Assembly (NCBI RefSeq): GCF_009184895.1 | Contig: NZ_WESE01000004.1 | Span: 62,001-126,000, forward strand | From: Nostocoides sp. F2B08 | Lineage (GTDB): Bacteria > Actinomycetota > Actinomycetes > Actinomycetales > Dermatophilaceae | Length of the DNA: 64,000 nt | Reading direction: 5' to 3' | Shown: piece after piece, positions 1 to 64,000 of the stretch | Numbering within the stretch: the stretch's first letter is position 1 | Layout of the letters: every line of letters begins with the position of its first letter | Made by a program: the position numbers and the translations under genes | Notes under the pieces: generated by a model | Database searches by the model: none | The model's input: the letters and a program-made list of their open reading frames with translations, nothing else | What the model was told of the DNA's origin: nothing

Positions 1-968
1 AGCTGCGAGGCCTGGGTCGGCAGCCGCCCCGGGAGGTCGGTGTAGCCGAGAATGACGACGCCGTTCTCGGTGAGGACCCGCTGGTCGGGGACCGAGCCGG
101 CGACGTTGCCACCGCTGCCGGCGGCCATGTCGACGACGACCGATCCCGGCTTCATCGCCGCGACCATGTCCTCGGTGATCAGGCGGGGTGCCGGTCGGCC
201 CGGGATGAGCGCGGTCGTGATGACGATGTCGACGTCCTTGGTCTGCGCGGCGTACAGCTCGGCCGCCTTCCGGTTGAAGTCCTCGCCGGTCTCCCGCGCA
301 TACCCGTCTGCGGAGACCTCCTGCTCGACGTCGATCCGGAGGAACTCAGCACCCATCGACTCGACCTGCTCGGCCACCTCGGGACGGGAGTCGAAGGCAC
401 GGACGATGGCGCCGAGCGAGCCCGCGGTGCCGATCGCGGCGAGACCGGCGACGCCCGCGCCGACGACGAGGACCTTGGCGGGCGGGACCTTTCCCGCTGC
501 GGTGACCTGGCCGGTGAAGAACGAGCCGAACTCGTGCGCGGCCTCGAGGACGGCGCGGTAGCCGCCGATGTTCGCCATGGACGAGAGCACGTCCAGCGCC
601 TGGGCGCGCGAGATGCGGGGGACGGCATCCATCGCGAGCGCCGTGACGCCCCGGGCGCGCAGGTCCTCGACGAGGTCCGGCGACAGCGCGGGCGCCAGCA
701 GGCTGGCGAGCACCTGGCCGTCGTGCATCCGCGCGACCTCGGCGTCGGTGGGCGCGTTGATCTTCAGGACGACGTCGGAGTCCCAGACGTCCTCGACGAC
801 CTTCGCCCCGGCCTCGACGTAGGCCTCGTCGGCGAAGCTCGCCCCTCGACCGGCGTCCCGCTCGACGGCGACGGTATAGCCGAGGCCGATCAGCTTGGCG
901 GCGGTGGCGGGAGTCGCAGCGACCCTGCGCTCCCCGGACCTGGTCTCCCTCGGGACACCGATGCGCAT
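1..968 (-). CDS. pntA: NAD(P) transhydrogenase alpha subunit (partial, C-terminus outside window)
   Basis: The protein starts MRIGVPRET and continues with the alanine-dehydrogenase/PntA N-terminal fold. About 322 codons are present before the window edge. A glycine-rich nucleotide-binding loop is visible near residue 170 (VLVVGAGVAGLAAIG), followed by VRAFDSRPEVAEQVESMGAEF, the usual NAD-binding stretch of the transhydrogenase dI domain. The family transfers hydride between NADH and NADP+ coupled to proton movement and supplies NADPH; the alpha chain carries the NAD domain. PntAA/PntB partners would lie to the left, outside the window. The ATG at 968 fits the conserved MRIGVP start. Confidence 0.93.
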   Translation of the reverse strand, partial: MRIGVPRETRSGERRVAATPATAAKLIGLGYTVAVERDAGRGASFADEAYVEAGAKVVEDVWDSDVVLKINAPTDAEVARMHDGQVLASLLAPALSPDLVEDLRARGVTALAMDAVPRISRAQALDVLSSMANIGGYRAVLEAAHEFGSFFTGQVTAAGKVPPAKVLVVGAGVAGLAAIGTAGSLGAIVRAFDSRPEVAEQVESMGAEFLRIDVEQEVSADGYARETGEDFNRKAAELYAAQTKDVDIVITTALIPGRPAPRLITEDMVAAMKPGSVVVDMAAGSGGNVAGSVPDQRVLTENGVVILGYTDLPGRLPTQASQ

Positions 969-1115
969 GGGTGACAGCCTCCGGATCGAGCACTCGGACA
1001 TGGTCACGCGGTGGCGCCTGGCGCAGGGGTGCTCGGCGCGCGCCGCGTGCGGTCCCCACCCTAGGCCCCCCAGGGCGGCGAGGTGGACGAATGTGACCTG
1101 ATGCGCAGTGCGGTG

Positions 1116-2084
1116 TCAGTCACCCACCGGCGTCTCATCTGCGCCGATGGTTCCGCGCAGGCTCTTCGCGGGAGGTCGGTCCCCGCGGATCGAGGCGACC
1201 ATGTCGAGCACCCTCCGCGTGGCCCGCACGTCGTGGGCCCGGAACACCGCGACCCCGAGCCACGCTGCGACGGCCGTGCTCGCGAGCGTGCCCTCGAGTC
1301 GGTCGTCGGCCTCGAGGTCGAGGGTCTCGCCGATGAAGTCCTTGCGGGAGAGGGCCTGCATGACGGGATAGCCGAGGGCGACGGTCTCGGCCGAGTGCCG
1401 CAGCAGGGTCAGGGAGTGCCGGGTGGTCTTGCCGAAGTCGAGGGTGGGGTCGAGCAGGATGCGCTCGCGCGGGATGCCCGCGGCCTGGGCCCGGGCAGCG
1501 CCCTTGCCGAGCACCCGCAGGACGTCCGCGCGCACGCCGTCCGGCTCGGGTGGGTAGGTCACCCCTCGGGGGTCGGTCCGCGGCGCGAGGCCGCCGGAGT
1601 GGGAGACGACGAGTCCGGCCCCGAGACCGGCCGCGACATGGACGAGCTCGGGATCCGCCCCCTGCCAGGTGTCGTTGACGAGGTCGATGTACGGGCCGGC
1701 CGCGTCGGCGACCTCGGCTCGCCACGTGTCGAGGCTGAGGACGAGCTCCGGGTATGCGGTGCGCGCCTGCTCGAGGAAGGGCACCACCCGCTCGACCTCC
1801 ATCTGCGCGGTGACGACCTCACCCTCCTGCCCGGCCCGGACTCCGCCGACGTCGACGATGTCGACGCCGAGCTCGACGGCGGAGTGGAGTGCGGACATCG
1901 CCGAGTCGAGGTCGGCGTGCCGGTTGCCGCCCCAGAAGGAGTCGCGGGTGCGGTTGATGATGGCCATGACCCCCGGTGCGGCGGAGGAGAACTGGTGCCC
2001 GCGCAGCCGCAGCGGCGCGGCCCCGGGTGGGACGGGGCTGGTGGGCAGGTCGGCGGCGCTCGCGGTGGACTCGGGCACGAACAT
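1116..2084 (-). CDS. folP: dihydropteroate synthase homologue, FolP2 type
   Basis: The 322-residue protein has the pterin-binding TIM-barrel fold of dihydropteroate synthase, which joins a pterin diphosphate to p-aminobenzoate in folate synthesis. The signature strand reads MAIINRTRDSFWGG, with VDIVDVGGVRAGQEGE, LSLDTWRAEVA, LVNDTW and the late DPTLDFGKTTRHSL and LSRKDFIGE segments. The MAIxNRTxDSF form and SHSGGLAPRTDP match the mycobacterial FolP2 paralogue rather than the FolP1 form MGVLNVTPDSF. FolP2 proteins are reported not to have normal synthase activity, so the exact reaction is uncertain. ATG 2084 is preferred over the adjoining GTG at 2087. Confidence 0.85.
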   Translation of the reverse strand: MFVPESTASAADLPTSPVPPGAAPLRLRGHQFSSAAPGVMAIINRTRDSFWGGNRHADLDSAMSALHSAVELGVDIVDVGGVRAGQEGEVVTAQMEVERVVPFLEQARTAYPELVLSLDTWRAEVADAAGPYIDLVNDTWQGADPELVHVAAGLGAGLVVSHSGGLAPRTDPRGVTYPPEPDGVRADVLRVLGKGAARAQAAGIPRERILLDPTLDFGKTTRHSLTLLRHSAETVALGYPVMQALSRKDFIGETLDLEADDRLEGTLASTAVAAWLGVAVFRAHDVRATRRVLDMVASIRGDRPPAKSLRGTIGADETPVGD

Positions 2085-2224
2085 CACTGTAGGGAGTGCG
2101 CGGTGGCGGCCCGCGCATACCGAGGTGACCTGCGAGGACGCGGACCGCTGACCGTGCGCAGGGGGCTGCCACGGGGTAGGTTCACTGAGGCTCCGGAGAC
2201 ACCGGGTCCAAAGGAGGACAGGAC

Positions 2225-2917
2225 ATGAACAGTTCCATCCTGATCGTGCTCATCGTCGCGGTCATCGCGATCATCGCGATCGCGGCGTTCTTCGCTCTGC
2301 GGGGTCGCGGCGACTCGGCGAAGCGGGAGCAGGCCGAGCGGATCCGCGAGGAGGAGGCGCAACGGGAGCAGGACCTGCGTCGCCGGGAGGCGGAGGCCGC
2401 CGAGGCGGACGCCGCAGCACGCAAGGCGGCTGCGGAGGCGGACGAACAGTCCGCGCACGCGGCGAAGCTGTCCGCGGAGGCCGACGAGCAGGCCGCACGG
2501 GCACGTCAGATGGCCGAGGACGCTCGCGTGCGGACGACCGAGGCAGAGGGAGTGCGCAGCGAGCACGCTGAGCGGATGCGCGAGGCCGACCGGCTCGACC
2601 CCGACGTGCCCACCGACAAGGCGGGCAATCGCATCGACGCCCCGGCGGCCGGTGCCGCTGCGAGTCACGGCCACGTGGACGACCGGCAGGACGGGCACGA
2701 TGAGCAGGGCGCGACCGGCGACCGCGACAACGACGGAGTGCCGAACGCCGTCGACCCGAACGACCGCGGACACTCGGACGGACACACCGACTCGGCGGCC
2801 GCCGATGGTGGCCCGGTCGACCGTGACGGCGACGGCATCGACGACCGTGAGGAAGCGCACTGGGACCGCCAGACCCGGGAGCGCGACGAGCAGCGCCGCG
2901 AGCACGACGGCGTCTGA
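2225..2917 (+). CDS. membrane-anchored coiled-coil protein with Asp-rich calcium-type repeats
   Basis: I do not recognise a named family. The 230-residue protein begins with one hydrophobic segment (residues about 4-25), so it is probably membrane-anchored. Residues about 30-130 are Glu/Arg/Ala-rich and look like a long helical or coiled-coil stalk. The C-terminal part holds two Asp-rich loops, DRDNDGVPNAVDPNDRG and DRDGDGIDDREE, similar to thrombospondin type 3 or EF-hand-like calcium loops. An AAGGAGG ribosome site (2211-2217) lies well placed before the ATG. It stands alone and converges on narK. A surface stalk role is only inferred. Confidence 0.75.
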   Translation: MNSSILIVLIVAVIAIIAIAAFFALRGRGDSAKREQAERIREEEAQREQDLRRREAEAAEADAAARKAAAEADEQSAHAAKLSAEADEQAARARQMAEDARVRTTEAEGVRSEHAERMREADRLDPDVPTDKAGNRIDAPAAGAAASHGHVDDRQDGHDEQGATGDRDNDGVPNAVDPNDRGHSDGHTDSAAADGGPVDRDGDGIDDREEAHWDRQTRERDEQRREHDGV

Positions 2918-2930
2918 CAGTACGCCTCAC

Positions 2931-3016
2931 CTTTATCTCCCCCACCGGGAAAGGGGTTCTTCACCACGGTTAGTTCCTGTGGTGAGGAACCCCTTTCTCT
3001 CCCCTACCGGGAAAGA
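2931..3016. repeat. 24-bp direct repeats flanking a hairpin
   Basis: Copies at 2931-2954 and 2993-3016 match in 21 of 24 positions (consensus CTTTMTCTCCCCYACCGGGAAAG). They flank and partly overlap the inverted repeat at 2950-2996. The whole 86-bp block sits between two convergent genes and looks like a compact intergenic repeat unit that also acts as a terminator. Confidence 0.7.
2950..2996. terminator. strong bidirectional hairpin terminator
   Basis: Arms 2950-2967 and 2979-2996 pair in 17 of 18 positions around an 11-nt loop. The arms begin and end in AAA/TTT, so either strand shows a GC-rich stem followed by a short U tract. It lies between the convergent stop codons at 2917 and 3049, which fits a shared terminator. 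Confidence 0.8.
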
Positions 3017-3046
3017 TGATGTCGCCGGAGGAAGGGGTGAGACGGA

Positions 3047-4441
3047 TCAGCCGGGCTTCGGGGCGCCGGGTCGGGCGTAGCGCCACCAGGTCAGTGCGAT
3101 GCACATGACGGCCCACGCTGCGCCGATCCAGTAGAACGCGACCGGGCCGAGAAGGTTGAGCCCGACTCCGAAGAAGAACGGTCCGAAGGCGGCGATCGCC
3201 GCGGTCCAGCCGATCACCCCACCGGCCTGCCGGCGCTCGAAGATCATCGGCATCTGCTTGAACGTGGACGCGTTCCCGATGCCGGCGAAGAGGAAGATCG
3301 CCAGCATGCCGTAGAGGAAGTGGTTGAACCCGCCCTGGAGCGCCTCGGCCGACGAGGTGTCCGGCGTCAGCGCCGGGATGGTCGCCACGACGGAGATCGC
3401 GATGCCGATGCCGGAGATGAGCGTCCAGATCGCGCCGCCCATCTTGTCCGTGAGGGGCGAGAACGCGAACCGTGCGACGGCACCGATGAGCGGCCCGAGG
3501 AAGACGTACTTGACCGCCTCGGGCACCGCATACCCCTCGATGAGCAGTTGGGCGGAGGCTCCGGTGCCCTGGACGATCTCGGGGTTCCCCGACCCGTAGA
3601 GGTTGATCATGAGCAGGCCGAACTGGGCGGAGAGCCCGGAGAACGTGCCGAACGTCATGATGTAGAGGATCGTCATCCACCAGGTGTCCTGGTTCTTGAA
3701 GATGTCGAACTGCTGCCTGACGTTGGCCTTGACCGGAACCGACTTGAGCATCGTCCACGCCAGGACGGCGCCGACGATCATGAGGGGGATCCACACGAAC
3801 GCGGCGTTCTGGTACCAGACCGTCTGGTCCGGCTGGCCCGGGAAGGTCATCTGCTGGCTGCCGCCGAAGACCGCCAGCGCGCTGATCGCGATGAGGTACG
3901 GCGTCAACAGCTGGACGATCGAGACCCCGAGGTTGCCGATCCCGGCCTGCAGACCGAGCGCCGTGCCCTGCTTGGCCCGGGGGAAGAAGTACGAGGTGCT
4001 CGGCATGAAGCCCGAGAACGCGCCGCCGCCGATGCCGGCGAGGAAGGCGAGGACCATGAGCTCCCAGTACGGGGCCGTCGGCGCCTGGACGCGCACGCCC
4101 CACCCGAGGGTCGATGCGATGAGCAGCACGGTGGTGAGAGAGACCATCTTGCGGGTGCCCATGATCGGCGGCAGGACCATCCACACGAGCCGGAAGAGGC
4201 CCGCCGACAGACCCGGCATGGCCGCCATCCAGTACAGCTGGCCCTTGCTGAACTCGTAGCCGAGCGCGGTGAGCTTGGGGATGATCGCGCTCGGCAGGAA
4301 CCAGGCGATGAAGGCCAGGGTCAGGCAGAACGTGGTGATCCACAACGTGCGCCAGGCCAGAGATGAGTCCCAGGTCTGCTCGTTCTCGGGGTCCCAGGAC
4401 TCGAGCCACTCCCCCTTGTACGTCGCCTTCGTCTGACTCAT
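3047..4441 (-). CDS. narK: NarK-type nitrate/nitrite transporter (second of pair)
   Basis: This is a 464-residue major facilitator protein with about 12 membrane segments. Nitrate/nitrite porter hallmarks are visible: the charged N-terminus ending in WLESWDPENEQTWDSSLAWRT, the Arg-containing first gate (FRLVWMVLPPIMGTRK), and the glycine-rich nitrate signature GIGGGAFSGFMPSTSYFFP (residues about 138-156). The family moves nitrate in or exchanges nitrate for nitrite across the cytoplasmic membrane. Its ATG overlaps the stop of the upstream porter (4438-4441), so both are probably translated together. It resembles the NarK2 half of fused NarK1-NarK2 proteins. The role next to narGHJI is nitrate supply and nitrite export. 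Confidence 0.9.
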   Translation of the reverse strand: MSQTKATYKGEWLESWDPENEQTWDSSLAWRTLWITTFCLTLAFIAWFLPSAIIPKLTALGYEFSKGQLYWMAAMPGLSAGLFRLVWMVLPPIMGTRKMVSLTTVLLIASTLGWGVRVQAPTAPYWELMVLAFLAGIGGGAFSGFMPSTSYFFPRAKQGTALGLQAGIGNLGVSIVQLLTPYLIAISALAVFGGSQQMTFPGQPDQTVWYQNAAFVWIPLMIVGAVLAWTMLKSVPVKANVRQQFDIFKNQDTWWMTILYIMTFGTFSGLSAQFGLLMINLYGSGNPEIVQGTGASAQLLIEGYAVPEAVKYVFLGPLIGAVARFAFSPLTDKMGGAIWTLISGIGIAISVVATIPALTPDTSSAEALQGGFNHFLYGMLAIFLFAGIGNASTFKQMPMIFERRQAGGVIGWTAAIAAFGPFFFGVGLNLLGPVAFYWIGAAWAVMCIALTWWRYARPGAPKPG

Positions 4442-5787
4442 CGGACTGCCTCCTTGAGTTCGAGGTCACGAGCGAGCTCGGGACTCTGCCGGTGGAGCAT
4501 GTGGACGACCGTCCAGTGCATCCACGCGGCGCACAGCGCCGTCAGGACGAAGAGGACGAAGAAGGTGCTGGTGGGGAACGCGGTCCAGACTTTCGTGTAT
4601 GCGAACAGGGGCGGCAGGAAGAAGCCGCCCAGACCGCCGAGCATCCCGACCAGGCCGCCCACCGAGCCGACATTGTCCGGGAAGTACTCGGGGATGTGCT
4701 TGAAGACGGCGGCCTTGCCGACCCCCATCGCGCAGCCGAGCACGAAGAGCAGCATCGTGAACGGCACCACCCCCATGGTGTAGGCGAGGTGCTCGGACGT
4801 CGAGCCGTCGGGCTGGACGACGGTGATGAAGCCGTTGGGCATCATCAGGATGCCGGTGGTGACGAGCATGACGGCGAAGGTCCAGTACATGACCCGACGG
4901 GCGCCGAAGCGGTCACTGAAGATCCCTCCGACCGGGCGCAGCAGCGATGCCGGGAAGATGAAGAGGGCCGTGAGGAGAGCCGCGGTCCGCAGGTCGATGT
5001 CGAAGTTGTCGACGTAGTACTTCGGCAGCCAGGCGGCGAGGGCGACGTAGGCGCCGAAGACGGCCACGTAGTAGAGGCTGAACCGCCACACGCGCATGTG
5101 CCGCAGCGGAGCGAGCATCTCCGCCAACGGCTTGCCGGCCCCTCCCATCCGGTCCTTGCGCGGGACGACGAGCAGGGTGAGAACGGCGACGACGACGAGG
5201 GCGACGGTGTAGATGGCGGGGAAGACCCGCCAGCCGGAGGGGAATATCCCGGCCACGGTCGCCCCGCCGCCGACGACCAGCCCGGGGAAGAGCACGACGA
5301 GGAGCTTGGTGACCGAGGCACCGACGTTGCCCGCCCCGAAGAGCCCGAGCGCGAAGCCCTGCCTCTCTCTCGGAGTCCACGCGGAGTTCCACGCGATGCC
5401 GACGGAGAACAGGTTCCCCGCGAAGCCGACGAGGAAGGCGAGGATCAGCAGCGCGCCGTAGGAGCCGACCTGGGTGAGGAAGAAGCAGGGGATGGCGGTG
5501 AGCAGGAGCATCGAGATGGTGACGATGCGTCCGCCGATCCGGTCGGTGAGCATGCCGGCCGGGAGCCGCCACATCGAGCCGTTGAGCACGGCCACGGCCG
5601 AGATCCAGGCGAGCTGCGGATCGGTGAGGCCGAACTCCTGCTGGATCGGGACGCCCAGCACTCCGAACATCAGCCAGACGGCGAACATCAGGGTGAAGGC
5701 GATCGTCGACATGTACAGCACCCGGTTGGCGCCGCTCCTGTCGGCGGGCGTCGTCGCCGCGAGCGGTGGCGCCGTCGTGGTGGTCAT
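4438..5787 (-). CDS. narK: NarK-type nitrate/nitrite transporter (first of pair)
   Basis: This 449-residue MFS protein has about 12 membrane helices. Typical porter segments include LNGSMWRLPAGMLTDRIGGR (residues about 69-88), GNLFSVGIAWNSAWTPRERQG (nitrate signature with the conserved Asn and Trp) and a second Arg-bearing repeat LRPVGGIFSDRFGARRV. It looks like the NarK1-type proton-linked nitrate importer, while the following gene is the partner porter. A strong AGAGGAG ribosome site lies 4 nt before the ATG and is itself part of an unusual repeat block (see 5793-5826). Divergent from the regulator at 6037. Confidence 0.9.
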   Translation of the reverse strand: MTTTTAPPLAATTPADRSGANRVLYMSTIAFTLMFAVWLMFGVLGVPIQQEFGLTDPQLAWISAVAVLNGSMWRLPAGMLTDRIGGRIVTISMLLLTAIPCFFLTQVGSYGALLILAFLVGFAGNLFSVGIAWNSAWTPRERQGFALGLFGAGNVGASVTKLLVVLFPGLVVGGGATVAGIFPSGWRVFPAIYTVALVVVAVLTLLVVPRKDRMGGAGKPLAEMLAPLRHMRVWRFSLYYVAVFGAYVALAAWLPKYYVDNFDIDLRTAALLTALFIFPASLLRPVGGIFSDRFGARRVMYWTFAVMLVTTGILMMPNGFITVVQPDGSTSEHLAYTMGVVPFTMLLFVLGCAMGVGKAAVFKHIPEYFPDNVGSVGGLVGMLGGLGGFFLPPLFAYTKVWTAFPTSTFFVLFVLTALCAAWMHWTVVHMLHRQSPELARDLELKEAVR

Positions 5788-5792
5788 CGTGC

Positions 5793-5826
5793 TCCTCTCA
5801 CGTTTAGAGGATTTTTCTCCTCTAAA
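5793..5826 (-). promoter_or_regulatory. inverted repeat overlapping the narK ribosome site (operator or RNA switch)
   Basis: A perfect inverted repeat TTTAGAGGA-N6-TCCTCTAAA spans 5803-5826, ending 16 nt before the narK start. A third half-site, TCCTCT at 5793-5798, is the complement of the narK Shine-Dalgarno AGAGGAG. In the narK mRNA the middle segment UCCUCU can pair either with the upstream AGAGGA or with the ribosome site. The block can thus be a DNA operator for the neighbouring winged-helix regulator, an RNA switch, or both. The repeat is seen directly; its function is inference. Confidence 0.6.
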
Positions 5827-6036
5827 ATGGGATCAACGCGAACCGTACACCCAGGCCGAGCGACCCGGAAATCAAGGTCGACCTTACTCCGACAAGAGAT
5901 GACACGGGCGGTTGCAGTACGGGAATTCCGCTCCGTTAAATCCCCTATTCTCGACCCGATGGGCGTAGGGTGGCTCAGGTCGGTGGTCACCGGGCCGCGC
6001 CCGTCGACCTGACGAGCAGGGCGCGACCAGAGGACG

Positions 6037-6876
6037 GTGGAGGTGGACGTGGAGGCCGAGAGCGGCGTCGGGGCCGAGCAGAGCCACGCGCTCCTCACCT
6101 CGCCGGTCCGACGCCGGATCCTCGAGGTGCTCGAGTCGGTCGAGCCTCGCGACCCGAGCCGCCTCGGCGCCGAAGGACTGACCGCCGGCCAGCTCGCCAC
6201 GCAGCTGTCCCTCCACGTCACGACGGTCCGCTTCCACCTCGACCAACTGGTCGCGGCGGGTCTGGTCGAGACCAGCTTCCACAAGCACGTGGGCGCCGGC
6301 CGGCCCCGCAAGGTGTATGCGCGGGTCGCCCAACCACGCCCGCAGGTCTCCTCGCAGGAGTCCCTCCGGCTGCTCACCGCCCTGCTCACCGAAGCCTTCG
6401 TGGCCCAGGGCGCTGAAGGCGCCCCGCTCAGCCCGGAGGAGGCCGGTCGCCGGTGGGCCGAGGAGCACGTGCCGGCCGAGGCCGGGGAGCCGGCGGTCAC
6501 CGCGGGCCAGTGGATCGCCAAGCTCGGTCGGACGATCGACGTGCTCGCCGACTGGGGGTACGAGCCGGAGCTCGCCGCCGACGGCGCGAGCCGGGACGCC
6601 CGGATCGAGCTGACGCACTGCCCGTTCCGCGACCTCGCCCGCGCCAACACCGACGTCGTCTGTGGGATCCACCGGGGACTCATCGCCGGCACGATGAGCC
6701 GGCTCGGGGAGCCGGACACCGAGGTGGACCTCATCCCGTTCGCGGACGGAGACCGCTGCATCGCCCGCATCCACGCCACGGCCACCCCCGGTGGTGCCGC
6801 GGCAGAGATCGTCCCGAACCCGCCAGCACCGAATCGGACAACCACGGCCCCCGCCACCACGAAGGAGACACGATGA
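6037..6876 (+). CDS. SufR-like winged-helix regulator with Cys-rich sensor domain
   Basis: This 279-residue protein has an N-terminal winged helix-turn-helix (residues about 20-90: LLTSPVRRRILEVLES, GLTAGQLATQLSLHVTTVRFHLDQL, recognition helix and AGRPRKVY wing). The C-terminal half ends in C-x13-C-x31-C (THCPF, VVCGIH, GDRCIAR; 1st Cys about residue 195), resembling iron-sulfur-binding SufR-type repressors. Its stop overlaps the narG start (ATGA, 6873-6876), so it is co-transcribed with the nitrate reductase and is divergent from narK. It probably adjusts nar and narK expression to redox or nitrosative state. The GTG at 6037 is the first plausible start; nearby in-frame GTGs at 6043 and 6049 are alternatives. 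Confidence 0.8.
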   Translation: MEVDVEAESGVGAEQSHALLTSPVRRRILEVLESVEPRDPSRLGAEGLTAGQLATQLSLHVTTVRFHLDQLVAAGLVETSFHKHVGAGRPRKVYARVAQPRPQVSSQESLRLLTALLTEAFVAQGAEGAPLSPEEAGRRWAEEHVPAEAGEPAVTAGQWIAKLGRTIDVLADWGYEPELAADGASRDARIELTHCPFRDLARANTDVVCGIHRGLIAGTMSRLGEPDTEVDLIPFADGDRCIARIHATATPGGAAAEIVPNPPAPNRTTTAPATTKETR

Positions 6877-9800
6877 ACTCCCCTCGCATCGACGGACCGC
6901 TCTCCGAGGCCCTCGTCGGCACTCGGCGCTACTTCACGCGCGGGGAGGTCTCCGACGACCAGCGGACCATGCACCTCGAAGGCGGCCGCCAGGGGGACAG
7001 CTTCTACCGCGACCGCTGGAGCCACGACAAGGTCGTCCGCTCGACCCATGGGGTGAACTGCACCGGCTCGTGCAGCTGGAAGGTCTACGTCAAGGACGGC
7101 ATCATCACGTGGGAGGCGCAGCAGACCGACTACCCGTCGGCCGGCGCGGACCGGCCCGAGTACGAACCCCGTGGCTGCCCCCGCGGCGCGGCCTTCAGCT
7201 GGTACACCTACTCCCCGACGCGGGTGCGCTATCCCTACGTCCGCGGTGTCCTGCTCGAGATGTTCCGCGAGGCCAAGGCGGCGGTCGGCGGCGATCCCGT
7301 CGTCGCGTGGGCCTCGATCGTCCAGGACCCCGAGAAGGCGCACCGCTACAAGAGCGCGCGCGGCAAGGGCGGTCTGGTCCGCTCGACATGGGACGAGGTC
7401 GTCGAGCTCGTCGCGGCCGCACACGTCTACACCGTCAAGCGGTGGGGTCCCGACCGGATCGCCGGGTTCTCCCCCATCCCCGCCATGTCGCCGGTGTCCT
7501 ACGCGTCCGGCGCCCGGTTCCTCGAGCTCATCGGCGCTCCGATGCTCTCCTTCTACGACTGGTACGCCGACCTGCCCAACGCCTCGCCGCAGATGTTCGG
7601 CGACCAGACCGACGTCCCCGAGTCCGGCGACTGGTGGGACGCGGGCTACCTCATGATGTGGGGCTCGAACGTCCCGCTCACGCGCACCCCGGACGCGCAC
7701 TGGATGACCGAGGCGCGCTACCGCGGCCAGAAGGTCGTCGCGGTCGCGCCCGACTATGCCGAGAACGTCAAGTTCGCCGACGAGTGGGTGACCTGCAACC
7801 CCGGAGCCGACGGCGCACTCGCTCTGGCCATGGGGCACGTCATCCTCAAGGAGTACTTCGTCGACCGGCAGGTCCAGTTCTTCGTCGACTACAACCGCAG
7901 GTACACCGACCTCCCGTTCCTCGTCACCCTCGACGAGGTGAGCGAGGGCTCCGAAGACGGGACCGACGGGACCACCGCATACCGTCCGGGGAAGAACCTC
8001 GTGGCGGCCGACTTCGACAACCGGCAGCGCGAGAGCGAGAACGCGGTCTTCAAGCCGGTCGTGTTCGACGGCGCAACCGGCCGGCCCGCGGTCCCGAACG
8101 GGTCGATCGGGTTCCGCTACGGCGACGAGGGCTGGGGCAAGTGGAACCTCGACCTCGAAGGGATCGAGCCGGTCCTGACGATGTATGCGGGCGGCACCTC
8201 GACCTCCGACCCCGCGTCGGGCGTTGCCGAAGTGGTCCTCCCCCGCTTCGACACCGCCGACGGCCACGTGACCTACGTGCGTCGCGGTGTGCCGACGCGG
8301 CGGGTCGGCGGCCGGCTCGTCACGACCGTCCTCGACCTGATGCTCGCCCAGTACGGCGTCTCGCGGCCCGGGCTCCCGGGCGAGTGGCCGGCCGACTACG
8401 ACGATGCGAGCACGCCGGCGACTCCGGCCTGGCAGGAGCCGATCACCGGCGTTCCCGCCCAGCAGGTCACCCGGCTCGCCCGCGAGTGGGCGCAGAACGC
8501 GATCGACACGACCGGGCGCGGCATGATCCTCATGGGCGCCGGCACCAACCACTGGTTCCACTCCGACCAGATCTACCGGGCGATGCTCGTGCTGACGACC
8601 ATCACCGGCTGCCAGGGCCGCAACGGCGGCGGCTGGGCCCACTACGTCGGCCAGGAGAAGATCCGCCCGATCATGGGCTTCCAGCACATGGCCTTCGCCC
8701 TCGACTGGCACCGGCCACCCCGGCACATGAACCAGACCGCGTACTGGTACGTCAACACGAGCCAGTACCGCTACGACACCTTCACCGCCGACGACCTCGA
8801 CGCCGGCACCGGCGTGTTCGCCGACAAGGGTGTCATGGACCTGCTGGCCCAGTCGGTGCGGCTCGGCTGGACGCCGAGCTACCCGACGTTCACGAGGAGC
8901 AGTCTCGTCCTCGCGGACGAGGCCCGCGCGGCCGGCCAGGAGCCCATCCCCTACGTCGTGGACCAGCTCAAATCCGGCGAGCTGAAGTTCGCGGTCGAGG
9001 ACCCCGAGGCCGAGGAGAACCACCCGCGCATCCTCAGTCTGTGGCGCGCGAACCTGCTCGGCTCTTCGGCCAAGGGGAACGAGTACTTCCTCAAGCACCT
9101 GCTGGGGGCCGACAACGCGGTCTCGGCGGCCGAGGCGCCGCCGGAGAAGCGGCCGGCCGGCATCGTCTGGCCGGAGCACGCGCCGGAGGGCAAGCTGGAC
9201 CTGCTCACGACCCTGGACTTCCGGATGACCAGCTCGACGCTGTTCTCCGACGTGGTCCTCCCGGCGGCGACGTGGTACGAGAAGCACGACCTCAACACGA
9301 CCGACATGCACCCCTTCGTGCACGCGTTCAGCCCGGCGATCGCGCCCCCGTGGCAGAGCAAGACCGACTGGGACACCTGGAAGGCGGTCGCCAAGAAGTT
9401 CTCCGAGCTCGCGGTCGACCACCTGGGGACGCGAACCGACGTCGTGGCCAAGCCGCTGTGGCACGACACTCCGGAGGCGATGGCCACGCCGCACGGCATC
9501 GTCAAGGACTGGCGCACGGGAGAGGTGGAGCCCGTCCCCGGACGGACCCTGCCGGTCCTCGCGCTCGCCGAGCGCGACTACCCGGCCGTCTACGACAAGA
9601 TGACGTCGATCGGGCCGCTCCTCGAGAAGGTGGGCATGCTCACCAAGGGCGTGCCCTACGACGTCACGCGGGAGGTCGACATCCTCCGCGGGCGCAACGG
9701 GGTGCGCAACGGCGGCGCCGGCGACGGCCAGCCGCGCCTCGAGACCGACATCCACATGGCCGACGCCATCCTCCACCTGTCCGGCACGGCCAACGGACAC

Positions 9801-10610
9801 CTGGCCACCCACGGCTTCAGGAACGTCGAGAAGCGCACCGGAACGCAGCTGCACGACCTCGCAGCAGAGCACGAGGGCAAGCAGATCACCTTCGCCGACA
9901 CCCAGGTCCAGCCGGTCCCCGTCATCACGTCCCCGGAGTGGTCCGGGTCGGAGTCCGGAGGCCGGCGCTACAGCCCCTTCACGATCAACGTCGAGCGGCT
10001 CAAGCCCTTCCACACCCTCACCGGGCGGCAGCAGTTCTACCTCGACCACGACTGGATCCTCGGAATGGGCGAGGCGCTGCCGGTGTACCGTCCGCCGCTC
10101 AACATGACGACGCTCTTCGGCGAGTCCGAGATCGGCGTGCAGAACGAGCTCGGGGTGTCGGTCCGTTACCTCACCCCCCACAACAAGTGGTCGATCCACA
10201 GCGAGTACCAGGACAACCTGTTCATGCTCAGCCTCTCCCGTGGCGGGCAGACGATCTGGATGTCCGACCGCGACGCGGCCAAGGTGGGCATCAAGGACAA
10301 CGACTGGGTCGAGGCGGTCAACCGCAACGGCGTCGTCGCGGCTCGCGCGATCGTCAGCCACCGGATGCCCGAGGGCACGATCTTCATGCACCACGCCCAG
10401 GACCGGCTCATCGACGTCCCGCTGACCGAGACCAACCAGCGCCGCGGCGGGATCCACAACTCGCTCACCCGGATCCTCATCAAGCCGAGCCACATCATCG
10501 GTGGGTATGCGCAGCTCGCCTACTTCTTCAACTACATCGGCCCGACGGGCAACAACCGGGACGAGGTCACGATGATCCGCCGCCGCACCGACCAGAACGT
10601 CACCTACTAG
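6873..10610 (+). CDS. narG: respiratory nitrate reductase alpha subunit
   Basis: This 1245-residue molybdenum subunit reduces nitrate to nitrite on the inner face of the membrane. The FS0 [4Fe-4S] ligands are complete: His59, Cys63, Cys67 and Cys102 (H-x3-C-x3-C-x34-C). Asp233 in YADLPNASPQMFGDQTD corresponds to the aspartate that binds molybdenum in E. coli NarG, and MMWGSNVPLTRTPDAHW follows. The molybdopterin-binding C-terminal domain is intact through IGPTGNNRDEVTMIRR. Length matches the family. An AAGGAGA ribosome site precedes ATG 6873, which overlaps the regulator stop. First structural gene of narGHJI. Confidence 0.97.
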   Translation: MNSPRIDGPLSEALVGTRRYFTRGEVSDDQRTMHLEGGRQGDSFYRDRWSHDKVVRSTHGVNCTGSCSWKVYVKDGIITWEAQQTDYPSAGADRPEYEPRGCPRGAAFSWYTYSPTRVRYPYVRGVLLEMFREAKAAVGGDPVVAWASIVQDPEKAHRYKSARGKGGLVRSTWDEVVELVAAAHVYTVKRWGPDRIAGFSPIPAMSPVSYASGARFLELIGAPMLSFYDWYADLPNASPQMFGDQTDVPESGDWWDAGYLMMWGSNVPLTRTPDAHWMTEARYRGQKVVAVAPDYAENVKFADEWVTCNPGADGALALAMGHVILKEYFVDRQVQFFVDYNRRYTDLPFLVTLDEVSEGSEDGTDGTTAYRPGKNLVAADFDNRQRESENAVFKPVVFDGATGRPAVPNGSIGFRYGDEGWGKWNLDLEGIEPVLTMYAGGTSTSDPASGVAEVVLPRFDTADGHVTYVRRGVPTRRVGGRLVTTVLDLMLAQYGVSRPGLPGEWPADYDDASTPATPAWQEPITGVPAQQVTRLAREWAQNAIDTTGRGMILMGAGTNHWFHSDQIYRAMLVLTTITGCQGRNGGGWAHYVGQEKIRPIMGFQHMAFALDWHRPPRHMNQTAYWYVNTSQYRYDTFTADDLDAGTGVFADKGVMDLLAQSVRLGWTPSYPTFTRSSLVLADEARAAGQEPIPYVVDQLKSGELKFAVEDPEAEENHPRILSLWRANLLGSSAKGNEYFLKHLLGADNAVSAAEAPPEKRPAGIVWPEHAPEGKLDLLTTLDFRMTSSTLFSDVVLPAATWYEKHDLNTTDMHPFVHAFSPAIAPPWQSKTDWDTWKAVAKKFSELAVDHLGTRTDVVAKPLWHDTPEAMATPHGIVKDWRTGEVEPVPGRTLPVLALAERDYPAVYDKMTSIGPLLEKVGMLTKGVPYDVTREVDILRGRNGVRNGGAGDGQPRLETDIHMADAILHLSGTANGHLATHGFRNVEKRTGTQLHDLAAEHEGKQITFADTQVQPVPVITSPEWSGSESGGRRYSPFTINVERLKPFHTLTGRQQFYLDHDWILGMGEALPVYRPPLNMTTLFGESEIGVQNELGVSVRYLTPHNKWSIHSEYQDNLFMLSLSRGGQTIWMSDRDAAKVGIKDNDWVEAVNRNGVVAARAIVSHRMPEGTIFMHHAQDRLIDVPLTETNQRRGGIHNSLTRILIKPSHIIGGYAQLAYFFNYIGPTGNNRDEVTMIRRRTDQNVTY

Positions 10611-10642
10611 AGCCGCCCGAGAACGAGAGAGGACCGATCGAC

Positions 10643-12331
10643 ATGCGCGTCATGGCACAGATGGCCATGGTCATGAACCTCGACAAGTGCATCGGGTGTC
10701 ACACCTGCTCGGTGACCTGCAAGCAGGCCTGGACCAACCGGGCCGGCACGGAGTACGTCTGGTTCAACAACGTCGAGACCAGGCCGGGTCTCGGGTACCC
10801 GCGCGGGTACGAGAACCAGGAGGAGTGGCTCGGCGGCTGGGTGGCCAAGAACGGTCGCCTGTCGCTGCGGGCCGGGGGGCGGCTGAAGAAGCTGCTCACC
10901 ATCTTCTCGAACCCGAAGATGCCGTCGATCCAGGACTACTACGAACCCTGGACCTACGACTACGAGACCCTGCTGGGCGCCCCGGCGCAGGAGAACTTCC
11001 CGGTGGCGCGGCCGTACTCCCTCATCTCCGGCAAGCCGATGAACGTCTCGTGGTCGGCGAACTGGGACGACGACCTCGGCGGCAGCCTGGAGCACGCCGC
11101 CAAGGACCCGATGCTCAAGGGCATCGAGGACAAGGTGACGTTCGAGTTCGAGCAGACCTTCATGTTCTACCTGCCCCGGATCTGCGAGCACTGTCTCAAC
11201 CCGAGCTGTGCGGCGTCCTGCCCGAGCGGGGCGATCTACAAGCGCTCCGAGGATGGCATCGTCCTCGTCGACCAGGACCGGTGCCGAGGCTGGCGGATGT
11301 GCGTGACCGGCTGCCCCTACAAGAAGGTCTACTTCAACCACAAGACCGGCAAGGCCGAGAAGTGCACCTTCTGCTACCCGCGCGTCGAGGTCGGCATCCC
11401 GACGGTCTGCTCCGAGACCTGCGTCGGGCGGCTGCGTTACATCGGCCTGGTGCTCTATGACGCCGACCGCGTCCTGGAGGCCGCCTCCATCGAGGACGAC
11501 CACGCGCTCTACGAGGCGCAGCGCTCGCTGTTCCTCGACCCCAACGACCCGGCCGTGGCCGCCGCGGCCGAGCGCGACGGGATCCCCGGCGACTGGATCG
11601 AGGCCGCCAAGCGCTCGCCCGTCCGCCGGCTCATCCAGGACTACGCGGTCGCCCTCCCCCTCCACCCGGAGTACCGCACCATGCCGATGGTCTGGTACAT
11701 CCCTCCGCTGTCTCCGGTCGTCGACGTCATCAAGGACACCGGCTACGACGCCGAGGACAAGGACAACCTCTTCGCCGCGATCGAGACGCTGCGCATCCCC
11801 GTGGAGTACCTCGCCAATCTCTTCACCGCCGGCGACGTCGCACCGGTGAACCGCGTCCTCAAGCGGCTGGCCGCCATGCGGTCCTACATGCGCGACATCA
11901 ACCTCGGCCGCGACCCCCGCGACGAGATCCCGGAGTCGGTCGGGATGAGCGGCGAGGCGATGTACGAGATGTTCCGCCTCCTCGCGATCGCGAAGTACGA
12001 GGAGCGCTACGTCATCCCGACCGCGCACGCCGAGCAGGCCCACGCGCTCGAGGAGCTCGCGACCGACTGCCCGGTCAGCGAGTACGGCGGCGGCCAGCCC
12101 GAGGGCATCCTCGGCGAGGGGTCCGGACGTCCCACGCCGGTGGCGGCCGAGAACCTCCGGATGCTCCAGAACCGGCAGCGAGCCGACTCTCTGGAGAACC
12201 CGCTCATCGGCGGCGGCAGCAAGCAGGGCCGGGTCAACCTGCTCAACTGGGACGGCATCGGCATGCCCGAGGGACTGTTCCCGGACCGTGACGCCGAAAC
12301 GTCGCGGGAGACGAGCGGGGACCGGTCATGA
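10643..12331 (+). CDS. narH: respiratory nitrate reductase beta subunit
   Basis: This 562-residue electron-transfer subunit carries iron-sulfur clusters between NarI haem and NarG. Cys groups are clear: CIGCHTCSVTCKQAW near residue 16, CEHCLNPSCAASCPSGA, CRGWRMCVTGCPYKK and CTFCYPRVEVGIPTVCSETC. The Trp in CRGW marks the [3Fe-4S] site, as in other NarH proteins. The start MRVMAQMAMVMNLDKC follows a weak GAGAGGA ribosome site. Open frame upstream of 10643 is only read-through of narG sequence. The stop overlaps narJ by ATGA. Confidence 0.97.
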   Translation: MRVMAQMAMVMNLDKCIGCHTCSVTCKQAWTNRAGTEYVWFNNVETRPGLGYPRGYENQEEWLGGWVAKNGRLSLRAGGRLKKLLTIFSNPKMPSIQDYYEPWTYDYETLLGAPAQENFPVARPYSLISGKPMNVSWSANWDDDLGGSLEHAAKDPMLKGIEDKVTFEFEQTFMFYLPRICEHCLNPSCAASCPSGAIYKRSEDGIVLVDQDRCRGWRMCVTGCPYKKVYFNHKTGKAEKCTFCYPRVEVGIPTVCSETCVGRLRYIGLVLYDADRVLEAASIEDDHALYEAQRSLFLDPNDPAVAAAAERDGIPGDWIEAAKRSPVRRLIQDYAVALPLHPEYRTMPMVWYIPPLSPVVDVIKDTGYDAEDKDNLFAAIETLRIPVEYLANLFTAGDVAPVNRVLKRLAAMRSYMRDINLGRDPRDEIPESVGMSGEAMYEMFRLLAIAKYEERYVIPTAHAEQAHALEELATDCPVSEYGGGQPEGILGEGSGRPTPVAAENLRMLQNRQRADSLENPLIGGGSKQGRVNLLNWDGIGMPEGLFPDRDAETSRETSGDRS

Positions 12332-13089
12332 GATGGCTCCGGAACCGCGGCTCGGTCCCGGCGGCGGACCCCCGCGTCATCGCCGACACCTGGCAGCTCG
12401 TGTCGCTGTTGTTGGACTACCCGGACGAGGCGCTCGTCGGGCGTGTCCCGCTCCTCCGCCCGGTCGTCGCGGATCTGCCGGCGCCGCATCGAGAGCCGCT
12501 CACCGCATACCTCGGCACGCTGGAGCGGATCCCGCTCGGTGAGCTGCAGGCGGACTATGTCGACACCTTCGACGTCACCCGCAAGTGCTCGCTGCACCTG
12601 ACGTACTTCACCCACGGGGACACCCGCAAGCGCGGCGTAGCGCTCGTCGAGTTCCGCCAGGCGTACCGCAGGGCGGGCGTGGAGTTCGACATCGACACCG
12701 AGCTGCCGGACCACCTGTGCGTCCTCCTCGAGTTCGGGGCCGCTCACGACCGGGACACCGCGTGGACGCTGCTCAACCGGCACCGGGTGGGGATCGAGCT
12801 GCTGCGGATGGCACTCGCGAAACGGGAGTCACGGTGGCTGCCCGTCGTCGAGGCGCTCCGGTCGACCCTGCCGGACCTTGGGCCGGACGACCATGAGGCG
12901 CTCGCCGCGCTGATCGCCGCCGGACCGCCCAAGGAGGAGGTGGGTCTGGACTCGGCGCCGTACGCCCTCGATCCCCGCCTCTCGGAGCACCTCAATCCTC
13001 GCCCCGAGCCGTTCGACGCGACGGCGCCGCCCACGACCGACACGACCGAGTTCCTCGGCACCACCATTCCCGTAGGAGTCCCGCGATGA
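12328..13089 (+). CDS. narJ: nitrate reductase molybdenum cofactor assembly chaperone
   Basis: This 253-residue soluble chaperone belongs to the NarJ/TorD helical family, which holds NarG while the molybdenum cofactor is inserted. The central part carries the conserved YVDTFDVTRKCSLHLTYFTHGDTRKRG block (residues about 73-99), typical of actinobacterial NarJ. The C-terminal 60 residues are Pro- and acid-rich and poorly conserved. Both ends overlap neighbours by ATGA (narH at 12328, narI at 13086), indicating translational coupling. Confidence 0.95.
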   Translation: MRWLRNRGSVPAADPRVIADTWQLVSLLLDYPDEALVGRVPLLRPVVADLPAPHREPLTAYLGTLERIPLGELQADYVDTFDVTRKCSLHLTYFTHGDTRKRGVALVEFRQAYRRAGVEFDIDTELPDHLCVLLEFGAAHDRDTAWTLLNRHRVGIELLRMALAKRESRWLPVVEALRSTLPDLGPDDHEALAALIAAGPPKEEVGLDSAPYALDPRLSEHLNPRPEPFDATAPPTTDTTEFLGTTIPVGVPR

Positions 13090-13838
13090 ACACCGTGCTC
13101 TGGGTGATCTACCCGTACATCTGCCTGGCGATCTTCGTCGTCGGTCACTTCTGGCGGTACAAGTACGACAAGTTCGGGTGGACCACCCGCTCTAGCCAGC
13201 TCTACGAGGACAAGCTGCTGCGCATCGGCAGCCCGCTCTTCCACTTCGGCATGCTCGGGGTGATCGCCGGCCACGTCATGGGTCTGCTCATCCCCCAGTC
13301 CTGGACCAGCGCCATCGGCATCAGCCCGCACACGTACCACTACATCGCGCTGATCGGCGGTATCCCGGCCGGTCTCGCGACGGTCGCGGGTCTGATCATC
13401 CTCGTGTACCGCCGCCGACGCACCGGTCCGGTCTTCAGCGCGACGACGGTCAACGACAAGGTCATGTATCTCGTCCTCGGCATCGTCATCCTCCTCGGCA
13501 TCTGGAACACGATCGCGGGGTCGCTCCTCCAGTTCGGGGGCGAGTACAACTACCGCGACGGCGTCTCACCGTGGTTCCGCAGCATCTTCTACTTCCAGCC
13601 GGATGCCGCGCTGATGGCCGGAGCACCCATCGGCTTCCAGCTGCACGCCTTCTTCGCGTTCCTGCTCTTCGCCATGTGGCCGTTCACCCGGCTCGTGCAC
13701 GTCTTCTCCGCACCGATCGGGTACTTCACGCGGCCCTACATCGTCTACCGGTCCAGCGATGTCCGCCCCGGCGTGGGGGTGGGCACCCACGCCCCGGCGC
13801 GCGGCTGGGACCGCCCCGAACTGCAGAAGAAGGAGTAG
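13086..13838 (+). CDS. narI: respiratory nitrate reductase gamma subunit
   Basis: This 250-residue membrane cytochrome b has five hydrophobic segments and takes electrons from menaquinol. Family landmarks include the short N-terminal helix MNTVLWVIYPYICLAIFVVGHFWRYKYD, KLLRIGSPLFHFGMLGVIAGHVMGL with two His haem ligands, and the last helix LHAFFAFLLFAMWPFTRLVHVFSAP with the other two His. The C-terminal tail after SAPIGYFTRPYIVYR is longer than in E. coli. It overlaps narJ by 4 nt; mobA follows 3 nt after the stop. Confidence 0.96.
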   Translation: MNTVLWVIYPYICLAIFVVGHFWRYKYDKFGWTTRSSQLYEDKLLRIGSPLFHFGMLGVIAGHVMGLLIPQSWTSAIGISPHTYHYIALIGGIPAGLATVAGLIILVYRRRRTGPVFSATTVNDKVMYLVLGIVILLGIWNTIAGSLLQFGGEYNYRDGVSPWFRSIFYFQPDAALMAGAPIGFQLHAFFAFLLFAMWPFTRLVHVFSAPIGYFTRPYIVYRSSDVRPGVGVGTHAPARGWDRPELQKKE

Positions 13839-13841
13839 TCC

Positions 13842-14483
13842 GTGTCGTCGCCGGCTGGGGCGCCACACCACGACGCGGTCGTCCTCGCCGGCGGCCGCGC
13901 CACGCGGCTCGGTGGAGCCTCGAAACCCCTCGTGGAGGTCGCGGGGCGCACCCTGTTGGATCGGGCCCTGGACGCTGCGTCCGGCGCCGACAGGGTCGTC
14001 GTGGTCGGTCCGGTTCCGGTCCCTCCGGGGGTCCTGCGAACCCTCGAGGACCCGCCCTTCTCGGGTCCGGCTGCGGCCCTGGCCGCCGGCCTCGCGGCCC
14101 TGGTCGATGCGGTCGGATCGGCCCGACCCGCACCGTGGACCCTGGTGCTCGCCGCCGACGTGCCCCGGGCCGCCTTCGCGGTTCCTGTCCTGCTCTCCGC
14201 CGCGGCGGATGACCCCGAAGCCGACGGAGTGTGCTTCCACGACGCCCAGTCGCACCCGCAGTGGATGCTGGCGCTGTACCGCAGCCCGGCGCTCCGGGCG
14301 GCCGTGTCCACGGTCTCCACGACGGACCTGTCGATGCGGCGCCTGCTGGCGCCCCTGACCCTCATGACCATCCCAGGAGAGGCGGCCGAGATCGCTGACT
14401 GTGACACGTGGCAGGACATCGAAGCGGCTCGGGAACAGGAGTCCTCGTGGGTCAGAACGAGCGAGCGGGAGGAACGACCGTGA
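13842..14483 (+). CDS. mobA: molybdenum cofactor guanylyltransferase
   Basis: This 213-residue nucleotidyltransferase of the MobA type attaches GMP to molybdopterin, making the bis-MGD cofactor of NarG. The N-terminal signature is DAVVLAGGRATRLGGASKPLVEVAGRTLLDR (residues about 10-40), followed by FSGPAAALAAGL and the metal-binding VLAADVPRA. The C-terminus carries DCDTWQDIEAAR, matching the usual NIDTPEDL-like end. Start is GTG 13842, 3 nt after narI. Direct linkage to narGHJI supports the assignment over other sugar-phosphate nucleotidyltransferases. Confidence 0.88.
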   Translation: MSSPAGAPHHDAVVLAGGRATRLGGASKPLVEVAGRTLLDRALDAASGADRVVVVGPVPVPPGVLRTLEDPPFSGPAAALAAGLAALVDAVGSARPAPWTLVLAADVPRAAFAVPVLLSAAADDPEADGVCFHDAQSHPQWMLALYRSPALRAAVSTVSTTDLSMRRLLAPLTLMTIPGEAAEIADCDTWQDIEAAREQESSWVRTSEREERP

Positions 14484-14776
14484 CGGATCTGGAGCAACCT
14501 CAACGACGGTGGACCGAGTGGGTAGGCGAAGCCTGCCAGGCGGTCGGGGTCGACGCGAACCAGGTCGACATCCCGGAGCTCCATCATCTGAGCAAACAGG
14601 TGGCCCACCGGCTGGAGCGACCTCTCGCGCCCGTGAGCACCTTCATCCTCGGGCTCGCCATCGGTGCGGGATCGGCTACACGCCAGGAGCGAGCGGCCGT
14701 CCTGAACCGGATTCTCGATACGCTGCCGAAGGATGAGCCGGAGACCGACCGACGAGGCACCGACCAGCCCACCTGA
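14480..14776 (+). CDS. DUF6457-type small protein linked to molybdenum cofactor genes
   Basis: This 98-residue protein starts at GTG 14480, overlapping the mobA stop by 4 nt. Conserved-looking segments are WTEWVGEACQAVGVD and HHLSKQVAHRLERPLAPVSTFILGLAIGAG. No enzyme motif or membrane span is evident. Proteins of this type commonly sit next to mobA or formate dehydrogenase accessory genes in actinobacteria, so a helper role in molybdoenzyme maturation is inferred. The frame is open upstream of 14480, but that stretch only overlaps mobA. Confidence 0.7.
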   Translation: MTDLEQPQRRWTEWVGEACQAVGVDANQVDIPELHHLSKQVAHRLERPLAPVSTFILGLAIGAGSATRQERAAVLNRILDTLPKDEPETDRRGTDQPT

Positions 14777-14786
14777 GGAGACTTCC

Positions 14787-15134
14787 ATGGACGCGCAGAA
14801 CGACATCCGGACCCTGGCGACCGAGGGGCAGGCGCTCCTCGAGCAGGCGCGCGGTGAGACCTCGGGACGGTCGAGCGTCTCCCTCGTGCACGAGCACCGG
14901 ATCCGTGCCGTTCTCATGGGACTGACCGCGGGGGCCGGCCTCGCGGAGCACGACGCACCGCCGGGGGCCACCTTGCAGGTGGTCGCCGGGAGGGCGCGGC
15001 TGTACGTGGCCGGTGACGACGGCCGTGAGTGGCTGCTCGAGGAGGGCGACCTCATCGCGGTGCCGCACACGCGACACGGTGTGGATGCCCTCAGTGACAG
15101 CGTCCTCCTGCTCACGGTCGCGCTCGACGCCTAG
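14787..15134 (+). CDS. cupin-domain protein
   Basis: This 115-residue protein has a single small beta-barrel (cupin) pattern: AGAGLAEHDAPPGATLQVVAGRARLYVAG, then EWLLEEGDLIAVPHTRHGVDALSDSVLLLTVALD. One His near the end of the first motif (AEHDA) and one in RHGVDA could bind a metal. The ATG at 14787 follows GAGGAGA. It lies 10 nt after the DUF6457 gene and so belongs to the nar/mobA transcription unit. Such cupins are often found near redox systems; the substrate is unknown. Confidence 0.8.
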   Translation: MDAQNDIRTLATEGQALLEQARGETSGRSSVSLVHEHRIRAVLMGLTAGAGLAEHDAPPGATLQVVAGRARLYVAGDDGREWLLEEGDLIAVPHTRHGVDALSDSVLLLTVALDA

Positions 15135-15168
15135 GACTGCGGCCCCGAGATTTCCCGTTATCAACTCG

Positions 15169-15197
15169 TGACAATCGGCGTCCTCCGGGGTTAGGGT
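15169..15197 (+). promoter_or_regulatory. probable sigma-70-type promoter for the riboswitch transcript
   Basis: TGACAA (15169-15174) and TAGGGT (15192-15197) are separated by 17 nt, a standard spacing for a vegetative promoter. It lies about 35 nt ahead of the riboswitch core, so the leader would begin just before the aptamer. Confidence 0.5.
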
Positions 15198-15229
15198 GCA
15201 AGAGCCCTCCCCCCGAGGGCCCCGGAACG

Positions 15230-15393
15230 GCCGCCGAGTCCTGCCACCGTGACGGGCCCGTCACCATCCGCCGGCAGGAGCGGGGAACCCATTCGCCGGG
15301 ACGGTCACGTCCCTTGGGGTGCAGTCGGTGGCACGAGCCGCCGACCGGACATCTCCAGTCCGAACCCGACAGCTAACCCCGCAGGCGCTGGAG
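15230..15393 (+). promoter_or_regulatory. cyclic di-AMP riboswitch (ydaO/yuaA class)
   Basis: The leader carries the conserved blocks of the ydaO/yuaA RNA in order: GCCGAGTCCTGCC, then GGCAGGAGCGGGGAACCCA (15272-15290), TTGGGGTG (15314-15321), and CCGAACCCGACAGCTAACCC with CGCAGGCG just before the ribosome site. The class binds cyclic di-AMP and switches off cell-wall hydrolase genes in actinobacteria. The 3' edge abuts GGAGAGAG, so control is likely at translation start. The next gene is a wall hydrolase, as expected. Confidence 0.9.
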
Positions 15394-15403
15394 AGAGCTC
15401 ATC

Positions 15404-16264
15404 ATGTCCCCCACCGCCCCCGGACGTCACCGCGCGCCTCGGCAGCCCCTGTCCGCCCGCGCCACTCGTCTGTTCCCGCCTGCCCCAATCGTCCGCGGAT
15501 CCGCGGTCGCCGCCGCCACCGGTGGCCTCATCCTGTCCTTCCCCGCCGGGGCCTCGTCCGCCCCCGCGGCGGGCGTGACCCAGCTGCCCGCCGCACCGGC
15601 GCCCGTCGTCGCTCCCGTGCTCACCCCCGCGGCGGTGCCGACTGTGACGCCGTCCCTGCCGGCCCGACCCGCAATCTCCGGAACGCTCCGGTTGGGGTCT
15701 CGGGGCGAGTCCGTGCGTGTGATCCAGCGCATCGTCGGAACCGTGCCGGACGGTGTCTTCGGGCCGAAGACCCACGCCGCGGTCAAGCGGTACCAAGCGC
15801 GCAAGGGTCTGGTCGTCGATGGCATCGTCGGCCCGAAGACGGCCCGGGCCATGGGGCTCGCCTTCGGCACCGCGGCATCCCGGTCGACGTCCACCGCGTC
15901 GCGGAGCGCGTCGCGTACGAGCACGTCGACGAGCGGCGTGCTCGCGGTCGCGGCGAAGTACACCGGCATCATGTACCGCTACGGCGGCACCAGCCCCTCG
16001 ACCGGGTTCGACTGCTCGGGGTTCACCCAGTTCGTCTTCGGCAAGGTGGGCGTCAAGCTTCCCCGCACCGCGGACGCCCAGCGCAGAGCGACGACGCGGG
16101 TCTCCAGCCCTCGGCCCGGGGACCTCGTGTTCTTCGGCTCACCGGCCTACCACGTCGGGATCTACGCGGGCAACGGCATGATGTACGACTCCGGGCGCAG
16201 CGGTCTGCCGACACAGAAGCGCAAGGTGTTCTCCGGGGTCAGCGGGTACGGCCGCGTCGGCTGA
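15404..16264 (+). CDS. secreted NlpC/P60 cell-wall endopeptidase with peptidoglycan-binding domain
   Basis: This 286-residue exported protein cuts peptidoglycan stem peptides. It has an N-terminal signal region (residues about 25-55, ending in Ala-rich ASSAPAAG), a Pro/Ala linker, one peptidoglycan-binding helix bundle (LRLGSRGESVRVIQRIVG to VDGIVGPKTARAMG, about 89-150), a Ser/Thr linker, and a C-terminal NlpC/P60 domain. The catalytic Cys is in FDCSGFTQFVF and the His in YHVGIYAGNGMM. The upstream riboswitch should stop its synthesis when cyclic di-AMP is high, limiting wall cutting. Confidence 0.92.
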   Translation: MSPTAPGRHRAPRQPLSARATRLFPPAPIVRGSAVAAATGGLILSFPAGASSAPAAGVTQLPAAPAPVVAPVLTPAAVPTVTPSLPARPAISGTLRLGSRGESVRVIQRIVGTVPDGVFGPKTHAAVKRYQARKGLVVDGIVGPKTARAMGLAFGTAASRSTSTASRSASRTSTSTSGVLAVAAKYTGIMYRYGGTSPSTGFDCSGFTQFVFGKVGVKLPRTADAQRRATTRVSSPRPGDLVFFGSPAYHVGIYAGNGMMYDSGRSGLPTQKRKVFSGVSGYGRVG

Positions 16265-16282
16265 GCCGAGGCCGCCCTGCGG

Positions 16283-17530
16283 CTACTCGGCGCGGTGGAA
16301 ACCCGCCCGCTCGGCGAACCCGGCGTCGAGGAACCACACGTCCGGCTCCGTGGTGTCGTACCACTGGCTGTGCAGGTCCTGATACGTCTTGGTGTCCACG
16401 TTGGCCTTGATCGGGTGGCCCAGCGGCTGGGCACCGTCGGCGATGGGCGCTGCCGAGCCGATACCGAAGCCGCCGTCGACGACCTCGTGCAGCTCGGAGA
16501 TGCGGCGGACAAGGGGCTGCTCACCCCGGGCCGACGACTCGGCGGCCGTCTCGTGGGTGGCGATAGGAGCGCTGGTCTCCTGGTCGGTGGGCACGTCGTG
16601 ATCCTCCTCATCGGTTGCGGCAGCACCCCCGTCGGGTGCCGCCCCATGTGTCGCGACGGCTGCCGGGACATCCGGGACATCGACGGCACCGTCATATTCC
16701 TCCGCGTGAACCGTGGCGCCCTCGGAGTCGGTGACCCCGGAGCGCGGCTCGACCGCTGCGTCGTGGGCCTGCTCGTCCCAGCCGCGCCGTTCGCTGCTCC
16801 AGGAACCGTGCGGCTCGAGCCGGTCGCGATCCGCGAGATCGGGCTGCTCGCCCACGACCTCGGGCGCCTCGGCCGGGAGCGTCGTCCCCGCCGGGGCGCC
16901 ACCCCCTCCGGCGAGCCGTTCCTCGCGCATGCTCCGGAACAGGGGGGTCGAGTCCACGTCGGGCTCGTCGAGCACCGACGGTCCCGAGCCCGGTCCCGGA
17001 CGGTCGGCCATCGCCACGCCGTCGGCCTCGCCGAACGCCTCGGCCGGCGTCCGTGGAGCCGGTGTCAGCACGTCGTCGGTGTCGCCGTGGTCCGCACTGC
17101 CCGGCGCCAGAGTGCCCTCGGCCGCTGTGTCCTGGCCCGAGTCACCGAGGCGGCTCAGGCCCGGATCCGCGTACTCCTCCGCCAGATCGGCCCCGTCGGA
17201 CGGGTCGCCGCCGGGCGCACCCGGGGCTGCCGCGCCGGTCTTCTCGACCTCGTTCGGGTCCGCCGGGTCGGGCGCTGCCGCCGCACCGACACCTGCCGGC
17301 ACGGTCGAGTCAGGCACGGCCGCGTCAGGCACGGCCGAGTCAGGCACGGCCGAGTCCGGGTCACCGGTCCCACCGTCACGGGGATGGTCCGCGCCGACGC
17401 CGTCGGTGGCGGACCGAGCGGCCTGGGGCGCATCCGTCGATGACGACCTCGTCCTCAGCACGAGCCACACGATGAGCAGCACGACGGCGATCAGAACCAG
17501 CGCGAGCAGGACCGCCATACCGGTGTTCAT
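16283..17530 (-). CDS. membrane-anchored acidic protein with C-terminal sunset-like domain
   Basis: This 415-residue protein has one N-terminal membrane helix (MAVLLALVLIAVVLLIVWLVL) and a very long, low-complexity acidic middle rich in Asp, Glu, Ala, Pro and Gly. It includes four SAVPD-like pentapeptide repeats near residues 58-77. The last 45 residues, with HPIKANVDTKTYQD and PDVWFLDAGFAERAGFHRAE, resemble the sunset domain often found at the end of actinobacterial membrane or pore-like proteins. Function is unknown. It converges with the wall hydrolase across only 18 bp. Confidence 0.75.
   Translation of the reverse strand: MNTGMAVLLALVLIAVVLLIVWLVLRTRSSSTDAPQAARSATDGVGADHPRDGGTGDPDSAVPDSAVPDAAVPDSTVPAGVGAAAAPDPADPNEVEKTGAAAPGAPGGDPSDGADLAEEYADPGLSRLGDSGQDTAAEGTLAPGSADHGDTDDVLTPAPRTPAEAFGEADGVAMADRPGPGSGPSVLDEPDVDSTPLFRSMREERLAGGGGAPAGTTLPAEAPEVVGEQPDLADRDRLEPHGSWSSERRGWDEQAHDAAVEPRSGVTDSEGATVHAEEYDGAVDVPDVPAAVATHGAAPDGGAAATDEEDHDVPTDQETSAPIATHETAAESSARGEQPLVRRISELHEVVDGGFGIGSAAPIADGAQPLGHPIKANVDTKTYQDLHSQWYDTTEPDVWFLDAGFAERAGFHRAE
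17298..17357. repeat. four tandem 15-bp repeats inside the sunset-domain gene
   Basis: Units at 17298, 17313, 17328 and 17343 share the consensus GGCACGGCCGAGTCA. Being a multiple of three, they lengthen the protein by five residues each (DSAVP type) without breaking the frame. Copy number is likely to vary between strains. Confidence 0.9.
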
Positions 17531-17659
17531 GTGTCGTCGAGCCCCTCACGTGTCATGGTGCGCCACCGACTGCAGGTCACGCCTGAAAGATATCGCCCCG
17601 ACCCCTCGGTCGTCGCAGCGGTCCGCGTACGATAACCCGATTCTCGGCGCAGGCCGGCC

Positions 17660-19318
17660 TCAACTCCCGTCCAGGCCGAGCTCGGCGGCACTCTGCTGGC
17701 GCATCTCGACCTTTCGGACCTTTCCCGTGACCGTCATGGGGAACTCCTCGACGATCTTGACGTACTTGGGGATCTTGTAGTGCGCGAGCTTTCCGCTCGC
17801 GAACTCCCTCACGCCCTGCGCGGTCAGCGGCTCGGCCCCCTCACGCATCCGGATCCAGGCGCAGAGCTCCTCGCCGTACCTCGTGTCGGGGACGCCCACG
17901 ACCTGGGCGTCGAGCACGTCCGGGTGGGTGTAGAGGAACTCCTCGATCTCCCGGGGGTAGATGTTCTCGCCTCCGCGGATGACCATGTCCTTGATCCGCC
18001 CGGTGATGCGGACGTAGCCCTCGTCGTCCATGACGGCCAGGTCGCCCGTGCGCATCCAACCGTCGACGACGGCCTGCGCCGTCTTGTCGGGCTCCTCCCA
18101 GTAGCCGAGCATGACGCTGTACCCCTTGGTCCAGAACTCGCCCGCTTCTCCCCTGGGCAGGGCCTGGCCGGTCATCGGGTCGGCCACCTTGATCTCCAGA
18201 TGGGGGCAGACGCGTCCCACGGTCCCGACCTTGCGGTCGAAGTCGTCGTCGGTGCGCGTCTGGGTGGACACCGGGGAGGTCTCCGTCATCCCGTAGCAGA
18301 TCGTCATCTCGTCGATCCCGCTCGCGATGAGCTTCTTCATCAGCTCCGCGGGGCAGGGCGAACCTGCCATGATCCCGGTCCGCACGCTGGAGAGGTCATA
18401 GGAGTCGAAGTCCGCCAGCGACCACTCGGCGATGAACATCGTCGGCACCCCGTAGAGCGACGTGCACCGTTCCTCCTGGACGGTCGCAAGCGTGAGTGCC
18501 GGGTCGAAGCCGGGTGCGGGGATGACCATGGCCGCCCCGTGGCTGGTGCAGGCAAGGTTGCCCATGACCATGCCGAAGCAGTGGTAGAAGGGCACGGGGA
18601 TGCACACCCGGTCGTGCTCGGTGTAGCGGCAGACCTCACCCACGAGGTAGCCGTTGTTCAGGATGTTGCGGTGCGAGAGGGTCGCTCCCTTGGGGAACCC
18701 GGTCGTGCCCGACGTGTACTGGATGTTGATCGGGTCGTCCGGATGCAGGCCCGCCTGGATGCCGGCGACGCGGTCCGGGTCGACGGACCCACCCGCGTCG
18801 ACGAACCGCTGCCAGGACTCCGTGCCCAGGTAGACGACGCCGCGCAGGTCCGTCACTCCGTCCGCGACCTCCTCGACCATCGAGCGGTAGTCGCTGGTCC
18901 GGAAGCCCTCGACGGCGAAGAGGTATGCGATGCCCGCCTGCCGCAGGACGTACTCGAGCTCGTGGCTCCGGTAGGCGGGGTTGATCGTGACGAGGATGAC
19001 GCCCACCTTCGCGGTCGCGTACTGGACGACGGTCCACTCGGCCCGGTTCGGAGCCCAGATCCCGACCCGCTGCCCCTTCTCGATGCCGGCGGCCACGATC
19101 CCGCGGGCGAGGCGGTCGACCTCGTCGGCGAACTCGCGGTAGGTCCACCTGATCCCCTGCTCCCGGTCGACGAGCGCGAGCCGGTCACCGTGCCGGGCGA
19201 CCGTCGCGTCGAGGTTGTCGGGGATCGTCTCGTCCAGCAACGGTGGTTCGGTCTCGCCACGGGTGTGCGACAGCGCGGGGTCGCGCTCGTCGCCGATGAC
19301 CGAGTCGTGGGTGCTCAC
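17660..19318 (-). CDS. fatty-acid/acyl-CoA ligase (AMP-forming)
   Basis: This 552-residue ANL-superfamily enzyme activates a carboxylic acid with ATP and CoA. The phosphate loop is YTSGTTGFPKGATLSH (residues about 198-213). The adenine motif is YGMTETSP, the hinge region TGDLAVMDDEGYVRITGRIKDMVIRGGENIYPREIE, and the catalytic Lys sits in MTVTGKVRK near the end. The overall sequence fits medium/long-chain FadD-type ligases of actinobacteria. It shares the window with acyl-CoA oxidase and dehydrogenase genes, though not in one operon. Substrate chain length cannot be read from the sequence. Confidence 0.9.
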   Translation of the reverse strand: MSTHDSVIGDERDPALSHTRGETEPPLLDETIPDNLDATVARHGDRLALVDREQGIRWTYREFADEVDRLARGIVAAGIEKGQRVGIWAPNRAEWTVVQYATAKVGVILVTINPAYRSHELEYVLRQAGIAYLFAVEGFRTSDYRSMVEEVADGVTDLRGVVYLGTESWQRFVDAGGSVDPDRVAGIQAGLHPDDPINIQYTSGTTGFPKGATLSHRNILNNGYLVGEVCRYTEHDRVCIPVPFYHCFGMVMGNLACTSHGAAMVIPAPGFDPALTLATVQEERCTSLYGVPTMFIAEWSLADFDSYDLSSVRTGIMAGSPCPAELMKKLIASGIDEMTICYGMTETSPVSTQTRTDDDFDRKVGTVGRVCPHLEIKVADPMTGQALPRGEAGEFWTKGYSVMLGYWEEPDKTAQAVVDGWMRTGDLAVMDDEGYVRITGRIKDMVIRGGENIYPREIEEFLYTHPDVLDAQVVGVPDTRYGEELCAWIRMREGAEPLTAQGVREFASGKLAHYKIPKYVKIVEEFPMTVTGKVRKVEMRQQSAAELGLDGS

Positions 19319-19363
19319 GTGCTCACCCTGCCACGGCTCCCACGCCGAGGCGAGGCATCGGCA

Positions 19364-20770
19364 CTAGAGGACCGCGCCGGGGTTGAGCAGCCCGAGCGGG
19401 TCGAGCGCCGCCTTGATCGCCCGGCTGACGTCCATGACGTCCTCGCCGAGCTGGGCCGGGAGCGCGGTCTTCTTCAGCCGCCCGACCCCGTGCTCGCCGG
19501 TGATCGTGCCGCCGAGGGAGATCGCGAGGGCCATCACCTCGCCGAAGGCGAGCCTGGCGTGGTCGGTCGCGACCTGGTCGCTCGCGTCGTAGACGATGAT
19601 CGGGTGGGTGTTTCCGTCCCCGGCGTGGGCCACGACGGGGATGTCCACCTCGAGCCGCGCGGCGATCCGGGCGATGCCCTCGAGCAGGCCAGGGAGGACG
19701 GGGACCGGCACGCCGACGTCCTCGAGCAGCAGTGAGCCCCGGCGCTCCATCGCCGGGAAGAACGCCCTCCGGGCGGCGCAGAACAGCTCGCCCTCCTCCG
19801 GGTCGTCGGTCGTGAACAGCTCGATCGCGTCGTGCCGCTCGCACACCCGCGCCATGGCCTCGACCTCGGACGCGCGCGCCTCCCCCGGCGCGTCGGACTG
19901 CGCGATGAGCAGTGCGCCCGCGGACCTGTCCAGTCCCATCGGCCGGAGGTCCTCGACGGCGTTGATGGCCGCGTTGTCCATGAGCTCCATCATCGAGGCG
20001 CGGAGCGACGCGCCGATGACCACGACGGAGTGGGCCGCGTCCGCCACCGAGGCGAAGGAGGCGACGAGTGTCGCCGCCGGGGGCGGCGCCGGCACGAGCC
20101 GCAGCGTCGCGCCGGTGATGACGCCCAGCGTGCCCTCGCTGCCGACGAAGAGCTTGAGCAGGGACAGCCCCGCGACGTCCTTGACCCGCGGCCCGCCCAG
20201 CCGGAGCAGCCGGCCGTCGGCGAGGACGACGTCGAGTCCGAGCACGTAGTCCGTCGTGACGCCGTACTTCACGCAGCACAGGCCGCCGGCGTTGGTCGCG
20301 AGGTTGCCCCCGATCGAGCAGATCTCGAAGGAGCTGGGATCGGGCGGGTACCACAGCCCGTGCCCGGCGGCGGCCCGCTTGACCTCCACATTGAGCGCAC
20401 CCGGTTCGACCCGTGCCGTTCGGGTCGCGACGTCGACCTCGACCGCGCGCATCCGGTCGAGGCTGATCGTCAGTGCGCCGGCGACAGCGGACGACCCCCC
20501 GGAGAGCCCGCTCCCGGCCCCCCGTGGGACGACCGGCGTCCTCGTCCGGGTGGCCCACCGCATCGCCTCGACCACCTGCTCCGGTGACCTGGCGCGCAGG
20601 ACTGCGCACGGCATACCCACGTCGGGATCCTTGGCCCAGTCGCGCCGGTACGCCTCCATGGCGGCCGGGTCGGTCAGCAGGTCCCCCGCCCCGACCGAGG
20701 CTGCCAGGTCGGCCAGCGCGAGCCGACCGGGGCCGTGCCCGGCGGCGGCGTCAACGGCGACCTCGACCAT
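19364..20770 (-). CDS. FAD-linked oxidase, glycolate oxidase GlcD / D-lactate dehydrogenase type
   Basis: This 468-residue flavoenzyme of the FAD_binding_4/GlcD family has the PP-loop VVPRGAGSGLSGGSSAV, the FAD segment YPPDPSSFEICSIGGNLATNAGG, and the C-terminal motifs VVAHAGDGNTHPII and GTITGEHGVGRLKK. The family oxidises 2-hydroxy acids such as glycolate or D-lactate and passes electrons to the quinone pool. It stands alone without glcE/glcF, so it is likely a single-subunit D-lactate/glycolate dehydrogenase. ATG 20770 is chosen; GTG 20803 is an in-frame alternative that adds 11 residues. Confidence 0.9.
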   Translation of the reverse strand: MVEVAVDAAAGHGPGRLALADLAASVGAGDLLTDPAAMEAYRRDWAKDPDVGMPCAVLRARSPEQVVEAMRWATRTRTPVVPRGAGSGLSGGSSAVAGALTISLDRMRAVEVDVATRTARVEPGALNVEVKRAAAGHGLWYPPDPSSFEICSIGGNLATNAGGLCCVKYGVTTDYVLGLDVVLADGRLLRLGGPRVKDVAGLSLLKLFVGSEGTLGVITGATLRLVPAPPPAATLVASFASVADAAHSVVVIGASLRASMMELMDNAAINAVEDLRPMGLDRSAGALLIAQSDAPGEARASEVEAMARVCERHDAIELFTTDDPEEGELFCAARRAFFPAMERRGSLLLEDVGVPVPVLPGLLEGIARIAARLEVDIPVVAHAGDGNTHPIIVYDASDQVATDHARLAFGEVMALAISLGGTITGEHGVGRLKKTALPAQLGEDVMDVSRAIKAALDPLGLLNPGAVL

Positions 20771-20847
20771 CCCGCTCACCGTACCCGGGTCTAGAGTCGT
20801 CACGCACGAGCGGGAGGCACGAGGAGGAGCGGGAGCGAGGGATCGCG

Positions 20848-22065
20848 ATGGCAGAGGACTTCCGCTTCCGCGACATCGCCCTTCCGGCCTACGGTCCCAC
20901 GCTCGTCAACTCGCTCGGCCACGGCGCGATGATGCCCGTGCTGGCGTTGCGCGCCCGCGAGCTGGGGGCGAGCGTCGCGGTCGCGGCACTCGTCGTGGGG
21001 CTCGTCAGCGTCGGCATGCTCATCGGGTCCCTGCCCGCCGGCGCGGTCATCGCCCGGATCGGGGAGCGCCGGGCGCTCGTCGTCGCGGGTGTCCTCGACG
21101 CCCTGGCCATGGCCGCGGCGGCGGTCACGCCGACCGTCGCGTGGCTCGCCCTCGCGGTCGTGGCGAGCGGCATGATGTGGACCGTCTTCCTCATCGCCCG
21201 ACAGGGCTTCATGATCGACGCGGTGCCGTTCCACCTGCGCGCCAGGGCGCTCTCCCTGCTCGGCGGCTCCCATCGGGTCGGACTGTTCGGCGGACCGCTC
21301 ATCGGGGCGGCCGTCATCGCCGCCGACGGCATCCGCGCGGTCTTCCTCCTCGCGGCCGCGTTCTCGCTCCTGGCCGCCCTCCTGGCCCTCACCATGCCCG
21401 ACCTCGGCGCCGAGCGGCGGATCGCCGCCAAGCACGAGGGGTATGCGTCGGTCGCCTCGGTCCTGCGGCGACACCGCCGGGAGATGCTCACGATCGGCGT
21501 CGCCGTCGCCGTCATCGGCTCGTCCCGCTCGATCCGCACCTCGCTGATGCCGCTCTGGGCCGAGCACGTGGGCATCTCCGCGAGCACGACGTCGCTGATC
21601 TTCGCCATGGCCTCGGGGGTGGAACTCCTCCTCGTCTATCCGGGAGGGTGGGTCATGGACCGGTTCGGCCGCTCGGTGACGGCGGTGCCCGTCGTCGCGA
21701 GTGCGGCGCTGGCGTGTCTGCTGCTGCCGTTCGCCGGGACCGTCGCGGCGGTGACGGCCGTCATGGTTCTGCTCGCGGTCGGCAACGGCCTCGGGTCCGG
21801 GGTCGTCATGACGATGGGCGCGGACACCGCGCCGGTGGAGTCGCGCGCCCAGTTCCTCGGTGGGATGCGGCTGTTCGGGGACATCGGCATGACCAGTGCG
21901 CCGCTGCTGCTCAGCCTGCTGACCGCAGCCCTGCCGATCGCCGCGGCCTCGCTCGTGCTCGGCGCTTTGGGGGTGGCGGGGGCCGGGTGGGTCGGGTACT
22001 GGACGAGGCACCTCGACCGGCGCCTCGGGCTGGGCGTGCGGAGGGTGACCGTACGCCGCGACTGA
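20848..22065 (+). CDS. major facilitator superfamily exporter
   Basis: This 405-residue transporter has about 12 hydrophobic segments. The loop-2 motif is GSLPAGAVIARIGERRALVVAG, and its repeat is YPGGWVMDRFGRSVTAVPV. The sequence resembles drug- or sugar-efflux MFS proteins, but no substrate-defining motif was recognised. It is divergent from the GlcD-type oxidase with a short intergenic space. Start ATG 20848 (MAEDFRFRDIALP) lies after a purine-rich GGAGCGGGAGCGAGG stretch; longer open frame upstream overlaps the oxidase and is rejected. Confidence 0.85.
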   Translation: MAEDFRFRDIALPAYGPTLVNSLGHGAMMPVLALRARELGASVAVAALVVGLVSVGMLIGSLPAGAVIARIGERRALVVAGVLDALAMAAAAVTPTVAWLALAVVASGMMWTVFLIARQGFMIDAVPFHLRARALSLLGGSHRVGLFGGPLIGAAVIAADGIRAVFLLAAAFSLLAALLALTMPDLGAERRIAAKHEGYASVASVLRRHRREMLTIGVAVAVIGSSRSIRTSLMPLWAEHVGISASTTSLIFAMASGVELLLVYPGGWVMDRFGRSVTAVPVVASAALACLLLPFAGTVAAVTAVMVLLAVGNGLGSGVVMTMGADTAPVESRAQFLGGMRLFGDIGMTSAPLLLSLLTAALPIAAASLVLGALGVAGAGWVGYWTRHLDRRLGLGVRRVTVRRD

Positions 22066-22095
22066 CCGCCGTGAGCCGGTGGCTGCCGGAGGACG

Positions 22096-23310
22096 CTAGG
22101 CGCTCGCCAGGGCCTTCTCGAGGTCGCCGAGGATGTCGCCGGCGTCCTCGAGCCCCACCGAGAGGCGCAGGATCCCCGCGCCGGGGCGCGCGTCCGGGGG
22201 ACACGGCCGGTGGGTGAGGGCGGCCGGGTGCTGGATGAGCGAGTCCACCCCGCCGAGTGACACGGCGTGGGTAATCAGCTCGACGTGTTCGGCGACCGCC
22301 GCGGCGGAGCCGAAGCCGCCGGAGAGCTCGAACGCGAGAATGGCACCGGGACCGCTCTGCTGACGGCCGATCAGCCCCTGCGGGTCGCACTCCGGGAGCG
22401 ACGGGTGCCAGACCCGCGCGACGGCAGGGTGGGAGCGCAGCGCCGCCGCGACGGCGGTGGCGCTCGCCTGCTGGGCGCGGACCCGGACCGGGAGGGTGGC
22501 CAGACCCCGGTGCAGCAGGTACGCCGCCCACGGGTGCAGGATCCCTCCGGTGATCGCCCGCACCGGGCGGATCCGTTCCGCGGTCGCCTCGTCGGTCGCG
22601 ACCACCCCGCCGAGCGCGTCGCCGTGTCCGCCGATGAACTTCGTCGCCGAGTGCAGGACCAGGCTCGCACCGTGCGCCAACGGGTTCTGCAGGACGGGGG
22701 TGGCGAAGGTGTTGTCCACGAGCAGCGGCACCTCACGTCCGGTGGCCGCGATGGCGTCGACGACGGCGCGGATGTCGACGAGCTCGAGGGTGGGGTTGGC
22801 CGGGGTCTCGAGGACGACGAGCCCGGTGGCATCGGTCAGCGCGGAGGGAACGTCCTCGACGCTCGCGTAGGTCACCGTCGTGCCGAGCAGGCCCGTCGTC
22901 AGGAGGTGGTCGGTGCCGCCGTAGAGCGGCCGCACCGCAACGACGTGTCGGCGATCGGGGGGCAGGGCGAGCAGGACCGCGCTCATCGCCGCCATCCCCG
23001 ACGCGAAGGCGACGGCCGCCTCGGCGCCCTCGAGCGCCGCCAGCCCGCTCTCGAAGCGAGCGACGGTGCCGTTCCAGAGCCGCGCATACACCGGTGTCTG
23101 ACCGGGCAGCGGCGGCGCCCCGCCCGCGAGTCGCTCGTATGCGTCGCCTCCGGCCTCAACCCCCGGCAGGGGGCTGGTGGTCGAGAGGTCGATCGGGAGC
23201 GCGTGCACGCCGAGGTCCGTGAGATCCTCGCGGCCCGCGTGCACGGCTCGGGTGTCTATGGGGGCCAGGGGCGCGCTCGGGACGGGGTGCGAGGTGGGCG
23301 TGACGGACAT
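22096..23310 (-). CDS. trans-sulfuration PLP enzyme (methionine gamma-lyase / cystathionine gamma-synthase family)
   Basis: This 404-residue enzyme of the Cys/Met-metabolism PLP family has VAFASGMAAMSAVLLAL near residue 100, the PLP Lys in LHSATKFIGGHGDALGG, and SLGGVDSLIQHPAALTH near the C-terminus. These fit cystathionine gamma-synthase/lyase or methionine gamma-lyase. A GGAGGT ribosome site precedes ATG 23310. It faces an Lrp-type regulator across a 135-bp region, so it probably breaks down or interconverts a sulfur amino acid sensed by that regulator. The exact reaction cannot be settled by eye. Confidence 0.85.
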   Translation of the reverse strand: MSVTPTSHPVPSAPLAPIDTRAVHAGREDLTDLGVHALPIDLSTTSPLPGVEAGGDAYERLAGGAPPLPGQTPVYARLWNGTVARFESGLAALEGAEAAVAFASGMAAMSAVLLALPPDRRHVVAVRPLYGGTDHLLTTGLLGTTVTYASVEDVPSALTDATGLVVLETPANPTLELVDIRAVVDAIAATGREVPLLVDNTFATPVLQNPLAHGASLVLHSATKFIGGHGDALGGVVATDEATAERIRPVRAITGGILHPWAAYLLHRGLATLPVRVRAQQASATAVAAALRSHPAVARVWHPSLPECDPQGLIGRQQSGPGAILAFELSGGFGSAAAVAEHVELITHAVSLGGVDSLIQHPAALTHRPCPPDARPGAGILRLSVGLEDAGDILGDLEKALASA

Positions 23311-23346
23311 GGCGGACCTCCGATGCGACGGTGCACTTTCCTCCTT

Positions 23347-23363
23347 CAGGATCGCGCATCCTG
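23347..23363. promoter_or_regulatory. candidate Lrp/AsnC operator
   Basis: CAGGAT-N5-ATCCTG is a perfect 17-bp inverted repeat in the region shared by the PLP lyase and the Lrp-type regulator. Its size and position suit an Lrp-family dimer site. A second short repeat ATAA-N6-TTAT lies near 23399-23412, close to the regulator gene. Confidence 0.5.
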
Positions 23364-23445
23364 CGGTCCTGTAGCACTCTGATCGAACAAGTCCTGCCAT
23401 AATCGGTGTTATCCCGCGTATTCTTCGACTCGTGAGAGGTTCGAC

Positions 23446-23934
23446 ATGGATCTGCCGAACAGCTCGGACCCGGTCCCCCTCGACGAGGTCGACCGCGTCA
23501 TCCTCGACACGCTGACAGCGTCGGGACGCCTGGCCAACAACCGGATCGCGGCCAGGGCCGGCGTCGCTCCGTCCACGGCCCTGACCCGGATGCGGGCCCT
23601 CGTCGAGCGAGCGGTGATCCGCCGGTTCACGGTCGACATCGACCTCGGGGCCGTGGGGCGCCCCGTGCAGGCGATCATCGCGGTGCGGCTCCGCTCGCAC
23701 GACCGCGCCCAGATCGCGGCGGTCATGCGGCTGCTGCCGACACTGCCGGAGGTGGTGCAGAGCTTCCACGTCGCCGGCGACGACGACTGGCTCTTGCACG
23801 TCGCTGTCTCGAGCGCCGAGGACCTGCGCGACTTCGTCCTCGACCATCTCACGGTGCACGAAGCGGTCGTCCACACGCGCACGACGCTCGTCTTCGCCCA
23901 CGACCGCGGCCACCCCGGCCCGCTCCCGCGCTGA
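23446..23934 (+). CDS. Lrp/AsnC family transcriptional regulator
   Basis: This 162-residue protein has an N-terminal helix-turn-helix (residues about 12-60: VDRVILDTLTASGRLANNRIAARAGVAPSTALTRMRAL) followed by the RAM/ligand domain (PVQAIIAVRLRSHDRAQI, VVQSFHVAGDDDWLLHVAV). Members respond to amino acids and often control the divergent neighbour. Here that neighbour is the sulfur-amino-acid PLP lyase. Start ATG 23446 follows GAGAGG. Confidence 0.92.
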   Translation: MDLPNSSDPVPLDEVDRVILDTLTASGRLANNRIAARAGVAPSTALTRMRALVERAVIRRFTVDIDLGAVGRPVQAIIAVRLRSHDRAQIAAVMRLLPTLPEVVQSFHVAGDDDWLLHVAVSSAEDLRDFVLDHLTVHEAVVHTRTTLVFAHDRGHPGPLPR

Positions 23935-24034
23935 CCCACCGCCCACCTCTCGCGCGTGGTGCGTTGCACGGTGGTGGGGCCGCTACAGTGCGCCGAACTC
24001 AGTGCACCACACCACACCCGGCGACGCCGACGCG

Positions 24035-25507
24035 TCAGGGACTCGGGCGCTGCAACCGGTCCAGGAAGGCGATGAGCAGCGCTTCCCGCACCGGCGGAGG
24101 CGCCGCGTCGAGCAGCGCGTTGACCGGAGCCATCCGCTCGGGCAGCGCCGGGCCGTCCGGTCCCACGAGGCCGGCCAGCTGGAGCAGGCCGTCGAAGGCC
24201 GCGTCGTCGAGCCCGGCCGGGTCCAGCGTCGCCGCCGCCTCGGCGAGGCCCGGATCGACGTGGACCGGCCCGGCGAGGACCGAGGCCCGTACCGAGTCGA
24301 CGAGGTCGCGGACGAAGTCCTCGACCGACGGCTCGGTCGCGGCGCTCACGGTGAGGTGCAGTGTCGCCGGCATGGACCGGAAGGCCATCTGCGGCTGGAC
24401 GAACCAGCCCCGGGCGAGCATCTCGTCGGCCACGGTGAAGACGTCGCACGTGTCGTCGCACTCGACGGCGACGAGCGTCGAGTCCGGTTCGACGACCACC
24501 CGCAGGTGCTCGACCCCGCGGTCCCACTCGAGACCCACCGCGGCGGCGAGCGCCACGGCACCGGAGCGGGCCTGCCGGGCGAGCACCGCATACCCGCTCT
24601 CCCCGATCGCGGTCGTGACTGCCCAGGCGGCGGCGAGCGGCCCCCCGGACTTCGTCGACTGCATGGTCGAGTTCAGCATCGTGTAGCCGGGCCAGGCGGC
24701 CGAGCTGAAGTACTGCGGACGACGCAGCTCCGGCGTGCGGTGGAGGAGCAGCGAGACGCCCTTGGGGGTGTAGGCGTACTTGTGCAGGTCGACGCTGATG
24801 CTGCTCACCCCGGGTACGGCGAAGGTCCAGGCCGGCACGGATGCGCGGTCGACCGCGGTGAGGTAGGGCAGCGCCCAGCCCCCGATGCAGGCGTCTACGT
24901 GACAGCGGATGCCGGCCTCGGACGCCAGGGCGGCCAGCTCGGGAACCGGGTCGACGACGCCGTGGGCGTAGGACGGCGCGGAGGCCACGACAAGAACGGT
25001 CCGGTCGGTCAGCGCCGCCTCGGTCGCGGCCGGGTCGGCACGGTAGGTGCGCGGGTCGACGTCGACGAGCACCGGCTCGACGCCGAAGTAGTGGGCCGCC
25101 TTGTGGAACGCCGCGTGCGCGGTCGTCGGCAGGACCATCTGCGGCCGGTCGACGTCCGGTCGGGCGTCGCGTGCGGCGAGGACGGCGAGCAGCACCGACT
25201 CGGTGCCACCGGAGGTGACGGCCCCGACCGACTCGGGTCCGTCGAGGAGCCGCGCGGCCCACGCCACGAGGTCGTTCTCCATCCGCAGGAGGGAGGGGAA
25301 CGCCGTCGGGTCGAGACCGTTCGTGGACGCGAACATGCCGAGCGCTTCGCGCCCGAGGGCATCGACATCGGCGAGTCCCGAGTCGTAGACATAGGCGAGC
25401 GTGCGCCCACCGTGCGTGGGCAGGTCGTGCGCGCGGAGCTCGTCGAGGCGGCGGCGGACGTCGGCCAGGCGGGCGGACGACACCTCTGCGGTTGGGTGGG
25501 ACGGCAC
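24035..25507 (-). CDS. PLP-dependent decarboxylase/lyase (sphingosine-1-phosphate-lyase-like)
   Basis: This 490-residue group II PLP enzyme has VTSGGTESVLLAVLAARD (residues about 94-111), the conserved HAAFHKAAHYFGVEPV, the Asp of HVDACIGGWALPYL, and the PLP Lys in SVDLHKYAYTPKGVSLLL. These match sphingosine-1-phosphate-lyase or tyrosine/glutamate decarboxylase relatives. Start is GTG 25507 with GGAAGGAG 8 nt ahead. It lies 29 nt after an MFS transporter stop on the same strand, so the two probably form an uptake-and-breakdown pair. Substrate unknown. Confidence 0.85.
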   Translation of the reverse strand: MPSHPTAEVSSARLADVRRRLDELRAHDLPTHGGRTLAYVYDSGLADVDALGREALGMFASTNGLDPTAFPSLLRMENDLVAWAARLLDGPESVGAVTSGGTESVLLAVLAARDARPDVDRPQMVLPTTAHAAFHKAAHYFGVEPVLVDVDPRTYRADPAATEAALTDRTVLVVASAPSYAHGVVDPVPELAALASEAGIRCHVDACIGGWALPYLTAVDRASVPAWTFAVPGVSSISVDLHKYAYTPKGVSLLLHRTPELRRPQYFSSAAWPGYTMLNSTMQSTKSGGPLAAAWAVTTAIGESGYAVLARQARSGAVALAAAVGLEWDRGVEHLRVVVEPDSTLVAVECDDTCDVFTVADEMLARGWFVQPQMAFRSMPATLHLTVSAATEPSVEDFVRDLVDSVRASVLAGPVHVDPGLAEAAATLDPAGLDDAAFDGLLQLAGLVGPDGPALPERMAPVNALLDAAPPPVREALLIAFLDRLQRPSP

Positions 25508-25536
25508 GGACGGCTCCTTCCGGACGGGCGACTTCC

Positions 25537-26892
25537 TCAGGTTGGCGGCTGTTGCACGGATCGCTCGGCGGCGACCGCGGCCTCGACCTCGGCCTGGTCG
25601 AGCCGGTAGCGGACGAGGGTGATCAGGGACAGGGCGACCAGGACCGCCGGCACGAGGGCGAAACCCCAGGCGATGGCTGTCAGCGCCGATGCCGGCTGGT
25701 CGGCGAGGCCGTCGGTGGAGGACACATAGCCTCCGAGGGCGAGGACCGCCGCATAGACGAGCGGCCCCAGGGCCAGGCCGAAGGTCTCACCTGCGGTCCA
25801 CACCCCCGTATAGACCCCGACCCGGTTCTCGCCGGTGCGCATGCCGTCGACCGCCGCGTTGTCGGGCAGCATGGCCATCGGGAACATCTGTGCACCGGCG
25901 TAGCCGATGCCGATGACCGCCGTGGTCACCACGAGGGCGACGAGGGAGACCCGCATCGTCACCAGGGTCACCAGGGCTCCGCCGCCGAGCAGCCCCGACG
26001 CGACGAGATAGCCGGTCCGCTTCCCGCAGTGCTCCCCGAACCGCTGCCACAGCGGGGTGACGAGAAGCGCCGGCGCGACGAAGGCGAGGAAGAGCGCGGT
26101 CGACATCCCGGGTGCCTCGAGGTAGACCCGTGCCACGTAGTCGACACCGGCGAGCATCGCGCCCACCGCGAGGGCCTGGACGACGAAGGTGACGAGCAGA
26201 AGGCGGAAGCTGCGGGCGCGGGCCACGATTCGCAGCTGCTCACCGAGGCTGCCGCCGGCCTCCCCGTAGGTACGCATCGGGATTCCGCGGGTCCCCCGCC
26301 AGGCGCCGAGCGCCCCACCGAGGATGAGCAGGGCCACGAAGACCCCGACCGCGCGGTAGTCCCAGTCGGCCGGCAGGGCGTCCCGGATCGCCGGGGAGAC
26401 CCCGCCGCTGACGAGGATCGCGACGGCGAGGATGGCGACCCGCCAGGTCATCAGCCGGGTCCGCTCGTCGTAGTCGTCGGTCATCTCCGCCGGCATCGCG
26501 ACATAGGGAACCTGGAAGAACGCGTATGCGGTGGCGCAGGCGAGGAACGCGACCACCACCCAGGTGGCCGCGAGGCCCTGGGGACTCGTCGGACCCGCGA
26601 ACAGCAGGGCGAAGCAGACCGCGAGAGCCACACCGGCCTTGAGGAGGAAGGGTCGGCGCCGGCCGCCGGGGTTGCGCGAGCGGTCCGAGATCCGGCCGGC
26701 GACAGGGTTGAGGATCGTGTCCCAGGCCTTGGGCAGGAAGACGATCAGGCCGGCTACGCCGGCGGCGATCCCGAGCCGGTCGGTGAGGTAAGGCAGCAGC
26801 AGCAGTCCTGGAACCGTGCCGAAGGACCCTGTCGCCACCGACCCCAACGCATAGCCCCTGCGCGCAGAGGGGGGTAGCGCGGTCAGGCTCAT
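25537..26892 (-). CDS. GPH-type (sugar/cation symporter) MFS transporter
   Basis: This 451-residue protein with about 12 membrane segments resembles the glycoside-pentoside-hexuronide symporters: LGIAAGVAGLIVFLPKAWDTILNPVAGRISDRSRNPGGRRRPFL near the N-terminus is the family signature, with the conserved Asp in the second helix and DRSRNPGGRRRPF loop. It should import a sugar- or lipid-like solute with a cation. ATG 26892 (MSLTALPPSARRGYALG) is preferred over in-frame starts at 26904 and further out. It is followed by the PLP decarboxylase 29 nt later. Confidence 0.85.
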   Translation of the reverse strand: MSLTALPPSARRGYALGSVATGSFGTVPGLLLLPYLTDRLGIAAGVAGLIVFLPKAWDTILNPVAGRISDRSRNPGGRRRPFLLKAGVALAVCFALLFAGPTSPQGLAATWVVVAFLACATAYAFFQVPYVAMPAEMTDDYDERTRLMTWRVAILAVAILVSGGVSPAIRDALPADWDYRAVGVFVALLILGGALGAWRGTRGIPMRTYGEAGGSLGEQLRIVARARSFRLLLVTFVVQALAVGAMLAGVDYVARVYLEAPGMSTALFLAFVAPALLVTPLWQRFGEHCGKRTGYLVASGLLGGGALVTLVTMRVSLVALVVTTAVIGIGYAGAQMFPMAMLPDNAAVDGMRTGENRVGVYTGVWTAGETFGLALGPLVYAAVLALGGYVSSTDGLADQPASALTAIAWGFALVPAVLVALSLITLVRYRLDQAEVEAAVAAERSVQQPPT

Positions 26893-27035
26893 GACCCGGA
26901 CCATACCCCCGCCCCGAGGGGCGTGGCTGGGGAATAGGCTGGACTCAAGGCGGCACGATCCAGCGTCCATGATCCTGCGTCCGCGCAGGACAGACCTCGC
27001 GGGGCAGAGGCTCGCGGGACGGAAGGAGCGGCACC

Positions 27036-27968
27036 ATGAGCGACAGCGACGTCACCACCACCGAAGCGGGCCGGGTCGACTCGGTGCCGTCCGGGGCCGT
27101 GGTCGTCGGCATCGACGGCAGCGACCGCGACGAGACCTGCATCCGATGGGCGGCGGGTGCTGCATCCCGCACCGGCCGGGCGCTGCACCTGCTGCACGCC
27201 CAGGACATCGCGGTCGAGCTCGCCGCCGCCAACCCGATCGCGGCCCGCGGCCTCGCGTTCGTGCCCGACCTCGTCCTCGACAGCACCGTCCTCTCGACCG
27301 CGCTCGAGCGCGCCAGGGCCGAGTGGCCCGACCTCGACGTCACCGGCTCCGAACCCTGGATGCACCCGGAGGAGGCGCTGATCGAGGCCTCGGACGACGC
27401 ATACCTGATCGTCGTCGGGTCCAGCCGGATCAGCGGCCTCGAGAGGCTGCTGCTCGGCCGGTCCGCCCTCGCCGTGTCCTTGCACGCCCGGTGCCCGGTC
27501 GTCATCCTCCCCGAAGGCGCCCGCACCGACGCCGAGGGCCCGGTCGTGCTCGGCTTCGACGGAAGCGACGGGTCGCGTGCGGCGGCCGAGCGGGCGTTCT
27601 GGATCGCTGACGTCCGCGGCACCTCGGTCCGCACGGTGACGAGCTGGTATGCGGAGGTCGTCGACGGCTCGGTCGTCACCACCCCTGGCACACCGGCCTG
27701 GGAGCAGGTCGAGGGCGGGTACCGCCGGATGGTCGAGGAGGGGATTGCCGACCTGCGCGAACGGTACCCGGGCGTCGACGTGGACATCCGCGTCCTGCGC
27801 GGCCCGGCCGCCGCGGTTTTGACAAGGGAGGCCGCCGACGCCTCGCTGCTCGTCATCGGCAGCCGGGGCCGGGGTGGGTTCCGCGGCATGCTGCTCGGTT
27901 CGGTGTCGCACAAGGTGCTCGAGACGGCGACCTCGCCCGTCATGGTCATCCGCGGGCCGAAGCGGTGA
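27036..27968 (+). CDS. universal stress protein, tandem UspA domains
   Basis: This 310-residue cytosolic protein holds two UspA folds. The first begins with VVVGIDGSDRDETCIRWAA (residues about 22-40) and ends near VVGSSRISGLERLLLGRSA; the second begins PVVLGFDGSDGSRAAAERAF and ends with the ATP-binding GSRGRGGFRGMLLGSVSHKVLE. The G-x2-G-x9-G(S/T) motif is present in the second domain, so nucleotide binding is likely there. Tandem Usps are typical of dormancy and hypoxia responses in actinobacteria. GGAAGGAG precedes the ATG. Confidence 0.92.
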   Translation: MSDSDVTTTEAGRVDSVPSGAVVVGIDGSDRDETCIRWAAGAASRTGRALHLLHAQDIAVELAAANPIAARGLAFVPDLVLDSTVLSTALERARAEWPDLDVTGSEPWMHPEEALIEASDDAYLIVVGSSRISGLERLLLGRSALAVSLHARCPVVILPEGARTDAEGPVVLGFDGSDGSRAAAERAFWIADVRGTSVRTVTSWYAEVVDGSVVTTPGTPAWEQVEGGYRRMVEEGIADLRERYPGVDVDIRVLRGPAAAVLTREAADASLLVIGSRGRGGFRGMLLGSVSHKVLETATSPVMVIRGPKR

Positions 27969-28011
27969 CGGTCGCTGCCCGGGACCGCGGTCGTCCGGTC
28001 GACCGCCGCTG

Positions 28012-28659
28012 GTGAGACGCGGCGACCGCTTCGAGGGGCACATCGCCGGGGTCGGCACGACGTCCGGGGTGCGGCTCGTCGTCGGGCGCTGGCTCCGTTC
28101 TCCCTTGCCCGCCGGTGAGGGCGGGGCGTTCGCCGACGTCATGGTGGAGCGGGCCGACGGCCACCGGATCCTGCTCGCGCCGAGCGACGAGGTCGCGGAC
28201 TACGTCACGAGCACGTACACCTTCGACGAGGTTCGGGTGGAGCGGGTCGAGGTAACGGTCGAGGGGGACCTCTGGCGGGTGTCGACCCCGTCGTCGACGC
28301 TGTCGTTCACAGTCGGGCGACGGCTCCCCCTGGGCTGGGCGCTGCGGGCCGTGCCGGCCCCGGTGGCGACATCGCCTCGGTGGAGCCGGATCATCGCCCC
28401 GGTGGCCGAACGGCTCGTGCCGGGCGTCCGTACGGTGGGCATGGCACGAGAAGGACGGGTCGAGTACTACGGCGCGACCGACCTGCGGTCCGTCACGACG
28501 GCGTCCGGGGTTCTCGACGGGGAACCACTGGGTTCGCTGGCGCCCATCGACCCACCGTGCCGGTTCGGCTTCTCGTCCACCCCGCCGTGGCCGTCCCTCA
28601 CGACGGTGACGACCACCGTGGAGCATCGCCGACCCAGTCCGGCCGCATCGGCTTCGTGA
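28012..28659 (+). CDS. conserved actinobacterial protein of unknown function
   Basis: This 215-residue protein begins at GTG 28012 with MRRGDRFEGHIAGVGTTSGVRLVVGRW. It lacks a signal peptide or membrane spans. The core FADVMVERADGHRILLAPSDEVADYVTSTYTFDEVRVERVEV is compact and looks like a beta-rich fold. I recognise the pattern as a recurring actinobacterial hypothetical protein but not a function. It sits 43 nt after the universal stress protein. Its stop overlaps by GTGA with the start of a short, apparently truncated reading frame. Confidence 0.75.
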   Translation: MRRGDRFEGHIAGVGTTSGVRLVVGRWLRSPLPAGEGGAFADVMVERADGHRILLAPSDEVADYVTSTYTFDEVRVERVEVTVEGDLWRVSTPSSTLSFTVGRRLPLGWALRAVPAPVATSPRWSRIIAPVAERLVPGVRTVGMAREGRVEYYGATDLRSVTTASGVLDGEPLGSLAPIDPPCRFGFSSTPPWPSLTTVTTTVEHRRPSPAASAS

Positions 28660-28850
28660 CGCCGCGTGTGGTTCGAGCCGGCCGGGTCCTGCCGTTCGAC
28701 CTACCCGCAGCGCGGATCCTGGCCACCTACCCCGTCCCCGACCACCCGCCCCTGGACGTCGCACTCATCGCCGCCATCGCCCAGAGCACCGGATCGACCA
28801 TCGCCACCCGCGGCACCACGCACTTCGAACCCCTCGGTGTCAGCACCGAT
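28656..28850 (+). pseudogene. truncated 5' fragment of an unidentified gene
   Basis: From GTG 28656, which overlaps the preceding stop by 4 nt, about 65 codons show normal host-like C/G-ending codon use (VTPRVVRAGRVLPFDLPAAR to FEPLGVSTD). After about 28850 codon use becomes irregular and the frame runs antisense into the oxidoreductase gene. I read this as the front end of a real gene cut off by rearrangement. The family is not recognised. The interval 28850-28937 shows nothing else. Confidence 0.4.
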
Positions 28851-28937
28851 CGACCAGTGGGGCCAACCTGCATAGCGGCCTTCGGGCCGGCCGTCTTACC
28901 GCCGCGAGTCGACCAGCCTGACGAGCCGCCCAAGCGG

Positions 28938-30770
28938 TCAGCCGACCACCTCGTGGAGATGGACGCCGTTGTCCGCGGCGATTATCTCTGCCGCCTTTTC
29001 GCCGATCATCAACGCCGCAGCGTTTGTGTTGCCGCTGACGACGTTCGGCATGACACTCGCATCGGCCACGCGCAGGGCCTTGATGCCGTGAACGCGCAGC
29101 CGCGGGTCGACCACGTCGCCGATCCGACAGGTCGAGGTCTCGTGGTAGACAGTCAGCGCGTAGTGGCGTGCCAGGTCCTCCAGGAGCGCGTCACTCGGTT
29201 CGGAGCCGGCGAGGTGGCCGTGTGCCTGCGCAAGGTGCGGCGGAATGACTGGCTCACCCAGGCCGCCGCCGGGCCATGCGTTCGCGACCTCGAGGGCCTT
29301 GCGCATCACGGCGACCATGACCTTCACATCGTGCGGGTCATCGAAGTAGTTCAGCTCGATCCGCGGTGGGACCGCGGGGTCTGCGCTGGCCAGCGTGACA
29401 GACCCCTCGGAATGGGGCTGGACGGGATTGGGCAGCACGACCACCTGTCCGCGCGTCGGGTCCAAGAAGGACTGCGGGTCCTCGAAGAACGCGGAAGGCG
29501 GGAGTCGGAAGACGCTCTCCCAGATCGATGGTGTGTAGCCGGTCGCGAGGAATCCGATCTGCGCGTCGTGGGTGTGCTCGTCGCCCAACCCGGTCGAGAA
29601 GAACGCGACAGCGTCGTAGAGAGAGGATGAGGCGAGGCCGCGACCGGTGGTGAACCACTCGGCGATGCGGCGCTCTGCCTCGGCCTTGGCGGCGACGAGG
29701 GGTTCGGGCAGGTCGTCATCGTCCGCGGGGTCGGCCGGCAACGGACCAGCCGGTGCCCGCAACGCGTCCGGCCCAAGGGACATGGCCACCTCGGTCATCG
29801 GCTCGCCGATGCCGTCGGCGGCGAACATCAAGGGTGTGTGTAGATGGTCTTTGAGGTGACGCCCGACGTCCGGGAGGTCGACGATGCAGTCCACACCCAC
29901 GGCGGTGAGCTCCTCGCGTGCCCCGATCCCGGAGAGGAGCAGCAGGTGCGGTGACCCGATGGCGCCTGCGCAGACCACCACCTCGGTGCTCGCTGCCACA
30001 TCCTCCGCCGTGCCGTCCTGCGTCCGGTAGGCCACCCCGGTCGCGCGGACCTCGTCCCCGTCGGCATCGAGCAGGACACGCTCGACGAGCGCGCCGGTGA
30101 CTACCGTGAGGTTCTCCCGGTCCATGGCGGGCTCGAGGTAGGCGTGGAAGGTCGAGCTCCGTCGGCCGTCCTTCGTCGTGGTCTGGAACAGCGAGGCCAC
30201 TCCTTCAGGGCTGAGGCGGTCGCGACCGTTGTAGTCACCCTGCTTCATCCCTACCGCGCCCGCGGCGTCGACGAACTGGCTCGAGGCACGCAGGATGGGC
30301 TGTCGCACCGACACGCCCACCGGGCCGTTGAGCCCGTGCACATCGGGGTCAGCGTGGAGTTCGGGGCTGTCCACGAATCCCTCCGCCTTCCGGAAGTACG
30401 GCAGGACCTCCTCATAGGACCAGCCGTCTGCGCCCGCGGCGGCCCACGAGTCGAAGTCGCCCGGGTGCCCCCGCACGTACGCCATGTAGTTCAGGCCGGA
30501 TGAGCCGCCCAGCATCCGTCCCCGGGGCACCATCATCTGGCCGCCGATCAGCCCCTTGCCCACCCCACCAGGGTCCCCGTTGTACATCCAATCGGTCGCC
30601 GGGTCGTTCTGCAGGCTGGCGACCGCGGCGGGCACCTGCTCCGAGGGCGGCGGCGGTCCGCCTGACTCGAGCAGGCACACCCGGACATCCGGGTCCTCGC
30701 TCAGCCGGGCGGCGACCACGGCGCCCGCCGATCCCGCTCCCACAATCACATAGTCGTACGTCGAGCCCAT
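28938..30770 (-). CDS. GMC-family FAD oxidoreductase (choline dehydrogenase / alcohol oxidase type)
   Basis: This 610-residue flavoprotein has the N-terminal Rossmann motif YDYVIVGAGSAGAVVAARLSE, PROSITE-like GMC segments PRGRMLGGSSGLNYMAYVRG and CAGAIGSPHLLLLSGIG, and the C-terminal catalytic region HYALTVYHETSTCRIG to ADASVMPNVVSGNTNAAALMIGEKAA, including the active-site His and Asn. The family oxidises alcohols such as choline or glucose. An acidic insert DPADDDDLPEP lies mid-protein. No betaine aldehyde dehydrogenase is adjacent, so choline is not assured. It lies at the left end of a patch of broken genes. Confidence 0.9.
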   Translation of the reverse strand: MGSTYDYVIVGAGSAGAVVAARLSEDPDVRVCLLESGGPPPPSEQVPAAVASLQNDPATDWMYNGDPGGVGKGLIGGQMMVPRGRMLGGSSGLNYMAYVRGHPGDFDSWAAAGADGWSYEEVLPYFRKAEGFVDSPELHADPDVHGLNGPVGVSVRQPILRASSQFVDAAGAVGMKQGDYNGRDRLSPEGVASLFQTTTKDGRRSSTFHAYLEPAMDRENLTVVTGALVERVLLDADGDEVRATGVAYRTQDGTAEDVAASTEVVVCAGAIGSPHLLLLSGIGAREELTAVGVDCIVDLPDVGRHLKDHLHTPLMFAADGIGEPMTEVAMSLGPDALRAPAGPLPADPADDDDLPEPLVAAKAEAERRIAEWFTTGRGLASSSLYDAVAFFSTGLGDEHTHDAQIGFLATGYTPSIWESVFRLPPSAFFEDPQSFLDPTRGQVVVLPNPVQPHSEGSVTLASADPAVPPRIELNYFDDPHDVKVMVAVMRKALEVANAWPGGGLGEPVIPPHLAQAHGHLAGSEPSDALLEDLARHYALTVYHETSTCRIGDVVDPRLRVHGIKALRVADASVMPNVVSGNTNAAALMIGEKAAEIIAADNGVHLHEVVG

Positions 30771-30832
30771 CAATCCCACCTCGTTGTGGCACCTCGCCGA
30801 ACGGCGGGGATGGTCTCGCCACGCAACCACAC

Positions 30833-31195
30833 TCACCAAGCGAAAAGCAAGGAGGCCAGTGCCCCGGATTCCCCGACGTACCGAACTCTCTTCACGAGGG
30901 GGGTGCCGCAGGCGCGCGCGATCCCACTCGAAGCGACCATGGCGCGACCTCGGGAGCCGAACCCAAGGAGCGCCCCTGGCCGAGCAACCCAGACCAATGC
31001 GTTGGCGCTGCCACGCTGGAGGCAGACAAGAAGGGCGATGACATCGTCGAACGTCACTCCGTCCCAGAGCCTGGCGATCTCAGCGAAGGTCGTCCTCGTG
31101 CCTTCGTTGACCAGCGTGAGTGTGACCTCACCCGGGGACAGCTCAGTCGGTCCGTCGTGGGAGCAGGGTTCCCTATCCGAGACGGTCAAAGTCAC
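30833..31195 (-). pseudogene. degenerate secreted-protein gene, probably frameshifted
   Basis: From GTG 31195 the frame gives VTLTVSDREPCSHDGP and LSPGEVTLTLVNEGTRTTFAEIARLWDGVTFDDVIALL, resembling small secreted actinobacterial proteins with a CxYDGP...GxVTLTLxN beta-sandwich. The natural N-terminus appears to continue in a different frame directly upstream (SSGDDTAEAA to HGYTIRLG), suggesting a frameshift near 31195. After residue 55 the sequence no longer looks like the family. GC content seems lower than in flanking genes. Confidence 0.4.
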
Positions 31196-31430
31196 CGAGT
31201 CTGATGGTGTATCCGTGGTCGGGTCTCAGCCGGCGCCGAGGAACAGGGTACGCAGCCGCCTCGGCGGTGTCGTCTCCGCTGCTCGGGTAGACACCCGCCG
31301 TTGTCGCAGTCGACTCGTCGCACATGCTGTTCGACCGCGTGGGCGGAATTGACCGGTTGTACTGGAACAGATACTCGACCGTGGGGGAGCCGACCAGTCC
31401 GGTGGGGCCGGTGACCTGGACGGCACTCAC
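31173..31430 (-). pseudogene. 5' remnant of an NmrA/SDR-type gene joined to other sequence
   Basis: The first 23 codons read MSAVQVTGPTGLVGSPTVEY, the glycine-rich NAD(P)-binding start of an NmrA-like or epimerase protein, and overlap the MarR stop by ATGA as a true gene would. The fold then breaks off; the remaining residues include the N-terminal part of the adjacent degenerate secreted protein in another frame. This looks like a deletion joining two genes. Confidence 0.5.
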
Positions 31431-31858
31431 GGCCGCGCCCCGACCCGGCTCAACAGCTCGGCCAGATGCGTCAGTTCGCCGTCGCTGAGATCCTTGAAGC
31501 TCGGCATCAATCGTCGGACGACGCCTCTCTCGAAGTCGGCTACCCGCGTCCGCTCGGCCTCGGTCAGCTGCAGGATGCGTGAGCGGCGATCGTGGGGGTG
31601 GGGCACCGACTCGACCAGGCCCGCTGCCCGCAGCCCGTCGACAACCTGGGTGACGGCGCCACGGGTGATGCCGAGCGTCGAGGCCACCTCGCCCGGTGTG
31701 ACGACCCGTCGGGAATGGGCGAGGAGGAACAGCACCGACAGCTGGCTCGCGGTCAGGGCGACACCCTCGAACGGCGTGCGCTGTTCGGCCGTGATGCTTC
31801 GACTGAGCGCGACCACCTCGGCCAGGACCCCTCCCAACAGTTCTTCACGGTCGGCCAT
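31427..31858 (-). CDS. MarR family transcriptional regulator
   Basis: This 143-residue protein has a typical MarR winged helix: LTASQLSVLFLLAHSRRVVTPGEVASTLGITRGAVTQVVDGLRAAGLVESVPHPHDRRSR, with the recognition helix near residue 68 and the DRRSR wing. Flanking helices would form the dimer interface. It is 3 nt after the NmrA-type gene and shares its strand, so both are likely one operon under the operator at 32497-32523. MarR proteins usually respond to phenolic or oxidant ligands. Confidence 0.9.
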   Translation of the reverse strand: MADREELLGGVLAEVVALSRSITAEQRTPFEGVALTASQLSVLFLLAHSRRVVTPGEVASTLGITRGAVTQVVDGLRAAGLVESVPHPHDRRSRILQLTEAERTRVADFERGVVRRLMPSFKDLSDGELTHLAELLSRVGARP

Positions 31859-31861
31859 GGG

Positions 31862-32494
31862 TCAGTTGGACAGGAACGGCATCTGGTGGACGAACGTGCG
31901 GTCGTCCACCTGGGTGAGGATGAAGTCAGCCAGGTCGTCACGGCTGATCGCGGTGCCGGTGCCGACACCGACCCACCCCTGCCGATAGGTGCCGCGCCCA
32001 GGCTCCTCGGTCAGCCGCGGGCCCCGAATCACGGTCCAGTGCAGCCCAGAGGCCCTCAGCACCTCCAGATGACCCTGTGCATCGGCGAGCACATGTCCGG
32101 ACAGGGTCCTGAGCAGGAACCGGATGACATGGTCGGCGACCTTCGGCCGGTCGTGCGGGTCGCGCAGGCCGCCTCCGGACAACGTGACGATGCGGCTCAC
32201 GCCGGCTGCCTGCATCGCCTCGACGATGATCCTCGTCCCGTCCGTCTGCAGGGTCCTCGGCGAACCCTTCACCTGGCCGAACAGGCTCAACACCACGTCA
32301 GCGCCGGCGACCACCTCCGCCACAGCAACAGGATCCAGCACGTCACCATGGACGACGGTGAGGTCCGGGTGCTCACAGTTCAGCCTCTCCGGGTCACGAG
32401 CCAGCGCACGCACCTCGTAACCGGCCGCGAGCGCGCGGTCGAGGACACGGCGGCCGGTCTTGCCTGTGGCCCCGAACAGAGCGATCGTCGTCAT
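31862..32494 (-). CDS. NAD(P)H-binding NmrA/SDR-type protein
   Basis: This 210-residue protein has the Rossmann motif MTTIALFGATGKTGRRVLDRAL and VVHGDVLDPVAVAEVVAGADVV, then VSRIVTLSGGGLRD and LRASGLHWTVIRGPRLTEEP. This matches atypical short-chain NAD(P)-binding proteins (COG0702 type), many of which act as redox sensors or quinone/flavin reductases. The active-site Tyr-Lys pair of classic SDRs is absent. It heads an operon with the MarR gene. Confidence 0.87.
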   Translation of the reverse strand: MTTIALFGATGKTGRRVLDRALAAGYEVRALARDPERLNCEHPDLTVVHGDVLDPVAVAEVVAGADVVLSLFGQVKGSPRTLQTDGTRIIVEAMQAAGVSRIVTLSGGGLRDPHDRPKVADHVIRFLLRTLSGHVLADAQGHLEVLRASGLHWTVIRGPRLTEEPGRGTYRQGWVGVGTGTAISRDDLADFILTQVDDRTFVHQMPFLSN

Positions 32495-32496
32495 GT

Positions 32497-32523
32497 CACT
32501 AGTTTAGCCACTAAATCATAGTG
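32497..32523. promoter_or_regulatory. candidate MarR operator
   Basis: Nested inverted repeats lie just before the NmrA-type start: TTTAG-CCA-CTAAA (32503-32515) inside CACTA (32497-32501) and TAGTG (32519-32523). AT-rich palindromes of this kind are usual MarR sites. The position 2-29 nt ahead of the start codon suits autorepression. Confidence 0.55.
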
Positions 32524-33065
32524 CTCAGTCGTACCGGAACGGACGCGAGGCTGCTGACATCACCGGTGCTGACGTTCTTCAGGTCATCGACCGGGCGCAG
32601 CGCCAAGCCGGTCAGGTGTCGACCTATGCGACCGCCCTCGTGCCCGACGATGAGGCGGCTCAATTTCGCAAGCCGGGGCCCGGACGAAGAGTCATCCGGC
32701 TGATTGGCTGCGATGGCAACGGCAACGCCCTCGGCGCGGGTCTCCGCGCGCGCTGCGACCTCCACCGCGTCGACGGTGTACGCGTCCTGCCGCCAGCGCC
32801 GTTCGACCTCGTCGGCGACGACGTCCAGGTCCGGGACCTCCCGGTCACGGCGGGCGGCGTCGACGGCAAGGTTGTGCAGGATCCGGTGCAGCCATGTCGC
32901 CAGCGAAGACTCCGCACGGAATGTGCCGGCGCTTTGCAGTGCCCTGGTCAGGGTCTCTTGCACCAGGTCCTCGGCGCGGCCGGGGTCGCTGGTCAGAGAC
33001 CGGGCATAGCGCAGCAGCCCCGGCATCTCGGGGACCAGGCGGTCCCCGAGATCCGTGACGTCCAT
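32511..33065 (-). pseudogene. ECF sigma factor lacking region 4
   Basis: Residues about 1-75 are a normal sigma region 2: PGLLRYARSLTSDPGRAEDLVQETLTRALQ, then FRAESSLATWLHRILHNLAVDAARR. The linker follows (VADEVERRWRQDAYTVDAVEVAARAETRAEG). At the point where region 4 with its -35-binding helix-turn-helix should begin, the sequence becomes unrelated (VAIAANQPDDSSSG onward) and ends in an AT-rich segment. The plus strand across 32560-32710 carries a different coding-like stretch (ITGADVLQVIDRAQRQAGQV), so a foreign fragment has probably replaced region 4. The factor is unlikely to recognise a -35 element. Confidence 0.6.
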
Positions 33066-33319
33066 GCCGGCCAGGGTAGCGATGGTGCCCTACCGGCCAC
33101 CGGCTCGCGGGAGCGCCGGCGAGCACCGCTGGTGCTGATACCCAGCAGCCGGTACAGCGGGCAGAACCCGACCGTCGCCGTCGCGAGCAGAACCACGGCC
33201 AGGACGAGCAGAACCAGCCCAAGTCCACTGGTCACGCCGGTCACCAACGCCCACACGAGAGCAGCCACACCCAGCACCGCCCGAGCGGCCCGGTCGACGG
33301 TTCCAACATTGCGATTCAT
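32993..33319 (-). CDS. small two-helix membrane protein, DUF2892/YgaP-type
   Basis: The first 65 residues match the DUF2892 inner-membrane family: MNRNVGTVDRAARAVLGVAALVWALVTGVTSGL, then a second hydrophobic segment and GFCPLYRLLGIST. The conserved MN-N-G-x-D-R-xxR and GxCPxYxxxG pattern is complete. The C-terminal 40 residues run past the usual end and overlap the truncated sigma gene by 73 nt, suggesting the stop was altered. Such proteins sometimes carry a rhodanese domain; none is present here. Confidence 0.75.
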   Translation of the reverse strand: MNRNVGTVDRAARAVLGVAALVWALVTGVTSGLGLVLLVLAVVLLATATVGFCPLYRLLGISTSGARRRSREPVAGRAPSLPWPAWTSRISGTAWSPRCRGCCAMPGL

Positions 33320-33554
33320 GATGTCCTCCACAGGGGGATCGGTTGAGACGAACACCCCATAGACGCACCACACCCATAAAGGGATACATCACCGAGGTGA
33401 CGTTGATGTGGCTGATCGGTTGCCGCGCGCGTCATCATCCCGAGGCGTCACCTCGACCAACGCCGTGTCCGGACGCATACGAGGTCCACGTCCCGATGGC
33501 CGGCGTCACCGGTCGCCCGCCCTCCACTGAGGGTGGTGCCGGCATCAGACCAAC

Positions 33555-34811
33555 TCAGGGACCGGCCGGCGTGACCCGCAGAACCTTGTCGTTCTCCCCG
33601 TTGGAGGTCGTGACGTACACGGCGCCGTCGGGGCCGAGCCGGGCCGCCCGCAACCGGCCGAACTCGTCGTCCAGCTCCTCGGGCACGGACACCTCGGCGA
33701 CCTCGCCGCCGTCGTCGAGCGTGAGCAGGACGGCCTTGGCTCCGCGGAGGGCGGTCACGAGGAGGGCGCCGTCCAGCGCTCCCCACTGCTCGCCCTCGAG
33801 GAACGCCGCCCCGCACAGTGCCTCGGTCATCCCACCGGTCTGCCACACGGCGGGCACCGCGTCCGGGAACCGCTCGAGATCGGTCATCGGCACCGACTCG
33901 TCGTAGCCGCCCACCTCGCCGCCCTGCGACGGGTCCCACCCGTAGTTCCCCCCGGCCACGATCCGGTTGACCTCGTCGTTCACGTTGGGTCCGTGCTCCG
34001 CCGTGTAGATCTCGCCCGTGCCCGGGCGCACCGTGACGCCCTGGATGTTGCGGTGGCCGTAACTGAGGACATAGCGCTCCCGCTCGTCCGCCGAGTCGAG
34101 GAAGGGGTTGTCCGGAGCCGGCTCACCCGTCGAGAGGTCGAGCCGCAGGACCTTGCCGCCGAGGCTCGTCAGGTCCTGAGGCACCGCCCCGTCCGCGATG
34201 TCGCCCGTCCCGACGACGAGCATGCCGGCGGCGTCGACCGTGGGCCGGCAGCCGGAGTGACGCCCGGATCCGGTCGGGATGCCGGTGAGCAGGTCGCGGA
34301 CGCGCTCGGCGGAGCGGGCGTCCTCGGCGAGCCGCCAGGTGACCAGGCGGATGTCGACCGGGTCGCCGCCCTCCTGGTAGTTCATGCACACGGTGAACTC
34401 GCGGCTGGTCGCGAAGTCCGGATGGACGACCATGCCGAGCAGACCCCCCTCGCCGGAGGCGAACACTCCCGACAGGTCGGCCTCCACCCGGGACACGGTC
34501 GCCCCGGGGGAGGTCGACGAGAGGTGGCTGATCCGACCGGACCGCTCGGTCACCAGGGCTCCGCCGTCCGGGATGAACCCGATGTCCCACCCGTGCGCGA
34601 GGCCCTCCGCGACGACCTCGACCTGCAGCGCCGGCACCTCGCCCACGGGCGGGACCGTCACAGAGCCCCCCGGCTGCGCAGAGCCGGACGCCGTCTGCGG
34701 GGGGATGGGCACCTCTCCCGGGCCAGCGTCCCCGCCTCCGGCGCACGCCGCCAGCGCGGTCGCCGCGAGCACGGCGAGAGCCGCAGGGACGGATCTGGGC
34801 GAGCGTCGCAT
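33555..34811 (-). CDS. lipoprotein PQQ-dependent sugar dehydrogenase (soluble aldose dehydrogenase type)
   Basis: This 418-residue exported protein has a signal peptide with lipobox LAAC (Cys about residue 23), then a Pro-rich linker and a six-bladed beta-propeller of the GSDH/Asd family: GLAHGWDIGFIPDGGALVTERSGRI, GEGGLLGMVVHPDF, VLSYGHRNIQGVTVRPGTGEIYTAEHGP and GGNYGWD. These are the segments that line the PQQ and calcium site, including the His of YGHRN. It should oxidise aldoses at the outer membrane face. No PQQ biosynthesis gene is in the window. The interval 33320-33554 shows no other gene. Confidence 0.88.
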   Translation of the reverse strand: MRRSPRSVPAALAVLAATALAACAGGGDAGPGEVPIPPQTASGSAQPGGSVTVPPVGEVPALQVEVVAEGLAHGWDIGFIPDGGALVTERSGRISHLSSTSPGATVSRVEADLSGVFASGEGGLLGMVVHPDFATSREFTVCMNYQEGGDPVDIRLVTWRLAEDARSAERVRDLLTGIPTGSGRHSGCRPTVDAAGMLVVGTGDIADGAVPQDLTSLGGKVLRLDLSTGEPAPDNPFLDSADERERYVLSYGHRNIQGVTVRPGTGEIYTAEHGPNVNDEVNRIVAGGNYGWDPSQGGEVGGYDESVPMTDLERFPDAVPAVWQTGGMTEALCGAAFLEGEQWGALDGALLVTALRGAKAVLLTLDDGGEVAEVSVPEELDDEFGRLRAARLGPDGAVYVTTSNGENDKVLRVTPAGP

Positions 34812-34906
34812 ACTCCATCATGCGGCGTGCGCGGGGTGCCGAGGGCGCCCTGCCCGCCCGGCCAGCCCCAGTCCAGCGACCCTGTCCAGCCCCGTATGGT
34901 CGAGAG

Positions 34907-36886
34907 GTGACCATCCAGCTGAGCGGCGCGGGCGCACCCACGACGAGCGACACGGACCTGGCGGGAGCCATCCGGAGGGTGCTCGACGGGCGATGGGGCG
35001 ACGTTCGTGACACGGTCCGACGGGAGCTGGGCAGCGCGGACTGGTCCACGCCGACCACCCCCCTGCCCGTCGCGGACTACCGCGAACGGACGACCGGCCA
35101 GCTCAGCCGGCTGCTCGCCGAGCCGTGGATGACGGCCGGGTTCTCGGCCGAGCCCGGTGAGCACGGCGACGTCGGCGCCTCCCTCACCGCGTTCGAGAGC
35201 CTCGGTCACGTCGACCTGTCACTGTTCGTCAAGACCGGCGTCCAGGTCGGCCTCTTCGGGGGCGCGGTCGCCGGGCTCGGCACCGAGCGGCACCACCGCG
35301 AGTACCTTGCCGGCATCGCCGACGGCACCCTGCTCGGCTGCTTCGCCATGACCGAGGTGGGCGGCGGGTCGGACGTGGCCAACCTCGAGACGACCGCGAC
35401 CTACGACCCGGCGACCGACGAGATCGTCGTGCACTCCCCCAGCCCGGCCGCGACGAAGGACTACATCGGCAACGCGGCGAAGGACGGGACGCTCGCGGCG
35501 GTCTTCGCCCAGCTCGTCGTCGGCGAGGGCGAGGCCGCCCGCAGCCACGGCGTGCACTGCGTTCTCGTCCCGATCCGCGACGAGAACGGGCGGGCACTGC
35601 CCGGCGTCACCCTGAGCGACTGCGGCGCCAAGATCGGCCTGCCGGGTGTGGACAACGGCGAGATCTCCTTCGACCACGTTCGCGTCCCGCGGGCCAACCT
35701 GCTCGACCGGTTCGGCGCCATCACCGACGAGGGCACCTACGCCTCCCCGATCGACAGCGACGGCCGCCGCTTCTTCTCGATGCTGGGCACGCTCGTGCGC
35801 GGTCGGGTGTCGGTGGGCGGCGCCGCAGGGGCGGCCACCCGCAACGCCCTCACCCTCGCGGTCCGGTATGCCGCGGCCCGCGAGCAGTTCACCCGCCCGG
35901 ACGGCGAGAGTGGCATCCGCCTGCTCGAGTATGCGACGCACCGGCGCCGCCTCCTGCTGCCCCTCGTGCGCAGCTACGCCCTCGCACTCGCCACGAACGA
36001 GCTCGTCGAGGACCTCCACGAGCTGACCAGCGGAGCGGGCGACGGCGGCCAGGGTGAGCCGGACGAGCTCGCCGTGCGCCGCCTCGAGGAGCGCGCGGCC
36101 TCCCTGAAAGTGGCCAACACCGCGCACGCGACCCGCACCATCCAGGAGTGCCGTGAGGCGTGCGGCGGCGCCGGCTACATGTGGGAGAACCGGTTCGGTG
36201 CGTGGAAGGCGGACTCGGACATCTTCACGACCTTCGAGGGCGACAACACGGTGCTGCTCCAGCTCGTCGCCAAGGGACTGCTCACCCAGTACAAGGACTC
36301 CTTCGACTCCTTCGACACGCGCTCGATGATGCTCTTCGCCGCCCGCAACGTCGCCGAGTCCTTCGTCGAGCGCGCCTTCGGCGGCTCGATCGTGCAGCGG
36401 CTCGTCGCCGGCGCTCCCGGCCGCGACGCAGACAACGCGCTCGAGGACCGCGGCGGGCAGGTGGCGATCCTCGAGGACCGCGAGGAGCACACCGTCGCCA
36501 CCCTCGCCGCCAGGATGCGGGCGCTCCAGGGGGACGACACCGACCCGGTCGATGCTCTCGGCGCGGTGCAGCCGCACATGGTCGCGGCCGCCTGGGCCCA
36601 CATCGACCGCCTGCTCCTCGAGGCGCTGGCGGCCGCCACGGAGAGCAGCGCCGGTCCCGTGCGCGAGCTGCTCGGCCGGGTGTGTGACCTCTTCGTCTAC
36701 TCGACCGTCGAGGACAACGCGTCCTGGTTCCTCGAGCACGGCCGGACCTCCGCCGCCCAGTCCAAAGCCATCACGACCCGCGTCGACGAGCTGTGCGCCG
36801 AGCTCGCGCCGGACGCGCTGACCCTCGTCGACGCCTTCGGCGTCGCCGACGCCTGGGTCGGCTGCCCCCTGCTCGAGCGCGCCTGA
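34907..36886 (+). CDS. acyl-CoA oxidase
   Basis: This 659-residue flavoprotein matches the acyl-CoA oxidase branch of the dehydrogenase superfamily, which adds a C-terminal domain of about 200 residues. Visible motifs are FAMTEVGGGSDVANLETTATYD, IGLPGVDNGEISFDHVRVPRANLLDRFG, RFFSMLGTLVRGRVSVGGAAG, CREACGGAGYMWENRFGAWKADSDIFTTFEGDN (Glu of FEGDN is the expected catalytic base region). It oxidises fatty acyl-CoA with release of H2O2 in actinobacteria. Start is GTG 34907; the open frame upstream overlaps the divergent sugar dehydrogenase promoter. Confidence 0.92.
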   Translation: MTIQLSGAGAPTTSDTDLAGAIRRVLDGRWGDVRDTVRRELGSADWSTPTTPLPVADYRERTTGQLSRLLAEPWMTAGFSAEPGEHGDVGASLTAFESLGHVDLSLFVKTGVQVGLFGGAVAGLGTERHHREYLAGIADGTLLGCFAMTEVGGGSDVANLETTATYDPATDEIVVHSPSPAATKDYIGNAAKDGTLAAVFAQLVVGEGEAARSHGVHCVLVPIRDENGRALPGVTLSDCGAKIGLPGVDNGEISFDHVRVPRANLLDRFGAITDEGTYASPIDSDGRRFFSMLGTLVRGRVSVGGAAGAATRNALTLAVRYAAAREQFTRPDGESGIRLLEYATHRRRLLLPLVRSYALALATNELVEDLHELTSGAGDGGQGEPDELAVRRLEERAASLKVANTAHATRTIQECREACGGAGYMWENRFGAWKADSDIFTTFEGDNTVLLQLVAKGLLTQYKDSFDSFDTRSMMLFAARNVAESFVERAFGGSIVQRLVAGAPGRDADNALEDRGGQVAILEDREEHTVATLAARMRALQGDDTDPVDALGAVQPHMVAAAWAHIDRLLLEALAAATESSAGPVRELLGRVCDLFVYSTVEDNASWFLEHGRTSAAQSKAITTRVDELCAELAPDALTLVDAFGVADAWVGCPLLERA

Positions 36887-36950
36887 CCGCGGGACCCGGC
36901 CCGCGCATACCGGATCCGCCGGCGCGGCTGCCGCCTGCGAGGATGTGGGC

Positions 36951-38171
36951 ATGCGCCCGATCGTCCAGAGCAAGAAGCTGCAGCACGTGCGCTACGACGT
37001 GCGCGGCCCGATCCTCGTGGAGGCCCAGCGGCTCGAGAGCGAGGGGCACAAGATCCTCAAGCTGAACATCGGCAACACCGCTCCGTTCGGTTTCGAGGCA
37101 CCCGAGGCGATCGTCGCGGACATCGTCCACAACCTCCCCGACTCGCAGGGGTACGCCGACTCCAAGGGGATCTACTCCGCCCGCACGGCGGTCGCCCAGT
37201 ACTACCAGGCGCGGGGACTGCGCGAGACGACCGTCGAGGACGTCTACATCGGCAACGGCGTCTCCGAGCTGATCTCGATGGTCCTGCAGGCCTTCGTCGA
37301 CGACGGCAACGAGATCCTCGTGCCGGCACCGGACTACCCGTTGTGGACCGGGGCCGTCACGCTCTCCGGCGGGACGGCGGTGCACTACCGGTGCGACGAG
37401 AGCAACGGCTGGAACCCGGACCTCGAGGACATCGAGTCCAAGATCACCGAGAACACCCACGCGATCGTCGTCATCAACCCGAACAACCCGACCGGCGCGG
37501 TCTACAGCGAGGAGACGGTGCGCGCGCTCGTCGACATCGCCAGACGGCACCGGCTCGTCGTCATGGCCGACGAGATCTACGAGAAGATCATCTTCGACGA
37601 CGCCGTCCATCACCACGCCGCCACGTTCGCCGGGGACGACGTCCTGTGCCTGACCTTCAGTGGCCTGTCCAAGGCGTACCGGGTCTGCGGCTACCGCGCC
37701 GGCTGGGTCATGGTGTCCGGGCCGAAGCACCTTGCGGAGGACTTCCTCGAGGGCCTGACGCTGCTGGCCAACATGCGCATGTGCGCCAACGTCCCGGCCC
37801 AGCACGCCATCCAGACCGCTCTGGGCGGCTACCAGTCGATCACCGAGCTCATCGTCCCCGGTGGCCGGTTCTACGAGCAGAGCAAGCTCGCCTCCCGGCT
37901 GCTGAACGAGATCCCGGGGGTCTCGTGCGTCGAACCGCGCGGTGCCCTGTACTGCTTCCCGCGCCTCGACCCCGAGGTGTACCCCATCGCGGACGACGAG
38001 GCGTTCGTCATCGACCTCCTGCGGGCCAAGAAGATCCTCGTCACCCATGGGACCGGCTTCAACTGGTTCGAGCCCGACCACTTCCGGCTCGTGACGCTCC
38101 CGGACACGGACACGCTGACGGAGGCGATCGGTCGGATCTCCGACCACCTCGCCACCCTGCGCACCCCGTGA
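36951..38171 (+). CDS. alanine-type aminotransferase
   Basis: This 406-residue fold-type I PLP enzyme matches AlaA-like aminotransferases: MRPIVQSKKLQHVRYDVRGPI at the start, LKLNIGNTAPFGFEAPEAI, NPNNPTGAVYSEE, MADEIYEKIIFDD, the PLP Lys in SGLSKAYRVCGYRAGW, and the substrate-carboxylate Arg near FNWFEPDHFRLVTLP. The family exchanges amino groups between alanine and 2-oxoglutarate. ATG 36951 fits homologues better than GTG 36945. It lies 64 nt after the acyl-CoA oxidase. Confidence 0.92.
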   Translation: MRPIVQSKKLQHVRYDVRGPILVEAQRLESEGHKILKLNIGNTAPFGFEAPEAIVADIVHNLPDSQGYADSKGIYSARTAVAQYYQARGLRETTVEDVYIGNGVSELISMVLQAFVDDGNEILVPAPDYPLWTGAVTLSGGTAVHYRCDESNGWNPDLEDIESKITENTHAIVVINPNNPTGAVYSEETVRALVDIARRHRLVVMADEIYEKIIFDDAVHHHAATFAGDDVLCLTFSGLSKAYRVCGYRAGWVMVSGPKHLAEDFLEGLTLLANMRMCANVPAQHAIQTALGGYQSITELIVPGGRFYEQSKLASRLLNEIPGVSCVEPRGALYCFPRLDPEVYPIADDEAFVIDLLRAKKILVTHGTGFNWFEPDHFRLVTLPDTDTLTEAIGRISDHLATLRTP

Positions 38172-38195
38172 GGTCGCGCGGCCACTCATGGCCGA

Positions 38196-38217
38196 GCCGG
38201 CGGGCCCGCCCGCCGGC
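38196..38217 (+). terminator. GC-rich hairpin after the aminotransferase
   Basis: GCCGGCGGGC (38196-38205) pairs perfectly with GCCCGCCGGC (38208-38217). It sits 25 nt after the aminotransferase stop. A U-rich tail is absent, so it is a weak or Rho-assisted terminator candidate. Confidence 0.5.
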
Positions 38218-38243
38218 GACCCTCGAACGCTAGGCTGACCGCG

Positions 38244-38624
38244 ATGCGCAAGAGAATCCCGCTCTCCCAGCGTGAGGACTACGACGTCCTCGCCGAGTTC
38301 GAGGGCAACGACGACCCCACCGACGACACCGACTTCTTCGCCGACCGCGGCAGGATGGCGCGGTCCGCGGGTGCGACCCTGGCGCTCATGCTCCTCGCGG
38401 CCGTCGCCTTCGCCGGCGGGGTGGCCTGGGGGGCGACTCGCGAGGTGAGCGTCGCCCCCGGCAACGCGGTATGGGACATCGTCATCCACATCGGCTTCGC
38501 GGTGGCGTGCGGGCTCCTCGCCGGTGCCGCGGTCGTCGCGGTCGGGATGCTCGTGATCGGCATCCCCTACGCCCGAGGGAAGATGGCCGAGACACGCGCC
38601 CGCAACGCCCGACGCGGCTCCTGA
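38244..38624 (+). CDS. small two-helix membrane protein of unknown function
   Basis: This 126-residue protein has a charged, Asp-rich N-terminal cytosolic segment (YDVLAEFEGNDDPTDDTDFF), then two membrane helices (residues about 44-65 and 80-105) and a basic tail RGKMAETRARNARRGS. No family is recognised. ATG 38244 follows the hairpin at 38196. It is not clearly linked to the following surface-protein module. Confidence 0.65.
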   Translation: MRKRIPLSQREDYDVLAEFEGNDDPTDDTDFFADRGRMARSAGATLALMLLAAVAFAGGVAWGATREVSVAPGNAVWDIVIHIGFAVACGLLAGAAVVAVGMLVIGIPYARGKMAETRARNARRGS

Positions 38625-38654
38625 TAGATTCGTACAAAGTTTTTCCAAGGAAGT

Positions 38655-38682
38655 GCATCCAGACCTGCACCCTCATCGGAAT
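38655..38682 (+). promoter_or_regulatory. candidate SigK-type ECF promoter
   Basis: GCATCCA (38655-38661) and CGGAAT (38677-38682) are separated by 15 nt, upstream of the DUF4397 surface protein. They resemble the CCATCC / CCGAAT type elements described for mycobacterial SigK promoters. The ECF sigma factor 1.6 kb downstream has a SigK/RskA-like anti-sigma partner, so self-controlled expression of the module is plausible. Confidence 0.45.
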
Positions 38683-38729
38683 ACATGGGCAGGACGCACC
38701 ACCGCGTCCCCTGACGAAGGGAAACGCTC

Positions 38730-39536
38730 ATGCGCATCACCACCGCTCTTGCCCTGACCGGGGGCATGTCCCTGGCACTCGCCGCGCCGGCCATGGCCGA
38801 CAACCACGAGTCCCAGGTCTCGGTCCTCCACGGCATCCCGGACGCCGTCGTCGACGTCTACGTCAACGGTGACCTCACCCTGGACGACTTCGCTCCCGGC
38901 ACGCTCACCGACCCGCTGACGCTGCCGGCCGGTGACTACGACCTCAAGGTCGTCGCCGGCGACGCCGAGAACGGCGACGCGGACGCGATCGTCGAGGCCA
39001 ACGGTGTCGCCGTTCCCGGCGGCGCGAACATCACCGTTGTCGCACACCTCACCGAGGGTGGCGACCCGGCGCTCACCCCCTTCGTGAACGACACGAGCGA
39101 GACCGCTGCGGGTGAGGGCCGGATCACCGTCCGCCACACCGCTGCCGCCCCGGCCGTCGACGTCCGCGCCAACGGCGACGTCGCCTTCGCCGACCTGACC
39201 AACCCGAACGAGGCCTCCGCCGACCTGCCGGCCGGTGAGATCGAGGCCGACGTCGTGCTGGCGGGCACCGACACCGTCGCGCTCGGTCCGGCCCCGGTCA
39301 ACATCACCGAGGGCACGAACACGATCGTGTACGCCTGGGGCTCCGCGGAGGCCGAGAACCTCGACCTCGCGGTCCAGGTGATCGACGGTCTGCACAGCTC
39401 GCCCGAGGGCGTCCCGTCCGGAGTCGGCGGTCAGGCCGGTACCACGAACGCCGCGCCCTTCGCCGCGCTCGCCGCACTCGGTGCCGCCGGCCTCGCGCTC
39501 GTCGCGACCCGTCGTCGTGTGAGTGTCGACGCCTGA
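38730..39536 (+). CDS. secreted surface protein with DUF4397 repeats and C-terminal anchor
   Basis: This 268-residue protein has a signal peptide (cut near APAMA-DN, residue 24), two DUF4397-type beta domains (VSVLHGIPDAVVDVYVNGDLTLDDF; then ITVRHTAAAPAVDVRANGDVAFADL), and a C-terminal hydrophobic helix followed by RRR, as in sortase substrates or tail anchors. No standard LPxTG motif is visible before the helix. It is directly followed by a sortase gene 1 nt later. Similar proteins are controlled by SigK-like factors. Confidence 0.87.
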   Translation: MRITTALALTGGMSLALAAPAMADNHESQVSVLHGIPDAVVDVYVNGDLTLDDFAPGTLTDPLTLPAGDYDLKVVAGDAENGDADAIVEANGVAVPGGANITVVAHLTEGGDPALTPFVNDTSETAAGEGRITVRHTAAAPAVDVRANGDVAFADLTNPNEASADLPAGEIEADVVLAGTDTVALGPAPVNITEGTNTIVYAWGSAEAENLDLAVQVIDGLHSSPEGVPSGVGGQAGTTNAAPFAALAALGAAGLALVATRRRVSVDA

Positions 39537-39537
39537 C

Positions 39538-40242
39538 ATGTCGCTCAGGTACGGACCCGGGAGGGTGGTCGCGGTCCTCGCGGCCGCCCTCCTGGCCGGC
39601 CTGCTCGTCTATGTGCTGGTAGGCGCTGGAAGCCCCAACCGGATCACCGAGGAGACCGCGGCGTCGGAGGCCCTTGCGGAGTCGACACCCACGGCGACGT
39701 CGCAGGCACCGGCTCCCACGGCGAGCTCCTCGAGCACTCCGGTCCCGACGGTCGCGGCCAAGCCCGCGACCCTCCCCCCGGTCCGCCCGGCCGCCGCCCC
39801 GACGGAGGTGGCGATCTCCAGCATCGACGCCGAGCTCTCGGTCATCCCGACCGGGGTCACCACGGACGGTCTGATGGAGATCCCCGCCGACCCCCGGGTC
39901 GCCGGCTGGTACAGGTACGGCCCCGACCCCCTCTCCGACTCCGGCGCGGTGGTCGTCTCGGCCCACATCGACAGCAAGGAGCGGGTCGGCCCGCTCGCCC
40001 GTCTCGGGCAGGTGTCGCCCGGCGACGAGGTCATCGTCACGACTGCAGGTGAGGAGGTGCGCTATGTCATCGAGCGAGTCGACAGTTATCCCAAGACGGT
40101 CATCGATCTGGATGCGGTCTTCACCCGTGATGGCGCCCCGCGACTTCACATCGTCACGTGCGGGGGCGAATGGGACGCTTCAGCCGGCTCCTACGAGGAC
40201 AACATCGTCGCAGTCGCAGTGCGCTCCGACGCCGTCTCGTAG
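39538..40242 (+). CDS. class F sortase
   Basis: This 234-residue protein has an N-terminal membrane helix (residues about 8-26), a Ser/Thr/Pro linker, and a sortase barrel. The catalytic His is in VVVSAHIDSKERVGPL and the Cys in LHIVTCGGEWD. The Arg is less certain: the region usually read as SYRDN has SYEDN here. Class F sortases occur in actinobacteria and join or anchor surface proteins. Position 1 nt after the DUF4397 gene suggests that protein is the substrate, although no LPxTG is seen. ATG 39538 (MSLRYGPGRV) is preferred. Confidence 0.88.
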   Translation: MSLRYGPGRVVAVLAAALLAGLLVYVLVGAGSPNRITEETAASEALAESTPTATSQAPAPTASSSSTPVPTVAAKPATLPPVRPAAAPTEVAISSIDAELSVIPTGVTTDGLMEIPADPRVAGWYRYGPDPLSDSGAVVVSAHIDSKERVGPLARLGQVSPGDEVIVTTAGEEVRYVIERVDSYPKTVIDLDAVFTRDGAPRLHIVTCGGEWDASAGSYEDNIVAVAVRSDAVS

Positions 40243-40252
40243 AGTGAGTCGG

Positions 40253-40807
40253 GTGACGGAGACCGCCTACCAGACCGACGACAGCGACCTGCTGACCCGG
40301 GTCAAGGCCGGCGACGAACACGCCTTCGCCGAGCTGTACTCGCTGCACGGACGACTCGTGCACAGTGTGGCGCTGCGCCTGCTCGGCAACCACCACGACG
40401 CCGAGGACGTCACGCAGCAGGTGTTCGTGTCGGCGTGGAAGAGCCGGGACTCCCTCCGCGAGGGAGCAGGGTCCCTTGCGGGTTGGCTGGTGACCATCAC
40501 CCGACGCCGCTGCGCCGACCTCGCTGCGACGCGGGCCCGGACCTCACGCACGGAGGAGGCCGCGGCCGCTGTGGCGGTCCCCATGGCACCGGCCGACCCG
40601 GCCCGAGCGGTTGAGAAGGTCATGCTGGCACATACCCTCGCCACCCTCGGCGAACCCCGCACCACCATCGTGCGCATGGCGGTCATGGACGACCGCCGGC
40701 ACGAGGACATCGCCGAGACTCTCGGCCTGCCGCTCGGCACCGTGAAATCCCACATCCGCAGGGGACTGCTCCACCTGCGCTCCCGACTCGAGGAGGTGAC
40801 CCCATGA
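40253..40807 (+). CDS. ECF RNA polymerase sigma factor (SigK-like)
   Basis: This 184-residue sigma factor has region 2 (DEHAFAELYSLHGRLVHSVALRLLGNHHDAEDVTQQVFVSAWKSRDSLR) and a complete region 4 with the -35-binding helix (HEDIAETLGLPLGTVKSHIRRGLLHLRSRL). GTG 40253 is chosen; upstream open frame overlaps the sortase gene. The stop overlaps the anti-sigma start by ATGA, so the pair is made in balance. It probably drives the DUF4397-sortase module. Confidence 0.92.
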   Translation: MTETAYQTDDSDLLTRVKAGDEHAFAELYSLHGRLVHSVALRLLGNHHDAEDVTQQVFVSAWKSRDSLREGAGSLAGWLVTITRRRCADLAATRARTSRTEEAAAAVAVPMAPADPARAVEKVMLAHTLATLGEPRTTIVRMAVMDDRRHEDIAETLGLPLGTVKSHIRRGLLHLRSRLEEVTP

Positions 40808-41604
40808 CCCATCTGACCGACGACCGCCTGGTCGATATCGCACTCGGATCCCCGAGCGACGCGTCCGAGACTCAGCACCTGATCGACTGCGCTGAGTGCG
40901 CGGCCGTGCTCGGCGGGGTCACCGACACCGTCTCCCTGACGCGCACCCTCGACTCCTCCGTGCTCGTCGCGCCCCCGGCGCGGGTGTGGGAGGCGATTCA
41001 GACGGAGATCAGTTCGGTTTACCCCACACCGTCGACGAACGTGGCCACGTCTCCCGACTCGCTCCCCGGCGGGCCGGTCGACGACCGCCCTTTCGAACCG
41101 GATGCTGAGGCGACCGTCACGAGTCTCTCCTCCCGGCACCGCCGGGGACGGCGCCCGGCGCTCCCCGGGGCCTGGCTCCTGGCCGCGGCGTGCGTGCTCG
41201 GCATCGTGCTCGGCGTCGGCGGTGCAGCGATCGCCGGCCGCATGGGCACCGAGCCACAGCCGAGTGAGACGACGGTCGCAAGCACCGATCTCGCACCCCT
41301 GGACGCCCCCACGACCCAGGGCAGGGCCGTCCTCGTCGACCGCGCCGACGGACTCGACCTCAACGTGTCGACGGCCGGACTCGACCCGGGTGACGGGTAT
41401 CTCGAGGTCTGGCTGATCAACCGCGACCTGACCCGGATGGTCTCGGTCGGAGTCCTTCCGAACGACGCGACGGAGATCGTGCTGCCCGTGTCCCAGGACC
41501 TCATCGACCAGGGCTACGTCATCGTCGACATCTCCCGCGAGCAGTTCGACGACCAGCCGGCCCACTCCGGCGACACGGTCGTCCGCGGCGAGCTGCCGGT
41601 CTGA
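40804..41604 (+). CDS. anti-sigma-K factor RskA-type membrane protein
   Basis: This 266-residue protein has an N-terminal cytosolic anti-sigma domain with CAECA (HLIDCAECAAVLGG), one membrane helix (ALPGAWLLAAACVLGIVLGVGGAAIAG, residues about 118-142) and an extracytoplasmic RskA beta domain (GYLEVWLINRDLTRMVSVGVLPNDATEIVLPV). It should hold the preceding sigma factor inactive at the membrane until proteolysis. It overlaps the sigma gene by 4 nt. The 22-bp gap to the convergent acyl-CoA dehydrogenase contains nothing else. Confidence 0.92.
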   Translation: MTHLTDDRLVDIALGSPSDASETQHLIDCAECAAVLGGVTDTVSLTRTLDSSVLVAPPARVWEAIQTEISSVYPTPSTNVATSPDSLPGGPVDDRPFEPDAEATVTSLSSRHRRGRRPALPGAWLLAAACVLGIVLGVGGAAIAGRMGTEPQPSETTVASTDLAPLDAPTTQGRAVLVDRADGLDLNVSTAGLDPGDGYLEVWLINRDLTRMVSVGVLPNDATEIVLPVSQDLIDQGYVIVDISREQFDDQPAHSGDTVVRGELPV

Positions 41605-41626
41605 GTCGTATCCCGCCGACCCCGGT

Positions 41627-42868
41627 CTAGACGAGCTCCGAGCTGGTCAGTCCGAGCAGGCGGCGGGCGACGACGAGGAGCTGGATCTGCTGCGTGCCCT
41701 CGAATATGTCGAGGATCTTGGCATCCCGGGCCCACTTCTCGAGGAGCTCCCGCTCGGCGTAGCCGCTCGCTCCGCAGAGCTCGACACAGGACAGGGCGAC
41801 CTCCACACAGATCCGCCCCGCCTTCGCCTTGGCCATCGAGGCCTGCATGGAGTTCGGGAGACCGTTGTCGGCCATCCAGGCCGCCCGCAGCGTGAGCAGG
41901 TACGCCGCCTCGTACTCGGCCTCCATCTGCATGAGGGTCCCGGCTGCCGATTGCTGGCTGTGCGCGGGCGCGTCCCAGTCCACCCGGACGCCTTCGGCGG
42001 CCAGGAGTTCGGTCGTGCGGTCCAGACATGCCCGTGTGAGGCCGACCGCCATCGCGGCGACGAGAGGCCGGGTGTTGTCGAAGGTCTGCATGGCCCCACC
42101 GAACCCGGTCTCCGATCGGATCTCGGGGTCGCCGAGCAGGTCGGCCGCGGGAACGCGGCAGTCCTCGAGGACGAAGGCCGCGGTGTCGGAGGCCCGGATG
42201 CCGAGCTTGTGTTCGAGCCGGATCAGGCGAAGACCCGGGTTGGACCGCTCGACGACGAACGACCGGATCGCGCGCTTGCCGAGCGACCGGTCGAGGGTGG
42301 CCCAGACGACGACGAGCTCGGCCCGCTCGCCGGCGGTCACATAGATCTTCTCGCCGTTGAGGACGTAGCGGTCGCCGTCCCGGGTGGCCGTGGTCCGGAT
42401 CGCGCCCGAGTCGGATCCGCAGTCCGGCTCCGTGATCGCCATCGCGGCCCAGCGCCGTCCATATCGAGCCTTCTGCTCATCCGTCGCGACGGCGGCGATG
42501 GCTGCGTTGCCGAGCCCTTGGCCCGGGAGGGACAGGGTGAGTCCGACGTCGCCCCGGCAGGTCTCGAGGACCGAGAGCACCGACGCCAGGTTGGTGCCGT
42601 TGCGGTTGCCTCGGGTGTCGCGAGGACCCTGCGAAAGGGCCTGGTCCGCCGCACTTCCGCGGCTCGTCGCCCCGCGCGCCCCGGCTCCCTGACCTGCGCC
42701 GGAGTCCCCGAGGCCGTCGATGACCGCAGCGAGGAGGTCGAGCTCGACCGGGTAGGCGTGTTCGGCCCGGTCATAGGTCCGCGAGATGGGCCGGAGCACC
42801 TCCTCGGCGACGGCCCGCGCCTGCGCGACGAGCGGGCGGAAGCGTCGGGGCACCTCGAGATCGATCAT
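41627..42868 (-). CDS. acyl-CoA dehydrogenase
   Basis: This 413-residue flavoenzyme shows AMAITEPDCGSDSGAIRTTATRDGDRYVLNGEKIYVTAG, then IRASDTAAFVLEDCRVPAADLLGD and the C-terminal CGASGYAERELLEKWARDAKILDIFEGTQQIQ. These identify an acyl-CoA dehydrogenase that adds a 2,3-double bond and passes electrons to ETF. A Gly/Ser/Arg-rich insert lies near residues 56-90. ATG 42868 is preferred because AGGAGG lies 4 nt before it. It follows a second dehydrogenase by 8 nt. Confidence 0.92.
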   Translation of the reverse strand: MIDLEVPRRFRPLVAQARAVAEEVLRPISRTYDRAEHAYPVELDLLAAVIDGLGDSGAGQGAGARGATSRGSAADQALSQGPRDTRGNRNGTNLASVLSVLETCRGDVGLTLSLPGQGLGNAAIAAVATDEQKARYGRRWAAMAITEPDCGSDSGAIRTTATRDGDRYVLNGEKIYVTAGERAELVVVWATLDRSLGKRAIRSFVVERSNPGLRLIRLEHKLGIRASDTAAFVLEDCRVPAADLLGDPEIRSETGFGGAMQTFDNTRPLVAAMAVGLTRACLDRTTELLAAEGVRVDWDAPAHSQQSAAGTLMQMEAEYEAAYLLTLRAAWMADNGLPNSMQASMAKAKAGRICVEVALSCVELCGASGYAERELLEKWARDAKILDIFEGTQQIQLLVVARRLLGLTSSELV

Positions 42869-42876
42869 CACGCCTC

Positions 42877-44220
42877 CTAGACCGTCAGGGTTCCCTCGAG
42901 CAGACCGGCGCCACGCAGGTCACGGAACCAGCGCTCGTTCGCCCATTCCTTGACGAACCCGTGACCGCCGAGCAGCTGCACCGCGTTGCTTCCGATCCAC
43001 GTCCCATGCCGCGTCACGAGACGACGAGCCGCGGCCACCTGCCGGGAGGCGTCCAGGCCGGCGTCGAGGCGGGCGCCGGCCCGCCAGACGACGAGCCGCA
43101 GGGCGTCCAGCTCGATCGCGATGTCGGCGACGGTGAAGGCGACCGCCTGGCGGTGGGCGATTGGCGCGCCGAAGGCGTAACGGTCCTTCACGTAGGGCAC
43201 GACCTGGTCGAGGACCGCCTGGGCAGCGCCGACCGCGCACGCCGACCAGGCGAGACGTCCCCGGCGGACGAGGTCGCGGTGGTCGTCGGCCGTCCCGAGG
43301 AGGTGGTCCTCCGGCACCTGCGCCGAGCGCAGGACCAGGCGTCCGGTCGCGGCCGCGCGAAGGCCCATCGCCGGGTCGTCCTCGACGAGCACCCCCGGGG
43401 TGGCCGCGGGGAGAAGGACCAGTCGGGGCGCTCCGTCGAGGACGGCGCTCACGACGAACAGCTCGGCGGTCCGGGCGAGGGGCACCAGCGCCTTGGTTCC
43501 CTCGAGGAGGAGCCCGCCTCGCCCACGGGATGCCGTGGTCCTCGGTGCGAGCGGGTCGAACAGTGGCTGGGGCTCATGGAGGGCGATCGCCGCCCGGGCG
43601 CGTGCGCCGTCCGATGCGTTGGCACTCCGCTCCGGCCCGACCAGGTGAGGCAGGTAGGTCGCCTGGTGGTCCGCGGTGCCGTAGCGGGCGACGGTCGTGG
43701 CGACCGAGCCCCCCGCCATCAGCGCGACTGCGATGGACAAGTCCCCCCGGGCGAGCTCCTCGAGCACGAGGCACGTCGTCAGCGCAGGACTCTCGTCGGC
43801 GACCCCACCGAGCGCGGTGGGCACCCCGAGCAGACCCAGACCCATCTCCTCAGCGGCCGCATGCACGTGGTCCGGCACCCGGCGTTCGTCGTCGGCGACC
43901 CTCCCGGCGGGAGCGATGAGGTCCTCCGCGAGCCGGCGTGCGGCGGCACGGAGCATCTCCTGCTCCTCGCTGGGGCGCAGGTCGAACAGGCCGGGTGACG
44001 TCGTCGGGCGGGTACGCACGGCCTGACCGCTGGTCGTGCGGCGGGCGAAGCTGCGTCCCACCGCGGCCTGGGCCGAGAACCCGCGGGCCGCACCGCGGCT
44101 GAGCACGCGGGCGACCCGGCGTCGCACGTCGCCGTTCTCGAGGACCGGAATGGCGCCGGCCCTGCTGAGCAGACGAAGTCCGGCGCGCTGACCGCGGTCG
44201 AGCAGGGAGGGGGCGGTCAT
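42877..44220 (-). CDS. acyl-CoA dehydrogenase-like flavoprotein
   Basis: This 447-residue protein has the acyl-CoA dehydrogenase N-terminal helical domain (EEQEMLRAAARRLAEDLIAPAGRVADDERRVPDHVH), a middle domain with LLEGTKALVPLARTAELFVVSAV, and a C-terminal domain ending HGFVKEWANERWFRDLRGAGLLEGT. It is more divergent than its partner and lacks the usual FEGTxxI end. The pair probably forms a heteromeric dehydrogenase, as known for steroid or branched-acid degradation. A basic N-terminal tail of about 85 residues precedes the fold. Confidence 0.88.
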   Translation of the reverse strand: MTAPSLLDRGQRAGLRLLSRAGAIPVLENGDVRRRVARVLSRGAARGFSAQAAVGRSFARRTTSGQAVRTRPTTSPGLFDLRPSEEQEMLRAAARRLAEDLIAPAGRVADDERRVPDHVHAAAEEMGLGLLGVPTALGGVADESPALTTCLVLEELARGDLSIAVALMAGGSVATTVARYGTADHQATYLPHLVGPERSANASDGARARAAIALHEPQPLFDPLAPRTTASRGRGGLLLEGTKALVPLARTAELFVVSAVLDGAPRLVLLPAATPGVLVEDDPAMGLRAAATGRLVLRSAQVPEDHLLGTADDHRDLVRRGRLAWSACAVGAAQAVLDQVVPYVKDRYAFGAPIAHRQAVAFTVADIAIELDALRLVVWRAGARLDAGLDASRQVAAARRLVTRHGTWIGSNAVQLLGGHGFVKEWANERWFRDLRGAGLLEGTLTV

Positions 44221-44277
44221 GTCGCTCGCTTTCGTCGCAGCGGTGCCATCGCGACGATCGGGAACCGTCGGTGACAG

Positions 44278-44318
44278 TATGCGGTACTCGCTGTGTCCGG
44301 TACCGAGCGTACTGCATA
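44278..44318. promoter_or_regulatory. inverted repeat upstream of the acyl-CoA dehydrogenase pair
   Basis: TATGCGGTAC (44278-44287) and GTACTGCATA (44309-44318) pair in 9 of 10 positions. The block lies 58 nt before the dehydrogenase start and just after the end of the hydrogenase operon. It may be a TetR/FadR-like operator or part of a terminator. Confidence 0.4.
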
Positions 44319-44325
44319 TCTCGGC

Positions 44326-45129
44326 TCAGCCGAGGAGGGCTGCGGCCCCCGGCACGGTCGGAGCGTTGGCCACCGCAAGCATCCGCGCCGTCATGACCTG
44401 GACCCATCTCGCGGATGCGGGGTCGAGCCGCTGACAGACCCACTGCCAGTGCATGGCCACGACATCGCCGGCTCGCAGCCGGTCACCCCCCGATCCCGGC
44501 CGGATGTCACCGCCGAGATGCATGACCACGTCGACCGAGTCCGGGCCGAGGCCGAGGTGGTGACCGTCATAGGTCAACGGTCGGTATCGGACCTCGGCCT
44601 CGTGCCCGTCGACGGAAAGCACCGTCCCGGAGCGGATGCGGCACCGGTCCAGGACGTGCAGCGGCTCGTCGACGAGTCGGCCCGTACGCAACAGGCCCAC
44701 CCAGGGGTACACGGCGAAGACGTGGAAGTCATGGTGCGGTACCGCGTCGGCCGTCATGCCGTCGCGCAGGTGGGCCCACGAGGCGCCCGCACGGTCGGCG
44801 AAACGCTCCTCCATGGACCGGAACAGCAGCGCGGGACTGACGGCGTCGAGGAGGCGGTTGCCCACCCAGTACGCCGAGACGACGTCGGGGTCCAGCGGGT
44901 CGGCACGACCGTTGGCGGCCGCGATGAGCTGGAGGTAGGGCCAGGCACCCTCGAACCCCTGCGCGAGGTTCCGCAGGCCGCGGTCGTCGCCGCCGTCGGC
45001 TTCGTGATGCGACAGCTCCGCGAGCAGCTCATCGCCACCTCCCGGCCCGCAGTACCCGAGCGCGTTGGGTGGATAGGCGTAGCGCGCGAACAGCGCGGGG
45101 CCGGATCGAGCCCGGAGGGCGGCGATCAC
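44326..45129 (-). CDS. DUF6390-type protein of the hydrogenase operon
   Basis: This 267-residue protein starts at GTG 45129, overlapping the transporter stop by 4 nt. Recognisable segments are FARYAYPPNALGYCGPGGGDELLAEL near the N-terminus, AYWVGNRLLDAVSP, PHHDFHVFAVYPWVGLLRTG and MHWQWVCQRLDPASARWV. It has no membrane span or export signal. I recognise it as the DUF6390 type that recurs in actinobacterial hydrogenase loci; its role is unknown. A link to nickel-site maturation is plausible from context. It is the last gene of the operon. Confidence 0.75.
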   Translation of the reverse strand: MIAALRARSGPALFARYAYPPNALGYCGPGGGDELLAELSHHEADGGDDRGLRNLAQGFEGAWPYLQLIAAANGRADPLDPDVVSAYWVGNRLLDAVSPALLFRSMEERFADRAGASWAHLRDGMTADAVPHHDFHVFAVYPWVGLLRTGRLVDEPLHVLDRCRIRSGTVLSVDGHEAEVRYRPLTYDGHHLGLGPDSVDVVMHLGGDIRPGSGGDRLRAGDVVAMHWQWVCQRLDPASARWVQVMTARMLAVANAPTVPGAAALLG

Positions 45130-46049
45130 CGCGGTGCTGCCTCGACCGCCGGACGCCGGGCCATTGTCGCTCCCACGAGGAGGGCTCCGGCGGTGATCGT
45201 GACGAGCCAGGGCACCTGCGGTGCGAGCGAGGCCCCGTCGAGGACGCCGGCGAGCACGGCCGTGCCCACGGCGCCGACGACGAGGATCGCCGTGACGTCG
45301 ATCGCCTGCGCCCGGGCGAGGGCGGCGAACCAGAAGCCGACATAGCCGGCCAGCAACAGCCCCGTCAGGACCAGCCACTGCAGCTGCACAGCGGTCAGCG
45401 AACCGAACGCCCCGAGCTGTCCTTGCACGGCTACCCAGACGAGCAGCACGATCGAGCCCAGACCCATCCGGGCGACGGCGAGAACGGAGCTGGGCACGTC
45501 GGCGAGCAGCCTCTTGGCGACCACGACCTCGATCGACCAGAGCAGGGTCGCCGCGAAGATCATCACCGCCCCCGCGTCGAGCGGGAACAGTCCCGCGCGC
45601 GAGAGGCCGACCTGTCCGAGCAACAGGAGTCCGACAGCGGCCAGGTGCGGCCACCGCAGCCGTTCCCGCAGCACGACGGCGGCGAGGATCGCCACCCAGA
45701 CGATCAGCGTCTTGTGCAGGAACGCCGCTTGGGGGGACGACGCCCGGGACAGGCCCTCGAAGAACAGCACGAACGGCACACTGCCACCGACGACCCCGAC
45801 CGCCGCCAGGCCCAGCCACTGGCGCCTCCCCCGGGGGTGGAACCGTTGCCCGCTCGAGGTCCGGCTGCGCTGGGCGGAGAGGATCGCGACGAGCCCGAGG
45901 ACGAGCGCCGCGACGAGGTTCTTCGCCGTCGTGTAGACGGTTGCGCTGTCGAACAGCCGGACGGCCAACCCGTTGACGTACACCGAGAACGCGCTGATGG
46001 TGGCGGTGACGAGCGCCAGGACGAGTCCGGCCCGCCTGGTCTGGTTCAT
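45126..46049 (-). CDS. EamA/DMT family membrane transporter
   Basis: This 307-residue protein has ten hydrophobic helices in two EamA repeats. The first repeat includes GGSVPFVLFFEGLSRASSPQAAFLHKTLIVWVAILAAVVLRERL and the second GYVGFWFAALARAQAIDVTAILVVGAVGTAVLAG. It overlaps both the hypC stop (46046-46049) and the DUF6390 start. A drug/metabolite transporter inside a hydrogenase operon is unexpected; nickel or another small precursor could be moved, but this is inference. Confidence 0.88.
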   Translation of the reverse strand: MNQTRRAGLVLALVTATISAFSVYVNGLAVRLFDSATVYTTAKNLVAALVLGLVAILSAQRSRTSSGQRFHPRGRRQWLGLAAVGVVGGSVPFVLFFEGLSRASSPQAAFLHKTLIVWVAILAAVVLRERLRWPHLAAVGLLLLGQVGLSRAGLFPLDAGAVMIFAATLLWSIEVVVAKRLLADVPSSVLAVARMGLGSIVLLVWVAVQGQLGAFGSLTAVQLQWLVLTGLLLAGYVGFWFAALARAQAIDVTAILVVGAVGTAVLAGVLDGASLAPQVPWLVTITAGALLVGATMARRPAVEAAPR

Positions 46050-46324
46050 GACTCCTCCTGTGGGTGAGACGACGGAGAGGACGCGTCGGAGATCGAGCCC
46101 TGCACCGACGGACCGTGGCGCCAGGAGCGGAGGGCAAGCGCCTCGACCGCCTCATCGGGCTCGAGACGATGCAACGCGAATCCCGAGTGGACGAGGATCC
46201 AGTCCCCTGGGGCCACGTGCTCGTCGAGGGTGACGAGCGACACCGCCACCACCTGGTCCCCCAGCCGGGCTCGAGCCGAGGCTCCGCTCACGGCGTCGAG
46301 TCGGACGACCTCACCGAGGCACAT
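46046..46324 (-). CDS. hypC: hydrogenase assembly chaperone HypC/HupF family
   Basis: This 92-residue protein begins MCLGEVVRL, with the essential N-terminal Met-Cys of HypC, then VSLVTLDEHVAPGDWILVHSGFALHRLEPDEAVEAL, the family's conserved core. HypC carries the Fe(CN)2CO unit and binds the large subunit before nickel insertion. The start at 46324 is fixed by the MC dipeptide. The gene overlaps the protease gene by 14 nt. Confidence 0.93.
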   Translation of the reverse strand: MCLGEVVRLDAVSGASARARLGDQVVAVSLVTLDEHVAPGDWILVHSGFALHRLEPDEAVEALALRSWRHGPSVQGSISDASSPSSHPQEES

Positions 46325-46814
46325 CGACGGCTCGACTTTCCCGACCCACCTCGGTCGCATCCGACACGAGCAGCCGGCGCACGAGCGCGACGGCTTCGGG
46401 GACGGCCGCGGCAACCGCCGCGGTCAGCCCTCTTCCCTCTGCGACGTCTCCCGCCTCGACCCCCACGAGGGTCAGCCGGGCGGGTAGGCGGCCCAGGGTG
46501 CGGGAGAGCTCGACCGCTTCGCCGAGCCCGAAGGCGTGTGTGCCGCCGAGGGCCAGGCGACTCCAGTCGCGTGCTCCGCAACCGTCCTCCGCGATCTCTG
46601 TGACCGTGACCGTACCGGGCCGTGCCCCGGATACGACGGCGTCGATGACGACGACCCAGGGCTGGCCGCCCCAGTGCAGGACGAGATCCATCGGGTCCTC
46701 GCGCTCGAGCATCTCGACACCGGGGGGTGCCTGCGGGGTGAGCAGACCGGTGACGACGGGGCCGACCGCGTCGTCGCCGCGGTCGGGGTGGCCGAGTCCG
46801 ATCACGAGGGTCAC
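46311..46814 (-). CDS. [NiFe] hydrogenase maturation protease
   Basis: This 167-residue protease trims the C-terminus of the large subunit after nickel is inserted. It begins [21 protein letters not shown], where Asp (GDDAVG) is a nickel ligand, continues with VVVIDAVVSGARPGTVTV (second Asp ligand) and THAFGLGEAVELSRTLG with the third ligand His. GTG 46814 overlaps the large-subunit stop by 4 nt. The large subunit has a matching short C-terminal extension. Confidence 0.93.
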   Translation of the reverse strand: MTLVIGLGHPDRGDDAVGPVVTGLLTPQAPPGVEMLEREDPMDLVLHWGGQPWVVVIDAVVSGARPGTVTVTEIAEDGCGARDWSRLALGGTHAFGLGEAVELSRTLGRLPARLTLVGVEAGDVAEGRGLTAAVAAAVPEAVALVRRLLVSDATEVGRESRAVDVPR

Positions 46815-48115
46815 GACCGGTCCACCTGCAGGTCGAGGAAGTGGGTCGCGCAGGAGATGCACGGGTCATAGTTGCGGATCGCCTGCTCGCACCGATGCGT
46901 GAGCTCGTGGTCGTCGAGGTCGATCCACGCCTGGGCCGCAGCGCGCAGGTCCGCTTCGATGCTCGCCTGGTTCTGCGAGGTCGGTGGAACGATCTGCGCG
47001 TCCGTGATCAGGCCCGAGCCGTCGAGGACGTAGCGGTGGAAGATCGTCCCCCGGGGAGCCTCACTCGCGCCGCAGCCCTCACCCGCCCGCGGTGGGACGT
47101 CGACGAACGCGACCCGACCGTCGACCCACTCGTCGATGATGCGCAGGGCCTCCTCCACCGCATACAGCAGCTCGACCCCCCGCACGATGATGGACCGGAA
47201 CGGGTTGCGGCAGGACTCCTCCAGTCCCGCGGCGCGGGCGGCTTCCTGACAGGTCGGCGAGAGACGGTCGAAGCCGAGGGTGTAGCGGGCCAGCGGCCCG
47301 ACGACGTAGATCTCGCCGTCCAGAGTGGCCTGGAGCGCGTTCGAGTGCGCCACGTGGTGCTCGGTGATGTGCCGGGTGAAGTCCGAGACGGGAAAGGTGA
47401 GCCCGCTCGTCGTGACCGGGGTGCCGGACTCGATGGCGTACCCCCGCTCGGCCCGCAGGGCGAGATAGGGGTAGGGCTGGGTGAACTCGGGGAAGTCGAA
47501 CTCCGCGACCAGCCGGATCGCGGCGAGCGCATCGTCCCGGGCCCGCTCGAGATCGGGGACGATCCGCCCCAGCTCGGAACGCGTCGGAAGTCTGTAGAAG
47601 CCGCCGACCCGCACGTTGACCGGATGGATCGCCCGCCCCCCGACGAGGCTCATGAGCTCGTTGCCGACCTTCTTCAGCCGCAGCCCGAGCTCGACGGCCC
47701 CCGGGTGGTCGGCGGCCATCTCGACGGCGCCGTCGTACCCGAGGAAGTCTGGTGCGTGCAGGAGGAACATATGGAGGGCGTGGCTCTCGATCCACTCCCC
47801 GCAGTAGAGGAGTCGGCGAAGGGCGAGCACGTGGGGTGGAACCTCAACCCCGCAGGCCGCCTCGATCGCCCAGCAGGCGGCCGTCTGGTAGGCGACCGGG
47901 CAGATGCCACAGATGCGCGCGGTGATGTCCGGCGGCTCGGTGTGGGCGCGGCCCCGCAGGAATGCCTCGTAGAACCGCGGCGGCTCGAAGATTTCGAGCC
48001 GGACCGTCTCGACGACTCCGTCCCTGATCTCGATGTGCATGCCGCCCTCGCCCTCGACCCGCGCCAGCATGCCGACCTGGAGGACCTGACCGCCGTCCTT
48101 CATCGTGTGCGTCAC
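46811..48115 (-). CDS. group 3b [NiFe] hydrogenase large (catalytic) subunit
   Basis: This 434-residue subunit carries the NiFe site. The N-terminal ligand motif is [15 protein letters not shown] (residues about 65-79) and the C-terminal one [19 protein letters not shown], whose tail after His is removed by the maturation protease. The start [25 protein letters not shown] and [22 protein letters not shown] fit cytosolic group 3b enzymes, which couple H2 to NAD(P) and in archaea also reduce sulfur. Mycobacteria carry a related oxygen-tolerant enzyme used in hypoxia. GTG 48115 overlaps the small-subunit stop. Confidence 0.95.
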
Positions 48116-48933
48116 GTGGACACCTCCTCGGCGGTCGCCGTGCCCGCGGTCGACCCGCTCACCACCCGCTGACTCTCTGCCCTGAACGCCTCGGCCCCCG
48201 TGTTGAACGTCCGGTACAACCGGATGACCTGCGGCTCGCTCATCCCCTGCGCGCGTAGCCGCCGGGTCATCGACGGCAGGTTCGCCGAGTCCTGCGGGCC
48301 GAAGCAGCCGTAGCACCCGCGCGCGAAGGACGGACAGAGCGCGCCGCAGCCGGCCTGGGTCACCGGTCCCAGACAGGGCGTGCCGTCGGCGACCGCGACG
48401 CAGACGTTGCCGCGCTCCTTGCACTCGATGCACACGCTGTAGGTGGGGATCCGCGGTTTGCGGCCGGCCAGCAGTGCGGCGAGGAGCTCGAGCAGCTGTC
48501 GCTTGTCGATCGGGCAGCCGCGCAGCTCGTGGTCGACGCTGACGTGGGCCGCGATGGGGGTCGAGCGATCCAGGGTCTCGACGTACTCGGGATGCGCGTA
48601 GACGACGGAGCGGAACTCACGGACGTCGCCGAGGTTGCGCAGTGCCTGGATGCCACCGGCCGTCGCACAGGCTCCGATCGTCACGAGCGTGCCGGACATC
48701 GCCCGGATCTGCTGGATCCGCTCCGCATCGTGGGGGGTGGTGACCGACCCCTCGACGAGTGACACGTCGTAGGGCCCCTCGACCACGGCCCGGGTCGCCT
48801 CGGGGAAGTACGCGATGGTCACGGCGCCGGCGATGGACAGCAACTCGTCCTCGCAGTTGAGCAGCGTGAGCTGGCACCCGTCGCATGACGCGAACTTCCA
48901 GACGGCCAGGGACGGCTTGCCCGCGGTACCCAT
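48112..48933 (-). CDS. group 3b [NiFe] hydrogenase small subunit
   Basis: This 273-residue iron-sulfur subunit starts [31 protein letters not shown], with the proximal-cluster Cys pair in SCDGCQ. Further Cys ligands are in [18 protein letters not shown] and a C-terminal cluster group [41 protein letters not shown]. It passes electrons from the NiFe site to the diaphorase half. No twin-arginine signal is present, so the enzyme is cytosolic. Its ATG overlaps the previous stop by one base (TGATG). Confidence 0.95.
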
Positions 48934-49790
48934 CACAGCTCCCACCTGGACATCAGCGGCTCGAGCCGGTCGAACCCGAGCACCGGTCCGTCGACGCAGA
49001 GGAACAGCTCCCGCAGCTGGCAGTGCCCGCAGAGCCCGACGCCGCACTTCATGTTGCGCTCCATCGACAGCCGGATCCGGTCGGCGCGCACCCCGCGGTC
49101 ACGCAACGCCAAGGCGGTCGAGCGCATCATGACCTCCGGACCGCAGACGTATGCGGTGGTCCGGCTGGGATCGAAACCCGCCCGCGGCACGAGGCGGGTG
49201 ACCAGCCCGACGCGGCCGCGCCAGTCGTGCGGGCCGTTGTCGACGGTCACGGCGACCTCGACGTCGTGGTCTCGCTCCCACCGCTCGAGGTCCGGCGCGA
49301 AGAGGATGTCCTCGGGCGTGCGTGCCCCGTAGAGGAGAAGGACGCGGTTGTACCGCTCCCGGTTGCGAACCACCTGGAGGAGCGCCGGCCGCAGCGGCGC
49401 CAGGCCGATCCCGCCGGCGACGAGGACGACGTCGCCGCCCTCTCCGCGCTCGACCTCCCACCCCGTCCCGAAGGGTCCCCGCACTCCGAGCACTCCCCCG
49501 CGCGGCGTCGCGACCAGTGCTCGGGTGACGCTGCCGACGTTGCGGATGGTGTGCTCGAGGAGACCGCCACCAGACGGGTCGCCGCTGATCGAGATGGGCA
49601 CCTCCCCCACCCCGGCCGCGAGGAGCATCGTGAACTGGCCCGCCGCGAACCTGAGCGGGTCGCCACCGACCGGCGCGAGCTCGAGCGTGAAGGTGTCGCG
49701 CGTGTCCCGCCTCGTCCTCTCCACCCGGAACGACCGCGGCAGCATGGCATCGACGGCCTGACTGCGCTCGGCGGAGAGGACCTCGGTCAT
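48933..49790 (-). CDS. hydrogenase gamma subunit (FAD/NAD(P)-binding diaphorase)
   Basis: This 285-residue protein belongs to the ferredoxin-NADP reductase/DHODH-K family. The FAD region is [23 protein letters not shown], the NAD(P) region [22 protein letters not shown] and [16 protein letters not shown], and a [2Fe-2S] Cys group follows: [23 protein letters not shown]. It exchanges electrons between hydrogenase clusters and NAD(P)H. The gene overlaps the cyclic-nucleotide-domain gene by 4 nt. Confidence 0.93.
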
Positions 49791-50257
49791 CGCGTCCTCG
49801 TCCCGTACAGGTCGACGAGCCGAACGCGCGCCGCCTCGAGTCGTTCGTGCATCGTCCGGGCGACGCGCGACAGCAGGACGTACCCGACCGCCGGGTCGGC
49901 GTCGCACTTGGTGCGCAGACAGACTGCGTCGAAGCCGACCGCGCGGGTGTCCACGGTGGCCCTGGCGTCGAAGACCCACCGGTATGGCGGGACGAGCCAT
50001 GAGAAGCCGAGGACCTCGCCGGCGTCGACGGTGTCGATGATGCTGGCTCCGCCGGCGACCTCGTGCAGCTGGATGGCGACCCGACCCTCCTTGATCAGGT
50101 AGAAGAAGTCGGCGGGCTGGCCCTCCTGGAAGACGAGCTCGTCGGGGCGGAAGTGGACATTGCGCGCGCATCCGGCGAGGAGTGCGACGACCTCCTCGCC
50201 GACCCCTTCGAAGAAGGGATGCTCCCGCAGGGTCTCGTCCAGGGTGCGTACCGTCAT
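49787..50257 (-). CDS. stand-alone cyclic-nucleotide-binding-domain protein
   Basis: This 156-residue protein is a single cNMP-binding beta-roll: LREHPFFEGVGEEVVALLAGCARNVHF, LVFQEGQPADFFYLIKEGRVAIQLH and VLGFSWLVPPYRWVFDARATVDTRAVGFD. Unlike Crp/FNR proteins it has no C-terminal helix-turn-helix; it ends after one helix. The Arg usually contacting the cyclic phosphate is not obvious. It lies between the beta and gamma hydrogenase genes with overlaps at both ends, so it is probably a bound regulator of the enzyme rather than a DNA-binding protein. Confidence 0.87.
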   Translation of the reverse strand: MTVRTLDETLREHPFFEGVGEEVVALLAGCARNVHFRPDELVFQEGQPADFFYLIKEGRVAIQLHEVAGGASIIDTVDAGEVLGFSWLVPPYRWVFDARATVDTRAVGFDAVCLRTKCDADPAVGYVLLSRVARTMHERLEAARVRLVDLYGTRTR

Positions 50258-51417
50258 GGCTGTCTCGCCCTCCGTTCCTCGCGGTGCTCCGCGACGCGGC
50301 GCAGCTCGCCCGCCTCCGCGGTGATGTCGATGGCCGCAGGGCACCACGTGATGCACCGACCGCAGCCGACGCAGCCCGAGGTCCCGAACTGGTCCTTCCA
50401 GGCCGCCAGCTTGTGGGTCATCCACTGTCGATAGCGCGACCTCGTCGACTCGCGCACAGCGCCCCCGTGGATGTAGGAGTAGTCGGCGGAGAAGCACGAG
50501 TCCCACACCCGGTGCCGCTCGGACGTCGCGCCGGCGAGATCGCTGACGTCGGTGATCGACGTGCAGAAGCACGTCGGACAGACGAGGGTGCAGTTGCCGC
50601 AGCTCAGGCACCGGTCGGCCACGTCGTCCCAGACGGCCGACTCGGCGTTGTCGTAGAGGATGTTCTTCAGGTTCGTGTCGTCGAGCCGGCGCCCCATCCG
50701 CTGGGCCGCCTGCTCGCCCACGCTTGCGGCGTGCGCGAGGTCCTCATCCGTCGCATCGCGCGCGGCGAGCCGCTCGAGCAGTTCCGCACCGCGTGGTGAT
50801 CCCGGCCGGGCGACGAAGCGGTGCGGTCCGTCCGCATACAGCTCGGTGAGGGCGATGTCGAACCCCTCACTGGGCACGGGACCGGTGTCCATGGAAACGC
50901 AGAAGCAGGTGCCGGCCGGGTCGGTGCACGTGACCGCGATGATCACGGAGTCCGTGCGGCGCGTCGCGTAGTGCGCGTCGGCGACCGCGCGTCCGGTGAG
51001 GACGCGATCGTGGATCCGGATCGCAGCCAGGTCGCAGGAGCGCAGTCCCAGGACGGCGTACGGAGGGCCGTATCGATCGTCGTCCGGCCGATCGTCGTCC
51101 GGCCGGTCGATCTGCGGGCCGTCGGGTCCGGACCGGCTGCGCCACAGCAGCTCGTCCGCGGGGAAGAAGACCGGTTTCGCGGACTGTGCACCGCAGGCGA
51201 ACCCGAAGACCGCATCGTCGCCGCGGCGACGGAGTCGGTAGTGGGCACCGTCCTGCTCGTCACCCCAGCCGTGCGGCAACTGGGAGACGGACGTGAGGGG
51301 GCGGATGTCGATCGCACCGTCGACGACAGTAGGGCCCAGGACGGAGTACCCGCGGCTCGACAGGATGTCGATCAGTTCTTGCAGGTCGTCCAGGGCCAGG
51401 GTGTGAGCACCGGTCAT
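50254..51417 (-). CDS. hydrogenase beta subunit (4Fe-4S, sulfhydrogenase type)
   Basis: This 387-residue iron-sulfur protein heads the operon. The N-terminal domain matches the HydB/AsrA type (FACGAQSAKPVFFPADELLW, VLGLRSCDLAAIRIHDRVL). The C-terminus has two ferredoxin clusters, CLSCGNCTLVCPTCFC and CVGCGRCITWCPAAIDI, near residues 270-350. It relays electrons between the gamma diaphorase and the hydrogenase core, or to sulfur in archaeal relatives. A DDRPDDDRPDDDR repeat lies near residue 105. Start is ATG 51417. Confidence 0.92.
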   Translation of the reverse strand: MTGAHTLALDDLQELIDILSSRGYSVLGPTVVDGAIDIRPLTSVSQLPHGWGDEQDGAHYRLRRRGDDAVFGFACGAQSAKPVFFPADELLWRSRSGPDGPQIDRPDDDRPDDDRYGPPYAVLGLRSCDLAAIRIHDRVLTGRAVADAHYATRRTDSVIIAVTCTDPAGTCFCVSMDTGPVPSEGFDIALTELYADGPHRFVARPGSPRGAELLERLAARDATDEDLAHAASVGEQAAQRMGRRLDDTNLKNILYDNAESAVWDDVADRCLSCGNCTLVCPTCFCTSITDVSDLAGATSERHRVWDSCFSADYSYIHGGAVRESTRSRYRQWMTHKLAAWKDQFGTSGCVGCGRCITWCPAAIDITAEAGELRRVAEHREERRARQP

Positions 51418-51485
51418 GACGTGACCTCCGGCTCACACGCTACTCCGCACGGAGCGGCCCCGGGACGGGTCTGAGAGCACGGCCA

Positions 51486-51517
51486 CAGGGCGGGGAGTCT
51501 GTGGTCTCCCCGCCCTG
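51486..51517 (-). terminator. hairpin terminator after pckG
   Basis: CAGGGCGGGGAG (51486-51497) pairs perfectly with CTCCCCGCCCTG (51506-51517) around an 8-nt loop. A second stem GGCCGC/GCGGCC lies at about 51523-51540. Both follow the pckG stop and precede the hydrogenase promoter region, which must lie in 51418-51485. Confidence 0.75.
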
Positions 51518-51563
51518 CGGGCGGCCGCTCGGAGGCGGCCGTGGATGGCGAACTCGGAGGTGG

Positions 51564-53432
51564 CTACACGGTCGTGGACGGAGCCAGGGCCTGGTCGCCG
51601 ACCTCGTCGAGGGCCTTCGCGACGCGGCGGTGGGCGTCCCAGATCTCCTCGGGAAGGTCGTGGAACTGGTTCAGGTGCTCCTCGCGGAACCCCATCTCCG
51701 CACGCCAGCGCTCGATGTCGATGTCGAGGATGGTGTCGAGGTCCTTCTGCGGCAGCTCGAGGCCGGTCAGGTCGAGCTCCTCCTGGGTCGGGATGACGCC
51801 GACCGGGGTCGAGCGACCCGTGACCTCACCGTCGCGCAGCCGCATCAGCCAGAGCAGCGGCCGGAGGTTCTCCCGGTACCCTGGCCAGAGGAAGTGGCCC
51901 GTCTCCGGGTCGCGCTGGAACCAGTTGACGTGCGCGAAGATCGGCTGTTCCTTCGCCGCACCGACGATCTTGAACCACTGCGCCGCGTAGGCGCCTTCGG
52001 GGTAGGACATGAACGGGCGCATCGACATCGGGTCGTAGCGCAGCTTGCCCTCGACCCCCTCGGCGGCCGCGGTCGCCTCCGCGCCGAGCGTGAGGCCGTC
52101 GTAGACACCCTCGGCGAGATCGGTGATCGCCCGGATGAGCGGCTCACGGTCTCGGGTACGGCCCCCGAAGATGATCGCGTCGATCTTCACGCCGGCCGGG
52201 TCGTCGTAGTCGGCGGCCACGTTCGGCACGTTCGCCAGACTCGTCGTGAACCGGCTGTTCGGGTGCGCCCAGGGCTCGTCGCGCTCGTCCGGGAGACGCT
52301 CGGAGATGAGCTCTCCCTTCCAGTCGCGCCAACCCTCCTCGTTCGCCGGGTGGTGCTTGGTCTTGCCCTCCCACCACACTTCGTGGGTCTTCTCGTTGTA
52401 GGCCACGTTGGTGAACAGGGCGTCGGTGCCGGGCCTGATGGCCTCCAGAGCGGTCGGGTTGGTCACCTCGTTGGTGTCCTTGGCGACACCGAACACGCCG
52501 TTCTCGGGGTTCATGCCGTACAGCGCGCCGTCGGCACCGACCCACAGCCAGGCGATGTCGTCCCCGTAGAACGAGACGTGGTACCGGTCACCGAGAGCGT
52601 CCGGAGCCAGCGTCATCGCGAGGTTGGTCTTGCCCGAGGCGCTCGGGAAGCCGCCACAGATGTTCCACGTCTTCCCGGTCTCCTTGTCGGTGATCCCGAG
52701 GAGCATGAACTGCTCGGAGAGGAACTCGCCCGACGCATACCCGTCGTAGGCGGCCTGTCGCAGGCCGTGCGCGATCTTGCCGAGCAGGGCATTGCCGCCG
52801 TACGAGCTGCCGAAGTGGAGGATGGTGCGCTCGTCGGCCACGGTGACGAAGTACCGCATGTCGTCCGGAGTTCCCTGACCGAGGTTCTCCAGGTCGCCGG
52901 TCACGTGGACGGCGCGCACGAACATGTCCGGGTCGCGGAGGTTGTTGATCAGGTCGACGCCCACCCGGGCCATGCGGATCATGTGCATGACGACCGTGCG
53001 GTTGTCGGTCAGCTCCACACCGGCGGCGAACCGCTCGAGGGGGCTGCCGGGCGGCGCCATGAGGTAGGGGATGACGTACATCGTCTTGCCGGCCAGGGCA
53101 CCCTTCATGTTGCCCTCGACGATCGGCCGGATCTCGTCGGTGTGGCGCCAGTTGTTGTAGACACCCTTGTCCCGGTGGCGGCTCGTCGCGACGATCGTGC
53201 GCTCCTCGGATCGCGCCGTGTCCTTGTAGTAGCTCTGCGAGTAGTAGAGCCCGTCCCCCGCCGGCTTGATCTCGCCGGCATCCAGCCCCTCCTGGATCAG
53301 GCGCGCGTCGTCGGAGGCGTTCACCACCTCGACGCGATCGGCAGCGGTGTGCTCCGCCCAGTGCCGGACGAACTCCCGCACCGCTGGGTTGTTCAGACCC
53401 GCTTCATCGAGGACCTTGTCAACATCGACCAC
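51564..53432 (-). CDS. pckG: phosphoenolpyruvate carboxykinase (GTP)
   Basis: This 622-residue enzyme converts oxaloacetate and GTP to PEP for gluconeogenesis. Family motifs are FGSSYGGNALLGKIAHGLR, the P-loop GGFPSASGKTNLAMTLAP (residues about 270-287), the metal site FYGDDIAWLWVG, and NPENGVFGVAKDTNE. The P-loop has Ser where the family usually has a reactive Cys (FPSACGK). GTG 53432 is chosen because AAAGG lies about 9 nt upstream; the open frame further out lacks homology. It pairs functionally with the acetate-type symporter upstream. Confidence 0.93.
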   Translation of the reverse strand: MVDVDKVLDEAGLNNPAVREFVRHWAEHTAADRVEVVNASDDARLIQEGLDAGEIKPAGDGLYYSQSYYKDTARSEERTIVATSRHRDKGVYNNWRHTDEIRPIVEGNMKGALAGKTMYVIPYLMAPPGSPLERFAAGVELTDNRTVVMHMIRMARVGVDLINNLRDPDMFVRAVHVTGDLENLGQGTPDDMRYFVTVADERTILHFGSSYGGNALLGKIAHGLRQAAYDGYASGEFLSEQFMLLGITDKETGKTWNICGGFPSASGKTNLAMTLAPDALGDRYHVSFYGDDIAWLWVGADGALYGMNPENGVFGVAKDTNEVTNPTALEAIRPGTDALFTNVAYNEKTHEVWWEGKTKHHPANEEGWRDWKGELISERLPDERDEPWAHPNSRFTTSLANVPNVAADYDDPAGVKIDAIIFGGRTRDREPLIRAITDLAEGVYDGLTLGAEATAAAEGVEGKLRYDPMSMRPFMSYPEGAYAAQWFKIVGAAKEQPIFAHVNWFQRDPETGHFLWPGYRENLRPLLWLMRLRDGEVTGRSTPVGVIPTQEELDLTGLELPQKDLDTILDIDIERWRAEMGFREEHLNQFHDLPEEIWDAHRRVAKALDEVGDQALAPSTTV

Positions 53433-53623
53433 GGTCGGCGTACCTTTCTCCGTGCTGCGCAGCCGTCGTGGGGCGTTGCTCGCCACCTGTCGCGATCGGG
53501 CGCCGTGCCCCCCATTCCACCAGAGATGGCCCACGGGGAGCACATCCGGACCGGCCAGTGTGAGGGATCCCTCGTCCGCGGCCACGGGACCCGAAAACAT
53601 GCTGGTGACCTGACCAAACACGG

Positions 53624-53659
53624 GCGGCGCCCCGGATCCGACCGGACCCGGGGCGCCGC
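53624..53659 (-). terminator. perfect 12-bp hairpin after the symporter gene
   Basis: GCGGCGCCCCGG (53624-53635) pairs perfectly with CCGGGGCGCCGC (53648-53659). It lies 16 nt after the symporter stop on the minus strand. The remaining 53433-53623 interval probably holds the pckG promoter; no gene is seen in it. Confidence 0.8.
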
Positions 53660-53675
53660 TTGGGGCAGTACCGTT

Positions 53676-55424
53676 CTAGGGCCGGTCGTGCCGGTCCTCG
53701 CCGTGCAGCTCGGCCTCCGAGAGCGTGCCTTCGGCGTGTGCGACGACGAGCTCGGAGCGCCCTGGGTAGCGGACGTCCTCGATCACCTTCTGCATCAGCG
53801 GCGTCGGCTTCGGCGTGAACTGCGAGACGACGAAGATCGTCAGCAGGTTGAGGATCATGCCGATCGTTCCCACACCCGTCGGGGGGATCCCGAGGATCGG
53901 GTCGTTGCCGAAGAAGGTCGGCAACGTCCACAGCTGGTACAGGAGCGTGAAGCTCAGACCCACGGCCATTCCGGCTGCGGCGCCGATCGCGGTGGCCTTC
54001 TTCCAGAAGATCCCGAGGAACAGGATCGGGAAGAAGCTCGCGGCCGCCAAGCCGAACGCGAGGGCGACGACCTCCGCGACGAATCCGGGCGGGTTGATGC
54101 CGAGGTAGCCGGCGATGAAGATCGCGCCGCCCATGGCGATGCGGCCGACGAGCAGCTGGCGCGCCTCCGAGGCGGCGGGGTTGATCCTCTTGTAGTAGAT
54201 GTCGTTGGCCACCGAGCTCGAGATGACGAGCAGGAGACCGGACGCGGTCGACAGAGCCGCGGCCAGACCACCCGCGGCGACGAGGCCCACGATCGGCGCG
54301 GGCAGGCCGGCGATCTCCGGTGCGGCGAGGACGACGATGTCGTTGTTGACGAAGACCTCCGACGTCACACCGACGTCGGCCGCCGTCGCGGCGAAGCCAC
54401 CGGCGAGGTCGATCACCGAGTTGCCGTTCGAGTCCGACACCGTGATCAGACCCACGTCGACCCACGTGTTGAACCATCCGGGGGTCTCGTCGACCGGCGT
54501 TCCGTTGATCTGGTCGATGAAGTTGAACTTGCTCATGGCGCCGATGGCAGGAGCCATCGTGTAGAGGAGCGAGATGAAGAAGAGGGCCCACAGTGCCGAG
54601 TAGCGGGCGGCTCGCACGCTCTTGGCGGTGTAGAAACGGACGATCACGTGTGGAAGGCCCGCCGTCCCGAACATCAGGGCAGCGGTGATGAGCACCATGT
54701 TGATCATCGACGTCCGGGTGAACGCCTCGGTGTACGCATCGATCCCGAGGTCCTGCTGCAGGCCGTTGAGCTGCTGGAGGATCTCGCCGAAGCTGAGGTA
54801 GGGAACCGGGTTGCCGGTCAGGTTGGCGGAGATCGCGACGACCGGGATGATGTAGGCGATGATCAGCACCGTGTACTGCGCCACCTGCGTCCAGGTGATG
54901 CCCTTCATCCCGCCGAGCACGGCGTAGAAGAAGACGATGACCATGCCGATGACCACACCGAGGGTGCGGTCGACGCCGAGGAAGCGCTGGAAGACCACCC
55001 CGACACCGCCCATCTGGCCGGCGACGTAGACGAACGAGATGACGAGGGCACAGACCACGGCGATCAGGCGGGCGGTCTCGTTGTACCGGTCACCGACGAA
55101 GTCGGGGACGGTGTACTTGCCGAACTTGCGCAGGTAGGGAGCGAGCAGGAGCGCGAGAAGCACATACCCGCCGGTCCATCCCATGAGGAAGACCGACCCG
55201 CCGTAGCCGTTCTGTGAGAAGGCGATGATGCCGGCCATCGAGATGAACGACGCCGCGCTCATCCAGTCGGCGGCGACCGCCGCCCCGTTCGCCGGCGCCG
55301 GGATACCACCGCCGGCGACATAGAAGCCCTTGGTGTCGGAGACGCGGCTCCGGTAGGCGATCCAGATGTAGAGGGAGAAGGTGATCGCGACGAAGATCGC
55401 GGTCCACAGCTGAGTCTCGCTCAT
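53676..55424 (-). CDS. solute:sodium symporter large subunit (acetate-permease-like)
   Basis: This 582-residue protein has about 13 membrane helices and matches the SSS family, subgroup found with DUF4212 small subunits: FYVAGGGIPAPANGAAVAADWMSAASFISMAG, YTVPDFVGDRYNETARLIAV, GMKGITWTQVAQYTVLI and GLPHVIVRFYTAKSVRAAR. Ser/Thr residues for sodium binding are in the AAALSTASGLLLVISSSVAND segment. Related proteins carry acetate or other monocarboxylates. ATG 55424 overlaps the DUF4212 stop. The genomic link to PEPCK supports a C2-acid substrate, without proving it. Confidence 0.9.
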   Translation of the reverse strand: MSETQLWTAIFVAITFSLYIWIAYRSRVSDTKGFYVAGGGIPAPANGAAVAADWMSAASFISMAGIIAFSQNGYGGSVFLMGWTGGYVLLALLLAPYLRKFGKYTVPDFVGDRYNETARLIAVVCALVISFVYVAGQMGGVGVVFQRFLGVDRTLGVVIGMVIVFFYAVLGGMKGITWTQVAQYTVLIIAYIIPVVAISANLTGNPVPYLSFGEILQQLNGLQQDLGIDAYTEAFTRTSMINMVLITAALMFGTAGLPHVIVRFYTAKSVRAARYSALWALFFISLLYTMAPAIGAMSKFNFIDQINGTPVDETPGWFNTWVDVGLITVSDSNGNSVIDLAGGFAATAADVGVTSEVFVNNDIVVLAAPEIAGLPAPIVGLVAAGGLAAALSTASGLLLVISSSVANDIYYKRINPAASEARQLLVGRIAMGGAIFIAGYLGINPPGFVAEVVALAFGLAAASFFPILFLGIFWKKATAIGAAAGMAVGLSFTLLYQLWTLPTFFGNDPILGIPPTGVGTIGMILNLLTIFVVSQFTPKPTPLMQKVIEDVRYPGRSELVVAHAEGTLSEAELHGEDRHDRP

Positions 55425-55699
55425 GAGTGGTGCACCTCCTGCTCGTACTCGGTGATGCCGTACCTGGCATCCAGCCGGTCCATCATCTTCACGTAGACGA
55501 AGATGAGCAGGACGAACACGACGATCGAGCCCTGCTGGGCGAACCAGAACCCGAGCGGCACTCCGAGGAAGGAGACCGAGTTGAGCTGCTCGACGAAGAC
55601 GATCCCGGCACCGAAGGACACGAGGGCCCAGATGGTGAGCAGGATCGCCATGAGTTTCAGATTTTCTCGCCAGTAGGCCTGGCGTTGCTGAGCATCCAT
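55421..55699 (-). CDS. DUF4212 small subunit of the sodium symporter
   Basis: This 92-residue membrane protein has two helices and the family start MDAQQRQAYWRENLKLMAILLTIWALVSFGAGIVFVEQLNS, then FWFAQQGSIVVFVLLIFVYVKMMDRLDARYG. It occurs as the small partner of VC_2705-type symporters. It overlaps the large subunit by ATGA (55421-55424), so the two are made together. ATG 55699 is fixed by the conserved start. Confidence 0.92.
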   Translation of the reverse strand: MDAQQRQAYWRENLKLMAILLTIWALVSFGAGIVFVEQLNSVSFLGVPLGFWFAQQGSIVVFVLLIFVYVKMMDRLDARYGITEYEQEVHHS

Positions 55700-55973
55700 A
55701 GTGCGTCCTCGTTGACGTAGTGGTGGCACCAGCCCGTGCGCGACTAGCAGGGTGAACGTAGCCGCCACACGGCACCGCACTCACTACCCCTCGCCGTCGC
55801 CTGCGGCCGGTGGGAGGGCGCGCGCGCCGAGCGGTCTGCGCGTCGCGGTGAACGGCACCGCGAGCGGTCGGTCCGACGAGGGCCGACCGTCGGGCGCCCG
55901 AAAGCCCGCGCTGCGCAGTCTCCGTCGGCCCGGCACCTGTCGCGGTGGCCGATGGCGCCCTAGGGTGGCTGAC

Positions 55974-56411
55974 ATGCCAGCAGTTCCCCGCCGCCGCATG
56001 CACCCTGGCCGCAAACGCATGCTCTGGGCGTCCATCGCTCTCTTCCTCGGCGCCTTCCTGCCCTGGATGTACACCCCTCTGGGCACCGTGTCCGCCATCG
56101 GAGCGCTGAGCGATCTCATGCTGGACGGCCAGCCCGGCGCGTGGATCCTCTACGCGTCGTTCGCCGCCCTCGCCGCAGGCGTGGCCCCGTGGCGGTTGTT
56201 CTCCGTGGTCAACGGCTTCATCGTCGCAGTCGTCGCCGTCGGCCTGCCGGTGTACCACCTCCTTCGGATGTGGAGCCAGGTCGGGTTCGCCGGCTGGATG
56301 CCCGGCCCGGGGGTCGTCCTCTCCATCGCCGGCGGGGTCCTCTGCGCGATCGGTGCGCGCGAGCTCCTGACCCTCACCGCGGAGCCCGCAGAAGCCGCCG
56401 TCAGAGCCTAG
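55974..56411 (+). CDS. four-helix membrane protein of unknown function
   Basis: This 145-residue protein has a basic N-terminus (MPAVPRRRMHPGRKRM) and about four membrane segments: WASIALFLGAFLPWMYTPLG, ILYASFAALAAGVAP, FSVVNGFIVAVVAVGLPVYHLL and VVLSIAGGVLCAIGA. Small proteins of this layout are common in actinobacteria but I cannot name a function. It is convergent with the methyltransferase 7 bp away. The interval 55700-55973 contains no clear gene. Confidence 0.7.
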   Translation: MPAVPRRRMHPGRKRMLWASIALFLGAFLPWMYTPLGTVSAIGALSDLMLDGQPGAWILYASFAALAAGVAPWRLFSVVNGFIVAVVAVGLPVYHLLRMWSQVGFAGWMPGPGVVLSIAGGVLCAIGARELLTLTAEPAEAAVRA

Positions 56412-56417
56412 GAACCG

Positions 56418-57209
56418 CTAGCCGCCATCGACGCCGGACGCCGCCAGGCGCTCGGCGACGACTGCGAACTTGCGCATCCGTCCCGCACCCAGCCACTCCG
56501 CCCAGAGCCGGTGTGAGTCGACCAGGCCCGCCACCGCGTCCCGGTCGGGACCGGGCGGCACGGTCGCGAGCAGGGTCGCGTAGGACGCAGCCAGGGCGCG
56601 GGCCGTGTCGGCGTGGCTCCGAGTCCAGTCCTCTGTCCAGACCGTCCTCAGGCCCAGCTCCTCGAGCGCCGAACCGAGATCGTGGAGAGTCACCGGCCAC
56701 ACGGTCTCCGATGCCGGCATGCGCTCCCGCTCGAGCCCATTCAGAGGGGGGCCCTCCTCGACGGTGAACACGAACCGCCCGCCCCCGTGGAGCGCCGAGG
56801 CGATCGCCTGCAGGAGGACGTCCTTGGCTCGGAAGGCCAGCATCGTCTCGAGGAGGACGACGACGTCGAACCGTCCCGCCGGAAGCGGTGGCACCCGGGC
56901 CACCTCGAAGTCGGCTCTGAGCCCCGCTGAGGCCGCGCCCTCCCTGGCGAGGGCGATGGAGTCGGCGTCCGCGTCCACGCCGAGGTATTGGCACTCGTAG
57001 TCGCCGACGAGCAGGAGTCCGGGCCCGGCGACTCCGCAGCACAGGTCCACGACGCGGGTGCCGGCGACGATGCCTCCGTGGTGGGCCAGCGTGCGGATCT
57101 GGCGAGCCGTCACGAAGCTCTCCTGTCCGACGAACTCGCCGGGCGGAAAGGCGACCCGACGGGCCTCCCGCAGGGCCTCACCCAGCGGAGCCGTCCCAGC
57201 GGTCGTCAC
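56418..57209 (-). CDS. SAM-dependent methyltransferase, end of the envelope/pterin-type cluster
   Basis: This 263-residue class I methyltransferase has motif I VVDLCCGVAGPGLLLV (residues about 56-71), motif II YLGVDADADSIALARE, post-II FEVARVPPLPAGRFDVVVLLETMLAF, and VFTVEEGPPLNGLE. The acceptor is unknown; the fold resembles sarcosine/glycine-type or lipid methyltransferases. GTG 57209 overlaps the upstream fusion-gene stop by 4 nt, so it is the last gene of the run that starts beyond the right edge of the window. Confidence 0.88.
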   Translation of the reverse strand: MTTAGTAPLGEALREARRVAFPPGEFVGQESFVTARQIRTLAHHGGIVAGTRVVDLCCGVAGPGLLLVGDYECQYLGVDADADSIALAREGAASAGLRADFEVARVPPLPAGRFDVVVLLETMLAFRAKDVLLQAIASALHGGGRFVFTVEEGPPLNGLERERMPASETVWPVTLHDLGSALEELGLRTVWTEDWTRSHADTARALAASYATLLATVPPGPDRDAVAGLVDSHRLWAEWLGAGRMRKFAVVAERLAASGVDGG

Positions 57210-59689
57210 CGTCCGCCCTCCGGTTCGGAGTAGGTCGTCAGGAACCGGTCCCGGAACTCGTCCATAGACAAGACCGGCGCGTCGCCCGACGGACGGAGTC
57301 CCGCCTCCCAACTCCAGCCGTCGATGCGCTCCAGCACCGCCGGGTCGTCGGCGATGACGGTCACCGGCACATCCCGGTTGCCACCGAAGCCGCTGACGAT
57401 CGTGCCGGGCTGATGGTCACCCACGAGCAGGACGACCATCCCGTCCCCCTCGTCTCGGATGAAGTCGAGAACGGTCCGCAGGGAGTACTGCAACGCAGAC
57501 CGGTATGCGTCCGGCACCTGGTCGCGGTCGCTCCACAGGTCGGCGGCCGACGTGGCCTCGGCGCGAATCGACTCGAAGACGGATCCGTCGCCGAGGTCGG
57601 AGGGATCGACGGCGGTGGGCAGCGGGGCCCACGGTCCGTGGCTGGAGGTCAGGGCGACATGGGCCATCACGGGCGGCCGGGTCGGGTCGGTCAGCTCCTG
57701 GCGCATGAACGAGGTGAGAGCGAACTGGTCGGGCATCCCCGAGAAGCCGAAGCTCGGGCCCGCGTAACCGAGGTTCGTGCGGTCGTAGACGGTGTCCACG
57801 TCGTAGAACCGCTGGCCCTCGGGCCATGGCTCCCGGTTCGAGGGCAGCACGGCCACGGTTCGCCACCCGTTCCGGGCGAAGATAGACGTGATCGTGCTGC
57901 GTGAGCTCGAGAGCACCCGCTCGTAGCGCTGCTGGTCGTCGACCCAGAGCCCGGACATGAGCGACGCGTGGGCGAGCCAGCTGCTCCCTCCGAACGTGGG
58001 CGAGGTCAGGTAGGCGCTCCTGGCGCGATATCCGTCGGCAGCCAGCTCCTCGGTGCCGGCGTCGAGCAGCGCACGCACCGGCGCCATGTCGGGTCCCTCG
58101 AGCGCGGCCCGGCCGTAGCTCTCGACGAAGACGACGACGACGTCCTTGCCTTGGAGAGCCGACAGCTCGCCGCTCGCCGGCTGCCGGAAGGCGTCGTCCG
58201 CGATGGCACGTTCGAACCGTCGCTGGTCGCGGATGGCATCCACCGTGGCCGTGACCTTGTCGACCGCGAACCGGCCTCCGTCGACCGAGGCGACCGAGCC
58301 GCCACCCGGTTCCAGGCGGATCCCCGTAGCGGCGAGGACGACCCACGCCACCGCCAGTGCGAGCACGACACCGGCACCGGCACGAGGGCGTCGGGTGAGC
58401 ACGCGGACGAGGCGCGCAGCGGCCAGAGGGACACCGACGAGCGCGACCACGGCCACCAGGCCCGCGCCCAGCAGCGCACCTCGGGCCGCCCATGGACCGG
58501 CCGACTCCCGGACGAAGTCCAGACCGGACCCCAGCAACGCGAGGTCGGTGACCACGGTGAAGGGCCGGTCCAGCACGGCGAAGGCGCCGATGTCGAGGAC
58601 CTTGAGGACGGCGATCAGGCCGAGGAGGGCGCCGGCGACCCCGGAGAACAGCCGAGCAGACCGCGCGGAGCGCGATGCCAGCACGAGCACCAGACCGGCC
58701 ACCACCAGGGCCTCGACGGGCAGCCGGGCGAAGGCGAGCGGGGTGATGCGATCCGGTCGGGTCGGCGCCAGCAGCGCGAACCACACGACGACAGCGGCAA
58801 GGACGGCGAGGCCAGTCCCGACGACTCGCGCGAAAGCCGTGGTGCGTCGCGGCGTCTGCGCGGCCGAGTCGACCTCCTCGGCTCGTCTCCGCCACAGCCA
58901 CACGACGTCGCGACCGAAGGACTCGGCCAGCAGTGCGAGCGCGGCGAGCACGACGGCGCTCCTGGTCCACGGAGGGAGAAGGTCGATGAGAGCGATGACG
59001 AGCCCGACACCGACAGCAGCCGTGACGATCTTGCGCCAGTAGCGGTACGGGAGGGGACGCCGCATCCACGGCAGCAGGATCCCGGCCAGCGCGAAGACGT
59101 ATCTCGCGAGCCCTGCGACGACGACCCACCACCCGAGGACGGAACCGACCGCCACGCTGAGCACGAGGATGAGGAAGGCGTCGACCTCGCCGTCGAGTCG
59201 AGCGCCCAGGGTCGTCGCCGTCCCGGTCCGCCTCGCGAGCCATCCGTCGACGGCGTCGAGGCCGAGGGCGGGGATGGCCAGGACCAGGATCGCGGGGGTC
59301 ACGGGGTGGCCGGCGATGAGCTCGGCCGTCAGGGCCGCCACGCCGCAGGCCAGGACGGCTCGGCCCACGGTGACGCCGTCCGCGGGCCCGAGCCCGGAGC
59401 TACCGGCCCTGGACGCGGCTCGGGCGAGACCGACGCTCAACGCGACCCCGCATACCGATCCGATGACGAGCGCGACCGGGGCCAGGCCCACGAGGCGGGA
59501 GAGTGCGGCGAGGAGGACGGTGAGGGAGACGAGCCCGAGCGTGATCGTGAGCGCGACCGGCATCCGCCGCCGAGGGACCCGCCGGCCGGTGCGCACCTCG
59601 GCGACCCGGCCGGCGTCGACGGACTCCTGTGCCGTCACGTCGGCCGACACGTCATCAGCTCCCTGGTCTCTCGATTCACGTCCAGCCAT
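57206..59689 (-). CDS. fused CDP-alcohol phosphotransferase and alkaline-phosphatase-superfamily membrane enzyme
   Basis: This 827-residue protein joins two enzymes. Residues about 100-270 are a CDP-alcohol phosphatidyltransferase with a complete active site: Asp145, Asp148-Gly149, Ala152-Arg153, Gly162, Asp166 and Asp170. Residues about 290-480 add several membrane helices. The C-terminal part (from about 515) is a sulfatase/phosphoglycerol-transferase-type domain outside the membrane, with metal-site residues in VFVESYG, the nucleophile region TFGGSSWLAHASLMSG, His of SSHGPW and Asp-His of VGDHQPG. Together they suggest making and transferring a lipid-linked phospho-alcohol to an extracellular acceptor. 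ATG 59689 overlaps the reductase stop by 14 nt. Confidence 0.85.
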   Translation of the reverse strand: MAGRESRDQGADDVSADVTAQESVDAGRVAEVRTGRRVPRRRMPVALTITLGLVSLTVLLAALSRLVGLAPVALVIGSVCGVALSVGLARAASRAGSSGLGPADGVTVGRAVLACGVAALTAELIAGHPVTPAILVLAIPALGLDAVDGWLARRTGTATTLGARLDGEVDAFLILVLSVAVGSVLGWWVVVAGLARYVFALAGILLPWMRRPLPYRYWRKIVTAAVGVGLVIALIDLLPPWTRSAVVLAALALLAESFGRDVVWLWRRRAEEVDSAAQTPRRTTAFARVVGTGLAVLAAVVVWFALLAPTRPDRITPLAFARLPVEALVVAGLVLVLASRSARSARLFSGVAGALLGLIAVLKVLDIGAFAVLDRPFTVVTDLALLGSGLDFVRESAGPWAARGALLGAGLVAVVALVGVPLAAARLVRVLTRRPRAGAGVVLALAVAWVVLAATGIRLEPGGGSVASVDGGRFAVDKVTATVDAIRDQRRFERAIADDAFRQPASGELSALQGKDVVVVFVESYGRAALEGPDMAPVRALLDAGTEELAADGYRARSAYLTSPTFGGSSWLAHASLMSGLWVDDQQRYERVLSSSRSTITSIFARNGWRTVAVLPSNREPWPEGQRFYDVDTVYDRTNLGYAGPSFGFSGMPDQFALTSFMRQELTDPTRPPVMAHVALTSSHGPWAPLPTAVDPSDLGDGSVFESIRAEATSAADLWSDRDQVPDAYRSALQYSLRTVLDFIRDEGDGMVVLLVGDHQPGTIVSGFGGNRDVPVTVIADDPAVLERIDGWSWEAGLRPSGDAPVLSMDEFRDRFLTTYSEPEGGR

Positions 59690-60404
59690 CTCCCGCCGTC
59701 TCGGTGTCGAACCGGTCGGAGAGCGCGTAGCGCAGCAGCACCACGTCACCGAGGCGGCAGACGTCCGCCAGGCGGGCGCGTCGGTCACGGTTCCATGGGA
59801 AGTCCCCGTCACCGACCACGCGCGGAGCGCGCGAGTCGCCGACGAAGAAGGGGGCGATGACGACCTGGAGCTCGTCGGCGAGACCTCCCGTGAGGAACTG
59901 GGTGTGCACGGCCTGCCCACCCTCGACGAGGAGCCGCCGCACCCCCCGGGCGGCGAGGTCGGCGCTGACCGTGGTCATGCTCGGAGCCGATCCGGCGTCG
60001 ACGACGGTCGCCACCTCGCCCAGTTCGCGGCGGAGCCGGCCCGCGGAGGCGGAGGCGCAGTACACGAGCTTCTCGGCGTCTCCCGAGGCGAAGAATGCCG
60101 CGGTCGGGTCCAGCGAGGAGTGCCGGGTGACCGTCACCTTGTGCGGTGACGCCGGACGGCCCTCGGCGACCCTCTGGGCTCGCCGTGCCTCGCCTCGCAC
60201 GACGAGACGCGGGTTGTCCGTGCGGACCGTGACGGCACCGACGAGAATGGCGTCGCAGCTGGCGCGGACGGCGTCGACCCGGTCCAGGTCCTGGGCGTTG
60301 GACAGGACCAACCGCCTCTTCGTGCGGTCGTCGAGGTATCCGTCGAGCGACATGGCGCAGCTCAGCACCGTGTAGGGCAGGTCAGCGTCGGGCAGGTCAG
60401 GCAC
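59676..60404 (-). CDS. RibD C-terminal-type reductase (dihydrofolate-reductase fold)
   Basis: This 242-residue protein belongs to the RibD_C/pyrimidine-reductase family: LSCAMSLDGYLDD at the N-terminus, DAILVGAVTVRTDNPRLVVRG (substrate/NADPH site), VVDAGSAPSMTTV, and RRLLVEGGQAVHTQFL. RibD reduces the ribose of a GTP-derived pyrimidine to ribityl in flavin synthesis. Here it has no deaminase half and no rib neighbours, so it likely acts in a side pathway. Its start overlaps the flippase stop by 8 nt. Confidence 0.9.
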   Translation of the reverse strand: MPDLPDADLPYTVLSCAMSLDGYLDDRTKRRLVLSNAQDLDRVDAVRASCDAILVGAVTVRTDNPRLVVRGEARRAQRVAEGRPASPHKVTVTRHSSLDPTAAFFASGDAEKLVYCASASAGRLRRELGEVATVVDAGSAPSMTTVSADLAARGVRRLLVEGGQAVHTQFLTGGLADELQVVIAPFFVGDSRAPRVVGDGDFPWNRDRRARLADVCRLGDVVLLRYALSDRFDTETAGDGWT

Positions 60405-61374
60405 GGGCGCTCACCGCCGAGGTCCGCGATCGGCCGGCGAGGATGACGAACAGTCCTGGGAGCGCACCCACGAGGACCATCGATCCGTATGCGACGGAGA
60501 CCGCCAGCCCCTCGCTCGCCTGGGCGCCGGTCGCCGCGAAGACCCAGGCGGCCGCACCTTCGCGCGGGCCCCAGCCGGCGAGGCTGAGGGGCACGGCGGC
60601 GACGAGCAGCACGAGGACCGCGGCGATCACCAGGTCGGTGACCGGCATGGCGGTCCCCACTGCTCGGGCGGCGACCACGAAGGTCGCCACGTGCCCGGAG
60701 ATCGCGATCAGGGACGAGCCGAGGAGACCGAGGACCACGCGCGGCGAGGCGAGAGCGCGGCCGTCGGCGAGCGCGACCGTCGCCACCCGCGTCGGAAGGC
60801 CGCTCTTCCCCTCGGGCCACTTCACGGCAATAGGACCGAAACGACGAACGGTCGGACGCGGCTGAGACCCGGCGTGCCGCACGGTTGCGATCGCGAGGAG
60901 CGCGATGAGGACCAGCCCTCCTGCAACCAGGGCCCGAGCAGGTTCGGGCACCGGAGTGAACAGCACCGCCAGCACAGCGAGCCCGATGAGGACCACCTGC
61001 CCGCTGACCCGTTCCCACACGACGGCGCGCAGCGCGACCCGGACGTCGTCGACCCGACGCCCGTGCCGGACGCCCCGGTCGACGTCCCCGAGAACCCCAC
61101 CGGGCAGGGTGAGGTTGAGGAGCAGTGAGCGGTAGTACGACGCGACAGCCAAGGACAGCGGCAGCCCGGCGGACAACCGGTCGGCGACGAGCCGCCACCG
61201 CCATGCGGAGCACACGGTCGTCAGAGCGGCGAGCAGCACCCCCACGACCAGGGTCGCCGTGTCCAGCGCCCGCAGACCTTCCCGGAACGCCGCTGCACCG
61301 ATCTGCGCGACGACCAGCCCGAGGATCACCGCACCGACCAGGGGCCGGATCCATCGCCATCCGGACGGTGTCAT
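60397..61374 (-). CDS. UPF0104/flippase-like integral membrane protein
   Basis: This 325-residue protein has about eight membrane helices and matches the lysylphosphatidylglycerol-synthase transmembrane (UPF0104) family: WRWRLVADRLSAGLPLSLAVASYYRSLLLNLTLPGGVLGDVDRG is the signature, with the conserved Asn-Pro-Gly-like NLTLPGGVLGD. The PLP/acyl-transfer domain of MprF is absent. In glycan or lipid clusters such proteins are thought to flip lipid-linked products. It overlaps the upstream methyltransferase by ATGA. Confidence 0.88.
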   Translation of the reverse strand: MTPSGWRWIRPLVGAVILGLVVAQIGAAAFREGLRALDTATLVVGVLLAALTTVCSAWRWRLVADRLSAGLPLSLAVASYYRSLLLNLTLPGGVLGDVDRGVRHGRRVDDVRVALRAVVWERVSGQVVLIGLAVLAVLFTPVPEPARALVAGGLVLIALLAIATVRHAGSQPRPTVRRFGPIAVKWPEGKSGLPTRVATVALADGRALASPRVVLGLLGSSLIAISGHVATFVVAARAVGTAMPVTDLVIAAVLVLLVAAVPLSLAGWGPREGAAAWVFAATGAQASEGLAVSVAYGSMVLVGALPGLFVILAGRSRTSAVSARA

Positions 61375-62201
61375 CCGGACCCCCGGGGGGTCGCCAGGAT
61401 GTCGACGTGGCCGACGGTGACCTCGAGGAGTCCGTCGACGAGCTGTTCGCGACGCAGAGCGAGATATGAGTCCGCGAACCCGCCCAGGCCCGGTCTCTGC
61501 TCGCATGCCGCACCGACCCAGCCGGCGAGCCACTCCTCCGTCAGCCGCCGGGTCTCGAATCCCAGCCGCCAGGGGCTCGAGGCCACCTCGACATCGGCCC
61601 GGCGGGCGGCGAACAGTTCCACCATCCGCCGCGGCGCATCGGGACCGAGGAGGGTCCGGCCATCGACGGTGCGACGCTGGTGGTCGTTGAAGGCGGACGC
61701 CAGCTCGGCATCGAGCGGATCCGGTGGCCAGAGCCCGACGTCCCCGGTGACGGACAGGGTGAGCAGGGCAGGGCAGCCCAGCCCGGTGCACAGGTCCACG
61801 AGCGTCGTCAGCTCGGCCAGAGTGAGGATGTCGGCCAGCGCGGACGTCGTCACGAGCGACGCTCCGCTGAGATCCCCCGGCACCAGTCGGGCCAGGTCTC
61901 CGGGCGCCACCTCGACGAGGACCGTGTGACCGTCAGGAGCCGCGGGCGGATGGGCTGCCGCGATCTCCAGAAGCGCCTCGTCGCGGTCGTGGAGCACCCA
62001 CCGCTGGGAGGTAGGCAGCCGGGGGGCGAGCCACCGACCCATCGAACCGCTCCCGGAACCGAGGTCGTGGATCTCGGCGGTCTCACCGTCGGGCAGCTTC
62101 GCGGACACCGAAGCCACGAGCCGGTCGGAGCGTGCGAGCGCGTCGGCCCGCTCCCGCAGCCGCAGCCAGTGCGGGGTGACGCTGCCGGGGACCGTCGTCA
62201 T
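61371..62201 (-). CDS. SAM-dependent methyltransferase
   Basis: This 276-residue protein has a class I SAM fold: EIHDLGSGSGSMGRWLAPRLP (residues about 43-63), WVLHDRDEALLEIAAAHPP, and SLVTTSALADILTLAELTTLVDLC. The long charged C-terminus (RRMVELFAARRADVEVASSPWRLG to EEWLAGWVGAACEQRP) suggests a specific small-molecule acceptor. It overlaps the glycosyltransferase by ATGA. Likely to methylate an intermediate of this pathway. Confidence 0.87.
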   Translation of the reverse strand: MTTVPGSVTPHWLRLRERADALARSDRLVASVSAKLPDGETAEIHDLGSGSGSMGRWLAPRLPTSQRWVLHDRDEALLEIAAAHPPAAPDGHTVLVEVAPGDLARLVPGDLSGASLVTTSALADILTLAELTTLVDLCTGLGCPALLTLSVTGDVGLWPPDPLDAELASAFNDHQRRTVDGRTLLGPDAPRRMVELFAARRADVEVASSPWRLGFETRRLTEEWLAGWVGAACEQRPGLGGFADSYLALRREQLVDGLLEVTVGHVDILATPRGSG

Positions 62202-63268
62202 GCGGCGGCCCGGCTGAGAACGGTGGAGATCGTGTGGCTGGTGTCGGACCAGTCGCGCAGGGTCGATCGCCGGGCGGCGGCCGCGGACCGCAGGTCGTCG
62301 CGCAGGTCGTGGTCGGTGAGCCACTCGCGGAGGGCCGATGCGAACGCCGCAGGCTGGGCCGGAGTGACGAGCAGGCCGGGACGCCGTCCGTCCGGCGCGG
62401 TCCCCAAGGCTTCGGGGACCCCTCCGACCGCTGCCGCGAGCACGGGGACCGCACGGGCCAGGGCCTCGGTGATCACCATCCCGTACGTCTCGAATCGGGA
62501 CGGGACGACCAGGAGGTCGACGTCGGCGTACTCCGCAGCCACCGCCTCCGGCGGCGCCGACCCCGTGAAGGTCAGCCGCTCGCCCAGCCCCAGGGCAACT
62601 CCCCGGGTCAGGACGCGGTCGACGAACCCGGGCTCGACGTCCAGGGCACCGACGCACCGGCCGGACCACGGGAGGTCGGCGTCCTCGGCCAGCGCCTCGA
62701 CGAGGACGTCCTGACCTTTCGTTGGGGTGATCGCACCCACGCACAGCAGTCGATGTCCACTTGCGCTCGGCACGGCCGGCTCGGCTGACGTCACCCCTGG
62801 AGAGGCGACCTGGATCCGCGAGGGGTCGACCGCATACGTCTCCACCAACCAGTCACGCGTCCACCGGCTCGTCGTGACGACTGTTGTCACCGCGTCGAGA
62901 ACGGTTCGCTCCGCCGCGCGAAGGTCGGCGCCGGCGCCGGCGGCTGTCTCGAGCCCGTGCGGAAGATGGACGAGCAGAACGAGGTGGAGGCGCCCACCGT
63001 GTGCGGCGACGACGGGCGCGGCGCGTGCGGTGAGCAGACCGTCGAGCAGCACGAGCTCCCCGTCCGGGATGCCGTGGAGCGCGCCGGCGAGCGAGTCGCG
63101 GAGGGTCGCTCCGGTCCCGGCCCGTGCCGAGCCCTCGACCAGGCGCTCGTGGACGGCCCAGCCGAGCCGTTCCAGGCCTGCGCATACCATGCGGTGATAC
63201 GTGTTCCCACCGCTGGGCCGCCGCGCGTCGGACACCTCCGCGGGGCCGACGACGTGCACGGCTCTCAC
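62198..63268 (-). CDS. GT4-family glycosyltransferase
   Basis: This 356-residue GT-B enzyme starts at GTG 63268. The N-terminal donor/acceptor region has [21 protein letters not shown]; the C-terminal donor site has [21 protein letters not shown] and the E-x7-E motif in [25 protein letters not shown]. It adds a sugar from a nucleotide donor to an unknown acceptor. GTGA overlap with the pterin-synthase-like gene shows tight coupling. Confidence 0.92.
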
Positions 63269-63660
63269 ACCGCTCGTTCGTAGGCGGCCCAGGCGATGTG
63301 CGACTCGTGCAGCGTGACCGAGAGGGAGCCGACATGGGCCACCCGACCCAGCTCGCCGGCCTGCATCCGGTCCGCCAGCCGATCCGCGACCACCTGAGCC
63401 AGCCGCTCGGTCGTCGTCGTCATCCCGGACAGGCTCGGGTCCTCGTCGAGGTTGCGGTAGGTCAGTCCACCGACGACCGCGGCGAGCGCCGCCGAAGCCG
63501 CCCCGATGTCGACGACGACCCCGTCGGCGTCCAGCGTCCCGGCGCGGAAGGTCGCATCGACGACGTAGGTCGCCCCGTGCAGTCCCTGCGCAGGGCCGAA
63601 GACCTCGCCGGGAAGGCTGTGGGCGATCATCATGTGGTCCCGCACCGTCACACTGAACAT
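63265..63660 (-). CDS. divergent 6-pyruvoyl-tetrahydropterin-synthase/QueD-family protein
   Basis: This 131-residue protein has the T-fold pattern [45 protein letters not shown] and the final [14 protein letters not shown] with the conserved Glu. Compared with QueD/PTPS, the catalytic Cys is missing, one zinc His (HGH becomes HGA) is lost, and the DHxxLN motif is replaced by TYRNLDE. GGAGGTGG precedes the ATG. It follows the alcohol dehydrogenase by 45 nt. It may act on a different substrate or as a binding protein. Confidence 0.85.
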
Positions 63661-63705
63661 CGGCCCACCTCCTGGCTCATTGGTACGTCGGTCGAACCCG
63701 GCTCG

Positions 63706-64000
63706 TCAATCGGAGCCGAGCCGATGGTCACGGTCGCCACCGCCCTCGGGTCGGACGTCCGCCGCATCGTCGGTGTAGGTGACGACGTGGCACACCGCAT
63801 CGAGCGTGCCATTCGCGAGGCAGGCCATCACCGCGGGCAGGTCGTCGAACGGCGAGGTGCCGCTCAGCAGAGCGTCGAAGGCCGGGTCCCGGAGCAGCTC
63901 GAGCGCGAGCCGCAGGCGGTCACCGGAAGTGCGCCGCGCCGACCGGGCAGGTGAGACCGTCCCGACCTGGCTGGAGCGGATCCGCAGCCGACCGGAGTGG
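63706..64000 (-). CDS. zinc-binding alcohol dehydrogenase family protein (C-terminal part only)
   Basis: Only the last 98 codons are present; the gene enters from the right edge. Reading from the edge, SGRLRIRSSQVGTVSPARSARRTSGDR and LRLALELLRDPAFDALLSG match the tail of medium-chain, zinc-dependent dehydrogenases (COG1063-like). The end is DDAADVRPEGGGDRDHRLGSD. It is the first visible gene of the leftward run and probably oxidises an alcohol or sugar intermediate. Confidence 0.75.
   Translation of the reverse strand, partial: HSGRLRIRSSQVGTVSPARSARRTSGDRLRLALELLRDPAFDALLSGTSPFDDLPAVMACLANGTLDAVCHVVTYTDDAADVRPEGGGDRDHRLGSD

Follow-up and report, generated by a model that had tools for sequence, protein, structure and literature searches.

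A mosaic of broken and whole genes between two convergent backbone genes of Nostocoides sp. F2B08

Results

The sequence under analysis, hereafter the window, is a stretch of 64,000 nt from contig NZ_WESE01000004.1 of Nostocoides sp. F2B08, and all coordinates refer to it. Within the window, a patch of ∼4.94 kb (28626-33561, 4936 bp) is wedged between two convergent genes. The left side consists of host backbone carrying a universal stress protein gene (27036..27968, plus strand; Pfam Usp, 1.9e-44; 83% DNA identity to G001) followed by an uncharacterised gene (28012..28659, plus strand, start codon assumed inside an ORF of 27874-28659) that shows 77% amino acid identity to its counterpart in G002 and for which a Pfam search returned no family. 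This left-flank gene has no stop codon of its own: backbone homology reaches 28625 and the ORF extends to a stop at 28657-28659, the stop of the G002 counterpart coming directly where homology ends. The right flank is the backbone gene for a glucose/sorbosone dehydrogenase (33555..34811, minus strand; Pfam GSDH, 1.7e-72; 81% to G001). At the edges of the patch lie 51 bases (28626..28676, no strand assigned) without a match among the loci compared, and a right-junction sequence (33370..33561, no strand assigned) whose source was not found, with matches of at most 63 bases (best E 1.1e-4) in a search of 186 genomes that excluded the sequence itself.

At least six blocks make up the patch: from left to right, the 3′ end of vapC, the gene for a GMC oxidoreductase, a lipoprotein-like remnant, an operon of NAD(P)H-binding, MarR and NmrA genes, part of a hypothetical gene, and the paired DUF2892 and sigma factor genes. 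The blocks abut closely; vapC ends at 28918 and the GMC block starts at 28922, and the hypothetical fragment ends at 32724 next to the start of sigma homology at 32730-32737. Of the vapC, NmrA, lipoprotein, hypothetical and sigma genes, only parts remain. The genes for the GMC, NAD(P)H-binding, MarR and DUF2892 proteins appear whole and carry near-complete Pfam domains, in agreement with an earlier note on this DNA that had listed a GMC gene, a MarR/NmrA pair and a DUF2892 gene as intact; they may be functional today.

The first block (28677..28918, plus strand), recognised by homology, comprises the last ∼55-60 codons of a vapC (PIN) toxin gene and some downstream bases. Position 28656, previously read as a cut-off 5′ gene end, instead leads into this 3′ end. 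The fragment is 83% identical both to G078 and to contig C22 of the same genome, where the intact vapC encodes 139 aa with a PIN domain and adjoins a FitA-like antitoxin gene; its plasmid matches are annotated as VapC. It is shortened relative to whole homologues, as expected of a pseudogene, and with 3 synonymous and 9 nonsynonymous changes on its branch and 5 and 3 on the sister branch (raw counts, small numbers) it looks to be under relaxed selection. The adjacent block (28922..30834, minus strand) holds the whole GMC oxidoreductase gene (28938-30770) together with upstream DNA, and is 86-87% identical to G198 and G172, the homology to G172 extending to 30874. Estimated dN/dS values of 0.11-0.15 against six loci show purifying selection on this predicted gene.

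A frameshifted secreted-protein gene had been proposed at 30833-31332. A remnant with a broken reading frame is indeed present (30875..31364, minus strand), but it has only a weak relative: an 84-aa stretch (30974-31225, minus strand) matches a 168-aa ORF of G506 (23 of 58 residues identical, 40% over 58 aa) that, judged by eye, has a lipoprotein-like start, and the remainder is not continued in the same frame. This ORF is the one relative of the 84-aa stretch among 395 other genomes. A 120-aa ORF of the remnant gave four marginal matches (E 0.003-0.007), and the DNA of the remnant matched 47 of 185 other genomes over ∼50 bases at most (best E 2.4e-5). The lower GC content reported for 30780-31430 is real (65.6% versus 70.6% in the window) yet unremarkable, given that 4.5% of all 650-bp positions are equal or lower. 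The patch as a whole has 68.2% GC compared with a mean of 70.5% for stretches of equal length, 6.3% of positions being as low. We regarded base composition as weak evidence for a foreign origin; the lowest-GC kilobases of the window lie elsewhere, near 54 kb, inside an ORF that looks like one for a membrane transporter.

Next in the patch are three minus-strand genes, encoding an NAD(P)H-binding protein (31862..32494; Pfam NAD_binding_10, 3.3e-43), a MarR-family regulator (31427..31858; Pfam MarR_2, 3.1e-15) and the first 22 codons of an NmrA-family protein (31365..31430). Homology of this block reaches about 32515-32528. A contig scan with the NAD(P)H-binding protein found 76-79% amino acid identity to Agromyces and Microbacterium loci (L082-L085). 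As in whole operons of G055 and of Agromyces, Microbacterium, Salinibacterium and Demequina loci, the first two genes are followed by the start of the third; unlike in those operons, the third gene is lost after 22 codons. Fourteen of these 22 residues are identical to the beginning of an intact 287-aa protein of G055, NmrA by Pfam, after which homology ends, so that the NmrA start without a body described at 31430 is borne out. An NmrA gene stands third behind the other two in 7 of 12 operon loci, counting the present one.

On the plus strand, 32555..32724 is an internal fragment of a hypothetical gene, overlooked in the earlier note, that is 88% identical to an ORF in contig C9 of the same genome; a relative in G178 covers 94% of the protein. 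With a pairwise dN/dS of about 1.2, the fragment looks to be under relaxed selection, small numbers being involved. Its antisense strand forms the end of the sigma ORF. This ECF-type sigma factor gene (32737..33065, minus strand, the ORF continuing to 32511) shares a block that ends at 33369 with a whole DUF2892 gene (33071..33319, minus strand; YgaP-like transmembrane protein, PF11127, 8.5e-21), and the block is 84% identical in DNA to G156 over 32737-33369. The pair is whole in L023, L048 and L054. The best relative, in G156, is 256 aa long and includes both region 4 and a zinc finger; in the patch, homology stops at 32737 and both are lost. The absence of region 4, suspected before, was confirmed by Pfam, which detected region 2 only, and by this pattern the ORF does not count as a working ECF sigma factor. 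Like the vapC piece, it is shortened relative to whole homologues. Region 2 showed no relaxed selection (13 synonymous and 5 nonsynonymous changes on its own branch, 11 and 5 on the G156 branch, 15 changes placed on neither), and was thus either cut recently or is still used. For this reason we considered that the ORF might be retained as a protein of region 2 alone, its new C-terminus read from the antisense of another gene's fragment, and might serve, along with the neighbouring DUF2892 protein, as a competitor or a partner in regulation; we consider this very improbable.

We compared the same slot in other genomes. In all three congeners compared, each of them a draft of 290-410 contigs, both sides are kept and the patch is absent; the left-hand genes are next to the dehydrogenase gene or separated from it by one unrelated gene. 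Without the patch, the slot measures 935 bp in G001, where it holds another gene, 279 bp in G002, 90 bp in G003 and 28 bp in G024; in G003 and G024 the universal stress protein gene adjoins the dehydrogenase gene. Including the congeners, 17 loci were comparable (left-hand gene within ∼3 kb of the dehydrogenase gene), with slots of 28 to 2448 bp. In other genera the slot contains different DNA, including a transposase in two cases, one with an integrase core in G181 and one of IS481 type in G186. The slot of G004 and others carries a gene for 306 aa that resembles a DUF559 endonuclease; Pfam assigned it to no family, and it is left unnamed. Blastn of the patch against the other slots gave no matches. 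Tblastx gave weak matches in 12 slots when unfiltered and in 6 when filtered (best E 2e-8 over 87 aa), which we took for probable composition effects.

These comparisons bear on whether the patch could be ancestral and deleted in the congeners. GMC relatives of 79-87% DNA identity do occur in at least 13 of 186 family genomes, but tblastn (E 1e-3) placed none of the nine patch proteins inside the gap of the 17 comparable loci, and where the blocks are found they sit in other contexts; ancestral presence followed by deletion is hardly credible. The sole tblastn match in 30 loci, to a remote relative of NmrA (29%) in G183, fell outside the gap. Nor did any of the 17 comparable loci, the three congeners among them, have the same gene order with whole genes, the finding that would have spoken against a patch of broken genes left by past recombination. 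With the patch absent from the congeners and intact counterparts of the cut genes lying in other contexts, that interpretation is supported.

Between 20001 and 55717, to which the collinearity control was limited (40 candidates scored per genome), no other stretch lacking a collinear congener match comes near the patch in length, the runner-up being 1982 bp. From 55717 up to 60000 no congener match was listed (the G002 contig ends after 1.3 kb, and the G001 contig continues unmatched for 5 kb), so there may be a gap of comparable size in that part. Because the genome is a draft assembly (45 contigs), unrelated pieces may have been wrongly joined; this, however, would take seven wrong junctions in one contig whose surroundings are collinear with the congeners. 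Moreover, the own-genome matches are only 73-88% identical and hence separate copies. We give an assembly artefact almost no credence.

Intact relatives in other contexts exist for five of the six blocks, and the lipoprotein remnant has one weak relative. The nearest relatives differ by block: G198 and G172 for GMC, G156 for sigma, G078 and the own genome for vapC, Agromyces, Microbacterium and G055 loci for the operon, and the own genome for the hypothetical piece. Synonymous distances likewise vary (0.45, 0.64, 0.27 for the own vapC, 0.11). These relatives are sampled rather than proven sources, and the differing distances may reflect sampling and rates. A protein of another block was found beside GMC at none of 18 loci (17 places, as L002 and L020 overlap; flanks mostly ∼1.5 kb), and at none of 10 vapC or 4 sigma loci. 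In the DNA search of 186 family genomes two candidates were scored per genome, and absences there are not proof.

The single insertion point of the patch, between 28625 and 33562, would also fit a mosaic built elsewhere, on a plasmid, another element or in an unsampled relative, that entered in one piece and then lost its mobility genes. Against this, the best plasmid place among the matches listed covers 13% of the patch and no plasmid record reaches 80%; one phage record has a 100-bp match and none contains a large part. Among the donor-type loci examined, two neighbouring blocks occur together at L088 alone, a Demequina MAG contig in which a partial VapC match lies beside MarR in a different arrangement. 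Entry in one piece therefore appears unlikely. As the earlier note had stated, no transposase or integrase family was found (9 ORFs scanned with Pfam, 8 with PHROGs). Boundary repeats were limited to short or imperfect pairs, none linking both patch ends, and support no joining mechanism.

Discussion

We think it probable that foreign DNA arrived stepwise, was joined illegitimately in a tolerant gap between two 3′ ends, and then decayed. Where two convergent backbone genes meet with their 3′ ends, the gap would offer a tolerant landing place. Horizontally arriving DNA of several origins would have entered it in a number of steps, probably through separate events, and the pieces would have been joined irrespective of gene boundaries or strand. 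Illegitimate recombination may have done the joining; a Ku family match above cut-off occurs in the genome. The vapC and hypothetical blocks may be internal duplications instead of imports, because close copies exist in the own genome.

Like a decayed genomic island, the patch is absent from close relatives with conserved flanks (three of three congeners) and has relatives in other lineages, weakly so for the lipoprotein remnant; integrase, transposase and attachment repeats were not found. Integration hotspots are variable slots between conserved genes. The present slot likewise has the same neighbours with contents differing by genome, including a transposase in two, whereas the patch itself yielded no integrase or end repeat. 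In Liu et al. 2004 (PMC522871), pseudogenes from failed horizontal transfer are likewise broken foreign genes between backbone genes; the patch differs from those described there in packing fragments of different origin and whole genes into one slot, and in that two of its pieces have close copies in the own genome.

The patch is a clear but ordinary case, of a known kind, of a chromosome gathering and decaying foreign DNA, and alone it leaves existing knowledge unchanged. For annotation it is a warning: the 184-aa ‘sigma factor’, NmrA and secreted-protein ORFs are chimeras or remnants. The patch provides a compact, well-resolved record of how fragments gather between convergent genes, five of its six blocks having whole relatives.

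Results

Backbone homology in Nostocoides sp. F2B08 was traced by comparing the window with 58 genomes, its own included, and refining the matches locally. On the left it ended at 28625, among the final codons of an uncharacterised gene; on the right it restarted at 33562, where a convergent glucose/sorbosone dehydrogenase gene (Pfam GSDH) has its 3′ end. The 4936 bp between them hold six blocks, and the slots of the congeners lack these, which bears out an earlier note's description of a patch of past recombination, in which it counted four broken genes beside a few whole ones (28656-33319). Flanks were compared in three congeners (n = 3): the gap measures 279 bp in G002, where the uncharacterised gene has its own stop directly past the homology (the query frame continues to 28659), and 935 bp in G001, with one unrelated gene of the Rce1-like family inside, while in G003 the dehydrogenase gene lies 90 bp after the universal stress protein gene. 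As a control, congener matches within 20001-55717 showed five gaps longer than 300 bp, namely the patch, a second stretch without collinear match of 1982 bp (22046-24027) and three of 317-335 bp; this count left out non-collinear and short rows such as a 67% match of G001 at 22108-23256. No congener match was among those listed for 55718-60000. Past 55717 the G002 contig ends after 1.3 kb and that of G001 runs on unmatched for 5 kb, so this region may contain another gap comparable in size.

The dehydrogenase gene was matched in 60 of 186 family genomes, own one included. We surveyed its slot in 30 loci: 29 from the other 59 genomes, picked by score and length of contig, plus G020 for the left-hand genes (stress protein and uncharacterised). 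At least one left-hand gene lay within ~3 kb of the dehydrogenase gene in 17 loci, the three congeners among them, and ~6.9 kb away in G015; 11 loci had the dehydrogenase gene without left-hand genes, and G020 had the left-hand genes only. Among the 17 comparable loci the slot ranged from 28 to 2448 bp (≤279 bp in six). Its content comprised a 306-aa gene without name (seven of the 17, and also G015), an RDD-family gene in G078, with a relative in G079, the Rce1-like gene of G001, a 147-aa ORF in G187, a transposase with integrase core in G181 and an IS481-type transposase in G186. By eye, both transposases (L142 9580-12027 and L147 10569-12008, respectively) seem to sit within the loop of a long inverted repeat, a putative two-way terminator by its look, whose arms appear unbroken in G004 (L019). 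None of nine block proteins was present in the 17 gaps at E 1e-3, and the single match in the 30 loci, a distantly related NmrA (29%), lay outside the gap of G183. The island gave weak tblastx matches to the other slots and no blastn match. Relatives with the same order and whole genes, which would have spoken against past recombination, were found neither among the three congeners nor in the 17 comparable gaps.

Two blocks have close copies elsewhere in the genome. The first, at 28677-28918 (plus strand), preserves the end of a vapC gene and shares 83% identity with the whole vapC genes of G078 and own contig C22; the sequence at 28656, previously taken for a cut-off 5′ gene end, leads into it. 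The C22 gene encodes a PIN domain and adjoins a FitA-like antitoxin gene, and VapC is the annotation of some plasmid matches to the block. Six copies compared share an LDDAL-like motif, whose second aspartate, which we take to belong to the acidic residues of the PIN domain, is valine in the fragment. Its branch carries 3 synonymous and 9 nonsynonymous changes against 5 and 3 on the sister branch, all small numbers. On C22 the whole vapBC pair (L014 5409-7701) lies near an IS110-type transposase domain (Pfam DEDD_Tnp_IS110). The fifth block (32555-32724, plus strand) comes from the interior of a hypothetical gene and is 88% identical to a copy in own contig C9, with a pairwise dN/dS of ~1.2 over 56 codons in its own frame; its antisense forms part of the sigma ORF end. 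Around the C9 copy (L013 2172-10725) are a GmrSD-type restriction endonuclease gene and a DUF5615 PIN-like gene, and these surroundings are possibly an accessory region. Both pieces could have arisen by internal duplication instead of arrival from outside.

The second block is a whole GMC oxidoreductase gene (28922-30834), 86-87% identical to those of G172 and G198. With two candidates scored per genome, 13 of 186 family genomes had relatives of 79-87% identity and a further three had relatives of 70%. Its dN/dS was 0.11-0.15 against six of eight loci tested and 0.23-0.32 against the other two, which are more distant, with 92 synonymous and 48 nonsynonymous changes on its own branch and 41 and 30 on that of G198, where the gene's flanks look, by eye, like unrelated genes. 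The broken secreted-protein gene already suspected next to it is the third block, a remnant (30875-31364). Over 58 residues, an 84-aa stretch of it matches an ORF of 168 aa in G506, the sole other genome matched at E 0.001 among 396. The low GC proposed for 30780-31430 did not help: the value is 65.6%, but 4.5% of window positions are as low.

The fourth block (~31365-32515) carries an NAD(P)H-binding gene, a MarR gene and only the first 22 codons of NmrA, the start without body that had been recognised. The complete three-gene order occurred in 7 of 12 operon loci (G055, two Agromyces, one Microbacterium, one Salinibacterium, two Demequina); an NmrA query from G055 had no match in the remaining five. 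In the sixth (32737-33369, 84% to G156), a DUF2892 gene accompanies a sigma gene reduced to its first 109 codons. Region 4 and a zinc finger are present in the G156 sigma protein, in agreement with the reading of a sigma factor lacking region 4. Region 2 shows 13 synonymous and 5 nonsynonymous changes against 11 and 5 on the sister branch (15 unresolved); given no nonsynonymous excess, the gene was cut lately or is still in use. On own contig C4 lies a further DUF2892-sigma copy (L015 6368-6820) that lacks the larger part of DUF2892 and some of the sigma gene. Neither copy seen in this genome is therefore intact. For 28626-28676 and 33370-33561, no source was found among the genomes and loci compared.

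Searching donor-type loci, many with only ~1.5 kb of flank, by tblastn of the block proteins revealed another block's protein in none of 18 GMC loci (17 places), 10 vapC loci or 4 sigma loci, and in one of 12 operon loci, a Demequina MAG contig (L088 4981-5531) in which part of VapC (24% of the protein) matched ~100 bp past MarR, near the contig end. Synonymous distances to the nearest relative were 0.45 for GMC, 0.64 for sigma, 0.27 for vapC (own copy) and 0.11 for the hypothetical piece; their inequality fits several arrivals without proving them.

Discussion

The most probable explanation is that foreign pieces arrived by horizontal transfer, were joined by illegitimate recombination and then decayed between two gene ends. 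Our confidence in it is good, though slightly reduced by the copies that two pieces have elsewhere in this genome and by the limited control beyond 55717. End joining might have served, since the genome has a Ku-domain gene; no junction signature was found at the patch. Pseudogenes left behind by failed horizontal transfer are a well-described feature of prokaryotes (PMC522871), and the patch is a tidy example of this known phenomenon, not a new kind. Insertions into a gap between two gene ends can leave promoters and reading frames intact, which may be why this slot is variable.

Follow-up and report, generated by a model that had tools for sequence, protein, structure and literature searches.

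The window, a 64,000-nucleotide stretch of the Nostocoides sp. F2B08 genome, carries eight minus-strand genes that run leftward from its right edge. The first encodes a zinc-less medium-chain dehydrogenase (ADH; 63706..64000, extending beyond the window to about 64743, that is, to about 126743 of contig C40) with MDR/BchC-like matches. It is followed by a T-fold protein of the PTPS-IV family, the ortholog of SCO6650 (PDB 3D7J; 63265..63660), a GT4 glycosyltransferase (62198..63268; PF00534, PF13692), a SAM-dependent methyltransferase designated MT1 (61371..62201), whose DLGxGxG SAM motif is kept in 18 relatives, a flippase-like membrane protein of the UPF0104/LPG_synthase_TM family (60397..61374; PF03706, E 1.8e-32) and a RibD_C-type reductase without a deaminase domain (59676..60404; PF01872, E 5.2e-37). 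The seventh gene (57206..59689) encodes a fusion of a CDP-alcohol phosphotransferase, further membrane helices and a predicted LtaS-like phosphotransferase, and the eighth (56418..57209; PF13847, E 3.9e-11) a second SAM methyltransferase, MT2. Start and stop codons overlap at every junction (by 4 nt between PTPS and GT4) except for a 45-nt gap between ADH and PTPS; ORF, family and junction analysis thus confirmed the layout given in the original prediction. The Pfam matches also agree with its calls for PTPS, GT4, LPG_synthase_TM, RibD_C, CDP-OH_P_transf with a PF00884-like C-terminus and MT2, and the Pfam search with MT1 returned no match. Since the relatives that were fetched show the same gene neighbours, the run is not a chance arrangement, and a single biosynthetic operon is the best explanation for the eight genes.

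Conservation was assessed by scanning, with all eight proteins, the 80 loci in GTDB contigs whose PTPS is closest to that of the window; percentages were calculated from the 64 actinobacterial loci whose flanks reach 4.5 kb or more upstream and 7 kb or more downstream of PTPS. Since PTPS similarity guided the choice of loci, with Streptomyces and Micromonospora contributing more than their share, the percentages do not represent independent samples: ADH and GT4 were each found in 98% (63/64), the flippase (62/64) and the CDP-alcohol transferase in 97%, MT1 in 89% (57/64), a GTP cyclohydrolase II in 81%, RibD_C in 61%, a creatininase in 45%, the LtaS-like domain in 36% and MT2 in 3% (2/64). The gene directly upstream of PTPS was ADH in 59 of the 64 loci, and the one directly downstream was GT4 in 63. 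Joint conservation of the neighbours, the main test of the original prediction, therefore holds for ADH, GT4, flippase and CDP-alcohol transferase, each in at least 97% of the loci; MT2 falls outside the conserved core. Within the stretch seen, RibD_C is missing from many Streptomyces and Actinomadura clusters, and clusters of these genera also have no LtaS-like gene there. In a class-wide sample, a PTPS match was present in 45 of 297 genomes (43 of them strong), and within the family of the window organism in one of seven other genomes among those listed, so the cluster is patchy. Streptomyces, Micromonospora and Actinoplanes commonly carry the set, which also occurs in rhizobia.

The gene set is kept across phyla. 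Annotated plasmids of Rhizobium, Agrobacterium and Peteryoungia carry the same set, as does a Thiodictyon plasmid, there without a flippase match; each of these four clusters includes a cytochrome b gene, which in Agrobacterium belongs to the b561 family by Pfam. CDP-alcohol transferase and flippase are both present in the rhizobial clusters, and the Agrobacterium CDP-alcohol relative matches PgsA best. Smaller versions adjoin mdoH in Neorhizobium and Methylosinus, with the CDP-alcohol gene absent among the listed genes, and Rhodobacterales plasmids hold ADH, PTPS-IV, MT1 and RibD together with a ribokinase-like gene and without a CDP-alcohol gene. The viral contigs searched contained no relatives.

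The sole PDB match of the PTPS protein was 3d7j_A (E 7.3e-51 over residues 1-130). The window protein carries the PTPS-IV signature FGPAQ, within EVFGPAQ; in an alignment of 124 PTPS-IV copies, in which a few genomes are counted twice, F, G and A are invariant and P and Q occur in 122. All 124 copies retain the first zinc His and Glu119 and have Ala both in place of the catalytic Cys and at the last zinc-ligand position, so that AxxxHGA is found where QueD and PTPS-I have CxxxHGH. Against the QueD model TIGR03367 the window protein scores 35.5 bits, below the cut-off of 89.25. Lacking the catalytic Cys and one of the zinc His residues, PTPS-IV should not use QueD-type zinc chemistry; the protein first described as QueD/PTPS-like is a PTPS-IV and cannot work as QueD or as a zinc PTPS. 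Glu119 is the residue that presumably anchors a 2-amino-4-oxo ring in the PTPS fold, and PTPS-IV keeps this pterin-anchoring Glu. The name zinc alcohol dehydrogenase likewise looks to be a misnomer, because ADH shows no PF08240 (ADH_N) match at E 0.001 and no recognisable zinc motif, with a conserved KYGY, read by eye, where a GHE-type motif is expected. Annotation pipelines name members of the set QueD, RibD and RibA, and QueD, zinc ADH and sulfatase are misleading names. Readings of the genes as QueD, riboflavin or folate functions are contradicted by motifs and cut-offs.

The reductase reached 127.8 bits with TIGR01508, the model for archaeal-type diaminopyrimidine reductases and its best-scoring NCBIfam model, below the cut-off of 186.45, and 77.2 bits over the reductase part only with the bifunctional RibD model TIGR00326 (cut-off 156.35). 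Its best PDB match was 5xv5, labelled 'conserved protein', which we take to be archaeal Rib7, followed by the diaminopyrimidine reductase 6p8c; Rv2671, 2azn and bacterial RibD ranked lower. The operon thereby resembles the archaeal and fungal riboflavin branch, in which a Rib7-type reduction precedes deamination, in having a deaminase-free reductase and an expected diaminopyrimidine intermediate, but it differs in having no deaminase, lumazine synthase or riboflavin synthase.

The original prediction had suggested looking for GTP cyclohydrolase or creatininase-type genes just past the right edge of the window. The region beyond ADH holds a divergent ABC transporter and neither of these genes, whereas both do occur in the clusters of relatives. 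There, Tyr occupies the cyclohydrolase switch position in 29 of 29 clusters without a creatininase, and a non-Tyr residue does so in 29 of 29 with one (Met in 22; His in 7, from Actinomadura) against 0 of 29 without, an association behind which stand about two lineages. The match between creatininase presence and loss of the switch Tyr points to entry via the diaminopyrimidine. With Met at this position, SCO6655 presumably releases the formyl intermediate. BrbF, a creatininase-family formamidase, removes the formyl group of the same intermediate (PMC9478397), and the relatives' clusters share with this SCO6655/BrbF pair a Met-type cyclohydrolase and a creatininase-family partner; in contrast, the window genome has neither, and BrbF serves riboflavin synthesis. 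Judged by numbers close to SCO6650, SCO6652 and SCO6655 would lie in this cluster; the genes with raised expression in differentiated mycelium include SCO6652 (PMC3610822), and SCO6655 appears in a list of genes whose expression mostly increases in stationary phase (PMC2853524).

The combination of a non-Tyr switch residue with a creatininase was encountered in relatives only. The window genome gave no creatininase match in a search run without a positive control, and Tyr occupies the switch position in its RibBA and in four proteobacterial cyclohydrolases. It encodes one RibBA and, on another contig (C4), one bifunctional RibD, so housekeeping enzymes can supply the cluster. Furthermore, the housekeeping RibBA, RibD and GTP cyclohydrolase I lie apart from the operon on other contigs; the operon is therefore not the riboflavin or folate pathway of this genome.

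On the lipid side, the CDP-alcohol domain of the fusion (58937..59380; PF01066, E 2.8e-13) contains the complete DxxDGxxAR...GxxxDxxxD motif, invariant in six fused relatives. The C-terminal domain (57209..58333), with ESYG, SPTFGG, SSHxPW and GDHQP motifs, was modelled alone with 25 relatives at a pLDDT of 87 (45 for the full-length fusion). PDB sequence searches with this domain found no match, and the best PDB matches of the model were LtaP and LtaS, then GacH, EptC and MCR-1 (TM about 0.5, identity 10-16%). Motifs matching the Glu, Thr, His and Asp-His catalytic site are conserved, a correspondence of motifs rather than a residue-by-residue alignment to LtaS. By its modelled fold, the domain initially read as a phosphatase is an LtaS-like phosphotransferase. 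In 7 loci the CDP-alcohol and LtaS-like domains are encoded in a single reading frame; another 12 loci have them side by side, and in 7 they sit at the two ends of the cluster, a placement that suggests they perform consecutive steps. Lipoteichoic acid synthesis likewise pairs a CDP-alcohol transferase with a subsequent LtaS-like transferase (PgsA for the donor lipid, LtaS for head-group transfer); however, the two enzymes here often form one protein, pteridine-type genes accompany them, and identity to LtaS is only 12-16%. The substrate of the CDP-alcohol domain could be an ordinary alcohol. A PTPS homologue and a GT4-type glycosyltransferase are also combined in the cyanobacterial pterin glycoside system (UDP-glucose:tetrahydrobiopterin glucosyltransferase), to which similarity is weak (E 5e-5); the cyanobacterial route lacks lipid genes and depends on GTP cyclohydrolase I and a zinc PTPS.

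From these data we infer a product and an order of steps, with about as much reason to accept as to doubt them, in which a GTP-derived pterin-like unit is methylated, glycosylated, joined to a phospholipid and moved outward. The host RibBA would convert GTP to 2,5-diamino-6-ribosylamino-pyrimidinone 5'-phosphate; in relatives, the in-cluster cyclohydrolase II would take this step, helped by the creatininase-type formamidase where the cyclohydrolase stops at the formyl compound. The RibD_C protein would reduce the diaminopyrimidine to its ribityl compound without deamination, and the zinc-less ADH would oxidise a side-chain hydroxyl, possibly at C2'. Oxidation at C2' would allow the 5-amino group to form a dihydroneopterin-type ring, replacing the Amadori step of GTP cyclohydrolase I; reduction followed by this oxidation would explain why ADH and a PTPS homologue travel together. 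This ring closure is the most speculative step of the scheme and is doubtful; GTP entry and lipid exit are better supported. PTPS-IV would act on, or hold, the 2-amino-4-oxo ring without zinc chemistry, MT1 would methylate the ring and GT4 would glycosylate it. With CDP-diacylglycerol as the partner, the CDP-alcohol domain would then turn the product into the head group of a phospholipid. The UPF0104 protein would carry this lipid across the membrane, and the LtaS-like domain would either release the phospho-head group or hand it to an acceptor outside.

An alternative that is possible, though improbable, is that the core genes (cyclohydrolase, reductase, ADH, PTPS-IV, MT1 and mostly GT4) yield a soluble metabolite of pterin or pyrimidine type, and that the lipid genes are a separate, co-travelling tailoring or envelope module. 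The Rhodobacterales plasmids and the Neorhizobium and Methylosinus versions described above, with their missing CDP-alcohol genes, would fit such a division; against it, CDP-alcohol transferase and flippase accompany the core in 97% of the actinobacterial loci and in rhizobia. Because the Rhodobacterales plasmids keep ADH, PTPS-IV, MT1 and RibD without a CDP-alcohol gene, lipid attachment would not be universal. The data support a conserved route from a GTP-derived diaminopyrimidine to a modified ring, leading on to a phospholipid in most lineages.

It is less likely still that GT4, flippase, CDP-alcohol and LtaS-like proteins form a teichoic-acid-like operon that adds an ordinary polyol phosphate to the cell surface, with the homologues of PTPS and RibD recruited to unrelated sugar-alcohol chemistry. 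The LtaS-like fold and the PgsA match in Agrobacterium speak for such an operon, and teichoic-acid makers exist among the host phyla, but the GTP cyclohydrolase II in 81% of loci, its product type matched by the creatininase, and the pterin-anchoring Glu kept in PTPS-IV argue against it. That ordinary riboflavin, folate or queuosine genes were misread as a special pathway is very improbable: the pipeline names would favour it, but the scores below the QueD (35.5 versus 89.25 bits) and RibD (77.2 versus 156.35) cut-offs, the absence of CxxxHGH and the housekeeping RibBA, RibD and GTP cyclohydrolase I on other contigs weigh against it. Given the conserved neighbours and the cyclohydrolase and creatininase genes in relatives, attachment to lipid of a ribityl- or pterin-like unit made from GTP therefore stays the best reading, as originally proposed, although the QueD and phosphatase identities did not stand.

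The set had been presented as undescribed, which is true in part. PTPS-IV with the FGPAQ signature and PF00925 and PF01872 neighbours was reported earlier (PMC5445326), in an article that gives no function and, in the text consulted, makes no mention of ADH, GT4, the methyltransferases, the flippase or the CDP-alcohol and LtaS-like proteins. Our search of the open literature, with subscription papers outside its scope, found no description of the whole combination. In summary, the operon is real and conserved, and its function can be proposed with moderate confidence. It may tentatively represent a new class of lipid or envelope decoration, a methylated, glycosylated pterin-like ring that derives from GTP through cyclohydrolase II, reduction and re-oxidation and avoids the Amadori step. 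Its genes would have moved between phyla partly via plasmids, and where the cluster includes cytochrome b561 the product might serve as a membrane redox carrier. If this is true, pteridine chemistry would be joined to phospholipid head groups, a link that we know of in no characterised pathway. The orphan PTPS-IV (SCO6650) would gain a testable function and a product class to seek, and it would share one pathway with a second orphan already studied, SCO6655, presumably a formyl-product GTP cyclohydrolase.

Among the relatives, the second methyltransferase gene, MT2 (56418-57209 in the window), accompanies the cluster in Knoellia and a single Thermoleophilia MAG alone (loci L003, 17.0-17.7 kb, and L046, 16.9-17.6 kb). 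Creatininase was present in 22 of the 25 loci lacking a recognised RibD_C gene, and in one Streptomyces group (L008, L016, L023, L035, L063, L071 and L077, at about 12.9-14.1 kb) it adjoins a different, longer RibD_C protein. Streptomyces also carries stand-alone PTPS-IV genes away from the cluster (L120:10001-10426; L127:9001-9399; L074:10001-10396), one of which neighbours genes for a MEKHLA-domain protein and cupins.

Locus L017 lies on a contig labelled Burkholderiaceae, probably through a binning error; its cluster resembles the actinobacterial type, with a 68% identical PTPS and a fused CDP-alcohol/LtaS-like gene.

In Methylosinus and Neorhizobium plasmids, the core genes directly adjoin mdoH glucosyltransferase genes (L117:6079-7881; L122:5098-7011), and Rhodobacterales versions carry a ribokinase/PfkB-type kinase in place of the lipid genes (L118:10997-11887; L124:5834-6754). 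The neighbour of RibD in rhizobial and Thiodictyon clusters is a b561-type cytochrome b gene (L115:11528-12085; L116:12026-12565; L121:12011-12544; L123:11055-11582); the pathway product may have a redox role.
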